From positions 1,225,369 through 1,289,368 of the forward strand of contig AP024596.1 of NCBI GenBank assembly GCA_019704295.1: a stretch of DNA of 64,000 nucleotides. The letters run 5' to 3'. This document shows, piece by piece, positions 1 through 64,000 of this stretch. Numbering within the stretch: position 1 is the stretch's first letter; each line of letters begins with the position of its first letter. Both the position numbers and the translations under genes were made by a program. This stretch comes from Sulfolobales archaeon HS-7 (lineage in GTDB: Archaea > Thermoproteota > Thermoprotei_A > Sulfolobales > Sulfolobaceae). The notes under the pieces were generated by a model. The model was not told where the DNA came from. It saw only the letters and a list, made by a program, of their open reading frames with translations, and made no database searches.

Positions 1-1
1 G

Positions 2-418
2 CTATACGATGGAAAATTATCATATCCCGTGATTTTTCAAAACAGTTATAGGACAGTGAAGGTCTCCGTATTAGGTATCACAAAGTACTATGGGTATCTT
101 ACGTTTAATTATCCTGAACTTGTAAGACAGGTAGTAAGGGACATCGCTTTCAATAACTTGGATTTCAGCGTTGAGGCAATAGGACACACTCTGACTAACT
201 TAGTTACCGTGGTAAGGGGGAATAGCGTTACATTTGTAAACCTCAATCCCTTTAACATAAGATTCTTCGTTAACCTTAAGGAAAACTCATATGTTGAGCT
301 GGAAAAGCCGAGCGTAGGGGCTAAAATAGTTAGTGAGGAGAGCCTGAACAACGGAAAAAGAGTAAAAGTCGGAGTTAGCGCACATGGGCAAGCCTTACTT
401 AAGATCACTACTCGCTGA
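2..418 (+). CDS. C-terminal part of a protein entering from the left edge (possibly glycosidase-related)
   Basis: The reading frame is open from base 2, so the GTG at 29 is probably not the true start and this is the last ~138 residues of a longer protein. The stretch has a short helix with Y-PELVRQVVRDIAFN followed by beta strands ending GVSAHGQALLKI. That layout (nucleotide-independent helix, then a C-terminal beta domain with a phrase like VTFVNLNPF) recalls the end of the GATase-like/beta-sandwich part of GH42-type and related glycosidases, but this is an impression, not a match I can prove. It converges on the endoglucanase gene with an 11-base overlap of the two 3' ends, which fits a shared carbohydrate role. 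Confidence 0.6.
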   Translation, partial: LYDGKLSYPVIFQNSYRTVKVSVLGITKYYGYLTFNYPELVRQVVRDIAFNNLDFSVEAIGHTLTNLVTVVRGNSVTFVNLNPFNIRFFVNLKENSYVELEKPSVGAKIVSEESLNNGKRVKVGVSAHGQALLKITTR

Positions 419-1355
419 TCTCCCAGCTGTACAAATGATATCCCCCTACAGCCACGCCGTTTTGATTGTTAATTTCCATTCCTACCTGTATTGCATCTAA
501 GTAATAGTGCAAAATAGAATCTTTCCATCCCGCCTTGGATTCTAGAATTACGGACAACTGCTTTAGGGCAATACCCACTGGAATCTCGAATTCGCCTGAA
601 TATAAAGGAATTTTAGGGGTAAAAACTACCAGAGTCCAACCACCCCCACTTACATTTAACACCCAAACATTCCACGAAATGGGAGTCTTCGTACCGTTTA
701 TGTAATCAGTTAATGTGATCGAACCAGCGTATTGGTAATATGGAGCCCTTGATAGATTTTCCGTATAATACATCCAGAACATGACTTCCAGGTCTCCCTT
801 GGTAATAGAACTCACGTTAGTCCCCGGCTGAGGTGTCAGCCAAATATCATACGAGAAATCAGTTATACTTCCCCTATACAAAAACAGAGCGTACTTAACA
901 GTGGAAGTGAAGTTTGGCGTTTGCCCCAGAATTTCTGGTAAAGGTAACCACGAAACCTCATAGGTCCTGTTTTCGAATGGAAACCACTCCTCTGCTCCAT
1001 ACATGAGTCCTGGATATCCTAATACCGGAGTACCTGGAGCAGTTTTCTTTACATTTGTTAGATTTACTAGGACGTAAAAACCCGTTCTGTTATACGTAAC
1101 TAAAGAGTACCCATTTGCCTCTTCCACGTTCCACATGAAGGGTGAGGCAATTAATGAGGCCTCGTTTCCTCTTATGAAGGTAAGTGGGTACCAATAGTAT
1201 TGATTGCCTATAGCAGTGGCGTTATTTGTTATTGCCGGTATTAAAAGGACAGTCTCTTGGGACGAGGAAATTAGCTTGGACTGCCTTGCTTCGAGGTAAA
1301 GAAAAGAACTAGCTACTAAGATAACTACTATTGCAATAATTACTTTACTCCGCAT
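408..1355 (-). CDS. Secreted GH12 family endo-beta-glucanase
   Basis: Predicted endoglucanase cutting beta-1,4-glucans (cellulose-like) outside the cell. An N-terminal hydrophobic segment (residues ~4-20, IIAIVVILVASSFLYL) acts as signal or anchor. The GH12 pattern is visible: DLEVMFWMYY places the likely nucleophile at E190, and IQVGMEI near the C-terminus places the likely acid/base at E294. There are many N-x-S/T glycosylation sites, as usual for Sulfolobales exoproteins. Length 315 aa fits the family's archaeal members with an added stalk. It starts 3 bases after the stop of the ATPase gene, so it is probably the last gene of the importer operon, coupling hydrolysis outside with uptake. 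From memory S. solfataricus also has GH12 endoglucanases. The family call is fairly sure; the exact substrate is inferred. Confidence 0.8.
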   Translation of the reverse strand: MRSKVIIAIVVILVASSFLYLEARQSKLISSSQETVLLIPAITNNATAIGNQYYWYPLTFIRGNEASLIASPFMWNVEEANGYSLVTYNRTGFYVLVNLTNVKKTAPGTPVLGYPGLMYGAEEWFPFENRTYEVSWLPLPEILGQTPNFTSTVKYALFLYRGSITDFSYDIWLTPQPGTNVSSITKGDLEVMFWMYYTENLSRAPYYQYAGSITLTDYINGTKTPISWNVWVLNVSGGGWTLVVFTPKIPLYSGEFEIPVGIALKQLSVILESKAGWKDSILHYYLDAIQVGMEINNQNGVAVGGYHLYSWEISE

Positions 1356-1358
1356 ATC

Positions 1359-2159
1359 TCAGTCAATCCTAGTGTATGGGTTTGGTACGACTTTTGTTAA
1401 CAATTTCGTGTATTCATTTTGTGGGTTCGTTATAACCCTTTCAACGTCACCCTCCTCAACTATTCTTCCTTGTTTGACTACGTATACCCTGTCAGCTACA
1501 TATCCAATAGTCGCTATATCATGGGTAATGTACATTATTGATATCCCCTTTTCATCTCTAAGTCTCTTGAAGAGCTCTAACAAGGACGCTCTTATTGACG
1601 CGTCCACGTTTGAGACAGGTTCATCCGCTACCAGAACCTTTGGATTTAGGGCGAGAACTCTTGCCAAGTACACTCTCTGCCTCTGCCCACCAGAAAGCTG
1701 GAAAGGATATTTATACAGGAATTCCTCTGGAGGGGAAAGCGATACCTCCTTGAGGAGTTCGACGACCCTCTCCTCTATATCTCCGTTATATTTGTATAAT
1801 TTAAGGGGCCTCTCAATATGCCACTTAACTGTGTGGGTAGGATCTAGTGAAGAATAGGGATCTTGAAACACCAGATTGACATCAGCCCTATATCTCCTAA
1901 GTTCCTTCTTGCTCATTTTCGTTACGTCAAGTCCCATTGGATAATACATTATACTTCCCTTTGTTGGCTTAAGTAATCCGACAATCATCCACGCGATTAC
2001 CGTTTTTCCTCCCCCGCTCCCTCCTACCATTCCAACTATTTCATTCTCCCTTATTTCCATATTTACGTCCCATATACCAGGTCTGTGTTCTTTCCTGAGT
2101 AAACCAGTCCTAACGATAAAGTCTTTGTAGACGTGAATTAACTCGATTAGTTTACTCAT
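1359..2159 (-). CDS. ABC transporter ATPase, OppF/DppF type
   Basis: One of two ATP-hydrolysing subunits of the Opp/Dpp-type importer encoded here, acting on the inner face of the membrane. Visible motifs are a Walker A with an unusual second glycine (GGSGGGKTVIAW), the signature LSGGQRQRVYLA, a Walker B ending VLVADEPVSNVD and the switch histidine in ITHDIAT. At 266 aa it is shorter than typical OppF (~320 aa) and lacks the C-terminal oligo_HPY domain that its partner has. Its ATG overlaps the end of the upstream ATPase gene by 8 bases, and the endoglucanase gene follows after 3 bases, so the genes are very likely co-transcribed and translationally coupled. Confidence 0.9.
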   Translation of the reverse strand: MSKLIELIHVYKDFIVRTGLLRKEHRPGIWDVNMEIRENEIVGMVGGSGGGKTVIAWMIVGLLKPTKGSIMYYPMGLDVTKMSKKELRRYRADVNLVFQDPYSSLDPTHTVKWHIERPLKLYKYNGDIEERVVELLKEVSLSPPEEFLYKYPFQLSGGQRQRVYLARVLALNPKVLVADEPVSNVDASIRASLLELFKRLRDEKGISIMYITHDIATIGYVADRVYVVKQGRIVEEGDVERVITNPQNEYTKLLTKVVPNPYTRID

Positions 2160-3159
2160 AGATCTTCTTCACCTCCTTTTTCCACTCGGGATATCTACTA
2201 CATATGTAAAATCCGTATTGATCGTAACTCACCTTTTCCGGAGGGACCTCCCTGCACGTATCTGTAGCGAAAGGACATCTTGATGAGAATACGCATCCCT
2301 TGGGATACCTTCCGAAACCCTCAAAGTCCCCAGGAATTCGCGGTAGTTTTTTGCCCCTTGATGTTATCGTAGGTACGCTATGTAAAAGTAGGTATGTATA
2401 AGGATTATAAGCGTCTTCAAGCAGGGTCTCATAGCTGCCGTATTCCAATACCTGTCCTCCATACATAACTGCTATATAGTCCGATATCTGAAACAGCATT
2501 GCGATATCGTGACTTATGATCAGGAGGGATAAACTCTTCTCCTTCTGAAGTCTCTTTATTAGCTTAAGTATTTCATGTTGAACGACCACGTCAAGACCTG
2601 TTGTAGGTTCGTCCATTATGACTATTCTCGGATCAAGAATCAATGAAACGGCTATTACTACCCTTTGTCGCATTCCTCCTGACAATTGAAACGGATACAT
2701 GTCCAAAACCTGTTTATCTGAGAACCCGACGTCCTCCAGAGCTCTGTAAATCACGTTAATATTAGAGTAGTAATCCATACCCCTTGATTTTAAGACATCG
2801 AAGAATATCTCCTTAACCTTGCGTATGGGATTTAAGGAGTTCTGGGCAGCTTGAGGTACAAAAGAGATCAATTTCCCTCGTATCTCGTTCACCTGTTCGT
2901 TGTCCATTGAGAGCACGTCATACTTACCGTCTACTATTATGCTCCCCGATTCGACTAACATAGGGGGATTTATGAATTTCATAATGGCCGAGGCAAGTGT
3001 CGATTTCCCGGAACCTGATTCCCCAGCTATTCCCGTTATTTTGTTTGACGGGATATCAATGGTTACATTCCTTAGTACTGTGGTAAGTCCAGAGTCGGAT
3101 ATATACCCGACTCGGAGTCCCCTAACTGATATTGCCGGTTCCGTCACCATTATCACCAT
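2152..3159 (-). CDS. ABC transporter ATPase, OppD/DppD type
   Basis: Second nucleotide-binding subunit of the importer. Motifs: Walker A GESGSGKSTLA, signature LSGGMRQRVVIA, Walker B IVIMDEPTTGLD, switch SHDIAM. The last ~65 residues form the oligopeptide/dipeptide-type C-terminal region (PRIPGDFEGFGRYPKGC then further cysteines CPF, C-REVPP, ICSRYPEW), a four-cysteine pattern associated with an iron-sulfur site in this subfamily. The annotated start overlaps the preceding permease gene by 38 bases; the internal ATG three codons later (MVTEPAISV) is about equally good. It belongs to the five-gene minus-strand operon. Confidence 0.92.
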   Translation of the reverse strand: MVIMVTEPAISVRGLRVGYISDSGLTTVLRNVTIDIPSNKITGIAGESGSGKSTLASAIMKFINPPMLVESGSIIVDGKYDVLSMDNEQVNEIRGKLISFVPQAAQNSLNPIRKVKEIFFDVLKSRGMDYYSNINVIYRALEDVGFSDKQVLDMYPFQLSGGMRQRVVIAVSLILDPRIVIMDEPTTGLDVVVQHEILKLIKRLQKEKSLSLLIISHDIAMLFQISDYIAVMYGGQVLEYGSYETLLEDAYNPYTYLLLHSVPTITSRGKKLPRIPGDFEGFGRYPKGCVFSSRCPFATDTCREVPPEKVSYDQYGFYICSRYPEWKKEVKKIYE

Positions 3160-4114
3160 TATTTTCTTTAATTTGTTTATAATATTTCTTTATATTCCAC
3201 TCCCTTAATTTTGGATTAGCTACTCTATCTATGCCCCTGTTTATTAAAGCAAATGAAAGGGCAACGAGACCAATCATTAGTCCTGGTGGGACGTACCACC
3301 ACCACAGACCCCTTAAGTAGGCCTCTCCTCCGAGGGACCAGTAGAGCATCGTCCCCCAATTCACTTGAGTTAAACTTCCAAGCCCGAAGTAGTATATGAA
3401 GGTTAATCCCGCGATACCGTAAATTGCTGTAAAGAAGAAATTCGAAGCTATAAAGGGAAGGTTATTAGGAATGATTTGTTGAAATATAACGTTCATTTTA
3501 GATTCCCCTATAAGCTCTGAGGAAAGTATGTACTCCTTCCTTCTAGTGGAGAGTACAAGGGATCGTAATACACGGGCACCCCACGCCCAACCGGTGGCTG
3601 ACAGCGCCCCCAGAATTACAAAGTAGCCTAGCTTTATGGAAATTGCACCGAGATATGCCCCTATTAATTCGATGATGAGAATTCCCGGTATTATGAGAAA
3701 TATTTGCGTAATTCCACTCAATATTCTGTCCACTATCGTGTCGGCATAAAGACCTGCGGTAATTCCGACTAAAATAGCTATAAATGTTCCTATGAGACCA
3801 GTTAATATCCCTACTGCTATTACGGGAAAACCTCCCACTAATAGCTGGGAGAATACGTCCTGTCCGTAATCAGTCGTTCCGAGTAGATGCTGGAAAGATG
3901 GAGGTAGATCTCTCGGAAAGCTAGTCTGATTGGGGTTATAGGGGGTATAGAAAACCCCAATAGTACAGAAGACAATTATACCTAGAAGAAGGTAAAGTCC
4001 TACACGCGATATCCTCTGTTCCCATATACCCTGTAAAAGACTGTAAAACGCACTTTGTTTATCCACGTTAATCCTGAATCTCCTCTCTCTTTGTTTAGTT
4101 CTACTTACGCCCAT
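3122..4114 (-). CDS. ABC transporter permease, OppC/DppC type
   Basis: Membrane channel subunit with an N-terminal cytoplasmic stretch of about 35 residues, a first membrane helix (VGLYLLLGIIVFCTIGVFY) and the OppC hallmark just after it (PPSFQHLLGTTDYGQDVFSQLL), then about five further helices. The EAA-like loop lies near STRRKEYILSSELIGESK. Length 330 aa is normal. Its ATG shares one base with the TAA of the upstream permease gene, showing tight coupling. It should pair with the OppB-type subunit and the two ATPases. Confidence 0.92.
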   Translation of the reverse strand: MGVSRTKQRERRFRINVDKQSAFYSLLQGIWEQRISRVGLYLLLGIIVFCTIGVFYTPYNPNQTSFPRDLPPSFQHLLGTTDYGQDVFSQLLVGGFPVIAVGILTGLIGTFIAILVGITAGLYADTIVDRILSGITQIFLIIPGILIIELIGAYLGAISIKLGYFVILGALSATGWAWGARVLRSLVLSTRRKEYILSSELIGESKMNVIFQQIIPNNLPFIASNFFFTAIYGIAGLTFIYYFGLGSLTQVNWGTMLYWSLGGEAYLRGLWWWYVPPGLMIGLVALSFALINRGIDRVANPKLREWNIKKYYKQIKENNGDNGDGTGNIS

Positions 4115-5145
4115 TATACTCCCTCAGTCTCCTCATGACTAGTTCTAGGGTCTATCATTCCATAAACGATATCTGCAACGAAATTACTTAGAACCATTGC
4201 GGTAACGAGCATGAAGAATATTCCATTTAATAACGGATAATCTAATGCGGTAATCGCTTCGTTAAAGAAATATCCTAAGCCAGCGTAATTGAAAAGGAGT
4301 TCGATTGCTATCGCACCTAGCACAGAGTAACCAAGAGCTATGGAGAAGCTAGTGAAGTTGGGTAGTAGTGCTAACCTGTAGGCTTTTTGTGATACCTGTT
4401 TCTCTGGAACACCCATAAGCCTGTAATAGTTCATGTAGTCTTCCTGAAGTATTGGGATCATGTTATTTCTCATTCCCATTACCCATCCTGCCAATGAAAA
4501 TGCGATCAGAGTTATTACTGGTAGCATTGCATGATAAACAACTGACCAAATAAAGGGTAATGAGAATTCCGGCCTAATGAACTTGAAAGTGTTATACTGA
4601 CTACCCAAAGGAAATATGTGAGCGTCAACCGCTAGAAACTCTATGAGAATTTCTCCCGTAACGAATACTGGAAATGTGTAAAGGAACATTGTGCCTCCAA
4701 CAATGAGGTAATCCTTTATGCCGCCTCGAGATAGAGCTGCAGTTCTCCCCAAAATGTTTCCAATGAAGAAGGCTCCTACAACTGCAGGGATTACTATCGC
4801 AAAAGTCCAAGGAGCAGCCTCCTCTATTATTTGAGAGACGGGCACAGGAAACTCCAAGAGAGAGGGACCGAAATTAAGCTGTATAATATCTTTAAGGAAA
4901 TCGAAATATTGAATGTAAAGCGGCGTGTGGTAGTATTGTGACAACCCAAGTTGCTGAACAAGAATCTCTATTTCTTGTTGAACGTTATTCCCATACGCTG
5001 ATGCCGCTGCTCCTATTCTACCGTAAATTATCGTTCCTAAAACACTCCCAGGAATAAGACGAGGCAAAATGAAATCAATAGATATGCCGACAAACCAAAT
5101 GATTATATAATATATACCTCTCTTTATTAGGTACTCCTTTTTCAT
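4114..5145 (-). CDS. ABC transporter permease, OppB/DppB type
   Basis: First gene of the importer operon. A first helix near residues 10-28 (GIYYIIIWFVGISIDFILP) is followed by an external region containing LGLSQYYHTPLYIQYFDFLKDI, the usual OppB phrase where the periplasmic face meets the binding protein, and then about five helices; the EAA-type loop is around MNYYRLMGVPEKQVSQKAYR. At 343 aa it has the usual length. The ATG at 5145 lies about 28-30 bases from a TATA-like box (aatatttata read on the minus strand, 5171-5180), so the mRNA is nearly leaderless. It is divergent from the binding-protein gene at 5397. Confidence 0.92.
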   Translation of the reverse strand: MKKEYLIKRGIYYIIIWFVGISIDFILPRLIPGSVLGTIIYGRIGAAASAYGNNVQQEIEILVQQLGLSQYYHTPLYIQYFDFLKDIIQLNFGPSLLEFPVPVSQIIEEAAPWTFAIVIPAVVGAFFIGNILGRTAALSRGGIKDYLIVGGTMFLYTFPVFVTGEILIEFLAVDAHIFPLGSQYNTFKFIRPEFSLPFIWSVVYHAMLPVITLIAFSLAGWVMGMRNNMIPILQEDYMNYYRLMGVPEKQVSQKAYRLALLPNFTSFSIALGYSVLGAIAIELLFNYAGLGYFFNEAITALDYPLLNGIFFMLVTAMVLSNFVADIVYGMIDPRTSHEETEGV

Positions 5146-5396
5146 TAAGTATAGTATGCAGTTATAACTATATAAATATTAACTACTCAATAAGTTCTAA
5201 ATTCAGTTGAGAATTATCAGATATTACCTCGAGAATGTACGCTGATCAATTACGTAATATTTAATTAAATGAGGATAACTGGTGGCTGTTCCTTCTCCCC
5301 TTGTATAATTATATAATTCATGGAGATATGTAATATAAGTATTTGCATAAAGTTTAAATAGTCATGATAGATGAAGAAATTAGATAAGGTGAAGAT
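5146..5396. promoter_or_regulatory. Divergent promoter region between importer operon and binding-protein gene
   Basis: This 251-base region drives both directions. For the plus-strand gene a TATA box agtttaaata is at 5351-5360 and a Shine-Dalgarno-like aaggtga is at 5387-5392, so that mRNA has a short leader, unlike most genes here. For the minus-strand operon the box is at 5171-5180. A shared middle of about 170 bases would be a natural site for a sugar-responsive regulator; I see no clear operator. Confidence 0.6.
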
Positions 5397-7469
5397 ATGA
5401 GTATAGAACTCAACTTAAAGAAAATGGTTTCTCTGTTTTTAGCAATATTGATGGTAATGGGATTCGGAATAATGCTGACGCCAGTTTTAGCCCAAAGTTC
5501 AACATCAACGACGCAGCCAGAGGGTAGTATAACAATACTGGGTTCACCAGGCGAAGTGTGGCAAGATAACTTCAATCCATGGAGTGCTCCAGCCTTACCA
5601 GGCGGCTTAATTTACTTTATTTACGAACCGTTGGCACTGGTTAACCCGCTAAGTGGGCAAGTAATCCCATGGTTAGCAACTAATTGGTCGTGGACTTCTG
5701 GGTACGTTTACGTTAATAACTCAGGAAACTTAACCAAAGTTCCTACAAGAGCCATTATAGTAAATCTGAGGGAAAACGTAACATTTAGCAATGGTGTTCC
5801 CTTTAATGCTACAGCAGTTTGGTACACAGTTGCCCTTGAACAGGCATATCCTCAATTGGGATATTTAGCTGGAACAGTAGCTAACATCACAATATTAGGA
5901 CCGTACAGTATTGAGATAATATTCAATCCAAATCAGGGGCCAATAACTCTTTACACACTGCTTAGGCAATTTATAGTAGATCCCTATCAGTGGGGTGCAA
6001 TATTTCCACTCAAGCAACTTCCTAATGGTACTATTGTGGCACTGAATCAAACTGGAAACCCATACAGATATCCTAATACCGATCCGATAGGCACAGGTCC
6101 ATATGTGTTATACAGTTTTACCCCGCAGGAAATAGTTCTAGCTGCTAACCCGCATTACTGGATGCCGGGAGAACCACGTATTAAGTATTTATACTACCCA
6201 TCATATCCGAGCAACGTTCAGGCAGACACTGCTCTCAACAACGGTCAGATCACTTGGGGTGGAATTTTCGAACCTAACATTCAGCAAGATTTTACTTCTA
6301 AGAATCCTCAATATTACCACTACTATTTTGAACCCCAAGTACCGGTTATGCTAACTTTTAACGATTTGATGTGGCCTTTATCTGATCCAGTGCTTCGTCA
6401 AGCGATAAGCTTAGCGATCAATAGAACTGCCATATATTACCTCGGCGAGTACGGATATGAACTACCCTCGGCAACACCCCTTCCAATACCACAACAACAA
6501 CTATATGTTCTTAACTCGACTGTCCTCAAGCTGGCGGAACAATTCGCTCCTCCTGACGGTAACGTTTCAGCCGCACTTCAACTGTTAAAGAGTCACGGAT
6601 TTTCTCTAAATTCACAGGGGCAATTGGTAGCTCCTAACGGCACCGTTGTACCTCCACTTACAATAATCACAGTCGCAGGATGGACTGATTGGGATGCTGA
6701 TCTGACGTTGATATCTCAACAATTAAAACAGATAGGTCTGACCGTAAACGTGGAAACACCACCGTTTTCGGTTTGGTTTAGCGACATGGAGACAGGACAC
6801 TACGACATGGCTATTGCATGGGATTTAGTAAGTGGTCCTACCCCGATTGAAGAGTTAGAGGGCTACCTATACAACTACTGGAATTCCCCCGGCAATGTTA
6901 CGCCTATAGGAAACTCAACTTACTATAACTGGGAGAGGTTTAACCTATCCGTTGTATCCCCCTCTTTTGAACAGATGGTACAGTGGGCATGGAATAATTT
7001 CAGTGTAAACCAGACTGCATATGACAACATTATAAATAGACTTGCATTACTCTGGATCCAATACATGCCCTCAGTAGGATTAGTCTATAGTGCATATTGG
7101 TACGAATACATTAACTCAACTGTAGTCGGATGGCCGAACGCCCAAAACCCCTATTGGTTAGGATCTCCTTACAATGGACTGCCTGAGACGGAGCTTCCAG
7201 TAGTCCTCGCTCTTCACTTAGTAAATCAGTCGGTACCAATGCCTTGGTGGTACTATACCTCTCAGGTACCGAAAAGCTGGTACACTTCGAGCAATCCGTT
7301 CGTGGTATCTCCCACAACTACTACCCCAGTCTCAACAACTACTACTTCAATGACTACTCCGCAGTCAACTACGACTCATCCAACAAATAATACGATTATA
7401 TACGTGGTCGTAGCTATTGTAATCATCGTTGTGATAGCGGCTGCTGTATTAGTAATGAGAAGAAAATAA
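5397..7469 (+). CDS. Membrane-anchored solute-binding protein of Opp/Dpp (SBP family 5) ABC importer
   Basis: Substrate-binding subunit of the divergent importer. It has a secretory signal peptide (hydrophobic residues ~10-30, likely cut after VLA before Gln), the SBP family 5 fold with phrases such as DPIGTGPYVLYSFTPQEIVLA and DPVLRQAISLAINR, a Thr/Ser-rich stalk around residues 635-665, and a C-terminal membrane helix ending in RRK. Family knowledge: in Sulfolobales the Opp-class binding proteins have exactly this stalk-and-anchor layout, and several of them bind cellobiose or maltose rather than peptides. The neighbouring GH12 enzyme favours cello-oligosaccharides. Start chosen from the Shine-Dalgarno-like aaggtga 5 bases upstream. 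Downstream lies an AT-rich gap with a T-rich run near 7490-7500 that could end transcription. Confidence 0.92.
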   Translation: MSIELNLKKMVSLFLAILMVMGFGIMLTPVLAQSSTSTTQPEGSITILGSPGEVWQDNFNPWSAPALPGGLIYFIYEPLALVNPLSGQVIPWLATNWSWTSGYVYVNNSGNLTKVPTRAIIVNLRENVTFSNGVPFNATAVWYTVALEQAYPQLGYLAGTVANITILGPYSIEIIFNPNQGPITLYTLLRQFIVDPYQWGAIFPLKQLPNGTIVALNQTGNPYRYPNTDPIGTGPYVLYSFTPQEIVLAANPHYWMPGEPRIKYLYYPSYPSNVQADTALNNGQITWGGIFEPNIQQDFTSKNPQYYHYYFEPQVPVMLTFNDLMWPLSDPVLRQAISLAINRTAIYYLGEYGYELPSATPLPIPQQQLYVLNSTVLKLAEQFAPPDGNVSAALQLLKSHGFSLNSQGQLVAPNGTVVPPLTIITVAGWTDWDADLTLISQQLKQIGLTVNVETPPFSVWFSDMETGHYDMAIAWDLVSGPTPIEELEGYLYNYWNSPGNVTPIGNSTYYNWERFNLSVVSPSFEQMVQWAWNNFSVNQTAYDNIINRLALLWIQYMPSVGLVYSAYWYEYINSTVVGWPNAQNPYWLGSPYNGLPETELPVVLALHLVNQSVPMPWWYYTSQVPKSWYTSSNPFVVSPTTTTPVSTTTTSMTTPQSTTTHPTNNTIIYVVVAIVIIVVIAAAVLVMRRK

Positions 7470-7558
7470 AATTAAGAATATAAGTTAATATTTTTTATTA
7501 TTGCTATTTTTATCCCATTAGGTTAACTCAATCCTCAGGTTTTTCAGGATTATATACG

Positions 7559-7566
7559 CTTATATA
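7559..7566 (+). promoter_or_regulatory. TATA box of the first vapBC pair
   Basis: The box cttatata ends about 22 bases before the ATG at 7588, predicting a leaderless mRNA. The region around it repeats atatacg/tatac-like steps (tatatacgcttatatact), which might form part of the antitoxin's operator. Confidence 0.45.
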
Positions 7567-7587
7567 CTCGTTCTCAAAAAGTATACT

Positions 7588-7824
7588 ATGCCGTTAATAA
7601 CTGTTAAAGTAGGGGAGGAGTTAAAGAGGAAAATGGAAAAATACCCAGAGATCAATTGGAGTGAAGTTATTAGAAGATCAATAGAAGAGGAATTAAGGCA
7701 TCTGTCAGGTAAGGATATAGCAAAGGCGGTTCTACTAACTGAGAAAAACAAGTTCAAGCCCGATGTAGATTTGGTAACTGCCAAGGAGGCAAGGAAATGG
7801 AGATCGTTATTGACGCCTCGATAG
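7588..7824 (+). CDS. vapB: VapB-type antitoxin (ribbon-helix-helix)
   Basis: A 78-aa DNA-binding antitoxin. The N-terminal strand (MPLITVKVGEELKRKME) and the conserved phrase INWSEVIRRSIEEEL are typical of Sulfolobales ribbon-helix-helix VapB proteins; the C-terminal tail would wrap the toxin. It overlaps the vapC gene by 28 bases, the usual coupling. It is expected to repress its own promoter together with the toxin. The second VapB of this window (18477-18737) carries the same YINWSEVIRRKIEE phrase but is clearly a different paralogue. Confidence 0.85.
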   Translation: MPLITVKVGEELKRKMEKYPEINWSEVIRRSIEEELRHLSGKDIAKAVLLTEKNKFKPDVDLVTAKEARKWRSLLTPR

Positions 7825-8210
7825 TCTACCGTTGGTATGCAATTGACGATTATAGCGACTTGGCTATAAGAATAAGGGACGATCATCTTGAAGGTAAATT
7901 CGAACTATCTTCCCTAAATATCATGCCCTATGAAGTCCTGGAAACCATTAGATTCCTAGCTAGTAGCGTCCAGGAGAGTAAATTAAAGGATATTGGAGAG
8001 AGTATATACCTGTATGGGATAAAAATGCACTCGTTTAATGAGGTTTACGAATTGGCTTGCTCTATTTCGTTTGCAGAGGGAATAACTATTCTCGATTCAA
8101 GTTACTTAGCGCTTGCGATAAAGCTAAAAACGAAGTTATATACAGTTAATGAAGCATACAGGGATTTACGGGAAAAGTACAGTGAGAATCTAAATTTTAT
8201 AACCCTTTAA
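7797..8210 (+). CDS. vapC: VapC-type toxin (PIN-domain ribonuclease)
   Basis: A 137-aa PIN-domain endoribonuclease. Acidic active-site positions are visible: D6 in VIDAS, the glutamate in MPYEVLE (about residue 45), and the aspartate of ITILDSSYLALA near residue 100. The ATG overlaps the antitoxin gene, so start choice is firm. Family knowledge: VapC proteins cut RNA (often tRNA or rRNA) and are held inactive by VapB. No odd residues. Confidence 0.85.
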   Translation: MEIVIDASIVYRWYAIDDYSDLAIRIRDDHLEGKFELSSLNIMPYEVLETIRFLASSVQESKLKDIGESIYLYGIKMHSFNEVYELACSISFAEGITILDSSYLALAIKLKTKLYTVNEAYRDLREKYSENLNFITL

Positions 8211-8240
8211 TGTGATGGTATATAATCGTATATACGACCC

Positions 8241-9428
8241 TCACAAGGTACTGGCGAATTTCTTGATTGCCTCTAAATCGGCATTTGCAACGGTTTCCCA
8301 CGATGATCGCAATTCTAAAAATTTATCCGTATTGTTGTCGATGAACCATTCCTTATTCAGAACCTTGAGAGTAATGTCAGCTATGTCTCCTATGTTATCT
8401 TCCTGAACCCTGAGCACGTCCTTCACTCCAGAATAGATCTCCCTAGTTGCCTCAATGTCATATGTAGTTACTGGCGTTCCTGCGGCTAAGGACTCTAATA
8501 TTACCAGGGAGAAACTGTCGTAATGTGAGGGATACACCGTTACTTTGCCTTTCGAGATATAGCGATACAATTCGGTTCCCTCTTTGTAACCTAAATACTC
8601 CACGTTTACGTTCAATCTTCTAACGGACTTCTCGAATACGTCTCTATCGTATTCGGAGGAGAAGTTTCCAAATACGTAAATCCTATAATCTCTCTTCTGG
8701 TTAACTCTCTTCCATATTCTAGGTATTTCGAATATCCCTTTCTCCGGTATTAGCCGGGTGAAGTAAACTGCGTAATCCTCTTTTTCCTCACTCCTCAATC
8801 TTGTGATATAGGAATCAAATGCATTACTGGGTACTGTAACTCTGTAGGGGATCATCTCATCTAATCCAGATAATTTAACTGGAGTTTCAGAGACGGAGAT
8901 TACGAAGTTCAGCATCCTCTCCTTTATGACGTGTAACCAGCGAGTTCTCTGGTACTCAGAGTCCTTTACCGCTTCTGAAAACGCCTTAAGCGCCCTGGGA
9001 AGAGGGCCACGAAATTTTATTTTGAATAGCGTCCCATAGTCCTTGTAAAAAGGTTGAAGTTGAAGTTGGAGACATAGCGGTTTATTTTCAACTATCGAAT
9101 GGGCGAAGATAATTTCCTCTGATGAATTGCTGTAGATACTTGCTATGGTTGATTCCCTAGAGACCTTACGGTAAATATCGGTTATCCTCTCCAACTCCAT
9201 CCCTTCTCCTATCGCATCAATAACTTCCCCATAAACTCCCACATCCCTAAGTTCCTTAATCTTGCTGCTAATTCCTTCATGTTGATTTAAAAAGATCTTT
9301 AAATTCCTTAACGAAGGTAATACGACTACGTCGTCGCGTTTAGCTAACCGTTTTGACACCTCTAAGTTCCTTTTATATCCCCCCGTATTTTCGATGATTC
9401 CAAAGTCGATAAATAACGTAACTTTCAA
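8241..9428 (-). CDS. GT4-family glycosyltransferase
   Basis: A 395-aa GT-B fold transferase. The N-terminal Rossmann half starts MKVTLFIDFGIIENTGGYKR with the glycine-rich acceptor loop; the C-terminal half holds FTRLIPEKGIFEIPRIWKRV (nucleotide-sugar-binding entry strand and helix), VEYLGYKEGTELYRYI and the E-x7-E type motif in DSFSLVILESLAAGTPV. Typical length for GT4. It likely works at the cytoplasmic face in glycan or glycolipid assembly (for example N-glycans of surface proteins), which is inference. It stands alone, converging on vapC with a 30-base gap; a weak AT-rich promoter lies upstream. Confidence 0.85.
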   Translation of the reverse strand: MKVTLFIDFGIIENTGGYKRNLEVSKRLAKRDDVVVLPSLRNLKIFLNQHEGISSKIKELRDVGVYGEVIDAIGEGMELERITDIYRKVSRESTIASIYSNSSEEIIFAHSIVENKPLCLQLQLQPFYKDYGTLFKIKFRGPLPRALKAFSEAVKDSEYQRTRWLHVIKERMLNFVISVSETPVKLSGLDEMIPYRVTVPSNAFDSYITRLRSEEKEDYAVYFTRLIPEKGIFEIPRIWKRVNQKRDYRIYVFGNFSSEYDRDVFEKSVRRLNVNVEYLGYKEGTELYRYISKGKVTVYPSHYDSFSLVILESLAAGTPVTTYDIEATREIYSGVKDVLRVQEDNIGDIADITLKVLNKEWFIDNNTDKFLELRSSWETVANADLEAIKKFASTL

Positions 9429-9911
9429 TTTACTCAGTAATTGATTTTGCCTAAGTTTAAAAAGGCCTTATACAACATTTTTATAATCACTTTAAATTGC
9501 TCTAATTCCGTCGACCTGTTAGGTAATAGCGGTATATACTGATCTATTATTTGGGATATATGTTATTTTATAAAATTATAAGAATAAAAACTATATAATC
9601 AGCACTTATCTCCTTGGGGGAGTTCTCAAGTGAAATAACCCCAATAGCGTAATTCAATCAGAACGTTCCCTTTTAGTAATAAAAGACATTAATCTTTACT
9701 CATTTGTTTTAATTTAAGTTATTCTCAGATTTAAGAGTTTAATTTATACTTCATAACCCCTAACCCAATTTCGATCATTGAACAGCCCCTTAGCATTCAC
9801 GACCTTTTAGTTGGTAATTTATTCCCATTCCCTCATTAACTAGCAATCATTACACGCTTTCACACACTTTCTGTGTAACCAAGGCTTACGTATTTTCTCA
9901 CAATTCTTAAT
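9429..9911. other. Intergenic gap, no recognised feature
   Basis: About 480 AT-rich bases between the divergently/convergently arranged minus-strand genes. No ORF with coding character, no clear match to the F1 or F2 repeats and no tRNA-like fold that I could see. The right edge holds the terminator region of the following minus-strand gene. Confidence 0.5.
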
Positions 9912-10535
9912 TCATAGCTTTACCATCACGTAGTTAAAACCCAGATATGCAAATAGGAACGGTATCAGAAAGATTTCGTCAAGACCTAAGGCTACCTCAC
10001 CTATCCACAATGTGCCCAAGCTAAAAAGCAATGCTGATAGGACGAACTTCAACTGTGGAACCCTGATTCTTCCAACCTGAGATTTCAGCGTTCCCGTTAA
10101 TACTGTGGTTACTATTGCAGCAAGGACAGTTCCCAATAGGGTGGAGTAATAACTTTGAGGCAGTAACGCAAGGAGAACGAGGGCCGCCTCTAATCCTTCA
10201 ACAGCTGAGACCGCGAAAACAACCGAAAGTCCCTCCTCCTTTTCCTCTCTGGCTCTTATAAGATGCTTAAAAGACCTCCTCGCACTTCTCAAAAGCCTGT
10301 ATCCGAAGTAAAATAAAATTACCGAGGAGGCCAGTAATACGTAATTGATCGGCACTAGGTAAATTAGTCTGCCAATGGTAAACGTTGGGATCAGCACTAG
10401 GGCAACGCCGGCTATAGCGTAAATGAATGGAAGCTTACTTTTGTGTATATTATGGTAAATGGCTGCTATCGCCCCAGCTTCCGTCAGCTCCAAAAGTGAA
10501 AACGCGAAGGATGTAATGAAAACTCCTACGTCCAT
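9912..10535 (-). CDS. Multi-spanning membrane protein, FTR1/GDT1-like
   Basis: A 207-aa protein with six or seven hydrophobic helices. Two glutamate motifs stand out, one in the first helix (LLELTEAGAIAAIY) and one in the fourth (AVEGLEAALVLLAL). The second resembles the REGLE motif of FTR1 iron permeases with Arg replaced by Val, and the paired arrangement resembles small two-motif cation transporters (GDT1/UPF0016). A cytoplasmic basic loop (RSARRSFKHLIRAREEK) separates the halves. I infer a metal-ion transporter of this broad group; substrate unknown. It is divergent from the LmbE-like gene, with 113 bases between. Confidence 0.6.
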   Translation of the reverse strand: MDVGVFITSFAFSLLELTEAGAIAAIYHNIHKSKLPFIYAIAGVALVLIPTFTIGRLIYLVPINYVLLASSVILFYFGYRLLRSARRSFKHLIRAREEKEEGLSVVFAVSAVEGLEAALVLLALLPQSYYSTLLGTVLAAIVTTVLTGTLKSQVGRIRVPQLKFVLSALLFSLGTLWIGEVALGLDEIFLIPFLFAYLGFNYVMVKL

Positions 10536-10618
10536 AGCGGTTATATCTTCTTGAAGAGGAAATAAATTTAACCACGTCTTAAAGATGTTCCTCCACTCTT
10601 ATATTTTGAATTAAAAAT

Positions 10619-10626
10619 CTATATAA
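10619..10626 (+). promoter_or_regulatory. TATA box of the LmbE-like gene
   Basis: The box ctatataa sits about 25 bases upstream of the ATG at 10649. This spacing supports a leaderless mRNA starting at that ATG rather than at the in-frame ATG at 10631. Confidence 0.5.
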
Positions 10627-10648
10627 CCAGATGTTGACAATATATAGT

Positions 10649-11224
10649 ATGAACGTTATTATTGCTCCTCATCCTGATGATGAAACCATATGCTGCGGAG
10701 GATTGATAGTAGATCTTCTAAAGCAACGTAAACCTGTACACGTCATTTTCGTAACCGATGGAAGATTTGGATCGAAAAATCCAAGCCTAAGGGGAAGTAA
10801 TATCTTAGTGAATTTAAGGAAGGAAGAGGCTAGAAGGGCGACGAGCGTTCTCGGGTTAGAGGAAAGAAATCTTACGTTTCTCGATTTTCCCGATAAGGGC
10901 GTCTCAAACAATATTGCAGTGAAAAAGAGGATTACCGAACTCTTGAACGAATTAAAACCCGACGCTGTCTTCTATCCTGAGAGTACTGATTTACATGAGG
11001 ATCACAGTTCGATCGGTGTGTTCGTTGACGAAATCGTAGGTAATTTCGGAAGATATAGATATATAGTGTGGGGAGAGAAAAAAGGAGTCCCTAAACTTGC
11101 TCTCGACATTACCAAGTACTATGGGAGAAAGCTGGCTGCCCTGTTTCAATATTCGACTCAGTTAGGAGGTTTACCCCCCCAGATCTGGGGTAATATCGTA
11201 TCAAGAAGGGAGATCTTTTACTAA
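10649..11224 (+). CDS. LmbE/PIG-L family deacetylase
   Basis: A zinc-dependent N-deacetylase of the PIG-L/LmbE family, cytoplasmic. The first zinc motif HPDDE is at residues 8-12 when translation starts at 10649, as in the family; the second zinc/catalytic element is the late HEDHSSIG. VTDGRFG and KEEARRATSVLG are also typical. An in-frame ATG at 10631 would add six residues before the first strand, and the promoter spacing argues against it. Substrates in this family are N-acetylglucosamine-type sugars; which one here is unknown. Downstream, msrA starts 43 bases later on the same strand with its own upstream AT-rich box. Confidence 0.85.
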   Translation: MNVIIAPHPDDETICCGGLIVDLLKQRKPVHVIFVTDGRFGSKNPSLRGSNILVNLRKEEARRATSVLGLEERNLTFLDFPDKGVSNNIAVKKRITELLNELKPDAVFYPESTDLHEDHSSIGVFVDEIVGNFGRYRYIVWGEKKGVPKLALDITKYYGRKLAALFQYSTQLGGLPPQIWGNIVSRREIFY

Positions 11225-11267
11225 AACTTAGTACAAAATATTAAAAAGTGGTATAATACCTAATACT

Positions 11268-11801
11268 ATGGAAGAGATTGCAATTTTAGGTGGAGGATGT
11301 TTCTGGTGTATGGAGGCTGTTTTTTCCAGGGTTGTAGGTGTTCTGTCAGTAACGCCAGGGTATGCGGGCGGTGATTTTCCAAATCCTACGTATGAGGACG
11401 TCTGTTCTGATGTAACCGGCCATGCTGAGGTAGTAAAGCTTGCGTTCGATAACTCGGTCATAAGTTATGAGGATATTCTTGATATATTCTTCGATGTTCA
11501 CGATCCTACTACCCCGAACAGACAGGGTAATGACGTGGGTTCCCAATATAGGTCCATAATTATTTACACTAGCGAACAACAAAGGAATATTGCCCTATCT
11601 AAAATTAACGATGTCGAGAGGAAATTAGGCAAAAAGGTAGTAACTGAGGTTGTTCCCTATAAGGAATTTTACGAAGCGGAGGATTACCATCATAAGTACT
11701 TTGAGAAGCACCCGAATCAACCCTACTGCAAGTTCGTAATTTCTCCGAAGGTCGAGAAGTTCATGAAGCATTATCCTCAAAAGGTAAGGATAACCGGGTG
11801 A
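11268..11801 (+). CDS. msrA: Peptide-methionine (S)-S-oxide reductase MsrA
   Basis: Repairs oxidised methionine (S-epimer of the sulfoxide). The catalytic motif GCFWCME places the nucleophilic cysteine at residue 11; other hallmarks are [47 protein letters not shown] and the tail [17 protein letters not shown]. The Cys in the tail (NQPYC) can serve as resolving cysteine. Length 177 aa is normal. Cytoplasmic. MsrB is not adjacent. The start at 11268 follows a TATA-like stretch (aaaatattaaaaag) by about 25 bases, so the mRNA is likely leaderless. Confidence 0.97.
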
Positions 11802-11942
11802 TTTAACCCCTTTTACTTTCTGTGGGTCTAAAGGAAAATATCGTGTGATATCTCCATAGAACTCCTAAGATCATTATATTCCCTTAACTCCTTTATCATC
11901 GTCTAGTTCAAGGGGCATCCTCAAGGAGGAAAGGATGGTTCT

Positions 11943-12085
11943 GAAGTCCTTTGCAAATAGTAATTTTTAGGAATGGTGGTTAAAGCGGAGTACCTATAGG
12001 CGTGGACCCATGGTAATCGCTGTAACAATCAATTAAATTTGTTACAATTTTCAAATAAACTGAATTCACAAAAGATACGTAAATT
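11943..12085 (+). repeat. F1 dispersed repeat, copy 1
   Basis: Non-coding member of the F1 family. The left part has cctttgcaaatagtaattt and the right part aaataaactgaattcacaaa, matching the two ends of the other copies; the middle (atcaattaaatttg) also aligns. The ends are imperfect inverted repeats of TTGCGAATT. This copy is diverged in the centre. Confidence 0.6.
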
Positions 12086-12167
12086 GTCAGAGAAACTCGA
12101 TCTATCCCCTAGATTACTAAAAGTATAAAATCCCTGTTTTTTCTATCGACCTGAAGATTATGGAGAC

Positions 12168-12383
12168 TTGGAAGAGGCTCTGGTTATCTCAAATCTTAAG
12201 TCTAACATTCTCCAACTTCGCGTAACTATTCGAATGAGCTTGCAGGAATCGAGAATGTTAGACTACTTTCTGGTATATAGCAGAAACCATGGAATTCAGG
12301 AAAGTGTTGTTACTCCTAGGGAAATAGAGAACTCATTAAAGCTTTTGCCCAAAGGCCACTTATTTACCCTCACATTGTTATAA
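12168..12383 (+). CDS. Short open frame of uncertain status
   Basis: A 71-aa frame from a TTG start with content such as RMSLQESRMLDYFLVY and TPREIENSLKLLPKGH, which looks protein-like but matches nothing I recognise. It follows an F1 repeat and may be a fragment of a decayed gene. Position in a gap between msrA and the hemerythrin region offers no functional clue. Confidence 0.25.
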   Translation: MEEALVISNLKSNILQLRVTIRMSLQESRMLDYFLVYSRNHGIQESVVTPREIENSLKLLPKGHLFTLTLL

Positions 12384-12459
12384 CGTCTGTCAGCGGATAT
12401 CGATTCTCATCAGATTCTAACGTGTTGTATTTATATACTTTAGAAACGAAGAAAGTAGT

Positions 12460-12771
12460 ATGATAAATACAAGTGGAGTTTACAAAAAGTATATATCAGA
12501 AGAAGGTTATCTACTACTGCATAATAAAGAAAAAAAGAAGGCCTACGAAATTAACCTTGGTCTAAAAACCGTCTCTTTCAGGAAAGTATTAAGGCGTTTT
12601 CCCTACAAACCTTTTAAAAACAATCGCTTTGAAAGGAAATATCAAGATCAATTAAGAAAATCTTACCATTCAAAGAAGGATAAAAGTTACGCATACTTTT
12701 CTTACCAATTGATGAGGACGTTAACGAAAATAACGCAATCAAGATTAGGAGGGAAAACACATGTGGATTAA
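12460..12771 (+). CDS. Small very basic hypothetical protein
   Basis: A 103-aa protein rich in Lys and Arg (for example HNKEKKKAYE, RRFPYKPFKNNRFERK) with aromatic residues, which suggests nucleic-acid contact but no known fold. The ATG follows a TATA-like atttatatacttt (about 12430-12441) at leaderless spacing, and the 3' end overlaps the hemerythrin-like gene by 11 bases, so the two are probably one transcript. Family not recognised. Confidence 0.55.
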   Translation: MINTSGVYKKYISEEGYLLLHNKEKKKAYEINLGLKTVSFRKVLRRFPYKPFKNNRFERKYQDQLRKSYHSKKDKSYAYFSYQLMRTLTKITQSRLGGKTHVD

Positions 12772-13183
12772 GGATCCGATATCCCTTTTGAGATTTGAAC
12801 ATTCGATTATCAGAGTCCGTTCCTCCTTAGCTTTGGCTTCTCTCGACTGGGAGATTGGGTGGATTATGCTCAAGGATCTATACACGTTCGTAACGGAGTG
12901 GCACGCGAAGATTGAGGATATATACGTATTCCCCTTACTAGGAGTTCAGAGCAAGCCGTTTTCTAATGACCACTTATTACTTGAGAAGTATGGAAAGTCG
13001 TGTTTAAATGAGAGGAGGAGGGACTGGGCGGAGAGATTCATAAGTATACTTATAGAACACAACATTAATGAGGAAAGGAACTTATTCCCTGACGAAATGG
13101 ACGCACCCATAACCATGCAGAGAATTGTTGCAAATGCAAAGGAATATAAGGATTATTTCGCAATGACAGGACTAGAACCGTAA
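12761..13183 (+). CDS. Hemerythrin/HHE-domain protein
   Basis: A 140-aa four-helix protein with the metal-binding pattern of HHE domains: H in LRFEHSIIR, the pair EWHAKIEDIYVFP (H and E), H in NDHLLLEKY and the pair IEHNINEERNLFP. These give the usual diiron ligand set, so roles in oxygen, nitric-oxide or redox sensing/handling are possible. The start overlaps the preceding small basic protein gene, suggesting co-translation. Cytoplasmic, no signal peptide. Confidence 0.75.
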   Translation: MWIKDPISLLRFEHSIIRVRSSLALASLDWEIGWIMLKDLYTFVTEWHAKIEDIYVFPLLGVQSKPFSNDHLLLEKYGKSCLNERRRDWAERFISILIEHNINEERNLFPDEMDAPITMQRIVANAKEYKDYFAMTGLEP

Positions 13184-13214
13184 GAAAAGGTTTCGCTAAA
13201 GAGGTATTAAAGGG

Positions 13215-16145
13215 CTATTTCTTCCTATACCAGAGGAACACTATTACCACAAGTAGCACGATTCCTGTAGCGATAGAGATCACGAGTTGTAATTTTAAGG
13301 AAATTGCCAGGTTCTCGTTTATTGGCTCTTCGACTATTACCTTCGACCCAGGTGCCAGAGTAAACGTGCCCTCGAATTCACCTTTATCGTATATCGGAAT
13401 GCTGGCGTTCAATATTAAAGTACTCCCTTCGTTTAACCAAGTTCCCCTTCCATTAATGGTAACCAAGAATTGCGTTACAGTATAGACTTTTAGAACAGAC
13501 GGCGAGGTGAGGGTTATGTTTTCCCAAGAAGCGTTTGTAATCACCTTGCGCGTATCATTATTCACGTAATACGTATAATTCCTTAAAATCACGTTTGAAT
13601 TGTATGGGAACCAGTTTGACGTAATAATTTCGCAACTCCCATTTACGAAGGCTTTTACTGGAATGGTGGATAATACCGTTAGATATTCCTGTCTTATCAC
13701 CTCAACAGTTAGATTAAAAGGTGAGTTCAGTGTAAAACTCCTTGGAGAGATTTCGGTTATTACATATCTTGTCCCGTTTTCCTTGTAAATGGTTACGTTT
13801 TCGATCACGAATGAGGTATTCGCATTATACCACCCGCTGGTAACCGATTCGTTAGTGCCGTTTACCTCACCGAAAACCGGAATTGGCGAGGAAACGTTCA
13901 AGTAAAACTGAGTGATCCAATTTCCGTTTATCTCAATCGGTTTAACTATAGAAAAGGATAACCCTGTGTTTATATATCCTAGGATTTCCCTTTCGTCTTG
14001 CGAAATATATATCGAGTAATTGGAAATAATTACTTTAGTGCCCTCTAAATACCAACCGCTAGTAATCTGTTCTAACGTGGAATTAACATATCCTTTAATT
14101 GGGAATAAGGAGTTTACAGAGAGGTAGTATTCGTTATAGTACAGTACATCCACCCTCTGATTAGGCCGCATAACTATTCCCCTTGAAGAATAAGCTACCC
14201 ATCTCTCCTGTTCGTTAGGGGCATAGAGAATTCTCGAGTAGTTATAGTATGATCTCGCGTTAACCCAATGTAATCCTACAGGAAGTGTTGCATTACGTGA
14301 AAAGTAACAAAACGTTACGTTAGGAGTCAAATATCCTTTACCTCCTGTAACCGAGAACGAGAAGTTCAGGTAAAACTGCTGATAATAGGTGGCCAGTATG
14401 ACAGAGGAATTCTCAATCACTCCTGCTGAGTTTAACGTAACCCATCTTTGATCTCCAGAAGTGTAATTAAGGAAAAAATACTTAGAACCAGTTGGTAGAA
14501 TCAAGTGTTCACCAGGTATTATTGTCGTATTACTACCATTGGGGAATATCAACAGGATACTTAGGTTAGAGGAAGAAATTCCGATAAATTTATCAAGAAA
14601 GGTGACGTTAACCACCTTAGGTACGAGGTATATTCTTAATTCGGAAGTCGAATTAATTCCGGGCAATAGTGTTAAAGTTAGATATATCATGTATTCCCCG
14701 AAACTATACGATGAAGGAGGGCTAACGGAAAAATTGAGTAATATACTCTGATTTACGTAATACGTCCCCGTCAGTCCCGATATAGGGAAGTCCTCTGGAT
14801 TACTGCATGAAACCGTGACATTACCGAAGCCGTTAAGAGTCAAGTTCTCGTGGTAGAGATTACCTGGGACGAGGTAAAGGTAGTCAACGGTAGGAGATGT
14901 AGATAGTTGCGGAGCAAATACAGTGTAGTTACTGCCCGGACTGAGAGAAGTTGAAGCTTCTCCGACTACCTTCCCATTGACCACTGAAAGGAAACCGTAC
15001 CTCATTGGGTGAAGAACCAGAATAGCTTCATTATTGAGGTAATTTAACTTTAGACCAGCGGAAATCGGATATGAGGGATTATATCCAACAACGCATCCTA
15101 CGTCGTGATCCGTAACGATTCTTATAAGGGAAACATTATCTCCGTTCCATAGTTGGGTCAATGATGAGGAATTCCCTTGTGATAGTAAAGCGGATAATTG
15201 CCCTGTTGTCACATTATAGCGACATGACACTTTTACGTTACTAACCGTTTCAGCGGTATCCACGCCAAAATTATACGTGTTAATGGGTTCTTGGAAGTTG
15301 TGACCGTTAAAATAACATATAGACAACTCGACCTCGGAGTTACTTACGTTTGCGCATGCTCCATCATCGACTCCACCCATAACTAATTCGAGATCGTAAT
15401 ATAGACCGTCCGGAGTGTACTCATTACCGTTGATTGTTATCGATATGTTGGACGATCTAGGTGCGTTACGGACGGTTACTTGATCGTAATTTATCCAACC
15501 ATGCCCGTCATTGTACCAGAAGTAAATTACCGGACAGCCTTTACTGCTATTACTTACGTTCATCATCAATGAGACGGAGAACGGCTCTTTAACTCCAACA
15601 AACCCCCCAGGGTAACCTGAAGCGCTGTCGAAATAAAAAGAAACACCTTCATTATAACATATAAGACCGTTTCCCACTACACCTCTAACTCCAGCTTTAG
15701 GAGCCGACATATTCCAGATATTATCCCAAAACTCAATACTTCCCCCCATATTGTATTGGGAAACGTCCTGAATCCACAAGGCGTATTGCCTGTTGTCATT
15801 CCAGTACGTTAAAACAGCATTAAGTTCAAAGGAAACCGCGTTTTCCGTTGTATTGGATTTGAATTTCGAAATGGCGGAAAGGCGGTAAACCTTAACCACG
15901 CCCTTAACTTGGTCTGTTTTTACATAACATGGACCTTTCTTTCCTATCCCTAAAAAGGAGATTCCTCTTGGCGCTAGAGAGGAATTGTAAGTGTTATGTA
16001 CGTTTATCATTCCGCTATTCTTCAACCGTTCTATAGGATGGGCTAATCCATATACCGGATTCTGAATGTTACCGTTGGTCACCAGGTAACTTGCAAATGA
16101 TGTGCTCAACATCAGGACAATAAACGCGAGACCTATATATCCCAT
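13215..16145 (-). CDS. Large thermopsin-like (peptidase A5) membrane-anchored surface protein
   Basis: A 976-aa exoprotein. An N-terminal hydrophobic signal (YIGLAFIVLMLSTSFASYLV) is followed by a thermopsin-type region: APRGISFLGIG, SFELNAVLTYWNDNRQYALWIQDV, FWDNIWNMS and the later YYDLELVMGG are the phrases of this acid protease family of Sulfolobales. Beyond the core, three diverged repeats of about 85 residues (each with a phrase like VNGTNESVTSGWY and a following Y-I-Y strand) form a stalk roughly between residues 660 and 900, ending in a C-terminal helix and WYRKK anchor. Many N-glycosylation sites. Family knowledge: thermopsins act at acid pH outside the cell. The protease core call is good; activity is not proven since the catalytic residues of this family are poorly defined. 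Confidence 0.75.
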   Translation of the reverse strand: MGYIGLAFIVLMLSTSFASYLVTNGNIQNPVYGLAHPIERLKNSGMINVHNTYNSSLAPRGISFLGIGKKGPCYVKTDQVKGVVKVYRLSAISKFKSNTTENAVSFELNAVLTYWNDNRQYALWIQDVSQYNMGGSIEFWDNIWNMSAPKAGVRGVVGNGLICYNEGVSFYFDSASGYPGGFVGVKEPFSVSLMMNVSNSSKGCPVIYFWYNDGHGWINYDQVTVRNAPRSSNISITINGNEYTPDGLYYDLELVMGGVDDGACANVSNSEVELSICYFNGHNFQEPINTYNFGVDTAETVSNVKVSCRYNVTTGQLSALLSQGNSSSLTQLWNGDNVSLIRIVTDHDVGCVVGYNPSYPISAGLKLNYLNNEAILVLHPMRYGFLSVVNGKVVGEASTSLSPGSNYTVFAPQLSTSPTVDYLYLVPGNLYHENLTLNGFGNVTVSCSNPEDFPISGLTGTYYVNQSILLNFSVSPPSSYSFGEYMIYLTLTLLPGINSTSELRIYLVPKVVNVTFLDKFIGISSSNLSILLIFPNGSNTTIIPGEHLILPTGSKYFFLNYTSGDQRWVTLNSAGVIENSSVILATYYQQFYLNFSFSVTGGKGYLTPNVTFCYFSRNATLPVGLHWVNARSYYNYSRILYAPNEQERWVAYSSRGIVMRPNQRVDVLYYNEYYLSVNSLFPIKGYVNSTLEQITSGWYLEGTKVIISNYSIYISQDEREILGYINTGLSFSIVKPIEINGNWITQFYLNVSSPIPVFGEVNGTNESVTSGWYNANTSFVIENVTIYKENGTRYVITEISPRSFTLNSPFNLTVEVIRQEYLTVLSTIPVKAFVNGSCEIITSNWFPYNSNVILRNYTYYVNNDTRKVITNASWENITLTSPSVLKVYTVTQFLVTINGRGTWLNEGSTLILNASIPIYDKGEFEGTFTLAPGSKVIVEEPINENLAISLKLQLVISIATGIVLLVVIVFLWYRKK

Positions 16146-17072
16146 TAATAATTATTCGTGAAGGAATATAAATTCCTTTGCAATTTTGTAATTTGTGATA
16201 TAAAGTAGAGAAACTGAGACATAGTGAATGGATTACTTCTTTTACTCTTTGTATCCCTCTTTGTCTGTAATTTGCCTTAATTGGTTATTTGAACTCCGCC
16301 GTTAACGATCGTTACTACTCTTTTTTAGGCCTGTCGGTGACTCTTAAAAAGGGGTAAACTCCTCCTCTGCGGACGAGTTTAAATATGTTATCGGAAAAGA
16401 AATGATAGAGCTTCTCTCACCTAGATGTACTTGTACTAATGTCTTCTTACCAACAAACTGAGCACCCATATTATCTGCATGAATAGAATTCTCACCCCCA
16501 CTTAAGTTAACCAGTGTCCGCCTTCAGTGGACTCAGCTACTACGTCTTCTATTTTCAAGACGAATTATTGAAGTTCTTGACGTCAAATATACATGTACAT
16601 TATTCTGAATATTTTAAAAAGTAGGGAGTTTTAATACGGCTCTAGCCTTAATGTCTCCCTGTCCTCTCTATATAGAAGGAGAATTACGTTTGTTTACCTC
16701 CCTATCAGCTTGCGCTTTCATAGCGAGGTTTTCATTTAGACCGAACCTAAATACAGATAATACGGTTAGAAAATAAAAACAGTATTAAAGGATCCTGTCA
16801 CAATAGTTGTTTGGTATAGATCGATGTATATTTGAGTTAAGCATTATGACAACATGCAAAGGTGTGCATTTACTTTATCTGGGGATTTTCTCTAAATTTC
16901 CCGTTAACTTAGCTCAAAACCCCTTTAAAGGGATCGGATCTGCTACTATTTGTAAATTGACAATCAACCTATAAATTTTCAAACTCCTAAGGTATACGCT
17001 CGACTCAACGTTAATAGGAATTTTTGACATATTATAGAAAAAACTTTTAACGTAGAGCTATATTCAAAGTGT
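16146..17072. other. Long intergenic gap
   Basis: About 930 bases without a convincing gene. It includes the promoter region of the thermopsin-like gene on the left and, on the right, the TATA-like box before 17073. Scattered short frames lack coding character. I recognise no F1/F2 copy and no transposon end here. Confidence 0.4.
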
Positions 17073-17681
17073 ATGATTGTCGAGGTTAGAAACGGGAAAT
17101 TGTTGATGGATGGAATTGAAGTTGGCGAGGTGAAACACAGCATGTCGCTGGACAAACCGCTAGTTGTTACGAACATAGGCATAGAGCTCAAGAGGCAGGG
17201 GTTTGGTGTCTACTCTGTATTGAAGAACGATTCTGAAATAGGAACGCTACAAGGAAGGGATCTGAAGCTATCGTATAATGGAAATGAATACAGTCTTAGT
17301 AAATTCGATCCCCGTGAGGCAGTTAGAGGAAACTACGAAACTGAAATACTTTTAAACGGCCTTCAGATAGCTAAGGCATCGATTACAACGGGGGATGTAA
17401 GGATAGAGGGGGACATTCCGGATAGGGACGTTGCGGCAATATATGCATCCCTCATGTACCGATACGCCACGGTTACTAACTACAGGGTGGAGAGGAGGAA
17501 TATAAGGAATCGTTTTAGAGTACCCATTGTCATAGCTAATATTGGGATTCTCCTATTAGCTGGATTCCTACCTGGTCAATACTCAGTTCTCGTAGCCCTT
17601 ATAGGGATTGTAGTCCTTGATCTAGCGATATACCTCATATTGCGAAGCAAAAGAAGAACAACAGAGTATTACAGTTCTTAA
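17073..17681 (+). CDS. Hypothetical protein with C-terminal membrane hairpin
   Basis: A 202-aa protein whose first ~145 residues are a mostly beta domain (short strands such as VRNGKLLMDGIEVGEV, SVLKNDSEIGTLQGRDLKL) lying in the cytoplasm or outside, followed by two membrane helices (VPIVIANIGILLLAGFL and YSVLVALIGIVVLDLAIYLIL) and a short basic tail. No family recognised; the N-terminal pattern resembles the LURP-one/scramblase-like beta barrel (DSEIGTLQG, YRVERR), which is a guess. Monocistronic; TATA-like ttttaacg box about 25 bases upstream. Confidence 0.65.
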   Translation: MIVEVRNGKLLMDGIEVGEVKHSMSLDKPLVVTNIGIELKRQGFGVYSVLKNDSEIGTLQGRDLKLSYNGNEYSLSKFDPREAVRGNYETEILLNGLQIAKASITTGDVRIEGDIPDRDVAAIYASLMYRYATVTNYRVERRNIRNRFRVPIVIANIGILLLAGFLPGQYSVLVALIGIVVLDLAIYLILRSKRRTTEYYSS

Positions 17682-18075
17682 CACTTTAAAGGACAGAATT
17701 TCTCTCCTAAGCATCATTCTTTGAAAAGGAGGTAAGATACATTAATCTTTAGATTCCACGGAGAGTAAATCCCTGATTGCCCTCTAGACAACGCTAAATT
17801 AGAGTTTACTATTCATAGTAAGTTACGTATTAAGGCTTAGATCCTTATCTGATAGGTGCGTAAGTTCTAAACATTTTTCACCAAAAATGATATACGCCTT
17901 AAATACCTTTAACTATCTTTGAAAAATATCCTGAGAAGCTCTCCCCCTAACTTGGGGAATACTAACATTTTGTCCATACTTTGAAGTAGAAAGCTAAAAA
18001 TAAAGTATACTTCCCAGATTCATCAGGACTTTCCAGACACAAGAAAGCGTGATTACTTCGGACGTAAGTTAATCG
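17682..18075. other. Intergenic gap
   Basis: About 390 bases with no coding frame, between two convergent genes. AT-rich; nothing recognised. Confidence 0.4.
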
Positions 18076-18489
18076 CTACTGCGTAAAGTCCCTTATGTGG
18101 ACTACAAAAGGTAATTCCTTCACTTTTCTGAGTAGTTTTTCATCGGCTGTATATACCTTATCCTTCAAGATTTTCCCTAATGCTATGTATGTAGCGTCGT
18201 ATATCGTTATGCCGTACTCGGAAGAAAGTGAAATACTCTCTCCAAGTATATCATCAAATCCGTAAAGCGAAATCTGAAAGTTCGATAAAATTTTCCCTAC
18301 TTCCTCTAATTCCCTCTTTCCTAAATTATAAGTGTACTTAAGTCCGTTTAAAACCTCAAAGGGGAGAATACAAGGTGCTGATAAGTCCTCTAATCCCCTA
18401 ACATAAGCTTCCTTCAAGATCAGCGATTCTTTACTGTAATTTTCATTGGCAAACCACTTTATTACAACCGAAGCATCTACAACTGCCAA
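18076..18489 (-). CDS. vapC: VapC-type toxin (PIN domain), second pair
   Basis: A 137-aa PIN ribonuclease. It begins with a TTG codon (MAVVDASVVIKWF); acidic positions are D5 in VVDAS, E in LPFEVLNGL and D in ITIYDATYIALG near residue 100. The start overlaps the antitoxin stop by 13 bases. Different paralogue from the pair at 7.6-8.2 kb, but same gene order and length. Confidence 0.85.
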   Translation of the reverse strand: MAVVDASVVIKWFANENYSKESLILKEAYVRGLEDLSAPCILPFEVLNGLKYTYNLGKRELEEVGKILSNFQISLYGFDDILGESISLSSEYGITIYDATYIALGKILKDKVYTADEKLLRKVKELPFVVHIRDFTQ

Positions 18490-18737
18490 TTCCTTTCACG
18501 CCATTCCCTAATAACGTCTCCTGAATTCTTACCGCCGTAGTTTAAAAAGAACTGATAAGATCTAACAGAAGCTTCAGAGATTTTCTTGTAGTCCTTTCCT
18601 CCTTTTTTCCCTTTTCTCTCTTCCTCCTCTATTACCTCCTCTATTTTCCTCCTTATTACCTCGCTCCAGTTTATGTAACTTAATTCGTCCATTTTCCTCT
18701 TTAGCTTCACGTCTATCCGTATACTAATTACCGGCAT
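18477..18737 (-). CDS. vapB: VapB-type antitoxin, second pair
   Basis: Ribbon-helix-helix antitoxin, 86 aa if translation starts at the ATG at 18737 (MPVISIRIDVKLKRKMDEL). A longer frame begins at 18761, but a TATA-like cttataa (about 18762-18770) lies ~27 bases before 18737, so a leaderless mRNA from the inner ATG fits better and matches the family's start. The middle is highly charged (EEVIEEEERKGKKGGKDYKK). The C-terminal tail probably binds the toxin. Confidence 0.8.
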   Translation of the reverse strand: MPVISIRIDVKLKRKMDELSYINWSEVIRRKIEEVIEEEERKGKKGGKDYKKISEASVRSYQFFLNYGGKNSGDVIREWRERNWQL

Positions 18738-18879
18738 ATAGATGAAGTACGAGCCGTACATTATAAGATTTACGCTAACGTAATAAGTGTACTAACAATT
18801 TGACTTCCAGTGTTTTCTCATAGCGGTCGTAACTATCAGAGCAAGTTGTTTCGATCTGACGTCTTCCTGCCATAGAATA

Positions 18880-18995
18880 ATACCCTTTCAGAGAGTTGAT
18901 CGTTCCCTTCTCAATTCGAGGTTACATCTCTGGGGCAGTAGAGGGCGTCAGAACTTCCCCCATCTGAAAAGAGGAGGAGATTTTGATTAACCCAT
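18880..18995 (+). mobile_element. Remnant resembling the tail of an IS605-type TnpB element
   Basis: The stretch ggttacatctctggggcagtagagg then gaacttcccccatctgaaa closely parallels a segment at about 60045-60110, and both end in a cc-atgataa/cccgtgataa phrase. This pattern resembles TnpB 3' ends in Sulfolobales; no intact protein remains. Confidence 0.35.
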
Positions 18996-19004
18996 GATAA
19001 TTTC

Positions 19005-19120
19005 CAATGTGTAATTAACAGAATAACTAAATAAACTAAAAGGTTACAAAACACATTTATCTAGAATTAAATCCATTTAATTATAAGCAGAGAAGTAATA
19101 TAAAATAAGCTTATTTATGG
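19005..19120 (-). repeat. F2 dispersed repeat, minus-strand copy
   Basis: Read on the minus strand this aligns with the F2 copies at 48345 and 51896 over its whole length: aataaactaaaag near one end, acaaaacacat and gaattaaat in the middle, taatataaaataag at the other. Ends carry an imperfect inverted ATAAACTAA. Confidence 0.6.
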
Positions 19121-19139
19121 TAAAGGCCGTTTATGTGTT

Positions 19140-19285
19140 AATTCCGAATTCACTTTATTTACAAAAATAAAATGAATTTAATTGAATGAACTCATAAGGA
19201 CTAGTTAGAGGTTCGCATTTACAATTTCCTTTATTTGATCCCTATTTGCAACGATTACAGTTTGTCATGTAAACCCGAATTCCCT
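19140..19285 (-). repeat. F1 dispersed repeat, minus-strand copy
   Basis: Reverse-complement of the F1 pattern: gaattcactttatttac at the left, tgaatttaattgaatg, tttcctttatttgatc and caacgattacagtttg at the right. It lies 20 bases from an F2 copy in the same orientation, so the two may have been inserted side by side. Confidence 0.65.
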
Positions 19286-19624
19286 ATCACATTGAAAAAT
19301 CAGAACCTATTCGATTTACCAGGGAGATATTCATGAAGTTCGAGAATAGTAAAGTATAAGCTTAGTGACACTTAATGATAAATCTTTAGCTAAGAACCGG
19401 AGGTAGAGACAGCATCTAATATAGGTATGAGTTATTAACACTAAGAAGTTCTCTAGATATAGGACCTAATTTATTCTGTTAAACACTTTATTACATTTAA
19501 GACTAATTTGTAACTAAATAATAATATTTTTAGCTAAAATTACTATTTTAAAATAGTTGATAAGTTAGTTTAATTACTATTATTACAAGAAATATTTTAT
19601 ACCCATAAGGAATACAGTTATTAA
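19286..19624. promoter_or_regulatory. AT-rich upstream region of the DUF2283/DUF4258-like pair
   Basis: Gap of about 340 very AT-rich bases. A TATA-like atattttata lies at 19591-19600, about 25 bases before the TTG at 19625. No other feature seen. Confidence 0.4.
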
Positions 19625-20170
19625 TTGAAGATTTTTAAGCGTAAAATAGAATATACATCTATGAGTAACTCATTAGAGAGATATGCAGAGTTCCTTGAGG
19701 ATTATGCAAGATATTTACTTAGTAATAAACCTGTTATTGATATTTCCTTATCTCCACAGGAACTAATTGATGAGGCTTCTAGGATTAAAGCTAAACTAAA
19801 AGTAAGGTCAGAAAAAGGTAGAATTATAATAAATCTAAATGAAGGGGAAGCTGTCTATTTTACAAAATTCTTGGGAGAGATCGTATTTTCCTTTGATAAG
19901 CTTTATAGACCTTTAAAGATAGAAATCGAGATAAAAGAACGTATTCATGAGTCCATTTTTAATGAAAGTCAAAAGAAATGTAAGTCAATAAAATATGACA
20001 ACGGTTTTATTGAAGTGTTTTTAGCAAAAGGTGATGCGGAACATTGGGCGCACATTGAGGGGGAGATCGTATTTTCCTTTGATAAGCTTTATAGACCATT
20101 AAAGATAGAAATGGAGATAAAAGATTTAATGGATAATGAGAAAGTATTAAAAAGTGCTGATCTTATCTGA
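19625..20170 (+). CDS. Double DUF2283-like protein, probable antitoxin
   Basis: A 181-aa protein with two copies of a small beta unit containing GEIVFSFDKLYRPLKIEI, at about residues 79-99 and 143-163. The core phrase FSFDK-PLKIEIE resembles DUF2283, whose members are often encoded just before a DUF4258 (RelE-like) toxin. The two 65-base DNA segments encoding the copies differ at only a few positions, far less than the flanking parts of each unit, pointing to recent gene conversion or duplication. Start uncertain: TTG at 19625 fits leaderless spacing, ATG at 19661 (MSNSLERY) is the alternative. It overlaps the next gene by 17 bases. Confidence 0.6.
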   Translation: MKIFKRKIEYTSMSNSLERYAEFLEDYARYLLSNKPVIDISLSPQELIDEASRIKAKLKVRSEKGRIIINLNEGEAVYFTKFLGEIVFSFDKLYRPLKIEIEIKERIHESIFNESQKKCKSIKYDNGFIEVFLAKGDAEHWAHIEGEIVFSFDKLYRPLKIEMEIKDLMDNEKVLKSADLI

Positions 20171-20447
20171 CCATGCTAAAAAACATTTAGAAGATATTAA
20201 GCGGTATTTAAGTAAATTTAATGATCCAATAGATCCTTTAAGTAATGAAGTATTTCCATTTTTAGAAAGAATAAAAGGAATTCCTCAAACTCCTAATTTA
20301 CGCTTAGGCGAATCAGAAAGATGGAGGATAGTTATTCACTTTAGATCTTGTGCGAAAATAAGATACGTGATAGCTAAAAGGAGGAGTGAGTTAATTTTAG
20401 TAACAGTACATCCAGATCCAGATACTCAAAACTATATAGAAATGTGA
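20154..20447 (+). CDS. Small DUF4258/RelE-like protein, probable toxin
   Basis: A 97-aa protein starting at GTG inside the preceding gene. The N-terminus LSDHAKKHLEDIKRYL resembles the helix of DUF4258, and the C-terminal half (ERWRIVIHF, IRYVIAKRRSELILVTVHPD) is a run of basic beta strands like the RelE/ParE fold. With the upstream DUF2283-like gene it has the layout of a toxin-antitoxin module; toxin activity is inferred, not shown. Confidence 0.6.
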   Translation: MLILSDHAKKHLEDIKRYLSKFNDPIDPLSNEVFPFLERIKGIPQTPNLRLGESERWRIVIHFRSCAKIRYVIAKRRSELILVTVHPDPDTQNYIEM

Positions 20448-21447
20448 TGTCAAGATAGAATTATCTAACCTAAATAGTCCCATACCAATAATTTCTTATT
20501 TATTATTCAAATATCTTCTTTACTTTCTTGTCTTCGATATGAATCTAGAATATCTTTACCTTTATATATTTATACTTAATCGAAAATAACTTTTCTTAAC
20601 AAGAATCTGGGGCGATTCATGTCTACATTGCGAATTCACTTTATTTTATTAGTTTAAAATTAACTAATTCATTGCAGGTTGGTAATACTAAATAAGGGAC
20701 GAGCCGGAAATAATACCATGGAACAACCTGAATTACCAAGTATAACCGAATACGGATTTTACTTTCCAGCTCGTCCCACCTTCCGCAGGACGCATTATTA
20801 AACAAATTGGTCGTAGAGATCGAGAGGAAAGCCCTTGAGGAAGCGGAGGAGATGAGTCCAAAGTAGGGGAAAATGGGTTGAGGGGAAGAGTCTCTAGTTT
20901 CTGCATCCTCAAGGGCTTCGTGCTCTTGATGAAGGGTAGGAGGAAGATCTACGGCATTCTACTTAAGCGTGAAACTATCTGTCTTGTACAAGGAGGGCAA
21001 GGGGATCAAGACGCGCGTAGAGGCGCCTTACGCTTCGCCTCTAATACAGCTATGGGAACAGCAGGTCCAGAAAGTTACATACATAAACGTCCCAGTCCTT
21101 GACCTTCCTGGGCAACTTGGACCTATTTACGACTAAACCATTATAAGGACTTGCTATTCTCGTCCCTGCTACGTATTTTTCCCAAGGAAGACCTTAGCGT
21201 ATAACACACTTCCCTCTTCCTAGCAATACCCATAGCCTCTCGAACTCTTCCTCTCCGAACCTCCACTTCCCGCCCTAAGTACTACTGGTTTAACCTCCCC
21301 TTCTTTACGTACTCCCTAAACTCGGTATACGATATTCCCAGACGCCGTCAACTTCCTTAGGTCTTAGCATTGCGTGGGATATATGATGAAACAACATAAA
21401 CTCTACGGTCTAAGGGGACTGCTGACAACGACAGAATATTTAAGTAC
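20448..21447. mobile_element. Gap filled by decayed transposon pieces
   Basis: Contains an internally deleted F1 copy (20608-20655), a frameshifted transposase start at 20719 (EQPELPSITEYGFYFPARPT then KLVVEIERKALEEAEEMSPK in another frame) and, on the minus strand around 20975-21190, the end of an IS110-like element (phrase SPYNGLVVNRSKL before a stop and a GC-rich hairpin ggcgccttacgcttcgcctc). Nothing intact. Confidence 0.5.
20608..20655 (+). repeat. F1 repeat, internally deleted copy
   Basis: Left end ggggcgattcatgtctacattgcg joined directly to a right-end-like gaattcactttatt. Looks like a deletion between the two ends of an F1 element. Confidence 0.45.
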
Positions 21448-21933
21448 TTGAAGGTAGAGATATCTCTTGTGGAAGAGCTTATTAGGAGAGCTGAAGAAAA
21501 AGGGATTGATGTTGAGGGATTACTCATCTCTGCTTTGTCAAATAAAGACCCTCAGAACGAGATTAAACTTAGGCTCGAGTTGGCTGAAAAATATATGAAA
21601 AGTGCAGAGGAGTACTTAAAGCAAGGTGATCCAGTTCAGGCTTCAGAAAAGGCATATAAAGTAGCTGAAGAAGTCGTTAAGGCCTTAGCCGAAAAGTTTG
21701 ACTTACCGGAATACCAACAAGCAATCAAAGAAGGTAGGTGGTACACTTATCTTCTAGCTAAAGCTTCTAACGCCCTAGCAATTAAGTTGGGGAAATGGGC
21801 GCTAGACGGTTGGGATAGCGGCTATGTAATTCACGTCTGGGGGTTTCATGAAGCAAAGCTCACAGTTGACGACATCACTTCATACGTTGAGAGAGTTAGA
21901 GAGATGTTAGAAGAATCTAAAAAGATACTATAG
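21448..21933 (+). CDS. PaREP1-like helical protein
   Basis: A 161-aa all-helical protein. Phrases LAEKYMKSAEEYLKQGDPVQASEKAYKVAEE and WGFHEAKLTVDDITSYVERVREMLE are typical of the PaREP1/PaREP8 group common in thermophilic crenarchaea, related to HEPN-like four-helix proteins. Role unknown; HEPN relatives are often RNA-linked. The start is a TTG at 21448; a GTG seven codons later is an alternative. It sits alone among decayed transposons. Confidence 0.7.
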   Translation: MKVEISLVEELIRRAEEKGIDVEGLLISALSNKDPQNEIKLRLELAEKYMKSAEEYLKQGDPVQASEKAYKVAEEVVKALAEKFDLPEYQQAIKEGRWYTYLLAKASNALAIKLGKWALDGWDSGYVIHVWGFHEAKLTVDDITSYVERVREMLEESKKIL

Positions 21934-22419
21934 AGTTAACCTTACAATTTTATGTTCTTTTGCTAATTACTTCAAAAGGGAAGGATATTACTATTAGTTA
22001 GATCTAATTTTTACATAAGCTTCACTACTGTTTCTATCATTAATATTAGGGGTCAGCTAGGACTTTAACACATGGTAAATTTATTGAAAAGTCGTGACAG
22101 TTAGATTTACCCTAAACACTTACCTATCTGCTTACTCCATTCATGTTAACGGGGGGATTCAAAGAAGGCCGAGGACCCGTGATAATGTCCAATTGATATT
22201 AAATGTTATTTACTTTATTAAAAATTTTAGGATATAAGAATAATCCACCCCACACCTATCAATCATGACAATAACAGGGTGTTACGAGAGATAAAACTCC
22301 TTGTTGACTTTCTTTGAACTAAAAATATTTAGCGTTACCTGCTGCAAATCTTTAACTCGTCTGACCAAAAACATTTTTAACAATAATATTGTATATTATA
22401 TTTAGATAGTTCTTTTTAT

Positions 22420-22540
22420 GTTCAATAAATTTTCTCTATATTATTTCTGACTTATAATTGAATTCAGGACATATTTTAAAACTTTGTTAGTTTATTCAGT
22501 TATTCATAAATTACACATTAAACATTCTCGCTCGACCCTA
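22420..22540 (+). repeat. F2 dispersed repeat copy
   Basis: Aligns with the F2 copies: caataaattttctctatattattt, ttgaattcagg, ttttaaaactttgttagtttattcagttattca and aattacacattaaaca. It lies just before the broken methyltransferase gene, within the otherwise empty stretch 21934-22577. A phrase gaggacccgtgataatg at about 22169-22185 in the same gap resembles the IS605-like ends elsewhere. Confidence 0.55.
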
Positions 22541-22577
22541 GTAAATGTTCTTAAACTAATACTAATTGAGTAGAGCG

Positions 22578-23393
22578 ATGATAGAAGCGATTTTCGGCAA
22601 CGCAAGAGATATGAGTGAAGTTGAGGACATTAGCGTAGGGTTTAATTTAATTTCTCCTCTTTATTATAATGGACCCTTTGATTTCCCCTGATCTTTTCTG
22701 ATCTCATGACGATTGTCTGTTCTATTGAGAATATTGGTAATGAAGCTTACCATGATCTCCATAACGGTAGGAAAGCAGTATTCGTTACTGCAGATGATAG
22801 GATAGATGGCAAATTGTACCAAATAGTAGCAGATCTAATAAAATTAAAGAAACAGTTTTTAGATATTAAGAAAATAATATGGAAAAACTGAAGAGTTATA
22901 TTAGAATTAGTAGAAGGAGCGGTGTTTTAGTACAGCGTCTTCTCTATTACTATTCTGACAACCTTTATGAGGATATAGTAGTCTTTAAGAAACCGGTGAG
23001 TTCGCAACCGAAAAAAGGAGGAGAGCAAGGTAAACATAACCAAATTTCAGAGGGAAGTGTGGTACTTAAGCGTGGGAAATAAGTAACGTTTTGCCTAACG
23101 ATGAATACTTTAAGTTTACTGCTCCTTTTCTTAAGGAGTTAGCAGAAAGAGTGATAACACTGTATCCCTTGTAGGAGATACTGTGCTAGACCCAATTGTG
23201 GGTAAGGGCACTACGCTAAAAGTAGCTGACAGGCTAAGGAGAAACGTTGGTGGATACGAGATAGATCTAGAGCCTAGGAAAGTGATTTATAAAGATTAGG
23301 AAAGAACACTCTATCGGAACGCCTGAAGTTAAAGTAATAGAGAGGAGTGATATAAAGGGGCTGAGGACTAAGTTAAGGGAGAAAATAGAGTAA
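22578..23393 (+). pseudogene. Decayed site-specific DNA methyltransferase (N4-cytosine/N6-adenine, motif IV before motif I)
   Basis: The remains of one methyltransferase can be read across several frames. First MIEAIFGNARDMSEVEDISVG and ISPLYYNGPFDFP, a degraded S/T-PPY catalytic motif (normally SPPYYN); then KEAYHDL-NGRKAVFVTADDRIDGKLY and IVADLIKL-KKIIWK; then YIRISRRSGVLVQ and NLYEDIVVFKKP; and finally VGDTVLDPIVGKGTTLKVADRLRRN (the AdoMet-binding loop) followed by YEIDLE and SDIKGLRTKLREKIE before the stop. Frameshifts, stops and the changed catalytic proline show it is dead. No intact restriction partner is next to it, though frame scraps at 23400-23640 could be a remnant. Confidence 0.75.
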
Positions 23394-23654
23394 AAACTAC
23401 AAAATAGGTAACGAGATGTATCATCTATGTGGTAAAATAGGAGGAGTTATAGATGGTTAGATCTTAGAGTCATGGGGAAATCTTCCACAGGGCATAACAC
23501 GTTTAACGTTGTGGAACACTAGGAGTTATAGTTTGGGAGGCTTATTACGTAGAAACCAATTACCTTGGTTTTTATGATCGACAAAGTATAATACTTGCCC
23601 CCAACAAACTAAGGTTAAGAAAAAGAGATATTATCACCTAAGTTAATTTCGCTT

Positions 23655-24371
23655 ATGCAGTTAAAGGAGAAGTTTAGCAAGGATCCCGTGAAATACGCGT
23701 TTGAAATTTATGATATGGAGAACGAAAGTAAATACACCGAGTTCATCATTCATAGGGAGGGATACTTAATGTTCTATAGGAGATTTAAACATCCAAATGT
23801 AATTCTTGAGGCCGACGAGGAAGAGACATTAACTTACTTAATTTCCAAAATAAGCGAAAGTAAATATATCCTTTTTACGGATCCGAAGTGGCTAGGTGTA
23901 GTCAGAGAGAAAATACCGAATGCTAAAATTTATGGGGAGATATTAATGATATGCGAGAATCCCAAAGCATTCCCAGATAAAAGGGTTAGAAGACTATCTT
24001 CTGACGACCTTGAACTCACCCCATACTCAGGTAAGAGATTGGAATTTCTAAGTGAGGCCCTATCTGCAGGAAAGACGACTGTTTATGGCGCTTTTGTGGA
24101 TGAAAGGTTCGTTTCCGTAGCGTATACCTGGATAGAAACTGAAAGTGTTGCTTATATCGGTGGGGTTCTCACTGAGGAGAGGTACAGAAATAGGGGTCTT
24201 GCAAAGGCAGTGGTTTCAGCAATTGCTAACGATATCGTAAAGAGGGGGAAGATTGCCTCTCTCTACGTGAGGGATGATAACATCCCCGCAATAAAGGCCT
24301 ATGAGGCAGTGGGCTTTAAAGCCCGTGGACGTAGGCTTTGGGTAGATGTAAATACGGGAGAGTCGCCATAG
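23655..24371 (+). CDS. GNAT-family N-acetyltransferase
   Basis: A 238-aa protein whose C-terminal half is a GNAT domain: SVAYTWIETESVAYIGGVLTEERYRNRGLAKAVVSAIAND, with the acetyl-CoA loop R-N-R-G-L-A, then SLYVRDDNIPAIKAYEAVGFK, the usual beta-bulge end. The N-terminal half (residues 1-110) is an added domain seen in GCN5-like proteins with a duplicated or degenerate first GNAT fold. Substrate unknown. The ATG at 23655 follows a weak AT-rich box; the gene stands alone. Confidence 0.85.
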   Translation: MQLKEKFSKDPVKYAFEIYDMENESKYTEFIIHREGYLMFYRRFKHPNVILEADEEETLTYLISKISESKYILFTDPKWLGVVREKIPNAKIYGEILMICENPKAFPDKRVRRLSSDDLELTPYSGKRLEFLSEALSAGKTTVYGAFVDERFVSVAYTWIETESVAYIGGVLTEERYRNRGLAKAVVSAIANDIVKRGKIASLYVRDDNIPAIKAYEAVGFKARGRRLWVDVNTGESP

Positions 24372-25068
24372 TGTTTAACGTTCAGGGGGGTAGCTGTTAT
24401 CGTAATGGGCAGTATTTTTCTCAGATTGAAAAGGTTCTGATACATTCTGCTTGAGAAATCATGGATTCTAAATTGTAACAAGATTGTTTAGGCAGGTGAT
24501 AACACTATCTTTGTAAAATTTTGGAAAGAATAACTTTTATGGAGTAGGGGCTTTCAATAGTAAGCTCGTTTTAATTTCATTAAAAGACTAAGGGATGTAC
24601 TGTTATACTTTCTTGGATTCTAAAGTTCAATGTACAACTTTACCCACCTTAGTATTATACATGTTGAACAAACGATGCTAGAGGGTCTGTATTTACCTTT
24701 AAAGAGTAAGGATTATCGTAGGTAATGGCAAAATTCAGAGTGTAATTAGTGCCGAAAATGTAGCAAGACGTAAAGTTAATGAGGCCTATTTTACTTCTGA
24801 AAGAAAAGGGGATAAAGAACTAATCGTTGAAAGCCTAGCAATAAGCTTTTCCTGTTAAAATATTGTAAATATTAAGTAATTATTTTTATCTAAGAAAATA
24901 ATATGGATATAAGTTAAATTAAAATTGATCAACGAAATAAGTTATATGTTTCTTAGTACAAAGAGTGAGTTTGATCTAGAAAGGTGGATTAAGTCATTAA
25001 AAATTCTTCAGGTATACTATAGTACTAAAAGTTTAAAAACGAGAGGGCAGAATATATTATGAAAAGAC
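24372..25068. other. Intergenic gap
   Basis: About 700 bases without coding character, between the acetyltransferase and the ferritin-like gene. Possible promoter gtttaaaaac at about 25030-25039 for the latter. No F1/F2 copy recognised. Confidence 0.4.
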
Positions 25069-25794
25069 ATGGAAAAGGTTTTAGGACCCCAAACAGAAGA
25101 GGGATTAAAGTATCTCTTTTCAGCAAATGCGGAAGACTACATGAGGTTATTATTAATATCCAAATACTTAGATGCAATGGGTATGAAAAAGGAGGCTGAG
25201 GCCTTTAGGGAGAAAGCAAACGTAGAGCTTGGTCACGCGAGTGCTATATTAAACACGTTAATAAAGCATTACGGGCTTACGGCAATGGTTCAAGACATGG
25301 CTAAAGAGGAGAGCGAGCAGCACGTTTCCGAGTACAATAAGGTAGCTATGGCCGCCAAAGCCGAGGGAAATACCGAAGTTGAGTCCATGCTCTGCTCCTT
25401 CTCCGAACAGGAAAAGGATATAGCTGAGACGATAAAAATGGGAGTAAAGAAGCTTGTCGAAGACATGGCTAAAGAGGAGAGCGAGCAGCACGTTTCCGAG
25501 TACAATAAGGTAGCTATGGCCGCCAAAGCCGAGGGAAATACCGAAGTTGAGTCCATGCTCTGCTCCTTCTCCGAACAGGAAAAGGATATAGCTGAGACGA
25601 TAAAAATGGGAGTAAAGAAGCTTGTCGAAGACATGGCTAAAGAGGAGAGCGAGCAGCACGTTTCCGAGTACAATAAGGTAGCTATGGCCGCCAAAGCCGA
25701 GGGAAATACCGAAGTTGAGTCCATGCTCTGCTCCTTCTCCGAACAGGAAAAGGATATAGCTGAGACGATAAAAAGGATTAATGTATCATCGTAA
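25069..25794 (+). CDS. Rubrerythrin-like ferritin-fold protein with a triplicated half-bundle
   Basis: The first 75 residues are helices A and B of a ferritin-like diiron protein (E22; E53-L-G-H56 as the ExxH pair). Residue 76 onward encodes helices C and D (KEESEQHVSEYNKVAMAAK and SFSEQEKDIAETIK), and this 56-residue unit is present three times, at 76-131, 132-187 and 188-235, the third truncated and ending in RINVSS. Single-copy relatives (rubrerythrin/sulerythrin type, ~130-150 aa) would stop after the first unit, so 241 aa is abnormal. The fourth helix lacks the usual ExxH histidine (EKDI). Family role: peroxide or iron handling in the cytoplasm. Whether the expanded protein folds is unknown. 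Two long antisense frames here are shadows of the repeat. Confidence 0.75.
   Translation: MEKVLGPQTEEGLKYLFSANAEDYMRLLLISKYLDAMGMKKEAEAFREKANVELGHASAILNTLIKHYGLTAMVQDMAKEESEQHVSEYNKVAMAAKAEGNTEVESMLCSFSEQEKDIAETIKMGVKKLVEDMAKEESEQHVSEYNKVAMAAKAEGNTEVESMLCSFSEQEKDIAETIKMGVKKLVEDMAKEESEQHVSEYNKVAMAAKAEGNTEVESMLCSFSEQEKDIAETIKRINVSS
25294..25774 (+). repeat. Exact 168-bp tandem repeat, 2.9 copies, in frame
   Basis: Copy 1 is 25294-25461, copy 2 is 25462-25629, copy 3 is 25630-25774 (145 bases). By direct reading the copies are identical at the DNA level, including silent positions. 168 is divisible by 3, so the frame is kept. Confidence 0.95.
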
Positions 25795-26096
25795 TCTTTT
25801 TTACTTTTTTAACGTTATTTTTTATAACATAAAGGATATATTCGGGATTAATCATAATCACATTAGTTATTAGATATATCAGAATACCACAGGTACTAAA
25901 GGACATAAGGGAAAACATGTTGATCTTTAGAGTCAAAAAGAGTAAGTCAAACACCTGGCGTTTATGTACATTAGTCTATATTTAGGGCTCCTTTCCAATG
26001 TACACTAAAATTTTACGAAGTTGTATCGTTTTGGGCGGAACGTTTTATACGTTTGTTATAGCAAAGCTTAATATTTATAATGTATTATTATAATCT
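25795..26096. other. Intergenic gap with promoter of the 91-aa gene
   Basis: About 300 bases. A T-rich run at 25797-25810 right after the stop could terminate the ferritin-like transcript. A TATA-like aatatttata at 26070-26079 stands before the ATG at 26097. Confidence 0.45.
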
Positions 26097-26372
26097 ATGA
26101 CAAAGGTCATGGTTATACATGAATGGGATGATACGCAGAAAGAGAAAGTAATAAATTTCTTTGATCAATTGGTCTCAATGGCCAAATCGAAAAAGCTTCC
26201 CAACGGGTTTAAACTTGAAAGAGTCGATATGGATGAGAAAAACAATGCTGCTGTATGCCAGTGGGAAGTTCCCAGTGTTCAAGAGCTCATGAACGTTGCA
26301 GGTCAGATGAATATAACGTGGAAAGTTAAGATGATTTCTCCTTCTCCTAAATATGAACATAAACTAATTTGA
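26097..26372 (+). CDS. Small conserved-looking cytoplasmic protein, unknown function
   Basis: A 91-aa soluble protein (MTKVMVIHEWDDTQKEKV, QWEVPSVQELMNVAGQM). The alternation of strands and helices suggests a small ferredoxin-like alpha/beta fold of the DUF3303/DUF4242 kind; this is a guess. Clear leaderless promoter spacing and a T-rich tract after the stop (26374-26400) support a real monocistronic gene. Confidence 0.7.
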   Translation: MTKVMVIHEWDDTQKEKVINFFDQLVSMAKSKKLPNGFKLERVDMDEKNNAAVCQWEVPSVQELMNVAGQMNITWKVKMISPSPKYEHKLI

Positions 26373-26614
26373 ATTTTTTATAAAATATACTCTTTTTGTT
26401 TGTTTATATTACAACTTAACTTATATTCTATTTCGTATACAATATTTGCAAAAAGAGGTTTATGATTATTTTAGCGACTTACGCGTGGCTGGCATTGCAA
26501 CATTTACGGATGTTTTCCCTAAAAAGTCTCATGTTAATGGGATATTGTATTACTTATCAATCAATAAAATTTTTCAAAAACGCGTTAGGACACGCTAAGT
26601 TAATATCTAGAGGG

Positions 26615-26755
26615 GCGATTTAGGGCTCTTTTGCGGACTAAAAGAGGGTATAATAAAGTAAACTGCAGAGTGTAAATCCCTACCTTGTATATGCGCTAAT
26701 ATTCAATTAAATTCATCATATTTCTTAAATAGACTGAATTCTCAAAGGTACGTGA
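26615..26755 (+). repeat. F1 dispersed repeat copy
   Basis: Pattern ggggcgatttagggctcttttgcg at the left, gtgtaaatccctacctt in the centre, attcaattaaattcat and aaatagactgaattctcaaa at the right. One of the best-preserved F1 copies. Confidence 0.7.
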
Positions 26756-26864
26756 ACCAGCCGTAAGGAAGTCAGGTATACTCTCTTACAATATACCTTA
26801 CAAGCCTAAATGTTCCTCCCCAACCCCCCGTGGATTCACAGGTTTATATGTCTCTCTCAGTTAC

Positions 26865-27830
26865 GAGTCTGGGACAAATTATTCTAATGGGTTCCAGATT
26901 TAAATATGATTTCAGGATTTTTAATCTAACGCTTTAGACCACAGGAGGTCGTGAATCGCGACCCTCGCTAGGACCTTCAAGTGGATCCTCTCTTCCTTGA
27001 CCTTGTTTGTGATTCACCCTGTCCTCCTTAGAGGAGATCAGGGACTCTGCTTTCTCACGCTTGAAGTACTCCTCCAAGTACTCCAGCGGGTTCCTCATGA
27101 ACCTCAATATCATCTCCACCTTTTCCCTCCTTTGATCGTGGCGTTAGACTTTGGTATCAAGTAGACCTCGGAATCAGGGAAGTCATCAGGTGTAGACCAG
27201 TACTTGTCAGTCCTCAAGGAGTCCACTTGCACGCCAAGATCCCTCAGGACCTCGAGGGCTATCTCATAAGCCTCTCACTCTTAACCGAGTAACCGTAAGC
27301 GACGATCAAGTTACTGCCTAGGTAATGAAGAGTACACGAAGTCCTTCCCTTCCTTCACCTCTTCCCCGGACTTCTCCCCTTCATCCAGTTATGCTCACTA
27401 GGGAATAGCCTGTCCCGTCTATGACCGCGTCCACCTTGAGGCCACTAATGCTCTTTTAGAGCATGTTGTAAAGGACAACGCAGACGTCGGATAAGTCTCT
27501 CTATCATGTTGTAGCTTATCTCCTCCTTCGTTAGTAGTGACGCCAGTTCTGCGCCTCCCCGTTGGCCTAGGTATTCCTTGATTATCAGTAAGTCTTGTGG
27601 GGTTAACTCTCTCCTCTCTTGTTTTCCCATGTCTTCACGAACTTCCCTTCATATATGTTCCGCCTTAACTCCTGACCGAACCTTAATCTAGCTTACCTCT
27701 CCTCTTCGCTTTCCTCAGCCTCCGCCTTACCCACCCTACTCTCCTTGTATAGTGATCAAGTCCTCTATTGACTCCTTGAAGTCCTCGAAGTCCTTCTGAG
27801 TTAACTTCTTATTCACATGTTCGTAATACA
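26865..27830 (-). mobile_element. Decayed insertion sequence, type Y (minus-strand copy)
   Basis: The minus strand carries a frameshifted transposase: GKQERRELTPQDLLIIKEYLGQRG (N-terminal helix-turn-helix-like part), YSVKSERLM, and near the end EMILRFMRNPLEYLEEYFKRE followed by SSKEDRVNHKQ. A plus-strand relative lies at 50131-51050 and aligns along the whole length, including both edges (ttgcgac/ttcacgacct and cccattagaataatttg at the 3' end). I cannot name the family; the layout is that of a DDE transposase. Confidence 0.7.
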
Positions 27831-28050
27831 AAATAAGCGGTATCTGAAGTTTTTGTCCCAGAGTAGCATAAAGCTAATATCCCCTCTAAATTGATTGGGA
27901 AAACAATTTTTCTCAGTGAAGCAGAGGGTTTATTGAAGATCCCTCTCTTTTAGTTCTTGGTCTTTCAATAAGTAGAGAGTTTTATTATAAATCGGAAATC
28001 AGCTCAAGATATCAACGGATGCACCTATTCTTAATAGTTAAAATTTTAAC

Positions 28051-28530
28051 GTGGAAGTAGAATATTTCCATATGGCAATTAAAGAAGCTAAGGAATTAGT
28101 GACTCTAATTCTAGGCTTGGCAGGAGGTCATATCGCTACAGATACTAGATTTCAGAAGATAGCATTCTTGGTTAATGAGAAAGTCCTTAAGAAAGATGTT
28201 AAGTTTGAACCTATGGACTTCGGTCCTTACTCTAAGGAACTGGTTAAGGCCGTTAATAAGCTTAAAAAAGAAGGTAAGGTTATTTATGTACTTGACAGCG
28301 ATAGTGTTTCTCATTATTCTCTGACAAGGGAAGGGGAGGAGGAATTTAAGCGTTTAGAGAATAAAATAAGTCCAGATACGTTAAATGAAATTAAGGAAAT
28401 AATAGGAAAATTTAAGGATGTGCCTCTAACCTATCTTTTAGCATACGTGTATACTAATTATCCAGACTACACTGTAAAAAGTAAAATTATTGATAAGGTT
28501 GAAGAGTGGAGGAACTATTACGGGATTTAG
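28051..28530 (+). CDS. Panacea-like/DUF4065-related winged-helix protein
   Basis: A 159-aa protein with the pattern RFQKIAFLVNEKVL then FEPMDFGPYSKELVKAVNKL and a winged part (VSHYSLTREGEEEFKRLE). This matches the YwgA/DUF4065 (Panacea) type, in which a Panacea domain commonly acts as antitoxin against very diverse toxins. Start is a GTG at 28051; the ATG at 28072 is an alternative. Its 3' end overlaps that of the opposite-strand membrane protein gene by 44 bases. Confidence 0.65.
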   Translation: MEVEYFHMAIKEAKELVTLILGLAGGHIATDTRFQKIAFLVNEKVLKKDVKFEPMDFGPYSKELVKAVNKLKKEGKVIYVLDSDSVSHYSLTREGEEEFKRLENKISPDTLNEIKEIIGKFKDVPLTYLLAYVYTNYPDYTVKSKIIDKVEEWRNYYGI

Positions 28531-29344
28531 GGCAACTTTTAGCCTTAGAAACTAATTCGTAGGGTAGATTAATTATAGTACCTTCATTCTGCTTTATCAC
28601 AATTCCATACGATATGCTCTCTAGGTTACCACAATATTCATTACCGGAATTGTCTATTATGCAGACGCAATATGCAGGGTCTTTTACTAAATCGAAAAGC
28701 TTCATCTCTATTTCCGTATCAGTATCAAGAATACCTAAATTAGGTCTTCTAGTAATATAAAATACATAAACACATATCGTTATGATAAACGAGATAATTA
28801 TCGAAAATAAAATTAAGAGGCCTACTTGATCAAAATCCTTATCTATTACCATAAAAATTGCTGTAAGCACGAAAGTTATTGCCAATATGATTAAAAAGTA
28901 TCTAATTACTAAAACGAAAATGCCTCCAAACACTTTATTCCATTTTATGCGTAGGCTATCTACATCCGGAATATTATATTGAGACTCTTCCACGAGGTTA
29001 TTGATAATTTTTTTCCTTTTACCTATAAATCCTATAACAACAAAGAAAAGAATTAAAAATATAATATAAGAAACTGTAGATAATATAATATTATTTGTAG
29101 TTTCTAAATGGTCAGATACAGGTGCAAGTGTAGCAAAAAATAACGATGCTAGTAACAATATGTAAGTTACTACACCAACATATTTTAAATTTATGAAATA
29201 GTATAATGGCCTATAGACATAGCCTATTAATTTTAAGATATTGTTCCTTTTGCTTATCTGTTGGATCCAATTAGTTATTATATAAACTAGTATAGATGCT
29301 GAAAACGTACCTAGAACTGCCGTAATCCCATTCAACAGTAACAT
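28487..29344 (-). CDS. Membrane protein with C-terminal soluble beta domain
   Basis: A 285-aa protein with about six hydrophobic helices in the first 200 residues (for example TYILLLASLFFATLAPV, FFVVIGFIGKRKK, VLVIRYFLIILAITFVL, LILFSIIISFIITICVYVF) and a C-terminal ~70-residue domain (LVKDPAYCVCIIDNSGNEYCGNLESIS) of small-barrel character. No family recognised. It converges on the Panacea-like gene with overlapping 3' ends. A-T-rich codon use resembles that of the Panacea-like neighbour and differs from the housekeeping genes, so both may be recent acquisitions. Confidence 0.65.
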   Translation of the reverse strand: MLLLNGITAVLGTFSASILVYIITNWIQQISKRNNILKLIGYVYRPLYYFINLKYVGVVTYILLLASLFFATLAPVSDHLETTNNIILSTVSYIIFLILFFVVIGFIGKRKKIINNLVEESQYNIPDVDSLRIKWNKVFGGIFVLVIRYFLIILAITFVLTAIFMVIDKDFDQVGLLILFSIIISFIITICVYVFYITRRPNLGILDTDTEIEMKLFDLVKDPAYCVCIIDNSGNEYCGNLESISYGIVIKQNEGTIINLPYELVSKAKSCPKSRNSSSTLQPYQ

Positions 29345-29436
29345 TAAAAGAAAATTTGAGATCTCACGATAATAACTATAACTTTCATCCTATTTTAGTT
29401 CACAAGTTAGAAGTTTTTCTCAGTTATCTGGAGGAG

Positions 29437-29596
29437 TTCGGGTGATTTAGAGTTCCTTTGCGAATTGTAATTCATAAGAAAGATAGATGAAATACAGAAA
29501 ATTGTTGAGCGTATATCCCCTATTAGTAATTCCTGTTGTATTGAATTGAATTTGTTACAATTCTTAAAATAAACTGAATTCGCAAAAAGATGTGAA
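29437..29596 (+). repeat. F1 dispersed repeat copy
   Basis: Left part gatttagagttcctttgcgaattgtaattc, right part ttaaaataaactgaattcgcaaaaa. The inverted pair TTTGCGAATT / GAATTCGCAAA is perfect over nine bases here. Confidence 0.7.
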
Positions 29597-29882
29597 TTAC
29601 CCTATTCCCACTGAAGTTGTTGATTTATATCGAGGGAGGAACACCATCTCGAATTTTGACTAAGCATTATTTAGATTTACTGAGATTCGAGAAATAGGTA
29701 TTATCCATATTTACACAGAACACTTAATGAATTTTTCTCATGTTATAAATGACGACTGATGCTTATCTACTCTGCCAGTGTAATTCATCAAAATTCAATG
29801 AGAGGAGTTACGAAATCCTTTTTATGCATAATGATAATCATATTTTTGGATTGAGGAAAAAAATTAGAATGGGGATGATTAC

Positions 29883-30035
29883 GGGCGATTCAGGTTTCCA
29901 TTGTGAATTGAAATTATAGCAAAGATATATTAAATATGAAAAATTGTTAAGTGTGAATCCCTACCTAGTCCGTACCATGGTATTCAATTAAATTCAGTAG
30001 ATTTTGCTAAATAAACTAAATTTGCAATAAAAGTG
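29883..30035 (+). repeat. F1 dispersed repeat copy
   Basis: Left part gggcgattcaggtttcc, centre gtgtgaatccctacctagt, right part attcaattaaattcag and aaataaactaaatttgc. Second F1 copy within 500 bases in the same orientation. Confidence 0.7.
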
Positions 30036-30169
30036 TGAAAGGCTCCGACTTCTTGGTTATTGAGAATAAAGAGGATTTTAGGAAGTTCAAGGAGGACTTC
30101 CTAGACTAGCAAGGGAAAAAGCTAAGCTCTATAAGCCCTTTTATGAGAGCTAACCTCTCAAATAAACAC

Positions 30170-30545
30170 TGTAAAGTTTTTTGAATCAGCACTGTAAAGT
30201 ATCATTATATTCCCTATAACATCTACCGAGAACATGGCATTTCTATCCTTATCCCTTCCTAACTTCTCTCTGGAGTATTTGAAGGGTTTTTTCCTGTAAT
30301 AATTCTAGTTTCTCTAAAACGAGCACTACCAGCTTATCATTATACGTATCCATAGCATACTCCAAAAACTATCTAAGGTTCTTTATCTCCCTTAGGCGTG
30401 GTCTCTGCGAACCATCTTGAGTTTGGATGGAAAGCCCAGGAAGGAATTCATGAAACACCTCCAGTATTTCAAAAATTTTCCCCTTGTTCCTCTAGTTTTC
30501 CGTTTTCTTTACGATTACTATGAGTTCATAAGCTTTAGGGCATTT
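30170..30545 (-). pseudogene. Decayed unidentified reading frame
   Basis: The minus strand between the F1 copies and the DUF72 gene can be read as broken protein pieces (DRNAMFSVDVIGNIM, LVVLVLEKLELLQEKTLQ). A short plus-strand scrap at 30065-30100 (EDFRKFKEDFL) resembles the beginning of the type Y transposase. Probably transposon debris. Confidence 0.35.
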
Positions 30546-30582
30546 ACGTAAGGTTTATTTCTTATCTACCCTATCTTCTCCC

Positions 30583-31278
30583 ATGCACGTGAAGGTCGGC
30601 ATTTGCGGATATAGGAAAGGACTTGACGTAGACGTTATAGAAACGCAACAGACGTTTTACGATATAGTTACGGAATCTACAGCGTCTAGGTGGAGAGAGG
30701 GATATTCGGGAGAATTTACAGTAAAGGCTTTGCAGGTAATAACACACGAAAAGAGTAGTCCGACGTATAAAAGGATGAAGAAGTTCTTTGGTAATCCCGA
30801 GAACTACGGCGGGTTCAGGATAAATCGGGATACGGAAAGGGGACTGGAATACACGTTAAGTGCTGCGAAGGTCCTCAATGCCACAATAATAGTGTTTCAG
30901 ACCCCACCCTCCTTTCTCCCCACAGAGACACACGTGAAATCCGTTATTGATTTCTCCTCAATTTTGGATAAGCGCTTTCTCTACGCATGGGAGGTAAGAG
31001 GTTCCTGGGACGATCAAACCATAAGGAAAGTTCTCTCCTCGACGGGCTTCATTCACGCCGTAGATCCATTTAAAAGGACCTCCCTTTCGGAGTTTAAGTA
31101 CTACAGGTTGCACGGGATAGGTAAGGAGATTAACTACAGGTATAGGTATACTGAGGAGGATTTTAGGGCACTGGTCAACGCCCTAGGGGATAAGGAAAAT
31201 TACGTTTTGTTTAACAACGTTCATATGATAAGGAATTCGCTCGAGTTTAAGAATTACCTCTCGGGTGACGCTAAATGA
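30583..31278 (+). CDS. DUF72 (YecE-like) TIM-barrel protein
   Basis: A 231-aa protein beginning KVGICGYRKG, with YSGEFTVKALQVITH, ATIIVFQTPPSF, LYAWEVRGSW and YYRLHGIGKEINYRYRYTEED: the conserved path of the DUF72/YecE family. Cytoplasmic; function unknown although sulfur/nucleic-acid links have been proposed for relatives. It overlaps the next gene by four bases (ATGA), so the two are co-translated. Confidence 0.88.
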   Translation: MHVKVGICGYRKGLDVDVIETQQTFYDIVTESTASRWREGYSGEFTVKALQVITHEKSSPTYKRMKKFFGNPENYGGFRINRDTERGLEYTLSAAKVLNATIIVFQTPPSFLPTETHVKSVIDFSSILDKRFLYAWEVRGSWDDQTIRKVLSSTGFIHAVDPFKRTSLSEFKYYRLHGIGKEINYRYRYTEEDFRALVNALGDKENYVLFNNVHMIRNSLEFKNYLSGDAK

Positions 31279-32207
31279 AGAATGAAATTTTCCCATGGGG
31301 AGTTAACGTACCATACCTAATTATTGCAGGAATTTACTTTTTAGCAGGAGGGCTCTCTCTCTTTACTGGACAGAGTCACGGACTTTTAATGTTGTTGGGC
31401 GCGTACTCTCTTTACAGCGGTATGATACAGAGGCTTTTCTTCCCTGCTAGGAAGTACATCGTTCCTCAGTTAATCAATATGATACTCGTGTGTATTCCTA
31501 TTCCCTTGGCTCAGGTTCTAGCCTACATTGCCCTTACAATTACCGCAGTATGGTCAGTACTGGACGTATCTAAGTACGGGGCGAAATATCCAATAAACCT
31601 CCTTGTTTTGTCCTCACCTATTCTCTCCGTGATCTTCTGGACTCTTTTCTCAGCCTTTGGGAACTACTGGTTATTGATAATTCCGTTAATGTCTTACCTG
31701 TTTGGAGTGAACGTAGGGGTATTTACGGCTACATTAGGAGTCAAACCGAAGTATGGTTTACTTCAACTACCCATTCTGGCGGCAGTTTTCTCGATACTCC
31801 TCATACATTACGTAATAGTTCCGGTAGGGATTTACTTCGCATGGCTTTTCTTTAACGGGGTAAAGAGGTTTAACTTAAGCGCTGCAGTAACTGTTTTTAC
31901 GGGAGGTTTCACCTCACTTTTATCCGTGTTTACAGGAATGGAGATTCACGCATTCGCCTTAGGAGTAATGCTCCCCTTTTTCTACTCATGTATTACCTAT
32001 TCCCTCTCCAGGTACAATTACGATTACGAATACGTTATTCCTCTACTTCTGATGATATCCTATTTCATACGAATGTTCCTACTGATACCGTCAGGCATTG
32101 CAACTGCAGTTGGCATTATTCTATTTTATTATCTAAATATAGACAATTTTAGTTTATTTACATTAAGAAACGGTCTCTCTAAGAAGTTCCTTTCAGGTAA
32201 CGCTTAA
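31275..32207 (+). CDS. Polytopic membrane protein, unknown
   Basis: A 310-aa protein with about nine or ten hydrophobic helices and few charged residues. The start overlaps the DUF72 stop. No transporter signature recognised; no charged residue pairs in helices stand out. The operon link with DUF72 is the only functional clue. Confidence 0.75.
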   Translation: MKNEIFPWGVNVPYLIIAGIYFLAGGLSLFTGQSHGLLMLLGAYSLYSGMIQRLFFPARKYIVPQLINMILVCIPIPLAQVLAYIALTITAVWSVLDVSKYGAKYPINLLVLSSPILSVIFWTLFSAFGNYWLLIIPLMSYLFGVNVGVFTATLGVKPKYGLLQLPILAAVFSILLIHYVIVPVGIYFAWLFFNGVKRFNLSAAVTVFTGGFTSLLSVFTGMEIHAFALGVMLPFFYSCITYSLSRYNYDYEYVIPLLLMISYFIRMFLLIPSGIATAVGIILFYYLNIDNFSLFTLRNGLSKKFLSGNA

Positions 32208-32299
32208 CTACATTTACGAGGAGAATATAAAGGGTTATAACTGATCACTAATAATATTAAATAAAATTATTAACGCATAGTTGCCTGAAACCTTGTATA

Positions 32300-32713
32300 A
32301 TGAAGTATCAAGTTTTTCCTATGGAGGAATACAGGAAGTGGATGAGTCAAGCCGAAGAGGATTTGAAGACCGCTGAAATCCTACATGAGAACGGTAGATA
32401 TTACGCATCGGTATTCTTTTGTCATCAGAGTGTGGAGAAAGCGCTAAAGGCTCTACTCATCAAGGGAAGAAAGGATCCAGGTAAAACTCGTTCCCTTTCG
32501 GATTTACTTGAGATGATAGAGTTAGATTTGGGCATTCAGATTACCGACGATGTGAGGAAGGCCGCGAATCAGATTATACCGCACTACACGTTAAGTAGAT
32601 ATCCTGACGTATCCAACTCCCTCCCCGCTCAAATTTATCATGTGGAGATCGGCGAACACGTCATGCGAAGTTGTAAAAAGGTGTTGGAATGGTTAAATCA
32701 AAGTCTGCAATAG
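32300..32713 (+). CDS. HEPN-domain protein of a HEPN-MNT pair
   Basis: A 137-aa four-helix HEPN protein: YRKWMSQAEEDLKTAEILHENGRYYASVFFCHQSVEKALKALL, and the late HYTLSRYPD that contains conserved His/Arg residues. Family knowledge: HEPN partners of MNT proteins are RNases or are kept silent by AMP-transfer from MNT. It overlaps the MNT gene by 25 bases. An inner ATG at residue 8 is an alternative start. Confidence 0.85.
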   Translation: MKYQVFPMEEYRKWMSQAEEDLKTAEILHENGRYYASVFFCHQSVEKALKALLIKGRKDPGKTRSLSDLLEMIELDLGIQITDDVRKAANQIIPHYTLSRYPDVSNSLPAQIYHVEIGEHVMRSCKKVLEWLNQSLQ

Positions 32714-33033
32714 AAAGTCAGAAAAGGATGGAGGAATTCGTCCGGGAAATAATATGCCAGTTAAAGGGGAGACTCCCTGTTAGGGAAGTATACGTATTTG
32801 GCTCCAGGGCACGGGGGGACTACAAGGACACTAGCGATATTGATCTTATCTTCGTCATAGACGGGATGAGTAATGTCGGGGTGGTTAAAAGAATGAACAT
32901 GGTGACCCCTTTCATAAGGGGAAAAGTGGACTTCGTGGTCCTATCACCGGAGGAGAAAGAGGGTCATAAGCTAATGAAGGAAGCCAAGAAAGTCTGGGGA
33001 AGAGAAGAGGGATTTGTAGGCTTACCGACTTAA
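32689..33033 (+). CDS. Minimal nucleotidyltransferase (MNT) of a HEPN-MNT pair
   Basis: A 114-aa nucleotidyltransferase. The core motif EVYVFGSRARGDYKDTSDIDLIFVID gives the GS-x9-DxD catalytic signature, with a third acidic strand in KVDFVVLSPEE. Known partner of HEPN proteins in toxin-antitoxin modules, where it adds AMP to the HEPN protein. Start chosen by overlap with the HEPN gene. Confidence 0.88.
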   Translation: MVKSKSAIESQKRMEEFVREIICQLKGRLPVREVYVFGSRARGDYKDTSDIDLIFVIDGMSNVGVVKRMNMVTPFIRGKVDFVVLSPEEKEGHKLMKEAKKVWGREEGFVGLPT

Positions 33034-33065
33034 TAGCGAACCAAAGCACTATTTAACTGGAACAG

Positions 33066-33215
33066 TCAGGTTTATCTGATGAATTCAGTTTATTTCAGTA
33101 ATCATAGCAAATTCAATAATAAGAAACAGCTACGTGAGGTAAAACTTACCAATTTACTGTATTTATGTGTCTTTATTATAATTTAGTTCGCAAAAGAACC
33201 CTGAAACGCTTAGAT
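33066..33215 (-). repeat. F1 dispersed repeat, minus-strand copy
   Basis: On the minus strand: agggttcttttgcgaactaaatt at one end and gaaataaactgaattcat at the other; centre attattgaatttgc. It fills part of the 490-base gap before the GH57 gene. Confidence 0.6.
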
Positions 33216-33524
33216 AGTTACAGAATATATTAATATTAATTAAATATAAATTATTTAAATGGAAACTTCCGCAATTTTACTCTATGATGTAAAATAATTA
33301 CTCCATCTAAAACTTTTACCATGACTCATTGCCTTATGTGAGATTATACTTGATCAGACCTTGAAGTCTAATGGAAAATCCCTCATAGGACAGCTCATGA
33401 CATGCCAAACTTTATTGAACAATAGGAATCATGGTTTGAAAGGTTTATTATATATAAACAAATAACCTTGGTTCTTAAGGTCTGACAAAGTATATAATAA
33501 GGAAAAAATAATTACTTCCCTTTT

Positions 33525-36194
33525 TCAAATCAAATATTTAACTATAAGTAAAAGTACTGCCGCTGCGATCATTAACACGATGGCGACCACAAATAGGCTT
33601 TGATTACCACCTTGGATGGCCGAAGTTGCTGAAAACTCCACAAGAGTTATTTGGAATCCGTAATTACTCACAGGTATTGGAGACGCCCCTACCTCAGCTT
33701 CAGTAACAGGAGCGTAGAGGATTACCTTATACTCATTACTTGTTAAAGATGGTCTCGAAATTCTGATCTTCACGTTGTTTACTCCAGGATGTAGAGTTAC
33801 TAGACTAGAGTAGTTCTGTGGACCTGCCTGTACGACGACGTTTACCGTTATACTTTCCTGCAACCCGTTGTAGATCTTTACATGTACGTTTCTCCCATCA
33901 ACCGATGCGGACTTTATAGTTATGTTATTGAAGGCCGACTTTACCGCACTTACTATAGTATTAGAGTAAAGTAGGGCCTGTTCCATAAACCACGATGGTC
34001 CATTAGCGGGGGGTCCGGTTTGCCACGTCCAGTCACTTCCTTCCGCCACGTAGAGGTAATTCCATAAAGTGTTAATCTCAGTTGTGGAGTTCGGCGTTTC
34101 GTTGAATAAGATGGGAACTGTGGGCGAGATAGAGTCCCCGAGAAGTGCGGTATACGCTACTAAATACTCCCTCGCTAGAGACAAGTTACCCCATATGTAG
34201 ATTTTGCCAGGGTATCCGTTGTTCCAGTAATCTAGATTGAGGTCCCAGGAGCTTTCAGGTAGATTTGTGATTATAGATGTGGGTTTATGGGTTTCAATTG
34301 CCTGTTGCGCAGTCTGTGTAACTAACCATGTCCCCTGATACTCGGAAAGGGATTGATATATCGCGTAAAGGTCGGAGGGGCCGGTCGTGGGATTAAATAT
34401 GAGCGGGTTCTCACCATCGAGCGCTACTGTTACTACACCCCCGGGATTGTTCATGTATATGGTAGCTAGTTGGTGGATGAGTTCCTCCGCAGTTAAAGAG
34501 GGAGATTGGCTGAAGAAATAGAAGCTGAAGTCGTTAGAGAGCGTAGTGTTCCTGAAGAGAACTATTATTCTCTGTCCAATACTGTTTTCCACTATAAATG
34601 GCTGATCGGGATTTAGCGTACCGTTTACTAATGTGGAGTATGGTAGGAAAGCCTGCTGGTCCAGAATGGTGTAGCTAATGCCGGATTCGTTATAAAGCGT
34701 AACAAGTCCCATGTCGAACGCCATCTCAGGAGTCCAAGTTCCCTTAGCCCATACTCCGAAAACCCTATGAGTCATATTTCTTCCCATCTGTATTTGGGCT
34801 AACACGTCACTATACCATCCGTTATTAAGCATTATGGCTTGGAGAGGATGATAGAAAGGTACTGTAAGGACGTCGACTTTCCCCTCTTGTACGAGCTGTT
34901 TGTAAAGGGAGAGCGTGTAGTTCGTTGCGTTAATATCATGAGATACGTTTACTCCGAAATTCGAAGAGAAGGTGGGTGTACCTTCGTTGAGGATGGTCTC
35001 CCATTGATAAAGGAGTACGGGGGTGAAATCTATTGTAACGTTAACGTTAAACTGTTTTATTAGCATGGCCTGAAGCTCATAAGATCCGACCAACTGACCG
35101 TTCCAATTGAAATCCTGTCCTGTGTGTAACCACACCCAAGGCTGTTCCCACGTTCCGTTAGGTCCAATGTAAAGAGGTTGATGCATATTCCACACGATGA
35201 CGAAACTCAGAGGCTTCTTTCCAGTTACATTGAGGATGTAAAGGGCGGGGAGGTTTGCCGTCCTTGTGAGCTCTGAACCTTGATAAACGTTGAGAGTGGG
35301 GTAAAATATTCCTTGTTGAAGGTAGTTTGGTACTGTTACGTTGATGAGGTTATTTCCAGCTTGTAGGATTTCAGATACGTTATAGGTGTAGGAGTTGAAT
35401 ACGAATGAGAGGGTTACCGGGATCTGCTGGGCCTCTAAGTTATTGAGTTCAAGTGTAACTCCTATGCTCTGATTTGTCAAAAATACGTACCTTGTGTAAT
35501 TTGCACCACTGAACTCTATTGGTGAGTAAACGTCCTGAATTGCGAAATTTGCACCATTACTCGCGTGGTAGTACACACCTGTGGTTGCGTCGAAGTAAAC
35601 CCACTGAATCCACTGTCCTGGGGAGAACGGTCCTAGCAATACAGTGTAGTTACCGTAAAGAGGATTATATTTCATTATTGCATTAGAGATGTTACTCCAG
35701 GGTAAACCGGTCTGAGGACCTGTTGTTAAACCGTAGTGGATCGTAAAGTTATCTGGCGCTCTTCCTATTGCTGTGATCAGTATGGAACCGTTCTGTAATA
35801 CCGTAGCGTAAGTGTAACCTACGTCTAAGGGATTTACTTGTAAATTCCAGTTCCAGAATGGATGGTTATCGTAATTTATCCATGTACCTGTCGTGTTATC
35901 GTAAAATACCCAACCTATCCAAGTATTGTTCGGAAAAGGACCTATAGTTGCGGAAAAGTTGTGACCATTCCATTGCATTTGTTGGTTAAATACTTGTGTC
36001 CATGCCTGCTGAGGGCCATTTTCAATTCCATAATGAAGAGTCACAGTGTCGCTACTCGATGGACCTGAGATGTAAATCATAACATACCCACTAGTGGTTA
36101 CGGTAAAGTTTACCTGATAACTCGTTTGAGCGATAAGAATCGGTGTTATTACGGAAAGGAATAGAAATCCCAGAAAAAGGAATACTTTTCTCAT
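33525..36194 (-). CDS. Secreted, membrane-anchored GH57 glucanase (amylopullulanase-like)
   Basis: An 889-aa exoenzyme for alpha-glucans. Signal peptide at residues 1-22. Two related ~95-residue beta modules (each with VTLHYG or FTIHYG, then GPF...WI-WV-DATTG) at roughly 25-115 and 120-220 look like starch-binding domains. The GH57 catalytic part begins at FVIVWNMHQPLY; motif 3 GTWTPEMA puts the likely nucleophile at E490, motif 4 ALDGEN puts the likely acid at D593. The C-terminal part is a beta domain and a last hydrophobic helix (FVVAIVLMIAAAVLLLIV) as anchor. Many N-x-S/T sites. It stands alone with its own TATA box (about 36212-36222). Distant from the GH12/importer locus. Confidence 0.88.
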   Translation of the reverse strand: MRKVFLFLGFLFLSVITPILIAQTSYQVNFTVTTSGYVMIYISGPSSSDTVTLHYGIENGPQQAWTQVFNQQMQWNGHNFSATIGPFPNNTWIGWVFYDNTTGTWINYDNHPFWNWNLQVNPLDVGYTYATVLQNGSILITAIGRAPDNFTIHYGLTTGPQTGLPWSNISNAIMKYNPLYGNYTVLLGPFSPGQWIQWVYFDATTGVYYHASNGANFAIQDVYSPIEFSGANYTRYVFLTNQSIGVTLELNNLEAQQIPVTLSFVFNSYTYNVSEILQAGNNLINVTVPNYLQQGIFYPTLNVYQGSELTRTANLPALYILNVTGKKPLSFVIVWNMHQPLYIGPNGTWEQPWVWLHTGQDFNWNGQLVGSYELQAMLIKQFNVNVTIDFTPVLLYQWETILNEGTPTFSSNFGVNVSHDINATNYTLSLYKQLVQEGKVDVLTVPFYHPLQAIMLNNGWYSDVLAQIQMGRNMTHRVFGVWAKGTWTPEMAFDMGLVTLYNESGISYTILDQQAFLPYSTLVNGTLNPDQPFIVENSIGQRIIVLFRNTTLSNDFSFYFFSQSPSLTAEELIHQLATIYMNNPGGVVTVALDGENPLIFNPTTGPSDLYAIYQSLSEYQGTWLVTQTAQQAIETHKPTSIITNLPESSWDLNLDYWNNGYPGKIYIWGNLSLAREYLVAYTALLGDSISPTVPILFNETPNSTTEINTLWNYLYVAEGSDWTWQTGPPANGPSWFMEQALLYSNTIVSAVKSAFNNITIKSASVDGRNVHVKIYNGLQESITVNVVVQAGPQNYSSLVTLHPGVNNVKIRISRPSLTSNEYKVILYAPVTEAEVGASPIPVSNYGFQITLVEFSATSAIQGGNQSLFVVAIVLMIAAAVLLLIVKYLI

Positions 36195-36944
36195 TTATAG
36201 GACTGAAATAGTGTAACTTTTTAAAATTAATGAGTATTAACTAATTCATGTCGTAAGTGTAAAAGTCTAGGATACTCTATTAAACTACCCTACCGGTAGA
36301 ACTTTAATTATTGGGCCGTAAAATCAAGAGGGAAAGGCTTAAAATGAGGAGCACATATTACTCATGGACAAGCGTGATAATTGGTACCCTCTGCCGCATT
36401 AGTTTTGATGTTACTTCTCAATATAGAGTTCAAGAAAAGAAAATCGGCTAGCGATAACTCTGATCCTAGCTTTTCTTTGAGGGATTTAGTACGGGAGACA
36501 ATAACTAAATTTCAGCCGAAAAATTCGCGTTGAGGAACAGCGTACTCGCTCGGGTAAAAACCCTTAGGAGGGCTAGGAAATTCTAGTTAAGTCGTCTTAA
36601 GATAGGCCTATCCATTGCGTATATTACAAGGTTGAAGAGAGGAATAGGGCTGTGTCATGGATAGAGAAAGGAGGTACTTTAGTGCAACCTTCGCTCTAGT
36701 GAAAGCTCAAATGTAAAGGTTCCCTACGGCAGTATGTTTCAATTTGAGGTAAACGTCATAGCCCTTGCTCAGGCCTTTTCACGTTCAGGACACCCTACCT
36801 CCTAATTTAAGTACTTATCCAAGGAAGGCTAAAAGTCTACGACGAATTTGACGTTGGGGAAAAATAGGATAAAACGGGTAGCCTTCGTGTTGATGGTCCA
36901 CGTTACGGTAACTCACGTTAGAATCGCTACCTAACTCGGTACTC
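36195..36944. mobile_element. Gap with decayed transposase fragment
   Basis: After the GH57 promoter, frame scraps on the plus strand such as FKKRKSASDNSDPSFSLRDL and ERRYFSATFALVKAQM look like a dead DDE transposase. No intact gene. Confidence 0.4.
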
Positions 36945-38320
36945 CAAGGCGCTACACGCTTCGCCTCTAACATAGCTATGGAAACAGCGTGTTCAAAACA
37001 CTACTTACGTTAACGTCGTAGTCCTTGACGTTCTTACCCTTGATCAACTTCGACCTCTTTGTAACTAAACCCCTGTACACGCGATCCACTAGAACGTGGT
37101 AGCTTATGCTGGCGAGCTTCCCCGCGAGCGCACAAGTTACCTCAACACTACTTTTTTAGTGATGAGCCTCTCGTAGAAATCCGCAAAAGGTCCACGCCTA
37201 GCTATCCTAGCGGACAAGTAAAATGCCCTTCGCAAGTACTTGTTACCCTCTATCCACGTGGGACTTGCTATTTCCGCTCTGCTTAGTCCTTGGGGCACGC
37301 GTAAGCTCTCGCAGCCTTGGAACTTAGAAAACGAGAGACGTCGCCGAACTCATCGTAGATCGTCGCAGCGGTTTAACTCCGGGGATCTTGGAGAGCTCTA
37401 CAACTTCTTGCGGGATTTTCGAAAGTATTGCTTTCTCGACGCCATCATGTCCTCTAGTTGCTTTAACAGCTCCGCAAGCTGTTCAAGCTAGCCTCTCGGC
37501 TCGATTCAGTGTTTACCCCAATTTCTCGCCTAACTCCCTCTTGCCCTTCTGCTTTAACTCTCCCTTGGACAGCTTCTCAAGCAGTTCCCCTCTTATTGAA
37601 AAGCTCTAACTTATACCGAGCGGTCTCTAGAATTTTCCTTATCTCGTCACTTGCGCCTCTTTCTCCACAAGGCTTGTCCTGTATCTTGTTAGCTCCCTTA
37701 TCTCCCCGTCAGGTATGAACCTTTGACTACTCCCGTCATGAAGGCCGTTACAAACCTTTGCGCGTCCAGTCCATCTTCTTCCCGAGTATTTCGGACAAAT
37801 GTAGGGTTAACTACCGTTACCTTGAATCCTCTCTGAGTTTCTCGTGCAGGTAGTAGAAGGGCCTGTAGCCTCCATTATTCCCTCCCTGTAATCGCTAAGG
37901 AATTTCACGAGCTCCTCTATCCCCTCGTTGTCGTTTTTGATTCCCTCCTTGATTGAATACGGATTTCCCTTGTTCCACTAGAAGTTCTCCCTTTGCCACA
38001 GTTAACTCTCGGATATGTCTATCGCGAAGCCCTTGGTAACGACTTCCATGGTGTATCTTGCTCACTCGTGAAATATTACCTTAACTAGTGTAATACCGTC
38101 TCCCTCGTTTCATAGCACCAGCTACCGTCAACCCCTAGAGAAACTTGTTACAACCTCGGGGGTTCTATCCCCTCTTGTGTTCTAGAGACATCACAGCCAG
38201 CCTCTTCTACGGGGTTTTCCCTCCATTGGGTCGGCCTTACCTTGTTTTGCCCTTGTCGCCTTACATGCTTAACTCACGTAATACTTGTTTTATCTCCATA
38301 ACTAGTGGTACGCGTTTTCC
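36945..38320 (-). mobile_element. Decayed IS110-family element
   Basis: Minus-strand frames spell an IS110 (DEDD) transposase with frameshifts: start MEVVTKGFAIDIS near 38051, GIEELVKFLSDY, the VVNPTF / LDAQRFVTAFMTG region, LTRYRTSLVEKEAQV, RAEIASPTWIEGNKYLRRAFYLSARIA and SISYHVLVDRVYRGLVTKR before the stop. One end is cttccacggggaaaacgcgta (near 38318), the other contains ggcgaagcgtgtagcgcc (near 36955). About 1.37 kb, nested in another dead IS. Confidence 0.75.
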
Positions 38321-38585
38321 CCGTGGAAGTTCCCCTAACTTTTTCCCTTGTCTTACAAGGGATATATTCCCTTCCTCTATCCCCAAGAGGAGGGATAAGT
38401 CCATTATATAATGTTACGGAGTTAGAGAAAATCTTCTTGAACAATTCCTCTGCAATCAATGAGGGACTTATCCCTTGCCTTAATTTCCCTCACAGCAAGA
38501 TTGAGGATGTCCCTCGCTCAATCTCTGACGTCCTCATTTCTACCCACTTGATACTACCAAAGATAAGATATTATTATAGGCATAA
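38320..38585 (-). mobile_element. Fragment of IS type X, interrupted by the IS110 element
   Basis: The reverse complement matches the left part of the IS copies at 53.9 and 58.4 kb: an atgaggacgt start, gcgagggac, then cctcctcttggggatagagg and cccttgtaagacaaggg. The match stops where the IS110 left end begins, so IS110 jumped into a type X copy. Confidence 0.6.
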
Positions 38586-38737
38586 AAACTAGGTTGCCTA
38601 CCTTTCTCTAACATAGAAATTTATTATTTCTTCACTTAGATGGAAATTTAGCTAAGCTCCGCTCTAGATAACGAGACTTTTTAACTTTTTGAAATTGTCT
38701 CATATTTAGTAAAAATGACGAAATATGGCTAGCTTTA

Positions 38738-38890
38738 GGTGATTTAGGTTTCCACTGCGGATCGTAATTATTGCAGATAAGTACTAAATAAAGGGAAGTA
38801 TTAAGTGCGAACTCCATCAGTCGATACGATAATATAAATTCATTTGAATTTGCTAAATAAATTAGATTCACTATAGAGGCTTAAATGGTT
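38738..38890 (+). repeat. F1 dispersed repeat copy
   Basis: Left part ggtgatttaggtttccactgcgg, centre ttaagtgcgaactccatcag, right part tttgctaaataaattagattcac. It lies just beyond the 3' end of the giant surface protein gene. Confidence 0.65.
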
Positions 38891-39037
38891 CTGGCTTTAT
38901 TGGGAATTTAAATAATTGCTACATAAGGAGAAATTACATTGAGGTAGATAATCTAAATGTATAATGGAGTTTAAACAAGGAAAAAATAATAAAGGGACTT
39001 ACCACCCCATTTTAAATTAACATAAGTATGTTTATAA

Positions 39038-42000
39038 TCATATAACAATCTCGTATATCTGTCCATTACTGTTTAGCATATAACTGTTAGTCTGTAAAAT
39101 CACTGGCACCCAGGTGTTAAACCCATTAAATAGCAAGACCGGTAGTGAGGTTGACGTCATTGTTGTCTCATTAAAGGTAAGCGCTGGAAATCCTGTTTCT
39201 ACTCCTTCTAATGGGTATAGAGGTTCGGCATATGTAGGGGATACTACGTGACAAGCAGCGCCCAAAAACGAACTCGATAACGAATTGGGATAAAATATGT
39301 TGGAGCTTGAGGGTAGATAACCGTCGCTTGAAGACATGAACATTACAGGATATTGTCCCACACCGAAGACGTACGATGATTGTACACCTACGTACTTTGT
39401 GTGAATCTCGACGCCGGTACTGTTTAGAACTTGTCCTCCAATGAAGGGAATCTGTTCTCCTAATGATTGGTAAATGTATCCCTGAATCTCCATAGCGAGG
39501 TTTAAAATATTCGATTGTGCAGCCATTTGTAGGCTCGGATCGTTAAGACCGCTCATTCGATTCAGCTCGTTTAGCATTGCGTTAGAGGAATAATCTACAT
39601 CACTCTTTAACGTTAATAGTTGTTGAATATTTACCCTATAATCCTTAAAGGAAGTCAAATCGTTCATGGAGTTAATTATGTTATCAATTGACGACTCTTC
39701 TTGAGATATGCACGATTGTATTGAACCCGAGTTCTGCTCTGCTAACATGGAAAGTACTTTCTGTCCCGCCGTTTCTATTCGATTTACCGAGTTCATTGTT
39801 TGTAAATAAGCTTGATAAACTTGGTAACTTCCTCCATATCCAATACCATTTATTATGTTTCCGAAAGTACTCTCCTGGTCCATAAATGAGGATAGAAGCT
39901 GCTGATTTATACCGCTATATAGCGCATTCATCAGATATTCTCCTGACGGTAGTAAAGATGTATATCCTGCCGTGGAAAGAAGTAGACCTATATTACTACC
40001 TAAATTCGCCCAGTATTCGTTAATGTTCTGAGCGGTGTAATTAAGGGCTGAGATTGCGCCGTACTCTCCGATACCATTCCCAAACCATCCCATATCGCAC
40101 AAAAACGATGATAACCCAGGAACTCCCTCTATTTCACTAAGCGCCTTATATACTGAGGACGTTCCAACATACCCAGATCCAATATCCGACATGATAGGTT
40201 GTATACCAAGATCGGATGAAAACTCAAAGTAATCCCAAGGTTTAGGTGCGTTCGATAACTCCAGGAATGCCTGGATATTCTCTCCGTTAACTATAATTAT
40301 TGGAACGGGTACTGCGACTCCATTGGAGTTTTGTTTATATGTTATTGGAGTCGAAATGCTAATTTGTTCCTGGTATACGAAAGCTCGTCCATTATTGTAA
40401 TTAAGTCCAATTACCCCGATAGGAGAGTTTGAAGTTTGTGTTAAGCACAATCCTCCGTAGGAAAACCCGCTGACGTCTAGTTCAGCGATTGCGCCTGCAG
40501 GTATTCCGATTTTCTCTTTAGATGAAGAACTTAGCACGGAGCTTAACCCGGAGCTAGTCATGTTTATCTTGTACGTTTCTCCACCCTGTACAACAATTCC
40601 AGTAACATTCAGGAATGGTGAAAATATTGTTATATTTGCAGTCCAGTTTTCAAGTGAGGGCGGGATTTTTAGGAAATTGAATACAACTGATGTCGGATTT
40701 ATTACTGGTAACAATACTTCCTGAGAAAATTGTTCAAACGTCGAGCTAGTGTAGGATAAGAGATTTAGAGTTCCCCCAGTTCCATTCAGCAGCACCAGTG
40801 GACAATTCGAGGGCTCCGTAAAATTGCCCGTTATATTGGAGAAGGCGTTGTACGGATAGGGTTCTCCCTCAATTAACAGTAACGTGTTGGCTGGAAAAGT
40901 CAGAACATTTTCTGTAGACACTACGCATGACGACATGCCGTTAGAAACTAATACTATGCCGTTCATATTCGTACCTACAAATTCATTGACCTGTTTACTT
41001 CCCGAATACATCGCTATCACGTTAGTATTTCTATTTACGATTATTGATAGGAATGCGTACCTCGATGGTAAATTATTTACACTGGATGGAAGCTGTCCAT
41101 AGGACGAATATGTTCTGCTATATGTAACCCCGTTTACATTCCAACCGTTAGATGTAATAGAATTTATCCACGAATTGGAACTTATATTGAACTCATACTC
41201 ATAGGGAACGAACGCTACTCCCTTCTGTCCAGGATTAACGGAAATTGTTTCATTCGTTCCCGTCAACGCATTTATAAACGAGGCCTGTAGAAACGAATCT
41301 CCCTGACTTGCAAAGGTAACCTCCTCTATAGGTCTCATGTAAATATTTCCTCTGTAAACCGTATCAGAGGATGTCACAGATGAGCTCAATGTATTCGGCG
41401 TGAAGCACGTAAAGTTCCTGAACAAATTATTGGAAAATGTCCCAATTCCTAAGTAGTTTAGTCGGGCATTGTAGGTGGGAGTTATAAAGGTCCATGAGTC
41501 GTTGTAATTCGTGTAGCCTGGAATATTTGGTAAATTAACTGGGGGGGGATTAGAACTTGAGTAAGTGAAATTGGCCTCTGAAACGCCCGAGGCATAAACG
41601 TTCTGATTTGATGCAATATTTTTGAAAGTTATATGCATAACCTGGAATTTATCATTTACTCTAACTATATTGTTATATATTGCAATTTCCGTTATGATCA
41701 AAGGACCATCTGGTGGAATGAAAGCTGGAATGTAGAGAGTCCCAACATATCCTATAGGAAAGTTGTGTACATATCCGCACAAGTTGACGCAATTATCTTC
41801 AGCGAAGTATAAATAGATGATATCACCGTTATCCGTAAAACCACAAGGGATGGGAAGAGTGGCAGGATGAACAGAATAGCGTCCACGATAAGGTCCTGCC
41901 CACGATGACGGATAACTTGTCACACATCCTCTATCTGTACCGGAATCATAATATGTCACGAACGCAGGTCCATTAGCTAATTCGCTGAATGGGGGGTAAA

Positions 42001-43285
42001 TAGTTATCCCATATGCCAACCATGGACTTGGAAGGTATGAACTCCTCGACATATTGACATTACATATTCCGTCTTCTGGAAAACTAACACTTACGGTCCC
42101 TCCTAATGGATATCCAGGGGGATGATTAAATACGAAGTATATCGGATCAACGAACTCAGGAGGTGCCCCCGTAAGAGTAAACCACGTTTCAGGTTCTGGT
42201 AGAAAAGGTGGAGCACCTTCATCCAGATAGGTATTATGAGTTCCATAATGTGGAAATATTACCACGCGAGGTCGTATATTTGATATATATGGTACGCATC
42301 CTTTCCCTATGTAAACGACCACCTCGTTAGTGTCATTAGACGCATTAACATATTTGTAACTGGCAAACAGTGAACGTATTTCCCACTTTTCGAAATTAAA
42401 TCCGTGACCCGTCAGTCCAGTATCCGCTCTTGCCATTGCTTCCAAATTCAGAAGTGTTCCATTTGGGATTAGGAAAGTTTTATAATAATTTTTATAATTA
42501 TAAAATTCGGATATAGAAGGACGAATATAATACTGATTTCCTCCTGACGAATCGAGGTAACTACATCCAAAAAGTGATGGTATGCCAGGGTATATTGTTG
42601 GCACGCACGGAATGGGTGATATAAATACAACACAAATTGATAGATTTACGTTGGATTGTTGTTTTTGTATGAAGTTTTCCTGGCTTAAAAGCCCCATTTG
42701 ATTCTTAAGTAAAGATGCAATGCTTCCCTGTATCTGATTCTGATCGTTACCTAGTTTAAAGTATTGGGGAGTTGGAGGGGCGGGATACCAGAAAATTTTT
42801 CCTGTGGATGTTACGAATCCTACTACACCCGTAATGTAAGGCACGGCAATCTCTTCCCCAGGGTTGAGTAATAGTTTATTGTTAACATTTTGACCGTTGG
42901 TGAAGAATGTAAACGCGCTAGATAAGGGAAGACTGCACTGTCTCAATCCCTTAGGTATCTGCAGAGACGACGTAGATGATAATGATGCATAATACGGGAT
43001 GCATGAAGCAGGGTTGTTAAAATCTATTATTAAAGGCTGGGAATCTGGCGTCGAGTAATACATTATACCTACAACGCAAAATGGAACATTACCACTGTTT
43101 ACTAAAAATGCCAGAGTCCCATCTCCAAACACGTTACCTTCGGTTTGCGAGGCTTGAGATTCTGTGTAAAGAGAAACCTGTGAGGCCTGTAACGAACCCT
43201 GATACAAATATAAATAAGCTGCTAATGCGCTCAGAATGACTAACAACAATAAAGCGATCCCAATTATCCCCAAAACATCATTCAT
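39038..43285 (-). CDS. Giant (1,415-aa) surface protein with a minor-pilin-like head
   Basis: One N-terminal hydrophobic helix (residues ~5-28, LGIIGIALLLLVILSALAAYLY) is followed by a beta module (FLVNSGNVPFCVVGIMYY ... LNPGEEIAVPYITGVVGFVTSTGKIFWY) that parallels, in strand order and phrasing, the middle genes of the two pilin-like cassettes (NNGPIQTRITGIFAVC ... LSPQQSIVL ... VTMYGNVYY). The rest is a long Ser/Asn/Tyr-rich ectodomain with paired cysteines, and a helical segment near residues 1,110-1,320 before a final beta part. No C-terminal anchor. It follows the ATPase/platform genes on the same strand with its own TATA box (43312-43321). I infer a tip or adhesin subunit held by the pilus-like machine. 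No known family recognised. Confidence 0.75.
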   Translation of the reverse strand: MNDVLGIIGIALLLLVILSALAAYLYLYQGSLQASQVSLYTESQASQTEGNVFGDGTLAFLVNSGNVPFCVVGIMYYSTPDSQPLIIDFNNPASCIPYYASLSSTSSLQIPKGLRQCSLPLSSAFTFFTNGQNVNNKLLLNPGEEIAVPYITGVVGFVTSTGKIFWYPAPPTPQYFKLGNDQNQIQGSIASLLKNQMGLLSQENFIQKQQSNVNLSICVVFISPIPCVPTIYPGIPSLFGCSYLDSSGGNQYYIRPSISEFYNYKNYYKTFLIPNGTLLNLEAMARADTGLTGHGFNFEKWEIRSLFASYKYVNASNDTNEVVVYIGKGCVPYISNIRPRVVIFPHYGTHNTYLDEGAPPFLPEPETWFTLTGAPPEFVDPIYFVFNHPPGYPLGGTVSVSFPEDGICNVNMSRSSYLPSPWLAYGITIYPPFSELANGPAFVTYYDSGTDRGCVTSYPSSWAGPYRGRYSVHPATLPIPCGFTDNGDIIYLYFAEDNCVNLCGYVHNFPIGYVGTLYIPAFIPPDGPLIITEIAIYNNIVRVNDKFQVMHITFKNIASNQNVYASGVSEANFTYSSSNPPPVNLPNIPGYTNYNDSWTFITPTYNARLNYLGIGTFSNNLFRNFTCFTPNTLSSSVTSSDTVYRGNIYMRPIEEVTFASQGDSFLQASFINALTGTNETISVNPGQKGVAFVPYEYEFNISSNSWINSITSNGWNVNGVTYSRTYSSYGQLPSSVNNLPSRYAFLSIIVNRNTNVIAMYSGSKQVNEFVGTNMNGIVLVSNGMSSCVVSTENVLTFPANTLLLIEGEPYPYNAFSNITGNFTEPSNCPLVLLNGTGGTLNLLSYTSSTFEQFSQEVLLPVINPTSVVFNFLKIPPSLENWTANITIFSPFLNVTGIVVQGGETYKINMTSSGLSSVLSSSSKEKIGIPAGAIAELDVSGFSYGGLCLTQTSNSPIGVIGLNYNNGRAFVYQEQISISTPITYKQNSNGVAVPVPIIIVNGENIQAFLELSNAPKPWDYFEFSSDLGIQPIMSDIGSGYVGTSSVYKALSEIEGVPGLSSFLCDMGWFGNGIGEYGAISALNYTAQNINEYWANLGSNIGLLLSTAGYTSLLPSGEYLMNALYSGINQQLLSSFMDQESTFGNIINGIGYGGSYQVYQAYLQTMNSVNRIETAGQKVLSMLAEQNSGSIQSCISQEESSIDNIINSMNDLTSFKDYRVNIQQLLTLKSDVDYSSNAMLNELNRMSGLNDPSLQMAAQSNILNLAMEIQGYIYQSLGEQIPFIGGQVLNSTGVEIHTKYVGVQSSYVFGVGQYPVMFMSSSDGYLPSSSNIFYPNSLSSSFLGAACHVVSPTYAEPLYPLEGVETGFPALTFNETTMTSTSLPVLLFNGFNTWVPVILQTNSYMLNSNGQIYEIVI

Positions 43286-43656
43286 TCTGCCAAAAATTAA
43301 ATACTTAATGGATATTTAAACTTTGTTATTTGAAGATCATGACCTTTTTATTAAAAATTCCGTAAGTAAAGGCTAACATAAGCTCAATCCCTCAAAACTT
43401 CCCTAATTTACCTAAGTAATGTTAATGTTTTTTGAGGAAACTTCACTAAAGTATTTCAAATAGTATATATATATTCTTTCCTTTTTTTGGACTTTTATGT
43501 ATGAACAATTAAAGAAGTTCAAATTATAATTAGTCCCACCGATAACGCTAGTTATTCAAAAATTGGAAAATCGCCATTCTTAATATAAAAGGAGCCCCCA
43601 GAGAACTCAGGAAACATAAAAAAATAGCGGCGCGAACCCTTAAAGATAAATTGGCT
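43286..43656. promoter_or_regulatory. Gap with promoter of the giant surface protein gene
   Basis: About 370 bases. A minus-strand TATA box gtttaaatat at 43312-43321 lies ~30 bases before the ATG at 43285. A T/C-rich run (ttctttcctttttttgg, 43474-43490) may end the upstream transcript. Nothing else seen. Confidence 0.5.
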
Positions 43657-45807
43657 TTAAAGTAATGCTAACAAATGAAGAGCTAGTATTACTGAGGAAG
43701 AGAAACCGAAAGCCGATTGTAAGGCAGGTTTTATAAATGTGAATATTACGATGCTTATTGTTGAAACCGTAACTGTGCTCATAGCTAGCTTGGAATCAGC
43801 AATTGTTCCAGTAATAGCCTTGTTTAGTATTAAGCCTAAAATTATTGAGGAAATTTGAATGAATACATATACTATGTTGAAGTCTGAACTGTTTATCTGA
43901 GTGTTAAGGAAGGGGAGTCCCTGAGTGCTTACCCCTTGAAGCCCTGAAAATATCTGGTTTGAATTAAAAGAGGACAATAAAGATAGAGTTATTAATGAAG
44001 TTAAAGCAAGCAAAGCAGGCGTAATAATGGAGATTATTTTGTAGAACCTTAATCGCGCTTCTGCCTCCCTCTTAGCGTTAACATAAGTGGTTACGAAGCT
44101 ATGTATTTCCTCTATTAGGAGGGGAGAAATGTTTCCAGACTCGGTAAGTATTCCTAGGAGGAAAAAGATAAATTTTCCTAACCAACTAACGGTCCTAACT
44201 CTCACATTATTTAAAGTCCTACCTCTTTTTATTTGCATAGCTATGTTTTTAATAATTTTCGTGAAAGCCGGTTGATAGGTCTTTGACTCACTCCTATTTA
44301 TTATCGCTTTGGAGAGATCGTATCCTATTTTTCTGAATTCTGCAAGATCTCTTAGCATAGTTGGAAGCGAAGTCTCCACCTCCTTAATTTCGTTAAGCTG
44401 CGGTCTTACTTGTACATAAAGGAGGAGAAGGGGTACTATTACCGCCCCGTAAAGTGTAAGATATATAGGCACATTTGTAAGATATAATATACCTCCTAGC
44501 GCAATACCCAGAGCTACCGGAATGGTTAGATTGTATCTGACTTTATCGGGAGTTTTAGGTCTTACGCCCTTCGTCATGAAGTACAGCGCAAGTCCGAAGA
44601 GAAATGGTAGGACGAGTAGAAGATTAATGATTTGTGTCCCTCCTAGACCAACCAGGACTATAAAGATACTGGGGACGACTAAGAACAGAATCACGACGGC
44701 TTCACCCAAAGATGATATTCTCTCTGAAAACAACATCCACTTTAGCGCTAACCACTGGGTAAATTCCTTTTCCTTATCATTTAAATACGCCTCCAGATCT
44801 CCTCCACTTGTGAAAACAGCTGAATATCCGTATAGGAATGCGGAGTACTCCTTTGAAGTTCTCAATTCGGCCCTTTTTGACACAACTTCTAACATAGATT
44901 TCCCAAAAGTCATAATATCGCGAAGGAAAGCCGATGCTTCCATCTTAAAAGCAGTAAATACGTCAGTTTCCCTTATTTTTCTAAAGACGTATGTTATTGG
45001 TAGTCCCGATGACGATGCTATGGCCACAAGGGCAGCAAAGAACGGTAATTCGTAAAGGTTGAGTTCTCTGGCTTGCGATGCCTTAGAATATGTGTCAAGA
45101 TAAGGATAGAAGAAGAATAATGCGGGGATTGATAAGATGACTCCATAAACTATTAGAAACATTATCGGAGGGAACGGTAGAGTTATGCCGATTAAGGGAA
45201 GTCCGTAATTTACAAGTGCAAATATCCCAGCGGCCAAGATCACTGATACTGGAATGTAGTCTATTCCCGTGGCGCTGTAATCTATTATCTTGAAAACCAT
45301 GTCTTCGTAACTTCCAGCTACGAGAACGTTCTTCTCAATCTTCTTGACATACCATCTCACTAACCTCTGAAACCTCTTAGTACCCAACAATACCTTCGCA
45401 ACTTTCACCGGATATATTCCGTGCAATTTATTGACTTCCTGCTCGATTGCCCTTTTGTACTCAGGAAGACGGAACGTTGAGGCTATTACCTCGAAGATTA
45501 TAAGTCCTACAAAGGCCGCTACTACAGCCAGTCCTATTGTGTTTGCATAGAAAGGATTGTTAATAACTGCTATGAGGAAGTGATCTATCGGAATCAGGAA
45601 GAATGCAAGCACGACATCGAGTATTAGAAAAGCTAGGAGGAGAACGGTGTCCCTTGTTCGTGAAATAACAATAAGGAACAACATTAACTTTACGATGGGA
45701 TCGTTACCTACCATTTTGCTCTTCTTAGTAATGTTACTTTCCTCCTTCTCCTTGGGTTTCTTTTCCTTAGGTTTCATTAAATCCCTAAGTCCTGCCAACC
45801 CCCTCAT
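43657..45807 (-). CDS. TadC/T2SSF-type membrane platform protein with two domains
   Basis: A 716-aa polytopic protein, the membrane platform of a type IV pilus-like system. Two T2SSF-type units: the first around residues 255-360 (LPFFAALVAIASSSGLPITYVFRKI ... DLEAYL), the second around 490-630 (LPTMLRDLAEFRKIGYDLSKAI ... LIEEIHSFVTTYVNAKREAE), each followed by hydrophobic helices. The N-terminal ~40 residues are very Lys/Glu-rich. It is longer than archaeal platforms such as ArlJ or UpsF (roughly 480-500 aa). Overlaps the ATPase gene by four bases. Confidence 0.88.
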   Translation of the reverse strand: MRGLAGLRDLMKPKEKKPKEKEESNITKKSKMVGNDPIVKLMLFLIVISRTRDTVLLLAFLILDVVLAFFLIPIDHFLIAVINNPFYANTIGLAVVAAFVGLIIFEVIASTFRLPEYKRAIEQEVNKLHGIYPVKVAKVLLGTKRFQRLVRWYVKKIEKNVLVAGSYEDMVFKIIDYSATGIDYIPVSVILAAGIFALVNYGLPLIGITLPFPPIMFLIVYGVILSIPALFFFYPYLDTYSKASQARELNLYELPFFAALVAIASSSGLPITYVFRKIRETDVFTAFKMEASAFLRDIMTFGKSMLEVVSKRAELRTSKEYSAFLYGYSAVFTSGGDLEAYLNDKEKEFTQWLALKWMLFSERISSLGEAVVILFLVVPSIFIVLVGLGGTQIINLLLVLPFLFGLALYFMTKGVRPKTPDKVRYNLTIPVALGIALGGILYLTNVPIYLTLYGAVIVPLLLLYVQVRPQLNEIKEVETSLPTMLRDLAEFRKIGYDLSKAIINRSESKTYQPAFTKIIKNIAMQIKRGRTLNNVRVRTVSWLGKFIFFLLGILTESGNISPLLIEEIHSFVTTYVNAKREAEARLRFYKIISIITPALLALTSLITLSLLSSFNSNQIFSGLQGVSTQGLPFLNTQINSSDFNIVYVFIQISSIILGLILNKAITGTIADSKLAMSTVTVSTISIVIFTFIKPALQSAFGFSSSVILALHLLALL

Positions 45808-47429
45808 ACCCCTATGAGGTTTTTAGACTGTGAAGCAATTATCTGGTCTATTTGTGCAGGCTCCAAATAGTATAACCTAAGGTAACCTGCTAATTCGTTA
45901 TAACTTGATATCTTCATTTTCATAAGTGCCCTAAGGAACTCTACCCTTCTCTCTGCTTCATACTTCAATGTGGAGTCATCCCACGCAAGGTAAGTGGCAG
46001 CGTCTTTTAATTGATAAGAGTTTTGTAACACTTTGGAAATACTATTTGGTGTAGTTTCGTTTAGTACGGTATTGTATTCAAACACCTTCTGATACGTATT
46101 ACTCGTTCCCTGAGGAATGTTTTCCCATATAGTCATAATTCGTCTGTACTGTTCTCTAGTTTTGTAATCTATTAATCTGTTTACTGATACAATTGAGGAC
46201 AATAGTTGTTCAAATTCCCTTGCGGTCACTTCAGGCAATAACCCTAAAATCCTCGCCCTAACTTCTTCTGGGTTAGCACCGTGAAATGTGGTTATGCCTC
46301 CGTGACCTGTTGCAGAAGCCTGAACTAAATTACCCATTTCCGAACCTCTTACCTCTCCCACTATTACGTAGTCTGGCCTATACCTTAAGGATGTCTTAAC
46401 TAGTGCATCCATTCCAATTTCTTTCCCTGAGGCAAAAGCCACAGTTCTCGTGAAAAGTCTTATCCAGTTTTCATGTGGAAGTAGTAATTCAGGTGTATCC
46501 TCAATAGTGAGGATTTTCGCATTAGGATGAAGCAGCGTTAATAACGCGTTAAGGAAAGTGGTCTTTCCCGAACCCGTAGGTCCCACGATTAGAATGAATT
46601 TCTTAGCCTCGGCTAAAATCCATAGATATACAACCTCTGGTATACTCGTCATCCCCTTTTGTATTAAATCAATAATCGTAAAGGGTTTTTCTGGATGCTT
46701 CCTTATATCCATGGTAGAACCAGGGAGTGAAACCTCATTACCGTATGTCGTTGCAACTCGATGACCCTCCTTCAGAATGGCATCCTGTATTGGGTTCGCC
46801 AAGCTAATAGTTTTTCCTCCTCTTTCCATTATCTTTTCCACAAGGGACTTTACCTCAGTCTCGCTGTCAAATATAATGTTAGTCGGCAACCTGAGATATT
46901 TGGTAAAATACTTGTGTACAACTGTAACCGGCTTTCCAAATCCCGATATCTCAATTTCCTCAATGTTTTTGTCATAAATAAGAGGTGTTAGGATTGAATA
47001 ACTCATTTCCCTGATAACCATATATACTAACTTATCTATGCTTGAACCTTCCACTATTAGATCAAGATTCTCCGCAATATTTTGTAAATATTCTCTTATT
47101 TGTTTTTTCATTGCAAAAGGTGAAACTTTCTCATCATAAACGTCCCCCAAGATAGGTACAGACACATACATGTATTCTTGAATTTGGTTTATTATATCCT
47201 CCTCCTTTGGAAGAATGTTCGGCTCTTTTATAAAGTAGTATCCCCGACCGTTTATCTCCTTTATCGTTATTTTTACATAAGAAAGAATCGGATCTACTTC
47301 GCTAAGATCATATTCCGATAAAATTTTCCCTTCTGGGGGAATGCTCTTTACCTTCAAAATTTTCTCTGCGCCTGCATCCTCCTTATTCTTATCAAGAATC
47401 GTTTTCCTGAATACTGGAAACTTAACCAT
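45804..47429 (-). CDS. TadA/VirB11-type secretion ATPase
   Basis: A 541-aa hexameric motor ATPase for pilus assembly. Walker A LIVGPTGSGKTTFL near residue 285, Walker B region ILTIEDTPELLLP, the Asp box VIVGEVRGSEM and the His box SATGHGGITTFHGANPEEVRARI. The N-terminal ~200 residues are the usual archaeal N-domain (RGYYFIKEPNILPKEED). Not ArlI: no ArlH/ArlX-type neighbours. It drives the platform encoded next. A minus-strand TATA-like gtttatatac at 47461-47470 gives a leader of about 10 bases. Confidence 0.93.
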   Translation of the reverse strand: MVKFPVFRKTILDKNKEDAGAEKILKVKSIPPEGKILSEYDLSEVDPILSYVKITIKEINGRGYYFIKEPNILPKEEDIINQIQEYMYVSVPILGDVYDEKVSPFAMKKQIREYLQNIAENLDLIVEGSSIDKLVYMVIREMSYSILTPLIYDKNIEEIEISGFGKPVTVVHKYFTKYLRLPTNIIFDSETEVKSLVEKIMERGGKTISLANPIQDAILKEGHRVATTYGNEVSLPGSTMDIRKHPEKPFTIIDLIQKGMTSIPEVVYLWILAEAKKFILIVGPTGSGKTTFLNALLTLLHPNAKILTIEDTPELLLPHENWIRLFTRTVAFASGKEIGMDALVKTSLRYRPDYVIVGEVRGSEMGNLVQASATGHGGITTFHGANPEEVRARILGLLPEVTAREFEQLLSSIVSVNRLIDYKTREQYRRIMTIWENIPQGTSNTYQKVFEYNTVLNETTPNSISKVLQNSYQLKDAATYLAWDDSTLKYEAERRVEFLRALMKMKISSYNELAGYLRLYYLEPAQIDQIIASQSKNLIGV

Positions 47430-47484
47430 ATCCTATTAATTAAATCGTTTATTAATAGATGTATATAAACTTTCATGAAAGAAT

Positions 47485-47640
47485 AAGCAATTAGGGTTTC
47501 TATTGTGAATTGTAATTATTACAAACCGCAATTAAATAAAGGAAATTGTTAAGTGCTAATTCCTACCTAGTCTATGCAATTGCATTAGATTGAATTCATT
47601 TTATCTTTCTAAAAAAACTGAATTTGTGGCAAACCAGTAA
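47485..47640 (+). repeat. F1 dispersed repeat copy
   Basis: Left part attagggtttctattgtgaattgtaattatt, centre ttaagtgctaattcctacctagtc (conserved core), right part attgaattcattttatc and aactgaatttg. Just upstream of the ATPase promoter. Confidence 0.7.
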
Positions 47641-48856
47641 AAGGTCCACCATCTGGAGTTGAGGAAATTAATTAGATCTCTGTAATAATTTCATAAATTT
47701 CTACAAATAAATATAGAGTGAAATAGCAAAATACCAGATAAGTGAACTACCTTAATCCTCGCTGATAAAACAAAAATTTAGTAATTATATCGCTTTATAC
47801 TCTAAAGTTCATGTGCCTACTTCTATGGAATTGAATTAACTCGGTTTAAGGAATCATCTTGAAGAAAAGAAATTGAGTCCTTTGTTTTTAAAATATGAGA
47901 AATAACTATCCTAGGATTATATCAAAACTAGAGTAAGTTAATACTACGTCGAATCTTACGTAAATATTATTAGTAGGAACTATAATGATCTCATCGGAGT
48001 TAAAAGCACTTAATTTCCTTTGCTAAACATTTCGAGAACTGACGGATTTCAGTAAAGTACTAATAAATTTTTGGTCTGCCTTAAACGAACTTGAGGGGTT
48101 TGCACAGCCCCACAGTCTCATTTGAAAGTGTCCAATGTGGGACTGTTAGTTCCTTCTAGGATTTAATTTTGAGATATGTGAATAAAAGGGATTACATTAG
48201 GCTGAATTGATGGTAAAATACAGGGATTTCAGTAAATTAAACGCCCTGTTAACATGTTCTGAACGCTTAGAAAAGGATCGACTAGTTACGCTAGAAAAGC
48301 TCAATCCCTAGGTTTGATTCTAAAAAATCACGCTCTTTCTACTACACTAAATAAACTAATTTTTATATTACTGCTTTTGAAATATCTGAACGAATTTTAT
48401 CCATGATAGATACGTTTTATAACTTTCTAGTTTATCTAGTTATTCACATTAATTATGTATTGAACAATGTCTTGAGAAAGCACTCGTCGGAGCTGTATCT
48501 CATTTGCAAGAAGACTGAGAAATTCAAGGACCTTACATAATAAGCCTTAAAGGTCTAGGTGATACACTCCTTATACCCATGTCTATACTTCTTCTCCATA
48601 CTTAATCCTTACCTAACGCTATCGTTGGAATTTAATCAAAGATATTCATTACTGAATTAAAACAAATGAAACTTAGAAAAACTGGAATCTGTCATCGACT
48701 CTTACGAATCTTAAGATTTTCAGACACTTGTAATCACTCTAATATCGGCTCATAAAAATGGCAGCATATAGGTCTGAAATTATTAATCGGGGTGGATTAT
48801 CCTTTTTAAGGAAAAATTAATCACCAGTATGCGATTATGAATTCACTCCATAAACG
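47641..48856. other. Long gap between ATPase operon and small gene
   Basis: About 1.2 kb with no coding frame. It holds an F2 copy (48345-48465) and a hairpin-like pair cagccccaca / tgtgggactg at 48105-48114 and 48136-48145. Scraps at 48480-48600 (SLKGLGDTLLIPMSI) may be transposon debris. Confidence 0.45.
48345..48465 (+). repeat. F2 dispersed repeat copy
   Basis: ctaaataaactaatttttat at the left, gaacgaattttatcc in the middle, acttt-tagtttatctagttattcac at the right. Matches the copy at 51896 closely. Confidence 0.65.
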
Positions 48857-49249
48857 TTATTGTCTTAACGCATATAGGAGTTCTCTAAGAAGTTCAAGCT
48901 CCGCATTAACCTCCCTTTCTAAACTCCTTCTTAGAGGTAAAATTCTCTTTGTCGTGAACCTTAAGTGAAGAACTGTGTTATCGAGATAGGGAATAAGAAG
49001 GACTACCAACTGATCGAGTGTATAGTTATTCTTAGATATAATCCATATAATATATTGATCTTTCAGATGAAGTGTAGCGGTGACTTTACCGTTAATTAAA
49101 TAGGTGAGATTACTAATTTTACTGATTTCCTCAACTTCATAGAATAGTCTTAGACAACCCGAATTTAGGAAAAAGGATTGTAACTTCCTGTAATTATAAG
49201 GTAACTCTTTCTCAAGTATGATTTCTTTCACAGTATTATTTCCTGTCAC
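48857..49249 (-). CDS. Small protein of unknown function next to the pilin
   Basis: A 130-aa soluble protein (KELPYNYRKLQSFFLNSGCLRLFYEVEEISK, then beta strands VTATLHLKDQYIIWII, and a C-terminal helix RSLEREVNAELELLRELLYAL). No family recognised. It lies between the pilin and ATPase genes on the same strand, so a chaperone or regulator role for the pilus system is possible but unproven. Confidence 0.6.
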   Translation of the reverse strand: MTGNNTVKEIILEKELPYNYRKLQSFFLNSGCLRLFYEVEEISKISNLTYLINGKVTATLHLKDQYIIWIISKNNYTLDQLVVLLIPYLDNTVLHLRFTTKRILPLRRSLEREVNAELELLRELLYALRQ

Positions 49250-49570
49250 ATCATATTTATCAATTTTTTGTTTGTCTAGAACTATGTTATTTCATTCAAT
49301 TGTTGAATTATAATTAGATATTATTGGTACAACTTATTATTAAAATACAGGAAGGGCTAACCCTGGAAACTACACGGAAAATTATTAAGATATTTAGCTG
49401 CGACATCTTTTTATTAAATCCGTATTGCGTTATTATGGGGGATCTTGTTTATCTTAGGATAAACAAAAATTAGCATGAATCATACCTAGGGACTTATACT
49501 TACCATGTAAAAACAATTCGAAAACAAATAAAAATTTTAGCTTGAAGAATAATATAAACTCTATACTTCT
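49250..49570. other. Intergenic gap
   Basis: About 320 AT-rich bases between two minus-strand genes. Contains the likely promoter of the 130-aa gene; nothing else recognised. Confidence 0.4.
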
Positions 49571-50044
49571 CTAATATATAGTATAGTGTTCTGATATCGA
49601 GGTCGACTGGCTTGTACCAGAAGCAGTCGTTCCAGTGCCAGAAATTTGTATCTCTACCGTGCTACCAGACGGTATATTTGCTCCTTGTTGTTGTACTAAG
49701 AACCACACAACCATTTGGTCGCCAGGATTTAATGTCCCGATACTAGTATTCGAAACCGGATTCACACTACCACTATAAAAGACGTTTCCAGTTAGACTAA
49801 GAGCTATGCCACCTGTATTTTGAACTGTGACGATTATATATTCGGTTTCTCCCCCCAATACTATTGCATTAACATTAAGAATGGAGAGTGATGCCTTCGC
49901 TGAATTACTTGTAAGGAGATGGGCTACATAGTATGCTACGAAAGCGGCAGCAACTATGACAATTAAGATCAACAACACCGTACTAATAATACCCTCTACT
50001 CCTCTTCTTACTTTCCTATTATTGTATCTTTTCTCTACTATCAT
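49571..50044 (-). CDS. Archaeal type IV pilin
   Basis: A 157-aa pilin with a class III signal: basic leader KVRRG cut before VEGIISTVLLILIVIVAAAFVAYYV, which then forms the assembly helix. The remaining ~110 residues are a beta domain rich in Ser/Thr/Gly (TVQNTGGIALSLTGNVFYSGS) typical of major archaeal pilins. PibD-type peptidase would process it. It has a strong minus-strand TATA box (50067-50077) at leaderless spacing. Likely main subunit for the ATPase/platform next to it. Confidence 0.88.
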   Translation of the reverse strand: MIVEKRYNNRKVRRGVEGIISTVLLILIVIVAAAFVAYYVAHLLTSNSAKASLSILNVNAIVLGGETEYIIVTVQNTGGIALSLTGNVFYSGSVNPVSNTSIGTLNPGDQMVVWFLVQQQGANIPSGSTVEIQISGTGTTASGTSQSTSISEHYTIY

Positions 50045-50066
50045 TTCAAAAATATTTTTTCTGGAC

Positions 50067-50077
50067 TTATATATAAA
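50067..50077 (-). promoter_or_regulatory. TATA box of the pilin gene
   Basis: Minus-strand tttatatataagt about 27-30 bases before the ATG at 50044; one of the strongest matches to the archaeal TATA consensus in this window, as expected for an abundant pilin. Confidence 0.55.
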
Positions 50078-50130
50078 CTTTTCCGCTTACTAGACTCTGT
50101 AACAAAAACTCTAAGTAATCCTTACTTCCC

Positions 50131-51050
50131 ATTTCGAACACGTAAACAAGAAGTTGACTCAGAAGGACTTCGAGGACTTCAAGGAGTCAATAGAGGACTT
50201 GATCACCGCAAAAGGAGAGTAGGGTAGGTAAGGTGGAGATTGAGGAAAGGGAAGAGGTTAACTAGGTTAAGCCTCGGTAAAGAGTTAGGGCGTCACACAA
50301 TGAGGGGAAGTTCATGTAAACATGGGAAAACAAGGGAGGAAGAGCAAGTTAACCCCCAGGGCGTACCAATAATCAATACCTAGGCCAACAGGGAAGCACA
50401 GGACTAGCGTGACTAACAAAGCAGGAGATAAGCTACAAGACGGTAGAGAGACTTGTTTAATGTTTTTCCTTGTGCTTTACAACATGCTCTCAAAGAGCGT
50501 AGTGGACTTCGTCAATGGACAGGCTATTCCCTAGTGAGCATTACTGGAAGAAGGTGAGAAGTCCGGGAAAGAGGTGAAAAAAAGGAAAGCACTTCGCGTA
50601 CTCTTCATTACCTAGGCAGTAACTTAATCGCTTAGTTACTCGCTCAAGAGCGAGAGGCTTACGAGGCCCTCTAGTTTCTGAGGGATTTTACCGTGCAAGT
50701 TGACTCCTTGAGGGTTGACAAGTACTACGGCAAGTCTGCACTTGACGACTTCTATAATTCCGAGGTCTATTTAACCTAAATCTAACTTAACGATCGATGG
50801 AGGGAAGATGTCGAGATGACATTGAGGTTCATTAGCCCATTGGAATAAAGGAGTCAAGCCTGAGAACAGAGTCCCCGATCTCCTTTAAGGAGGACAGGGC
50901 GTATCATAAACAGGGTCGATAAGAGAGGATCCACTTGACGTTCCTAACAAAGGTCGTAATTCACGACATACTGTGGTCTAAAGCATTAGATTAAAAATCC
51001 TGAAATCATATGTAAATTTGCAACCCATTAGATTAATTTGTCTCAGACTC
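50131..51050 (+). mobile_element. Decayed insertion sequence, type Y (plus-strand copy)
   Basis: Aligns with the reverse complement of 26865-27830 from ttcgaacacgtaaacaagaag to the end cccattagattaatttg. Transposase frames are broken (start atgggaaaacaaggg at 50323). Same 3' region aagcattagattaaaaatcc as the other copy (there aagcgttagattaaaaatcc). Confidence 0.65.
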
Positions 51051-51195
51051 CTCTTTTGCCTTGTAATTTCCCTAAATTTCTGCGGCCCTTTCTCAAACTT
51101 AATGCTCGGTAAGCGATAATCTTAGGTTTGAATTAGGTACTATTAATATTGTAGAATTTCAGATGATTTGGAAAACAGAATATATAGCAGTGGTA

Positions 51196-51850
51196 TTATC
51201 CCAATTTTACTAAAAATAATATAATTTCGAAAAACCAAGGGAAAATCTCGCCAGCTAAAGTAAAAATAAGTTAAATTTCTTTTTAAAGCGGGGAAAGGAT
51301 CGACCTTTGTATCGGAGAAAGGTGCATAAGCTAGTTTTTGCGCGTATAGTGATACCTTGTGTTTGGCATTATCAAAAGGAAAGAAATGAGGACGTTAAAG
51401 TTTAACCGAGGGAATTCTCAAATCCTTGGTATAAGGGTAAGGAAACCCCGGGATGAGTTCCTTGGCAAATAAGTTACTTAAACCCGTTTAAGTTCATTTC
51501 CTCCAATCCTAAGAACATCGTGAGATGGGTAAGATCCCCTCCTCAGGGTATAGGACTACATCTCCCTTGTGAGATACTGGAAGTGGTTGAGGAACTTTTG
51601 GGAAGGATTATCGAATTCTGTGAGTTGCACATTATTTTTCAGAAGAGAAGAACGTCCTGGGACTTGCCGAGACCTTTCTGAGCTAGACAAGGGAGCAGCG
51701 ACACTAAGGAACGATCTTTAAGGGGTAAGAGGCTTAAAGGGATTAAACGCCTTCGCCAGCTTCATAGGTCTAGCTTACAACATTCAACAATTTGGAACCC
51801 TTGTAAAACCCTGAAATCTTTGCTTTAAGACCTTACTAAAAAAACTCGTT
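51196..51850 (+). mobile_element. Decayed, truncated copy of IS type X
   Basis: Begins cccaattttactaaaaat like the copies at 53.9 and 58.4 kb, has the same gaaatgaggacgttaaag start of the transposase and the ctacatctcccttgtgagata phrase, but loses the rest and has no right end. Confidence 0.6.
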
Positions 51851-51895
51851 CCTAGCCTTGAATCTCGAAAATTATATGATTACTTCTAATCATGC

Positions 51896-52017
51896 CTTAA
51901 TAAACTGATTTTATATTATTTCTATTCTCATAATCGAGCGAATTTAATTCCAGTAAGATGTGTTTTACAAATTTTTTAGTTTATCTAATTATTCGCAATA
52001 ATTACACGTTCGACACT
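51896..52017 (+). repeat. F2 dispersed repeat copy upstream of cassette A
   Basis: cttaataaactgattttatat at left, gagcgaatttaattcc in the middle, ttttttagtttatctaatta at right. Ends 68 bases before the TATA box of the pilin-like cassette A. Confidence 0.65.
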
Positions 52018-52084
52018 GTAACATAATTAGCTAAAAATTTTTACATAATATTCAAGTAAACCTCAAAACTTGAGGTAACGAAAT

Positions 52085-52093
52085 TTTTAAATA
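52085..52093 (+). promoter_or_regulatory. TATA box of pilin-like cassette A
   Basis: ttttaaata centred about 27 bases before the GTG at 52116, predicting a leaderless mRNA for the three-gene cassette. Confidence 0.5.
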
Positions 52094-52115
52094 GAAGATA
52101 AGAAAAAAACTCCTA

Positions 52116-52619
52116 GTGAATAGAAGAGCAACATCGGTAATTATATCGACGGTCCTCCTATTATTGATCACTTTGGTAGCAATATCACTAGTCATGTATT
52201 ATTATGGATCGCAAATACCATCAGCGGTTAGCGTATCACTACAAAAGGAAAGAATTGCTATAAGGGAGGGAGGGCAGTTACTTAATTTGATTTACTTTTA
52301 CTGTAATAGTCCCTGTTACAGCGCTACGTTTTACGTTGAAGACACATCTTCACTACCAATATATATACAGGCGGTATGCCTATTGAGTCCTGACGGAACT
52401 GTAAGTCTATATACGGAAGGGTTAAATGTGGGTAATTCACTTAATGGTTTGGTAGAAATCTGTAACAGTAACGGACCATTACAGACGACTAATATTGATG
52501 GCGTTGAATATATAATCCTCTTTTCACACGAAATTTATTGGATTCATATAGATTATCCCGGAAATATTGCTTCAATGAAGCTTATTATCAAGAGTAATGG
52601 ATTTTATATTGAGGTGTAG
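52116..52619 (+). CDS. Cassette A, gene 1: pilin-like protein
   Basis: A 167-aa protein with a class III-type N-terminus (NRRATSVIISTVLLLLITLVA) and a short hydrophobic assembly helix, then GSQIPSAVSVSLQKERIAIREGGQLL, a beta domain with four cysteines (CNSPC, AVCLL, EIC), and an ending FYIEV. Its counterpart is the 173-aa protein at 61315-61836, sharing the phrases EGGQLL, ATFY-EDTS-LP-Y and SDGFY-EV. The GTG start fits the TATA spacing. The stop is directly followed by the next ATG. Confidence 0.82.
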   Translation: MNRRATSVIISTVLLLLITLVAISLVMYYYGSQIPSAVSVSLQKERIAIREGGQLLNLIYFYCNSPCYSATFYVEDTSSLPIYIQAVCLLSPDGTVSLYTEGLNVGNSLNGLVEICNSNGPLQTTNIDGVEYIILFSHEIYWIHIDYPGNIASMKLIIKSNGFYIEV

Positions 52620-53048
52620 TTGATGAGTATGAAGGCCCAAAGCTCTGTAATAGTTATGATTGCAGTAATGGCAATATTCTTTCTAGCGTTATCATCAATT
52701 GTTTATGTTCAAATGATAATGGGAACCATTACCAACGAGTATAAGTCAATATACCAGATCGATGTATTGAAGGGAAGGGAATCGCTACTTGTAACGGTGT
52801 ATCAAAGTGAGCAAGGCTATGTCCTTACTATTGTAAACAACGGTCCAATACAGACAAGAATTACCGGAATTTTTGCAGTATGTAACAGCGGTAATTATTT
52901 AATGAAATGTCCGTTGAATAACGGTGCAGATCAAACTTTGTCTCCTCAACAAAGTATAGTATTAACCTATAACCCGCCTAACCCAACTAACGTTGAGGCA
53001 TACATAGTAGTTACTATGTATGGAAACGTTTATTATGCAGCGACGTGA
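52620..53048 (+). CDS. Cassette A, gene 2: pilin-like protein
   Basis: A 142-aa protein with a class III-like N-terminus (MKAQSSVIVMIAVMAIFFLALSS) and then YKSIYQIDVLKGRESLLVTVYQS, a beta module NNGPIQTRITGIFAVC ... LSPQQSIVLTYN and the end MYGNVYYAA. It is a one-domain version of the head of the 1,415-aa protein. Counterpart in cassette B: 60863-61312. It overlaps neither neighbour by much, being bracketed by gene 1 and gene 3 on the same transcript. Confidence 0.82.
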   Translation: MMSMKAQSSVIVMIAVMAIFFLALSSIVYVQMIMGTITNEYKSIYQIDVLKGRESLLVTVYQSEQGYVLTIVNNGPIQTRITGIFAVCNSGNYLMKCPLNNGADQTLSPQQSIVLTYNPPNPTNVEAYIVVTMYGNVYYAAT

Positions 53049-53052
53049 GAGC

Positions 53053-53523
53053 ATGATGAGGAATAGAAAAGAGACTAGAGCAGTTTCAGAGGTTGTAGCC
53101 TCGGTTATCTTAATTTTAATAACTCTTTCTGCAATGAGTTATGTCATATATTACTTTATGTACAGATACTATGAAGAAGGAGCTGGACTAAATTTAGAAG
53201 CAAATAGACTAATATTATCGTCAGGGCAGATAATATCAACACTTTACGTTTATAATAACGGTACGGATTACGTTTTCTATTTTGAAGATATTGGTAATTT
53301 CAAATTGGATCTGCAGGGGGTATGTTACATGACCGGCGGAAAATTAGTTAACATAAGCGCTAACGCGCCTATATATAACTATTCTAGTGTGGTTAAATGC
53401 GCACCAACCACAATTTGGCCGCGAGAAGTTTACTGGATAGTTCTAAATGATGGTGAACTAAGCTCCTTTAATGGTATTCTCTATCTTAAAATAAACGGTG
53501 TATTCATACAGCTACAGGGATAA
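53053..53523 (+). CDS. Cassette A, gene 3: pilin-like protein
   Basis: About 156 aa from the ATG at 53053 (the open frame extends upstream to 53020, but the counterpart's length favours the inner ATG). Class III-type N-terminus RNRKETRAVSEVVASVILILITLSAMSY, then YYFMYRYYEEGAG, SSGQIISTLYVYNNG and YVFYFEDIGNFKLDL, and a two-cysteine pair. It starts five bases after the gene 2 stop and has a weak cgtgag Shine-Dalgarno-like site. Counterpart: 60338-60853. Confidence 0.8.
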   Translation: MMRNRKETRAVSEVVASVILILITLSAMSYVIYYFMYRYYEEGAGLNLEANRLILSSGQIISTLYVYNNGTDYVFYFEDIGNFKLDLQGVCYMTGGKLVNISANAPIYNYSSVVKCAPTTIWPREVYWIVLNDGELSSFNGILYLKINGVFIQLQG

Positions 53524-53866
53524 TATCTAACATATTTCGTCGACAAATACTTCAATTGATAAATTCAAAATATTTTCCTAATAAAATAGTACTCGCCAGA
53601 GTGTTATGTAAATAGCGTTAACAAGGATTGATAAGCTAATTGGAATTTAAAACTTTCAATTGCTTTCTATCAAGAAGAATACAGCGGAGCTTAGGAAAGT
53701 GCTTGTTTTATAACCTATCTCGGAACTACACGAAAATCTTTTGACCAATTACGATATACAGGAAAGAAGTCCTATGGCTTTAGGTATGATAACGTCTTAA
53801 CTAGGTTGGGTCTATGTCCCCTCTTTCACGTCTTAGAGAGGATGTTGACTTACTCATGGAGCAGTG
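53524..53866. other. Gap after cassette A
   Basis: About 340 bases with no gene; it ends at the left end of the type X insertion sequence. No clear terminator beyond AT-rich sequence. Confidence 0.4.
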
Positions 53867-55244
53867 TTGTTTCGCCAATTTTACTAAAAATGAGACAATT
53901 TTTAAAACATGGGAAAATCTCGCTCAAGAGAGTAGAAATTAGCTAAAAATTCGGTTAAAGTAGGGAAAAGATCAACTTTTATCTCAGAGGAAGATGCGTA
54001 ACCTAGTTTTTATACGTATAGTAATACCTTGTGTATTATCAAGCGGGTAGAAATGAGGACGTTAAAGTTTAAGCGAGGGACTTGCAAAATCTTAGTATGA
54101 GGGAAATCAAGATTAGGAACAAGTCCCTCGCTAATAGTAGAGGAAGCGTTTAAGAAGATTTCCTCTAATCCCCGGGACATTATCAGGAGGAGTAAATCCC
54201 TCCTCTTGGGGAATAGAGGAAAGGATTACATTTCCCTTGTAAGACAAGGAAAAAGCTAGGTAAACTTCTGGGTAGAACCTTAGAGTTCTGGGGGCTGTGC
54301 TCGATCTTCTCTGATATCGTGCTTGGATTTGACGAGACCTTCCTAGGTTTGGGTGAGAAGGAGGCGGAAAGAGTGGGGGACAAACTCTTCTCGGGAAAGG
54401 CCAAGGTTAGATCCACGGATATCTTGTCTCCCGTGAGATGTAACGTGGTTACCCAATTCGCAGTTCCAGGGGATCAAAAGCCCTCAGAGTTTCTTCAAGA
54501 TTTCGTCAAGAAGGCTGTATAGTACATCAACTTGAGTTACGTTGTTGCTGACGCTGGATTCCTCAACCTCGAGATCGTCAAGGAGTTACCCGCTAAAACC
54601 GTGATCAGAGGGAAAACTAACTTGAAGGGAGTCAAGGAACTCTTTGCCCAGCCCCTTACCGTGAAGTACTACAGTTAACGATAGAACTTACGTTGCTTAC
54701 AGGGAAGTAAAGTACGAGGGACTCTACTATTACGACGTGATTTACGTGAAACACAAGGGGAAACCAACGCACTTCGTTTTCCTGTCCAACATCGAGGGAG
54801 ATCCCTACGAGTTGGCCGAGACCTGCAGGTCGAGGTGACAAATAGAGGAAGGGTTTAAGACGAGGAAGGCTAGAATAGAACTCATAAGGAGATTGTGCAA
54901 CAAGCTCTTCCTCTACCTGATCTAGCAATCCTCAACACAGCCTGGAACTTGTACCTCTTCCTCTCGTTTAACTTCAAGGCACCGAAAGAAAAGCCCGTTG
55001 CGTTTGACCAGTTCGTCAACCTCCTCTAGGCGTTTTCGAGCAGGGGATGGACTATGTACCTCGCTTTGAACTCGTGAGAAAATTTCAGAACTTATTGCGT
55101 TCCTTATCCTTAACTTGTAAAATATTCCGTATCTTGACTAAACATATGATATTGTTACGCCCCTTAAGTTGACTTAATCCTATATTTCTATGTATAAGTC
55201 ACCCTAATAATATCTTACAAGTATGAGATTTTTTGGCGAAACAA
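53867..55244 (+). mobile_element. Decayed insertion sequence, type X (copy 1)
   Basis: Terminal inverted repeats TTGTTTCGCCAA (left, 53867) and TTGGCGAAACAA (right, ending 55244) bound a ~1.4 kb element. Its transposase starts at atgaggacgttaaag and is broken by several stops; remaining pieces include LGFDETFLGLGEKEAERVGD and YEGLYYYDVIYVKHKGKPTH. The DDE type recalls IS4/ISH3-like elements of Sulfolobales, but I cannot name it. Confidence 0.75.
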
Positions 55245-55284
55245 GACTGCTTATGGAGAATATATACGGTAGAAGTAAGGATAA

Positions 55285-55970
55285 GCTATCAAGGTGTTCA
55301 TTAATTTGTTGGCCTTCCTACACCTCCTCCTGCATTACGTACAGCAAAAGGTGTTCAAGGCCTTAAGGAAGACGAAATTGATTCCCATAAGCTCTTACTA
55401 CATAACAATAAAAGAGATCCAAGGACCTTCCAGGAGGCCAGCAGAGAACTCAGAGGTCATGACGCACAGTATTGTTATTAGTACGAAAACGGGAGGTCAT
55501 TATGTGCTTATTAAGTAGGAGAAGAAGGACTCCAATTTCCTGGAGGCTGTCATGGAAAAGATGAGTTTAGCGTGATAAGCGCTTAGGTTACAACTAATGA
55601 GGCAGTAGTTAAGAGCTTTGAGGAAATAAAATCCCTGGTAGAAAGAGGTTTAGATATTCCCCGGTAACTAGAGATATCACCTCTATTAGAGGTCGTAGTT
55701 CTATCTAGGAAGAAAGTCCATACCAGGCGTGATCACCTAATAAGCGTAAGGCAGTGTCCAAGTTTAGGAAGTTAAGCTACAATCTCCGGAGGACTGTTAT
55801 GAAACGGGCTCTCCTTTGAGACAATCTTCTCAGTCGTAAAGCGTATCCTCAGGGGGCCAATTATGGGAATAAGTTTTCTAGGACAAGAACTTGAGTCGAA
55901 ATTCACTTTAGGCTACTCTTTAATCACCCGTACGACCAATAAGGTTGTGAGTAAGGGATATGCGCAGCGA
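55285..55970 (+). mobile_element. Decayed IS5-like transposase remnant
   Basis: Broken frames with VFKALRKTKLIPISSYYI, KKVHTRRDHLISVRQC, GLSFETIFSVVKRIL and SFLGQELESKFTLGYSLITR, the C-terminal pattern of IS5-type DDE transposases. Starts next to the type X right end; ends near a sequence gcgcagcgaagcgaagg. The promoter region of the following surface protein gene lies beyond. Confidence 0.6.
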
Positions 55971-56152
55971 AGCGAAGGAGTAACGAATACGTTAAAATAA
56001 TTACTGGATAAGCTCTTTATACTATATTATTTTTTAAATAAATTAAACTAATCCACTAAGCATATGAGAGAACCGTCCTCTTACATGGGTCTTCAGCTCC
56101 ATTAATTACCGATAAGTTAAAACTTAATAACAGTTAACATAATGTACTTATA

Positions 56153-58294
56153 ATGAATTCAGTGAAAGTAGTTATTGGAATAATTCTTATTATAATTTCT
56201 ATTGGTATGATGGAATTTCTTCCCACTACCGCTAATGTCAATCTTCAAATCCAACAACCAAATACTTCGATACTTGCTAAACTCCCAGCTTTCAGTTTAT
56301 GTCCGTATACTAATTTTACTTCTACTTATGGTGTTGAAAAATTCTATACTCCGACTTTTTATCGAGGTCTCATTTTCAACTATTCACTAAACAACTTGTC
56401 CGTGGTTACATCTAATGGAAAAACCATCATTAACAACCGTTTCAATCCACCACTACAATTCGGATGGGACGGAAACTACACATACGTTCTTAGCATAGGA
56501 CAGATACTCCTTTTAGATTCTTCTAACCTTTCTTATCGAATTGTTAATATCTCAGCATATGATAGGTTGGCTTTGGGGAAAGGTTTCGTTTTCCTGACAA
56601 TTAACTCATCCAGTTTTGCTCTTATTAACGGAATTTATATGACGGTAGTACCCTATGAATTCCAGAATTACTCTTCTGATGGAAACAACTATTTCGTCTA
56701 TCAACCTTATCCGGGATATTTCTTTATACCTAATGGTACCAATGTCTTCATTTATGCAGGTCTAAGACCTAGCTATAATATACGAAACGTTCTTTTCTAT
56801 TATAACGGTGGCATCCATTTCATTGCTTCATTTAAAAATTTTATTATTACTACCAATTCAACTTTCATATTATTTTCGAACGGATCTCTTGGTGAGGTAA
56901 ATCATCCCGTTTATTGCCCTATAAAGTATAATGGGGGGTTAGCTGGAATAGGCTTTAGTATTAAGGGAAACTCAGTTATACTTTCGTACTTCACGTGCTT
57001 CTTAGGACAAGTAAACGAGCGCGGAAAAATTCCAGTTCAAATCGGTCATTATAACTTTACAGAGAATTTGGGAGTATTTAAGGACTACTTATGTGCTTAT
57101 GAATACGTTATATCCCCTAATAATTCGACGCATGGAGAAATAGCGATAGCTTTCCCAAATTTATCTATAAATATTTTAAACATTACGAAATACGCCTCAG
57201 TTCATTTAGCGCTTAGCAACAATAAGGGATCGGCATACTTTGCATTCCCATGGAGTAAATCCTACGAAAGACTATACTACATATCTCCGCCTAATGTTAC
57301 GTACTTAGGCACATTTCTAAATGTCACGGAGATAGGAGATTTCTTCTTCGGGTTAAATAAAACGTCAGTAGGGAACATTTCAATTGAGTACAAGGGATCG
57401 TCGATTGTTAATGTCTTCCCATACTCGCTTTTCTTAAGGTCAGAAAATATTACCTTTTTTGTATCTATAGGAGATGGAAAAACCATAATATCGGAGTATT
57501 ATTCCAATGGGACTATCAACCAAGTTCAACTGAATTTCTCTGCGGTGAATGTAGGCGTATCATACGATGAATCGCTGCTAGTGGTGACAATGCCCGATTA
57601 TATCCCTTGGAATATTACATATCACCTAAATATATCCAGACGGTTTGGAGAGACGATACCGATAGGGCGCGAGGGCGTAGTTGTATGCGGAGACAACGTA
57701 TCGCAACCTATATTTTTTGAACCTGGATACGTGTGTGATTTAAATCAAAATGTGACGACCGGAATTGTGAAAGTCACTATACTGTATCAGTTCGGATTCT
57801 ATAAACGACTAGCCTACAGAACAATAAACACTTACTATACGGAGACAGGATCCTACCTAGTAGGCGTAAAAAGTAATGTAAGTAAAGTAAACGCAACTAT
57901 CACGGGAAACTACTTTGGTATAGTTCTAAATAGTACATTAAATTCTACTATCTTGCTTCCGAAGGGGAATTACTCCGTCGCGTTTTACCCTATTATTTCG
58001 AAACCGGTTACTTTAATACCGTCAATAAATGCCAGTTACATCAACTCGTCCGAAGTACTTTATGTGAAATATACACCATTCACCATAACAACAACCCATA
58101 GTACACATAGTATCATAACGCAGAGCTCTATCACGACTGCAACCTCACTTGCCTATACGACGGTAGGGGGGGTGTTAATAACAACTAATACTTCTCCCAT
58201 GACGTTAGATCTATCCAAATATTTACCAGTTATAATGGTGGTAATACTGATAATAGTAGCTTTTGTTGTATTTTTAGTACGAGGAAAAAGGTAA
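56153..58294 (+). CDS. Large secreted, membrane-anchored protein (713 aa) beside cassette A
   Basis: N-terminal hydrophobic helix (residues ~5-25) as signal, a very Asn/Tyr/Ser-rich ectodomain with regular strand pairs that looks like a beta propeller, a Thr/Ser-rich stalk near residues 640-690 and a C-terminal membrane helix ending VRGKR. Many glycosylation sites. No family recognised. Same plus strand as cassette A but 2.6 kb downstream, the space now filled with transposon debris. Confidence 0.75.
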   Translation: MNSVKVVIGIILIIISIGMMEFLPTTANVNLQIQQPNTSILAKLPAFSLCPYTNFTSTYGVEKFYTPTFYRGLIFNYSLNNLSVVTSNGKTIINNRFNPPLQFGWDGNYTYVLSIGQILLLDSSNLSYRIVNISAYDRLALGKGFVFLTINSSSFALINGIYMTVVPYEFQNYSSDGNNYFVYQPYPGYFFIPNGTNVFIYAGLRPSYNIRNVLFYYNGGIHFIASFKNFIITTNSTFILFSNGSLGEVNHPVYCPIKYNGGLAGIGFSIKGNSVILSYFTCFLGQVNERGKIPVQIGHYNFTENLGVFKDYLCAYEYVISPNNSTHGEIAIAFPNLSINILNITKYASVHLALSNNKGSAYFAFPWSKSYERLYYISPPNVTYLGTFLNVTEIGDFFFGLNKTSVGNISIEYKGSSIVNVFPYSLFLRSENITFFVSIGDGKTIISEYYSNGTINQVQLNFSAVNVGVSYDESLLVVTMPDYIPWNITYHLNISRRFGETIPIGREGVVVCGDNVSQPIFFEPGYVCDLNQNVTTGIVKVTILYQFGFYKRLAYRTINTYYTETGSYLVGVKSNVSKVNATITGNYFGIVLNSTLNSTILLPKGNYSVAFYPIISKPVTLIPSINASYINSSEVLYVKYTPFTITTTHSTHSIITQSSITTATSLAYTTVGGVLITTNTSPMTLDLSKYLPVIMVVILIIVAFVVFLVRGKR

Positions 58295-58433
58295 AGGTTT
58301 CTAAACGTTATTAATACTGAAAGTATAGTAAAGGTATTTTTGATTTTGTGGGTGTCTGCCGTCAATTCCGATTCTACTTTCATTTTCAACAAGTAATCCC
58401 CAAGTTTCTGGAAATACATTATTTTGATAGTCG

Positions 58434-59967
58434 TGTTAAGCCAATTTTACTAAAAATGAGACAATTTCTAAAACATAGGAAAATTCCGCTCAAAAAATAG
58501 AAATTAGCTAAATTTCCGTTGAAGTGGAGAAAGGATAGATTTTTATCTTAGAGAAAGGCCCGTAACTTAGTTTTTACACGTATAGTAATACCTTGTGTGT
58601 TATCAGGTAGGTAGAAATGAGAACGTTGAAGTTTAAGCGAGCGATTTCCTAAATCTAGGTATGAGGATAAGCAAACTAGGACAAGTCCCTCGCTAATAGT
58701 GGAGAAAGTGTTTAGGAAGATTTCCTCTAACTTCCGTGACATCATCAGGAAAATTAAATCCCCCGTCCTGGGGAATAGAAGGAGGGACTACATTTCCCTT
58801 GTAAGATAAGGGAAAAAGCTAGGGGAACTATTAGGTGGTACCTTCGAGTTCTGGGAACTGTGCTTGATCTTCTCTGAGACCGCGCTTGGTTTCGACGGGA
58901 CCTTCCTGAGGGTAGGTGAGATGGAGGTGGAGATAGTATGGGACAAACTCTTCTCAGGAAAGGTAAGTGCCGCGGATCTCTTGTCTCCCGTGAGGTGTGA
59001 CGTGGTTACCCAATTCGCGGCTAGAGGAGATCAAAAGCTACCTGAGTTTCTTCAAGAATTCATTAACAAGGCTGTACAATACGTTAAACTGAGTTACGTT
59101 GTTGCAGACACTGGATTCCTCAACCTCGAGTTACTCAAGGAGTTACCAGCGGAAGCCGTGAACAGGTAAAGAACAATTTCCACGGGGAAAACACGTAACA
59201 TTAAGGATGAGGATAGCGAGTCCCTACAATGGTTTACTCTTAAAAGGTGCAAGTTTACAAAGAGTAAGAACGTGGAGAAATTCAACGTTGACTTAGGTAC
59301 CGTTCTAAGCTTGCTGCTCGCATAGCCGTGTTAGAGACGAAGTGTATAGTGTCTTAAAGGGAGGGAAGGAACTCTTTGCCCAACTCCTTACCGTGAACTA
59401 CTACATAGTTAAGAACAGAGCATACGTTACCGACAGGGTGATAGAGTACAAGGGACTCTACTATTACGATGTGATTTACGTGAAACACAAGGAGAGACCA
59501 AAGCACTTTATTTTTATATCCATCATCAAGGGAGATCCCTACATGTTGACCAAGACCTACAGGTTGAGATATTGAGCAAGAATTTAAGGCGAGAAAACGA
59601 GGATTGAACTCATCAGGAGGTTGTGCAATAAACCCTACCCGATCTACGCGCTCCTCGACACTTCCTGTAACTCGTATCTCTTCCTTTCGTTTAACTTCAA
59701 GGCAATGGGGAAAAGCCCCTAGCGTTTGAATGATTCGTCAATCTCCCCTAGGCTTTTTCCAGCTTCAGGGTAGACTACGTACCTCGCTTTGACCTCGTGA
59801 GATAAATTCAGAACTTCTTGTGTTTGTTACTATTAACTTGAAAAATATATCAGATTTTTACTAAACATATCATATTGCTACGCATCTTGAGTTAACTTAA
59901 TCCTATATTTTCATACACTAATTACCCTAATAATATCTTACAATCATGAGATTTTTTGGCGAAACAA
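58434..59967 (+). mobile_element. Decayed insertion sequence, type X (copy 2), carrying a nested fragment
   Basis: Left end gccaattttactaaaaatgag and right end ttggcgaaacaag match copy 1; the transposase start (atgagaacgttgaag) is broken. Longer than copy 1 because of the ~190-bp insert at 59169-59358. Downstream transposase piece YKGLYYYDVIYVKHKERPKH parallels copy 1. Confidence 0.75.
59169..59358 (+). mobile_element. ~190-bp internally deleted IS110-like insert
   Basis: Left part tttccacggggaaaacacgta resembles the IS110 end at 38318; right part catagccgtgttagagacgaagtg parallels the IS110 other end (catagctatgttagaggcgaagcg). The middle encodes the last residues of the IS110 type (ASPYNGLLL). 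Absent from copy 1 of IS type X. Confidence 0.55.
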
Positions 59968-59974
59968 GACTGTA

Positions 59975-60175
59975 ATAAACTATTTTGTGGTCTGTCGTGG
60001 GAGGGGAGAGGGATCCCTCCTAGAAGGATCACCGTTCCTACCATCGATTCGGGGCTACATCTCTTTGAGGCACGGAGGTCGCCAGAACTCCCCTCATCTG
60101 AAAGAGGGGGCCCGTCATACAATGACTTTGGTTCCCGTGATAATAATGAAGCACGATGATAACAGTTGTTCCTAA
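59975..60175 (+). mobile_element. Remnant resembling TnpB/IS605 3' end
   Basis: Parallels 18880-18995 (ggctacatctctttgaggcacgg, gaactcccctcatctgaaagag). A short frame with GGRQNSPHLKEGA remains. The right boundary shows cccgtgataat. Confidence 0.4.
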
Positions 60176-60337
60176 CGCACTCCCACTAACTCTCCCCAAT
60201 CGAGTTTGAAAGGAGCACCGTTAGCTTACTGTAAGGTATCTCGATAAAGGGTACTTACGTAAGGGCTATCTCTGGTATGAAGTCTTGGGCCCCTTAACCT
60301 CGATTTCATAAATTACTTCTCTACTCAACAACTTATT

Positions 60338-60853
60338 TTATCCAACTAACCGTATGTATACTCCACTTATGTTCAGGTAAAGTATACCTCCAGTGTTCTG
60401 AGTTATTCCTCCGGAAGCCCCTATAGGAACGACTAACCAATATATTACCCTGGGATATATCGTTAGGGGAAAAGTCACTTGTTGTTTATTAATTGAGTTA
60501 TAGCCCTGAGAATAATTACATATATAATAGGTTCCCGTTAGCGGGGATAGTTTCCCGGTTTTAGGATTATACAGTAGAATATTGCTCACGCGTACTAGAA
60601 AATTTCCAACATCTTCAAAATAATACACGTAGTAACTACTGTTGCTATATACGTTAAGCGTTACTATTATTTTTCCCGAACTTATTATTGATTTTTCAAC
60701 TGAGGATGAGATCCCCGCTCTATCGACGTAATATTCCCTAAGGAAATAGTAGTACGCATATCCCATCGCCATAAGGGTTATCAATATGAGTAATACCGAT
60801 GCAACTGTTTCTGATACGGCGACTCTGCTTCCATTTTTCTTTTCGACTCTCAT
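60338..60853 (-). CDS. Cassette B, gene 3: pilin-like protein
   Basis: A 171-aa counterpart of cassette A gene 3: GSRVAVSETVASVLLILITLMAMGY as class III-type helix, then YYFLREYYVDRAG, SSGKIIVTLNVYSNS and YVYYFEDVGNFLVRVSN, then the wall of a beta domain with two cysteine-free strands and an end NISGVYIRLVG. Last gene of the minus-strand cassette, 9 bases after gene 2. Confidence 0.82.
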   Translation of the reverse strand: MRVEKKNGSRVAVSETVASVLLILITLMAMGYAYYYFLREYYVDRAGISSSVEKSIISSGKIIVTLNVYSNSSYYVYYFEDVGNFLVRVSNILLYNPKTGKLSPLTGTYYICNYSQGYNSINKQQVTFPLTIYPRVIYWLVVPIGASGGITQNTGGILYLNISGVYIRLVG

Positions 60854-60862
60854 CCGATCACC

Positions 60863-61312
60863 CTATATCGAACTATAGTACTCATTTCCGTACATGGTTG
60901 TCACTATAATTCCCTGTAAATTGGGGTATTCTGATAAGTTAATGATAGTTGTCAACCTCTGTTGAGGGCTAATACATCTGCCCACCAAATTACTGGTTAT
61001 AGCTATGAGAGATCCGTTTTGAACACCATTAACCTCTGAAACGCCGAAAATCCCGGTGATTTTAGTTTCTATCGGTCCGTTATTAATTACGTTAACTACA
61101 ATTGCTGGAGAACCGTCAACCGTTTCCTCGCACAGTATAACTAATAAGCTCTCTCTATGCTTTAATACCTTCACTTCATCTATACACTTATATTCGTTGT
61201 TCACTTGAGATATTATCATCTGAGCATAAAGTATTGACGATAAGGTTATAAGAAATATTCCAATTACGGCTATCATAACAATTATTGAACTTTGGGCTCT
61301 CTTGATTGACAT
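60863..61312 (-). CDS. Cassette B, gene 2: pilin-like protein
   Basis: A 149-aa counterpart of cassette A gene 2: KRAQSSIIVMIAVIGIFLITLSS, CIDEVKVLKHRESLLVILCEE, NNGPIETKITGIFGVS, LSPQ-like SPQQRLTTI and the end TMYGNEYYSSI. Shares with the 1,415-aa protein the same head strand order. Starts just after gene 1's stop. Confidence 0.82.
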   Translation of the reverse strand: MSIKRAQSSIIVMIAVIGIFLITLSSILYAQMIISQVNNEYKCIDEVKVLKHRESLLVILCEETVDGSPAIVVNVINNGPIETKITGIFGVSEVNGVQNGSLIAITSNLVGRCISPQQRLTTIINLSEYPNLQGIIVTTMYGNEYYSSI

Positions 61313-61314
61313 GG

Positions 61315-61836
61315 TTACACCTCCACGTAGAATCCATCACTCTTAAACAACAGTTGGTTTCCTACTACTTTTCCGTTTATCAGCACTTTTGCCCAATACA
61401 CGATATTAGGCAACAGAAGAATATAATTATTACCGTTAATGAAAATGGGATCTACCTGACCTTTATTATCACAAAAGGTTATCGTACCGTAATACCGCGA
61501 GCTACTTGTTGACCCTAGGTTAGTAATTGAAAGGGGTAAAAGTTCCTTGCTACCGTTTCCCATACACGCAGCAAGAACGTATACAGGTAAATTCGACGTA
61601 TCCTCTATGTAAAAGGTGGCATTATATTGACATGGATTTGTGGTAGAATTGTAAAAGTAAACCACTGTAAGGAGTTGTCCTCCCTCTTGAATTATTTCCC
61701 TCTCTTTCATTAACATACCACTGACAGCTGCAGGAACTCGCGAACCGAAATAATAAAGCACGAATGACATAGCTGCTAATATAATAAGTATTAGAAGCAT
61801 GGTGGATATTAGTTCTGAGACTCCTCTGTTTAACAT
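61315..61836 (-). CDS. Cassette B, gene 1: pilin-like protein
   Basis: A 173-aa counterpart of cassette A gene 1 with the best class III site of the set (LNRG before VSELISTMLLILIILAA). Then GSRVPAAVSGMLMKEREIIQEGGQLLTVVYFY, cysteines in NPCQYNATFYIEDTSNLPVYVLAACM and ITFCDN, and the end SDGFYVEV. The ATG at 61836 follows a TATA box (minus strand gcatatatattccc, 61856-61869) by ~26 bases, so the cassette is leaderless. Confidence 0.85.
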   Translation of the reverse strand: MLNRGVSELISTMLLILIILAAMSFVLYYFGSRVPAAVSGMLMKEREIIQEGGQLLTVVYFYNSTTNPCQYNATFYIEDTSNLPVYVLAACMGNGSKELLPLSITNLGSTSSSRYYGTITFCDNKGQVDPIFINGNNYILLLPNIVYWAKVLINGKVVGNQLLFKSDGFYVEV

Positions 61837-61855
61837 TAAATTTATTTACGCAAAG

Positions 61856-61869
61856 GGAATATATATGCT
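61856..61869 (-). promoter_or_regulatory. TATA box of pilin-like cassette B
   Basis: Minus-strand gcatatatattccc centred about 26 bases before the ATG at 61836. Confidence 0.5.
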
Positions 61870-62232
61870 TTAATTAACATTACGATGTATCCATTTAGTT
61901 ATTAAGAGCTTCGAAGCTTTTGATATTTTACGTATAAGAAGTTGATAAAGGCGTTAACTCTCCCCAGTTTCAGTGAGACCGTTATTAGGAATTTAGTAAA
62001 AAATTATTATACTTTAACGTAATTTAAAAGTTATTATCAAACCTAGAGCACCCCCCTGAACGAATTTCAATAAATTGAAGAGCCTCCCCACATTCTTAAA
62101 GTTAAGAAAGCCTCGGCCTATGAATCAACTTACGCTCATTCCTGAGGTCGCTTCATCAACATTTTCCGAAATAATAAGTCCTATCAAAATAAATTGGATA
62201 AACTTTATATTCAGGTAGGTTGCCCTACTCTT
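61870..62232. promoter_or_regulatory. Divergent region between cassette B and the beta-propeller protein
   Basis: The rest of the ~400-base space, with no gene. On the plus strand a TATA-like ctttatat at 62203-62210 lies ~26 bases before the ATG at 62233. Both directions therefore could share control. Confidence 0.5.
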
Positions 62233-64000
62233 ATGAAAACTGGTAGAATTGAGTACGACTGTATCTTTAAGGGCATCCTAGCTCTTACGTTAATAGTGCT
62301 CTCTGTTATACCGATTTACGCCATCGCTCAAAATAACGGTAATTCAACTTCGTATAAGTTGACAGAGTTCTGCGAACAGAGTTACGATTACAAACACGGG
62401 AGGATAATTTACGATTCCGCTCTTAATGCAATAGTAACTTACGAGCACTATTCGCAAGGATTTATAATAACTTATCTGAGTAACCATTCAAGCTATTTCG
62501 TTGGCGTTAATGGTTCAGTGTGTTACGTCTTCTTTGATCGGCATAATTCTCTACTTTACGTTCAAACTAACAACGCACTTTGCGTCTATAACGGTGATAA
62601 GGTAATAAAGGCGTTAAATTCGTTAGGCGGCCTTAACTCGAACTCGAGTTTTGAATTTTGCTACTCAGCTGTAGATACTTCAAACGGTGAAATCTATGCT
62701 CTCGTGGCTACGTATATTTATCCTAATGAAATAGTGGCTATAAATCCTAACAATTACTCAGTGATGGTGAAAAAAATATCGTCATCAGGGCTGTCCACTT
62801 TTCTAAACTCCATAGTATATGATAGTTACAACAATAAGTTGTTCGTATTGGTGGATAGGAACGGAAATAGAGGACAGATTTACTCCGTAAATCCGTCCAA
62901 TCTTAACTTAACCCTAATTGCAAATACATCAATTGGATTTGCGATGGGATATTATAAGGATAACCTTTACGTTTTTGTGGAGAACACCTCCCCGGGAAAT
63001 TGTACTGTGGATGTGGTTAACACGGTAACGGGAAATGTTACTCCAACTAACTTGAAACTTCCCTCAACTAATCTAGCAATAAGCTTACCTAACGGAGAAA
63101 TATACGCTGGCACGAGTAACGGTACGTATGTGATAAACGCAAATACCACCAGTATAGCGGCGGAAATACCAGTGACTCCAAACATTCTCTCCGGAATGGC
63201 CTACGATCCCAGCAACGACCTCGTTTTCATAGACGGTACGAACCTTTTCTTGATAGCTGAAGTTAATCCCGTGAGTAATAGCATAACCGGATACCTCAAT
63301 GCCTATCCGGTGGAGCCAGATTCTATGGTGTACTTGGGGAACTCGATGTTGTACTTGGGCACGCCTAACTCGCATTACCTTTATCAGGAACAGCTTTCCC
63401 CATTAAGGATTATAAATCTCTTCGGACCATTCAGCAATCGCATAACGTCGATAGTGTATGATCCTGAGAACGGTTATCTTTACATAGGCCTGTATCACGA
63501 TGAAATAGTTGTATTCAATCCCTCTAACGACTCCGTGGTAAAGGAAATCTCGTATTATCCAGATTTCGCTCTCACTAATTGCCTTGATTACATTCCCTCA
63601 CTGAATGAGGTAGTGGCGACTACTTCTACGGGTGTAGTTGGAGTAAACGCTACAGATAACTCGGTGATTTACGAGTTCAATACGACTTTCAATCCAACGC
63701 AGATAGCTTACGACCTAAGCAACAACAACATATACTTAGCAACTCAGGTGCATGATGCCATTTGCGTAATAAACGCTAAGAACGGAAGCAAGGTTGGAAC
63801 TATAAACCTAGACGTCTCAGCAATACCGGCCATAGCTTACGATCCCAATACCAGTTATATTTACGCGGCAACGAGTAATCCATCGTACTTTGACGTGATT
63901 AACGCTGACACTGGGAGAGTAGTATACAACGTATCTATAGGTTTCAGCCCTAACAAAATACTGTACAATCCAGTAAATAAGTTAATTTACTTACTAGGTA
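62233..64000 (+). CDS. Secreted beta-propeller-like protein, N-terminal part, running off the window
   Basis: 589 codons to the edge without a stop. Signal peptide FKGILALTLIVLSVIPIYAIAQ, then a chain of about 45-residue blades with the YVTN-type phrase (SIVYDSYNNKLFVLVDR, SGMAYDPSNDLVFIDG, SIVYDPENGYLYIGLY, QIAYDLSNNNIYLATQ, AIAYDPNTSYIYAATS, ILYNPVNKLIYLLG). Such YVTN/NHL propellers bind surface partners. Beside cassette B in the same way that the 713-aa protein is beside cassette A. The C-terminal end and any anchor are unseen. Confidence 0.85.
   Translation, partial: MKTGRIEYDCIFKGILALTLIVLSVIPIYAIAQNNGNSTSYKLTEFCEQSYDYKHGRIIYDSALNAIVTYEHYSQGFIITYLSNHSSYFVGVNGSVCYVFFDRHNSLLYVQTNNALCVYNGDKVIKALNSLGGLNSNSSFEFCYSAVDTSNGEIYALVATYIYPNEIVAINPNNYSVMVKKISSSGLSTFLNSIVYDSYNNKLFVLVDRNGNRGQIYSVNPSNLNLTLIANTSIGFAMGYYKDNLYVFVENTSPGNCTVDVVNTVTGNVTPTNLKLPSTNLAISLPNGEIYAGTSNGTYVINANTTSIAAEIPVTPNILSGMAYDPSNDLVFIDGTNLFLIAEVNPVSNSITGYLNAYPVEPDSMVYLGNSMLYLGTPNSHYLYQEQLSPLRIINLFGPFSNRITSIVYDPENGYLYIGLYHDEIVVFNPSNDSVVKEISYYPDFALTNCLDYIPSLNEVVATTSTGVVGVNATDNSVIYEFNTTFNPTQIAYDLSNNNIYLATQVHDAICVINAKNGSKVGTINLDVSAIPAIAYDPNTSYIYAATSNPSYFDVINADTGRVVYNVSIGFSPNKILYNPVNKLIYLLG

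Follow-up and report, generated by a model that had tools for sequence, protein, structure and literature searches.

The gene at positions 39038-43285 (minus strand) of the window, i.e., the whole stretch of 64,000 nucleotides from a heat-loving archaeon that was analysed, encodes a protein of 1,415 residues (P0001), in which a large ectodomain is fused to a head that appears to be pilin-like, and it lies in a locus of the Bas (bindosome) type. The reading that joins these observations, for which the chances are judged about even, is that P0001 would be the giant, lineage-specific counterpart of a protein of ~510 aa encoded behind basF in Saccharolobus-type genomes, and would act as a membrane anchor of the Bas machinery.

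The Bas-type locus and its giant protein

The features of the locus are as follows:
39038-43285, minus: giant protein P0001 with a pilin-like head, a 1,415-aa open frame (relatives P0002, P0003, L012 and L013)
42776-43285, minus: head of P0001, residues 1-170, an N-terminal helix and a BasB-like beta module (hhalign against the head proteins behind basF and against BasB)
40658-41368, minus: residues about 640-876, the best-conserved ectodomain part common to the giants (alignments)
39416-40243, minus: more helical C-terminal section, residues about 1015-1290 (hydropathy and helix propensity, low-grade evidence)
43313-43320, minus: TATA-like TTTAAATA, 28-35 bases ahead of the P0001 ATG, read from the sequence
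43657-45807, minus: BasF-like platform protein (TadC/T2SSF; NF053673 321 bits, cut-off 1300; next best UpsF, 225)
45804-47429, minus: BasE-like secretion ATPase (NF053672 396 bits, cut-off 1000; next the archaellum ATPase, 263; tree)
49571-50044, minus: BasC/UpsA-like pilin of 157 aa, matched weakly (NF046073 E 7e-5, NF053671 E 8e-4; pilin N-terminus TIGR02537)
52116-53523, plus: cassette 1, with BasA-like (52116-52619), BasB-like (52620-53048) and BasA-like (53020-53523) pilins (NCBIfam E 2e-8, 1.4e-12 and 4e-9)
60338-61836, minus: cassette 2, with BasA-like (61315-61836), BasB-like (60863-61312) and BasA-like (60338-60853) pilins (BasB model E 4e-5; alignments)

The preliminary description had placed the protein beside its own ATPase and platform, and TadA-type and TadC-type genes are indeed found immediately upstream in the same orientation, P0001 being the next gene behind BasF at a distance of 371 bases. 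In the ATPase tree, the ATPase of the window, the second one of its genome, that of genus g3 and BasE of Saccharolobus fall together (94/95), with the Ups group separate from them. The NCBIfam scores for BasE, BasF and the pilins are far below the cut-offs, and the set in the window is thus taken to consist of diverged relatives of the Saccharolobus Bas set. With BasE/BasF and BasA/BasB as the best matches, the membership of P0001 in a Bas-type locus is well supported by sequence comparison. In keeping with this, sugar-binding proteins with class III pilin-type N-termini, the known cargo of the bindosome, are encoded in the same genome (the one in L068 starts MIRVKSNKKGLTGTQTAIV, and that in L069 is similar in kind). 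Between BasE and the BasC-like pilin lies a 130-aa ORF with a GTG start and no NCBIfam match (48857-49249, minus). Elsewhere in the window is a 241-aa rubrerythrin-like ORF (25069-25794, plus), in which a unit of roughly 50 residues recurs in tandem about three times with almost no change. At 54319-54522 and 58864-59169 (plus), an ORF fragment (FDETFLGLGEKEAERVGDKLFSGK) and its near copy look like the remnants of decayed insertion elements.

The reading frame of P0001 is real, open from 43285 to 39038, and its layout agrees with the order that had been noted at the outset, i.e., an N-terminal hydrophobic helix, a linker and a beta module, with the two quoted motifs, VNSGNVPFCVVGIMYY and NPGEEIAVPYITG, at residues 62-77 and 141-153. 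The ectodomain (roughly 1,200 residues) is probably extracellular and becomes more helical toward the C-terminus, in line with the helical section described earlier; by hydropathy, this section opens with a membrane-like hydrophobic stretch in P0002, P0003 and L012, which is absent from P0001. Residues about 640-876 of the giants contain motifs resembling divergent InlB B-repeats, and the corresponding PF18998 gave a sub-threshold match (E about 0.007-0.01) in P0003 and L012 only, with none in P0001 itself. Glycosylation sequons are not enriched in P0001 (20 versus 21 expected), and its relatives differ in this. Searches of Pfam and NCBIfam with the giants returned no family above cut-off and no recognised adhesin domain, and the PDB sequence search gave no convincing match, leaving the earlier suggestion of a tethered enzyme without support. 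Matches of the giants to CDH, alpha-catenin and an enterotoxin were judged to be due to chance.

The other surface proteins of the region have ectodomains unrelated to the P0001 type. Among them are three large secreted proteins with hydrophobic C-terminal ends (13215-16145, minus; 56153-58294, plus; and L007:2562-4844), none related to the ectodomain of the giants; the first two have no NCBIfam match and are rich in sequons (41 versus 16 and 36 versus 11 expected).

The genome from which the window was taken (2.15 Mb, single contig) encodes three giants, P0001, P0002 (about 1,436 aa, at L007:7374) and P0003 (1,300 aa, at L008:9735), with pairwise identities of 27-31% over aligned columns. It contains two BasEF pairs, the second in a complete Bas-type set (BasF, BasE, BasA, BasB and BasC at C1:1600665-1605833, i.e., L065:10632-15833) about 8.4 kb from P0003, and no archaellum ATPase was found in it. 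All three giants are near Bas genes, but P0002, P0003 and the giants of genus g3 are not directly behind basF and are found near cassettes instead. In g3, G011 encodes a relative of 1,178 aa and G019 one that is truncated by its contig, while no giant relative was found in the third member, G002. A contig scan with the giant heads gave one locus, in Sulfolobus sp. UBA167 (L015, on the same contig as L013). The relatives of the window genome belong to one family, of the Sulfolobaceae type.

The head, its homologues and their company with BasEF

An AlphaFold model of the head, built from a two-row alignment, had a pLDDT of 41.8 and was too poor for use, so the fold of the head was deduced from profiles; the BasB model reached a pLDDT of 83.8, with the Pyrobaculum type IV pilus subunit 8fk7 as its best PDB match. 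The proposal that the head copies the second protein of the pilin cassettes was borne out over the first ~170 residues. The profile of the giant heads matched that of BasB at an hhalign probability of 93.8% (E 1.7e-7), mainly through the helix and the first strands (7% without the helix), and when the Saccharolobus heads were added, the match ran from the helix to the last strand over 121 columns at 94.7% (63% without the helix). With these heads included, the head–BasB score was 31.3 versus 19.6 for the best of 60 column shuffles, and 51.6 versus at most 38.3 when the helix was kept and only the ectodomain was shuffled, i.e., above all 60 shuffles each time. The controls BasA, BasC, ArlF and ArlG all scored below BasB against the head profile. 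For ArlF and ArlG the probability was about 0.5% each, and homology of the head to these two proteins was rejected on that ground. Compared with BasB, the alignments show an additional stretch of roughly 50 residues around positions 78-130 of the P0001 head, which by these profiles would be pilin-like and related to BasB.

As for relatives beside TadA/TadC genes, a search for which had been suggested in the preliminary description, each of the seven Saccharolobus-type genomes (g6) encodes a same-headed protein of 506-523 aa immediately after basF, the gene having been read directly in each. The Bas proteins of these genomes are of the Saccharolobus type and exceed the NCBIfam cut-offs in six of the seven. 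The heads of the giants and of the short proteins match at 95.6% (hhalign E 1.2e-8, 174 columns) and still at 89% without the helix, and their N-termini read M[NDK][DE][VIL][LI]G[LIM] and MQD[ST][LI]GL[LI]A, respectively. Their ectodomains, by contrast, are unrelated (profile match 0.5%), i.e., a common head is joined to different outer parts. By its size and place, the short protein is probably arCOG08524, a ~500-aa secreted protein of the bindosome locus proposed to be an "adhesin or S-layer protein" (Makarova et al. 2016, PMC4858521). P0001 had been called an unusual giant minor pilin, and it is giant, with a head that resembles a pilin; however, with a shorter same-headed homologue at the same place beside the Bas-type machine in 7/7 genomes, it is better described as the enlarged form of a known but little-studied locus component than as an isolated oddity, and the canonical motif of a pilin is absent (see below).

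With Bas-type BasF defined as scoring over 300 bits, it is present in 10 of 31 Sulfolobaceae genomes (that of the window, G011, G019 and the seven of g6), and the head protein was found in all ten. The other 21 gave no match with the giant or head profiles, the phylum head search being a sample, in which five of the seven Saccharolobus-type genomes are absent among the matches listed; G002 has neither a Bas-type BasF nor a head protein. The ten Bas-positive genomes fall into three genera and hence represent few independent events.

These results bear on the possibility that P0001 is an unrelated surface protein, in which the likeness of the head would be that of any N-terminal hydrophobic helix and the proximity to Bas genes accidental. 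The partly helix-driven match of the giants alone to BasB would fit this, as would two borderline matches of the head profile in the phylum search, G129:C11 (L100:7949-9298, E 2e-4) and G119:C36 (E 9e-4), both confined to the N-terminal part. The G129 match, the one inspected, is a sugar-binding protein, which indicates that helix composition can produce a match and calls for caution with helix-driven ones. However, the giant and short heads match without the helix, the head accompanies BasEF in 10/10 genomes, and the chance that, in a genome of 2.15 Mb, all three giants would lie no farther than about 10 kb from Bas genes is about 3e-5 by simple arithmetic. An unrelated protein is thus already largely contradicted and very improbable.

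The N-terminal signal

The canonical class III motif, as defined in PMC4307647, occurs in 10/12 BasB and 10/12 BasA proteins (20/24 together) and in none of the twelve head proteins (0/5 giants and 0/7 short homologues). BasC carries the strict motif in two of eight cases and K/R before the helix in all eight; ArlF has the canonical motif in 0/4 and ArlG in 1/4. P0001, P0002, P0003 and four short homologues that were inspected each have a TATA-like element about 30 bases before the start (the two g3 giants less clearly so), which argues against a missed upstream start. The absence of the canonical prepilin cleavage motif makes an ordinary minor pilin less likely than a membrane-anchored role. 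On the other hand, a relaxed motif with S at -1 is found in six of the seven short homologues (D-S at residues 3-4) and G6 is invariant in 12/12 head proteins, preceded by L/I, so an unusual, non-canonical cleavage may still take place.

Such a cleavage, perhaps after G6, would be part of an alternative in which the processed head caps a short Bas pseudopilus and the ectodomain extends beyond the S-layer for attachment as a tip adhesin, like the large minor pilins or PilY1-type proteins of bacteria. The pilin-like head close to BasB, the invariant G6, the proposal of Makarova et al. for the short form and the reported flexibility of PibD, which is said to cut very short signals (PMC4187195), speak for a tip adhesin. 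It is nevertheless considered rather unlikely, given the missing canonical motif and the L/I before G6, the lack of a recognised adhesin domain in the giants, and the statement in a review that a Bas filament has never been observed (PMC4187195).

Alternatively, the giants could be cargo, i.e., the Bas system would display them as binding proteins or enzymes in the manner of the sugar-binding proteins. Bindosome cargo is built in this way, with a pilin-like N-terminal anchor and then a large ectodomain (PMC2910488), and three divergent paralogues in one genome, together with the difference between short and giant forms in their ectodomains, would be in keeping with this. Yet no binding-protein or enzyme family was found for the giants, the class III signal of known cargo is absent from them, and every Bas genome found has a head protein along with BasEF, all of which makes a cargo role distinctly improbable.

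A possible anchor of the bindosome and its comparison with known systems

Set beside the locus type, the head homology, the co-occurrence and the motif absence, all obtained by computation, the membrane-anchor reading would run as follows. The N-terminal helix would place the head of P0001 into the membrane, next to BasF and the pseudopilins BasABC. As it has no canonical prepilin cleavage site, P0001 probably does not pass into a filament and would stay in the membrane as an anchor, from which its roughly 1,200-residue extracellular part could reach into the S-layer. In this way, it might tie the bindosome assembly to the cell coat, comparable to ArlF/ArlG in the archaellum. The latter resemble archaellins but lack their signal peptide, and ArlF binds the S-layer (PMC8978795); in S. 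solfataricus, deletion of basEF alters the S-layer, and SlaA was found together with sugar-binding proteins (PMC4187195). The motif absence, the ArlF/ArlG precedent and these S-layer data together suggest a bindosome anchor, but non-processing, S-layer contact and anchoring are inferred.

The broader proposal, put forward tentatively and with somewhat less than even confidence, is that the bindosome has its own stator-like anchor, which would be uncleaved and unrelated to ArlF/ArlG in sequence, with a constant head and swappable ectodomains, and which in some Sulfolobaceae would have grown to >1,100 residues so as to bridge the pseudoperiplasm up to the S-layer. Reviews credit the bindosome with five genes, and if the proposal is true, such an anchor would be a missing Bas component in Saccharolobus too. 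The co-occurrence of the head protein with BasEF and its resemblance to an uncleaved pilin make it a candidate for the link between bindosome and S-layer, testable in Saccharolobus, a genus with genetics. Bas loci were confined to S. solfataricus in a 2010 review; Bas-type loci are here extended beyond this species, with duplicated pilin cassettes and giant ectodomains.

Among the known proteins, BasB shares with the head of P0001 a helix and a beta module, but it is a single domain with the cleavage motif in most cases, whereas P0001 has the extra stretch, the giant ectodomain and no canonical motif. The arCOG08524-type protein has the same head, the same place behind basF and the same co-occurrence with BasEF, and differs in its length and in an ectodomain unrelated to that of the giants. 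ArlF and ArlG are likewise pilin-like, lack K/R before the helix, are encoded beside a TadA/TadC-type pair and have a proposed link to the S-layer (PMC8978795); however, they are archaellum proteins of 154-169 aa with no giant ectodomain, and their profiles show no similarity to that of the head. UpsC of Saccharolobus islandicus (PMC11868833), compared here by its description, is another pilin-domain protein of greater length, a recent addition to a type IV pilus system of the Sulfolobales, but it belongs to the Ups system, is encoded away from the operon and is regarded in the original study as a processed pilin.
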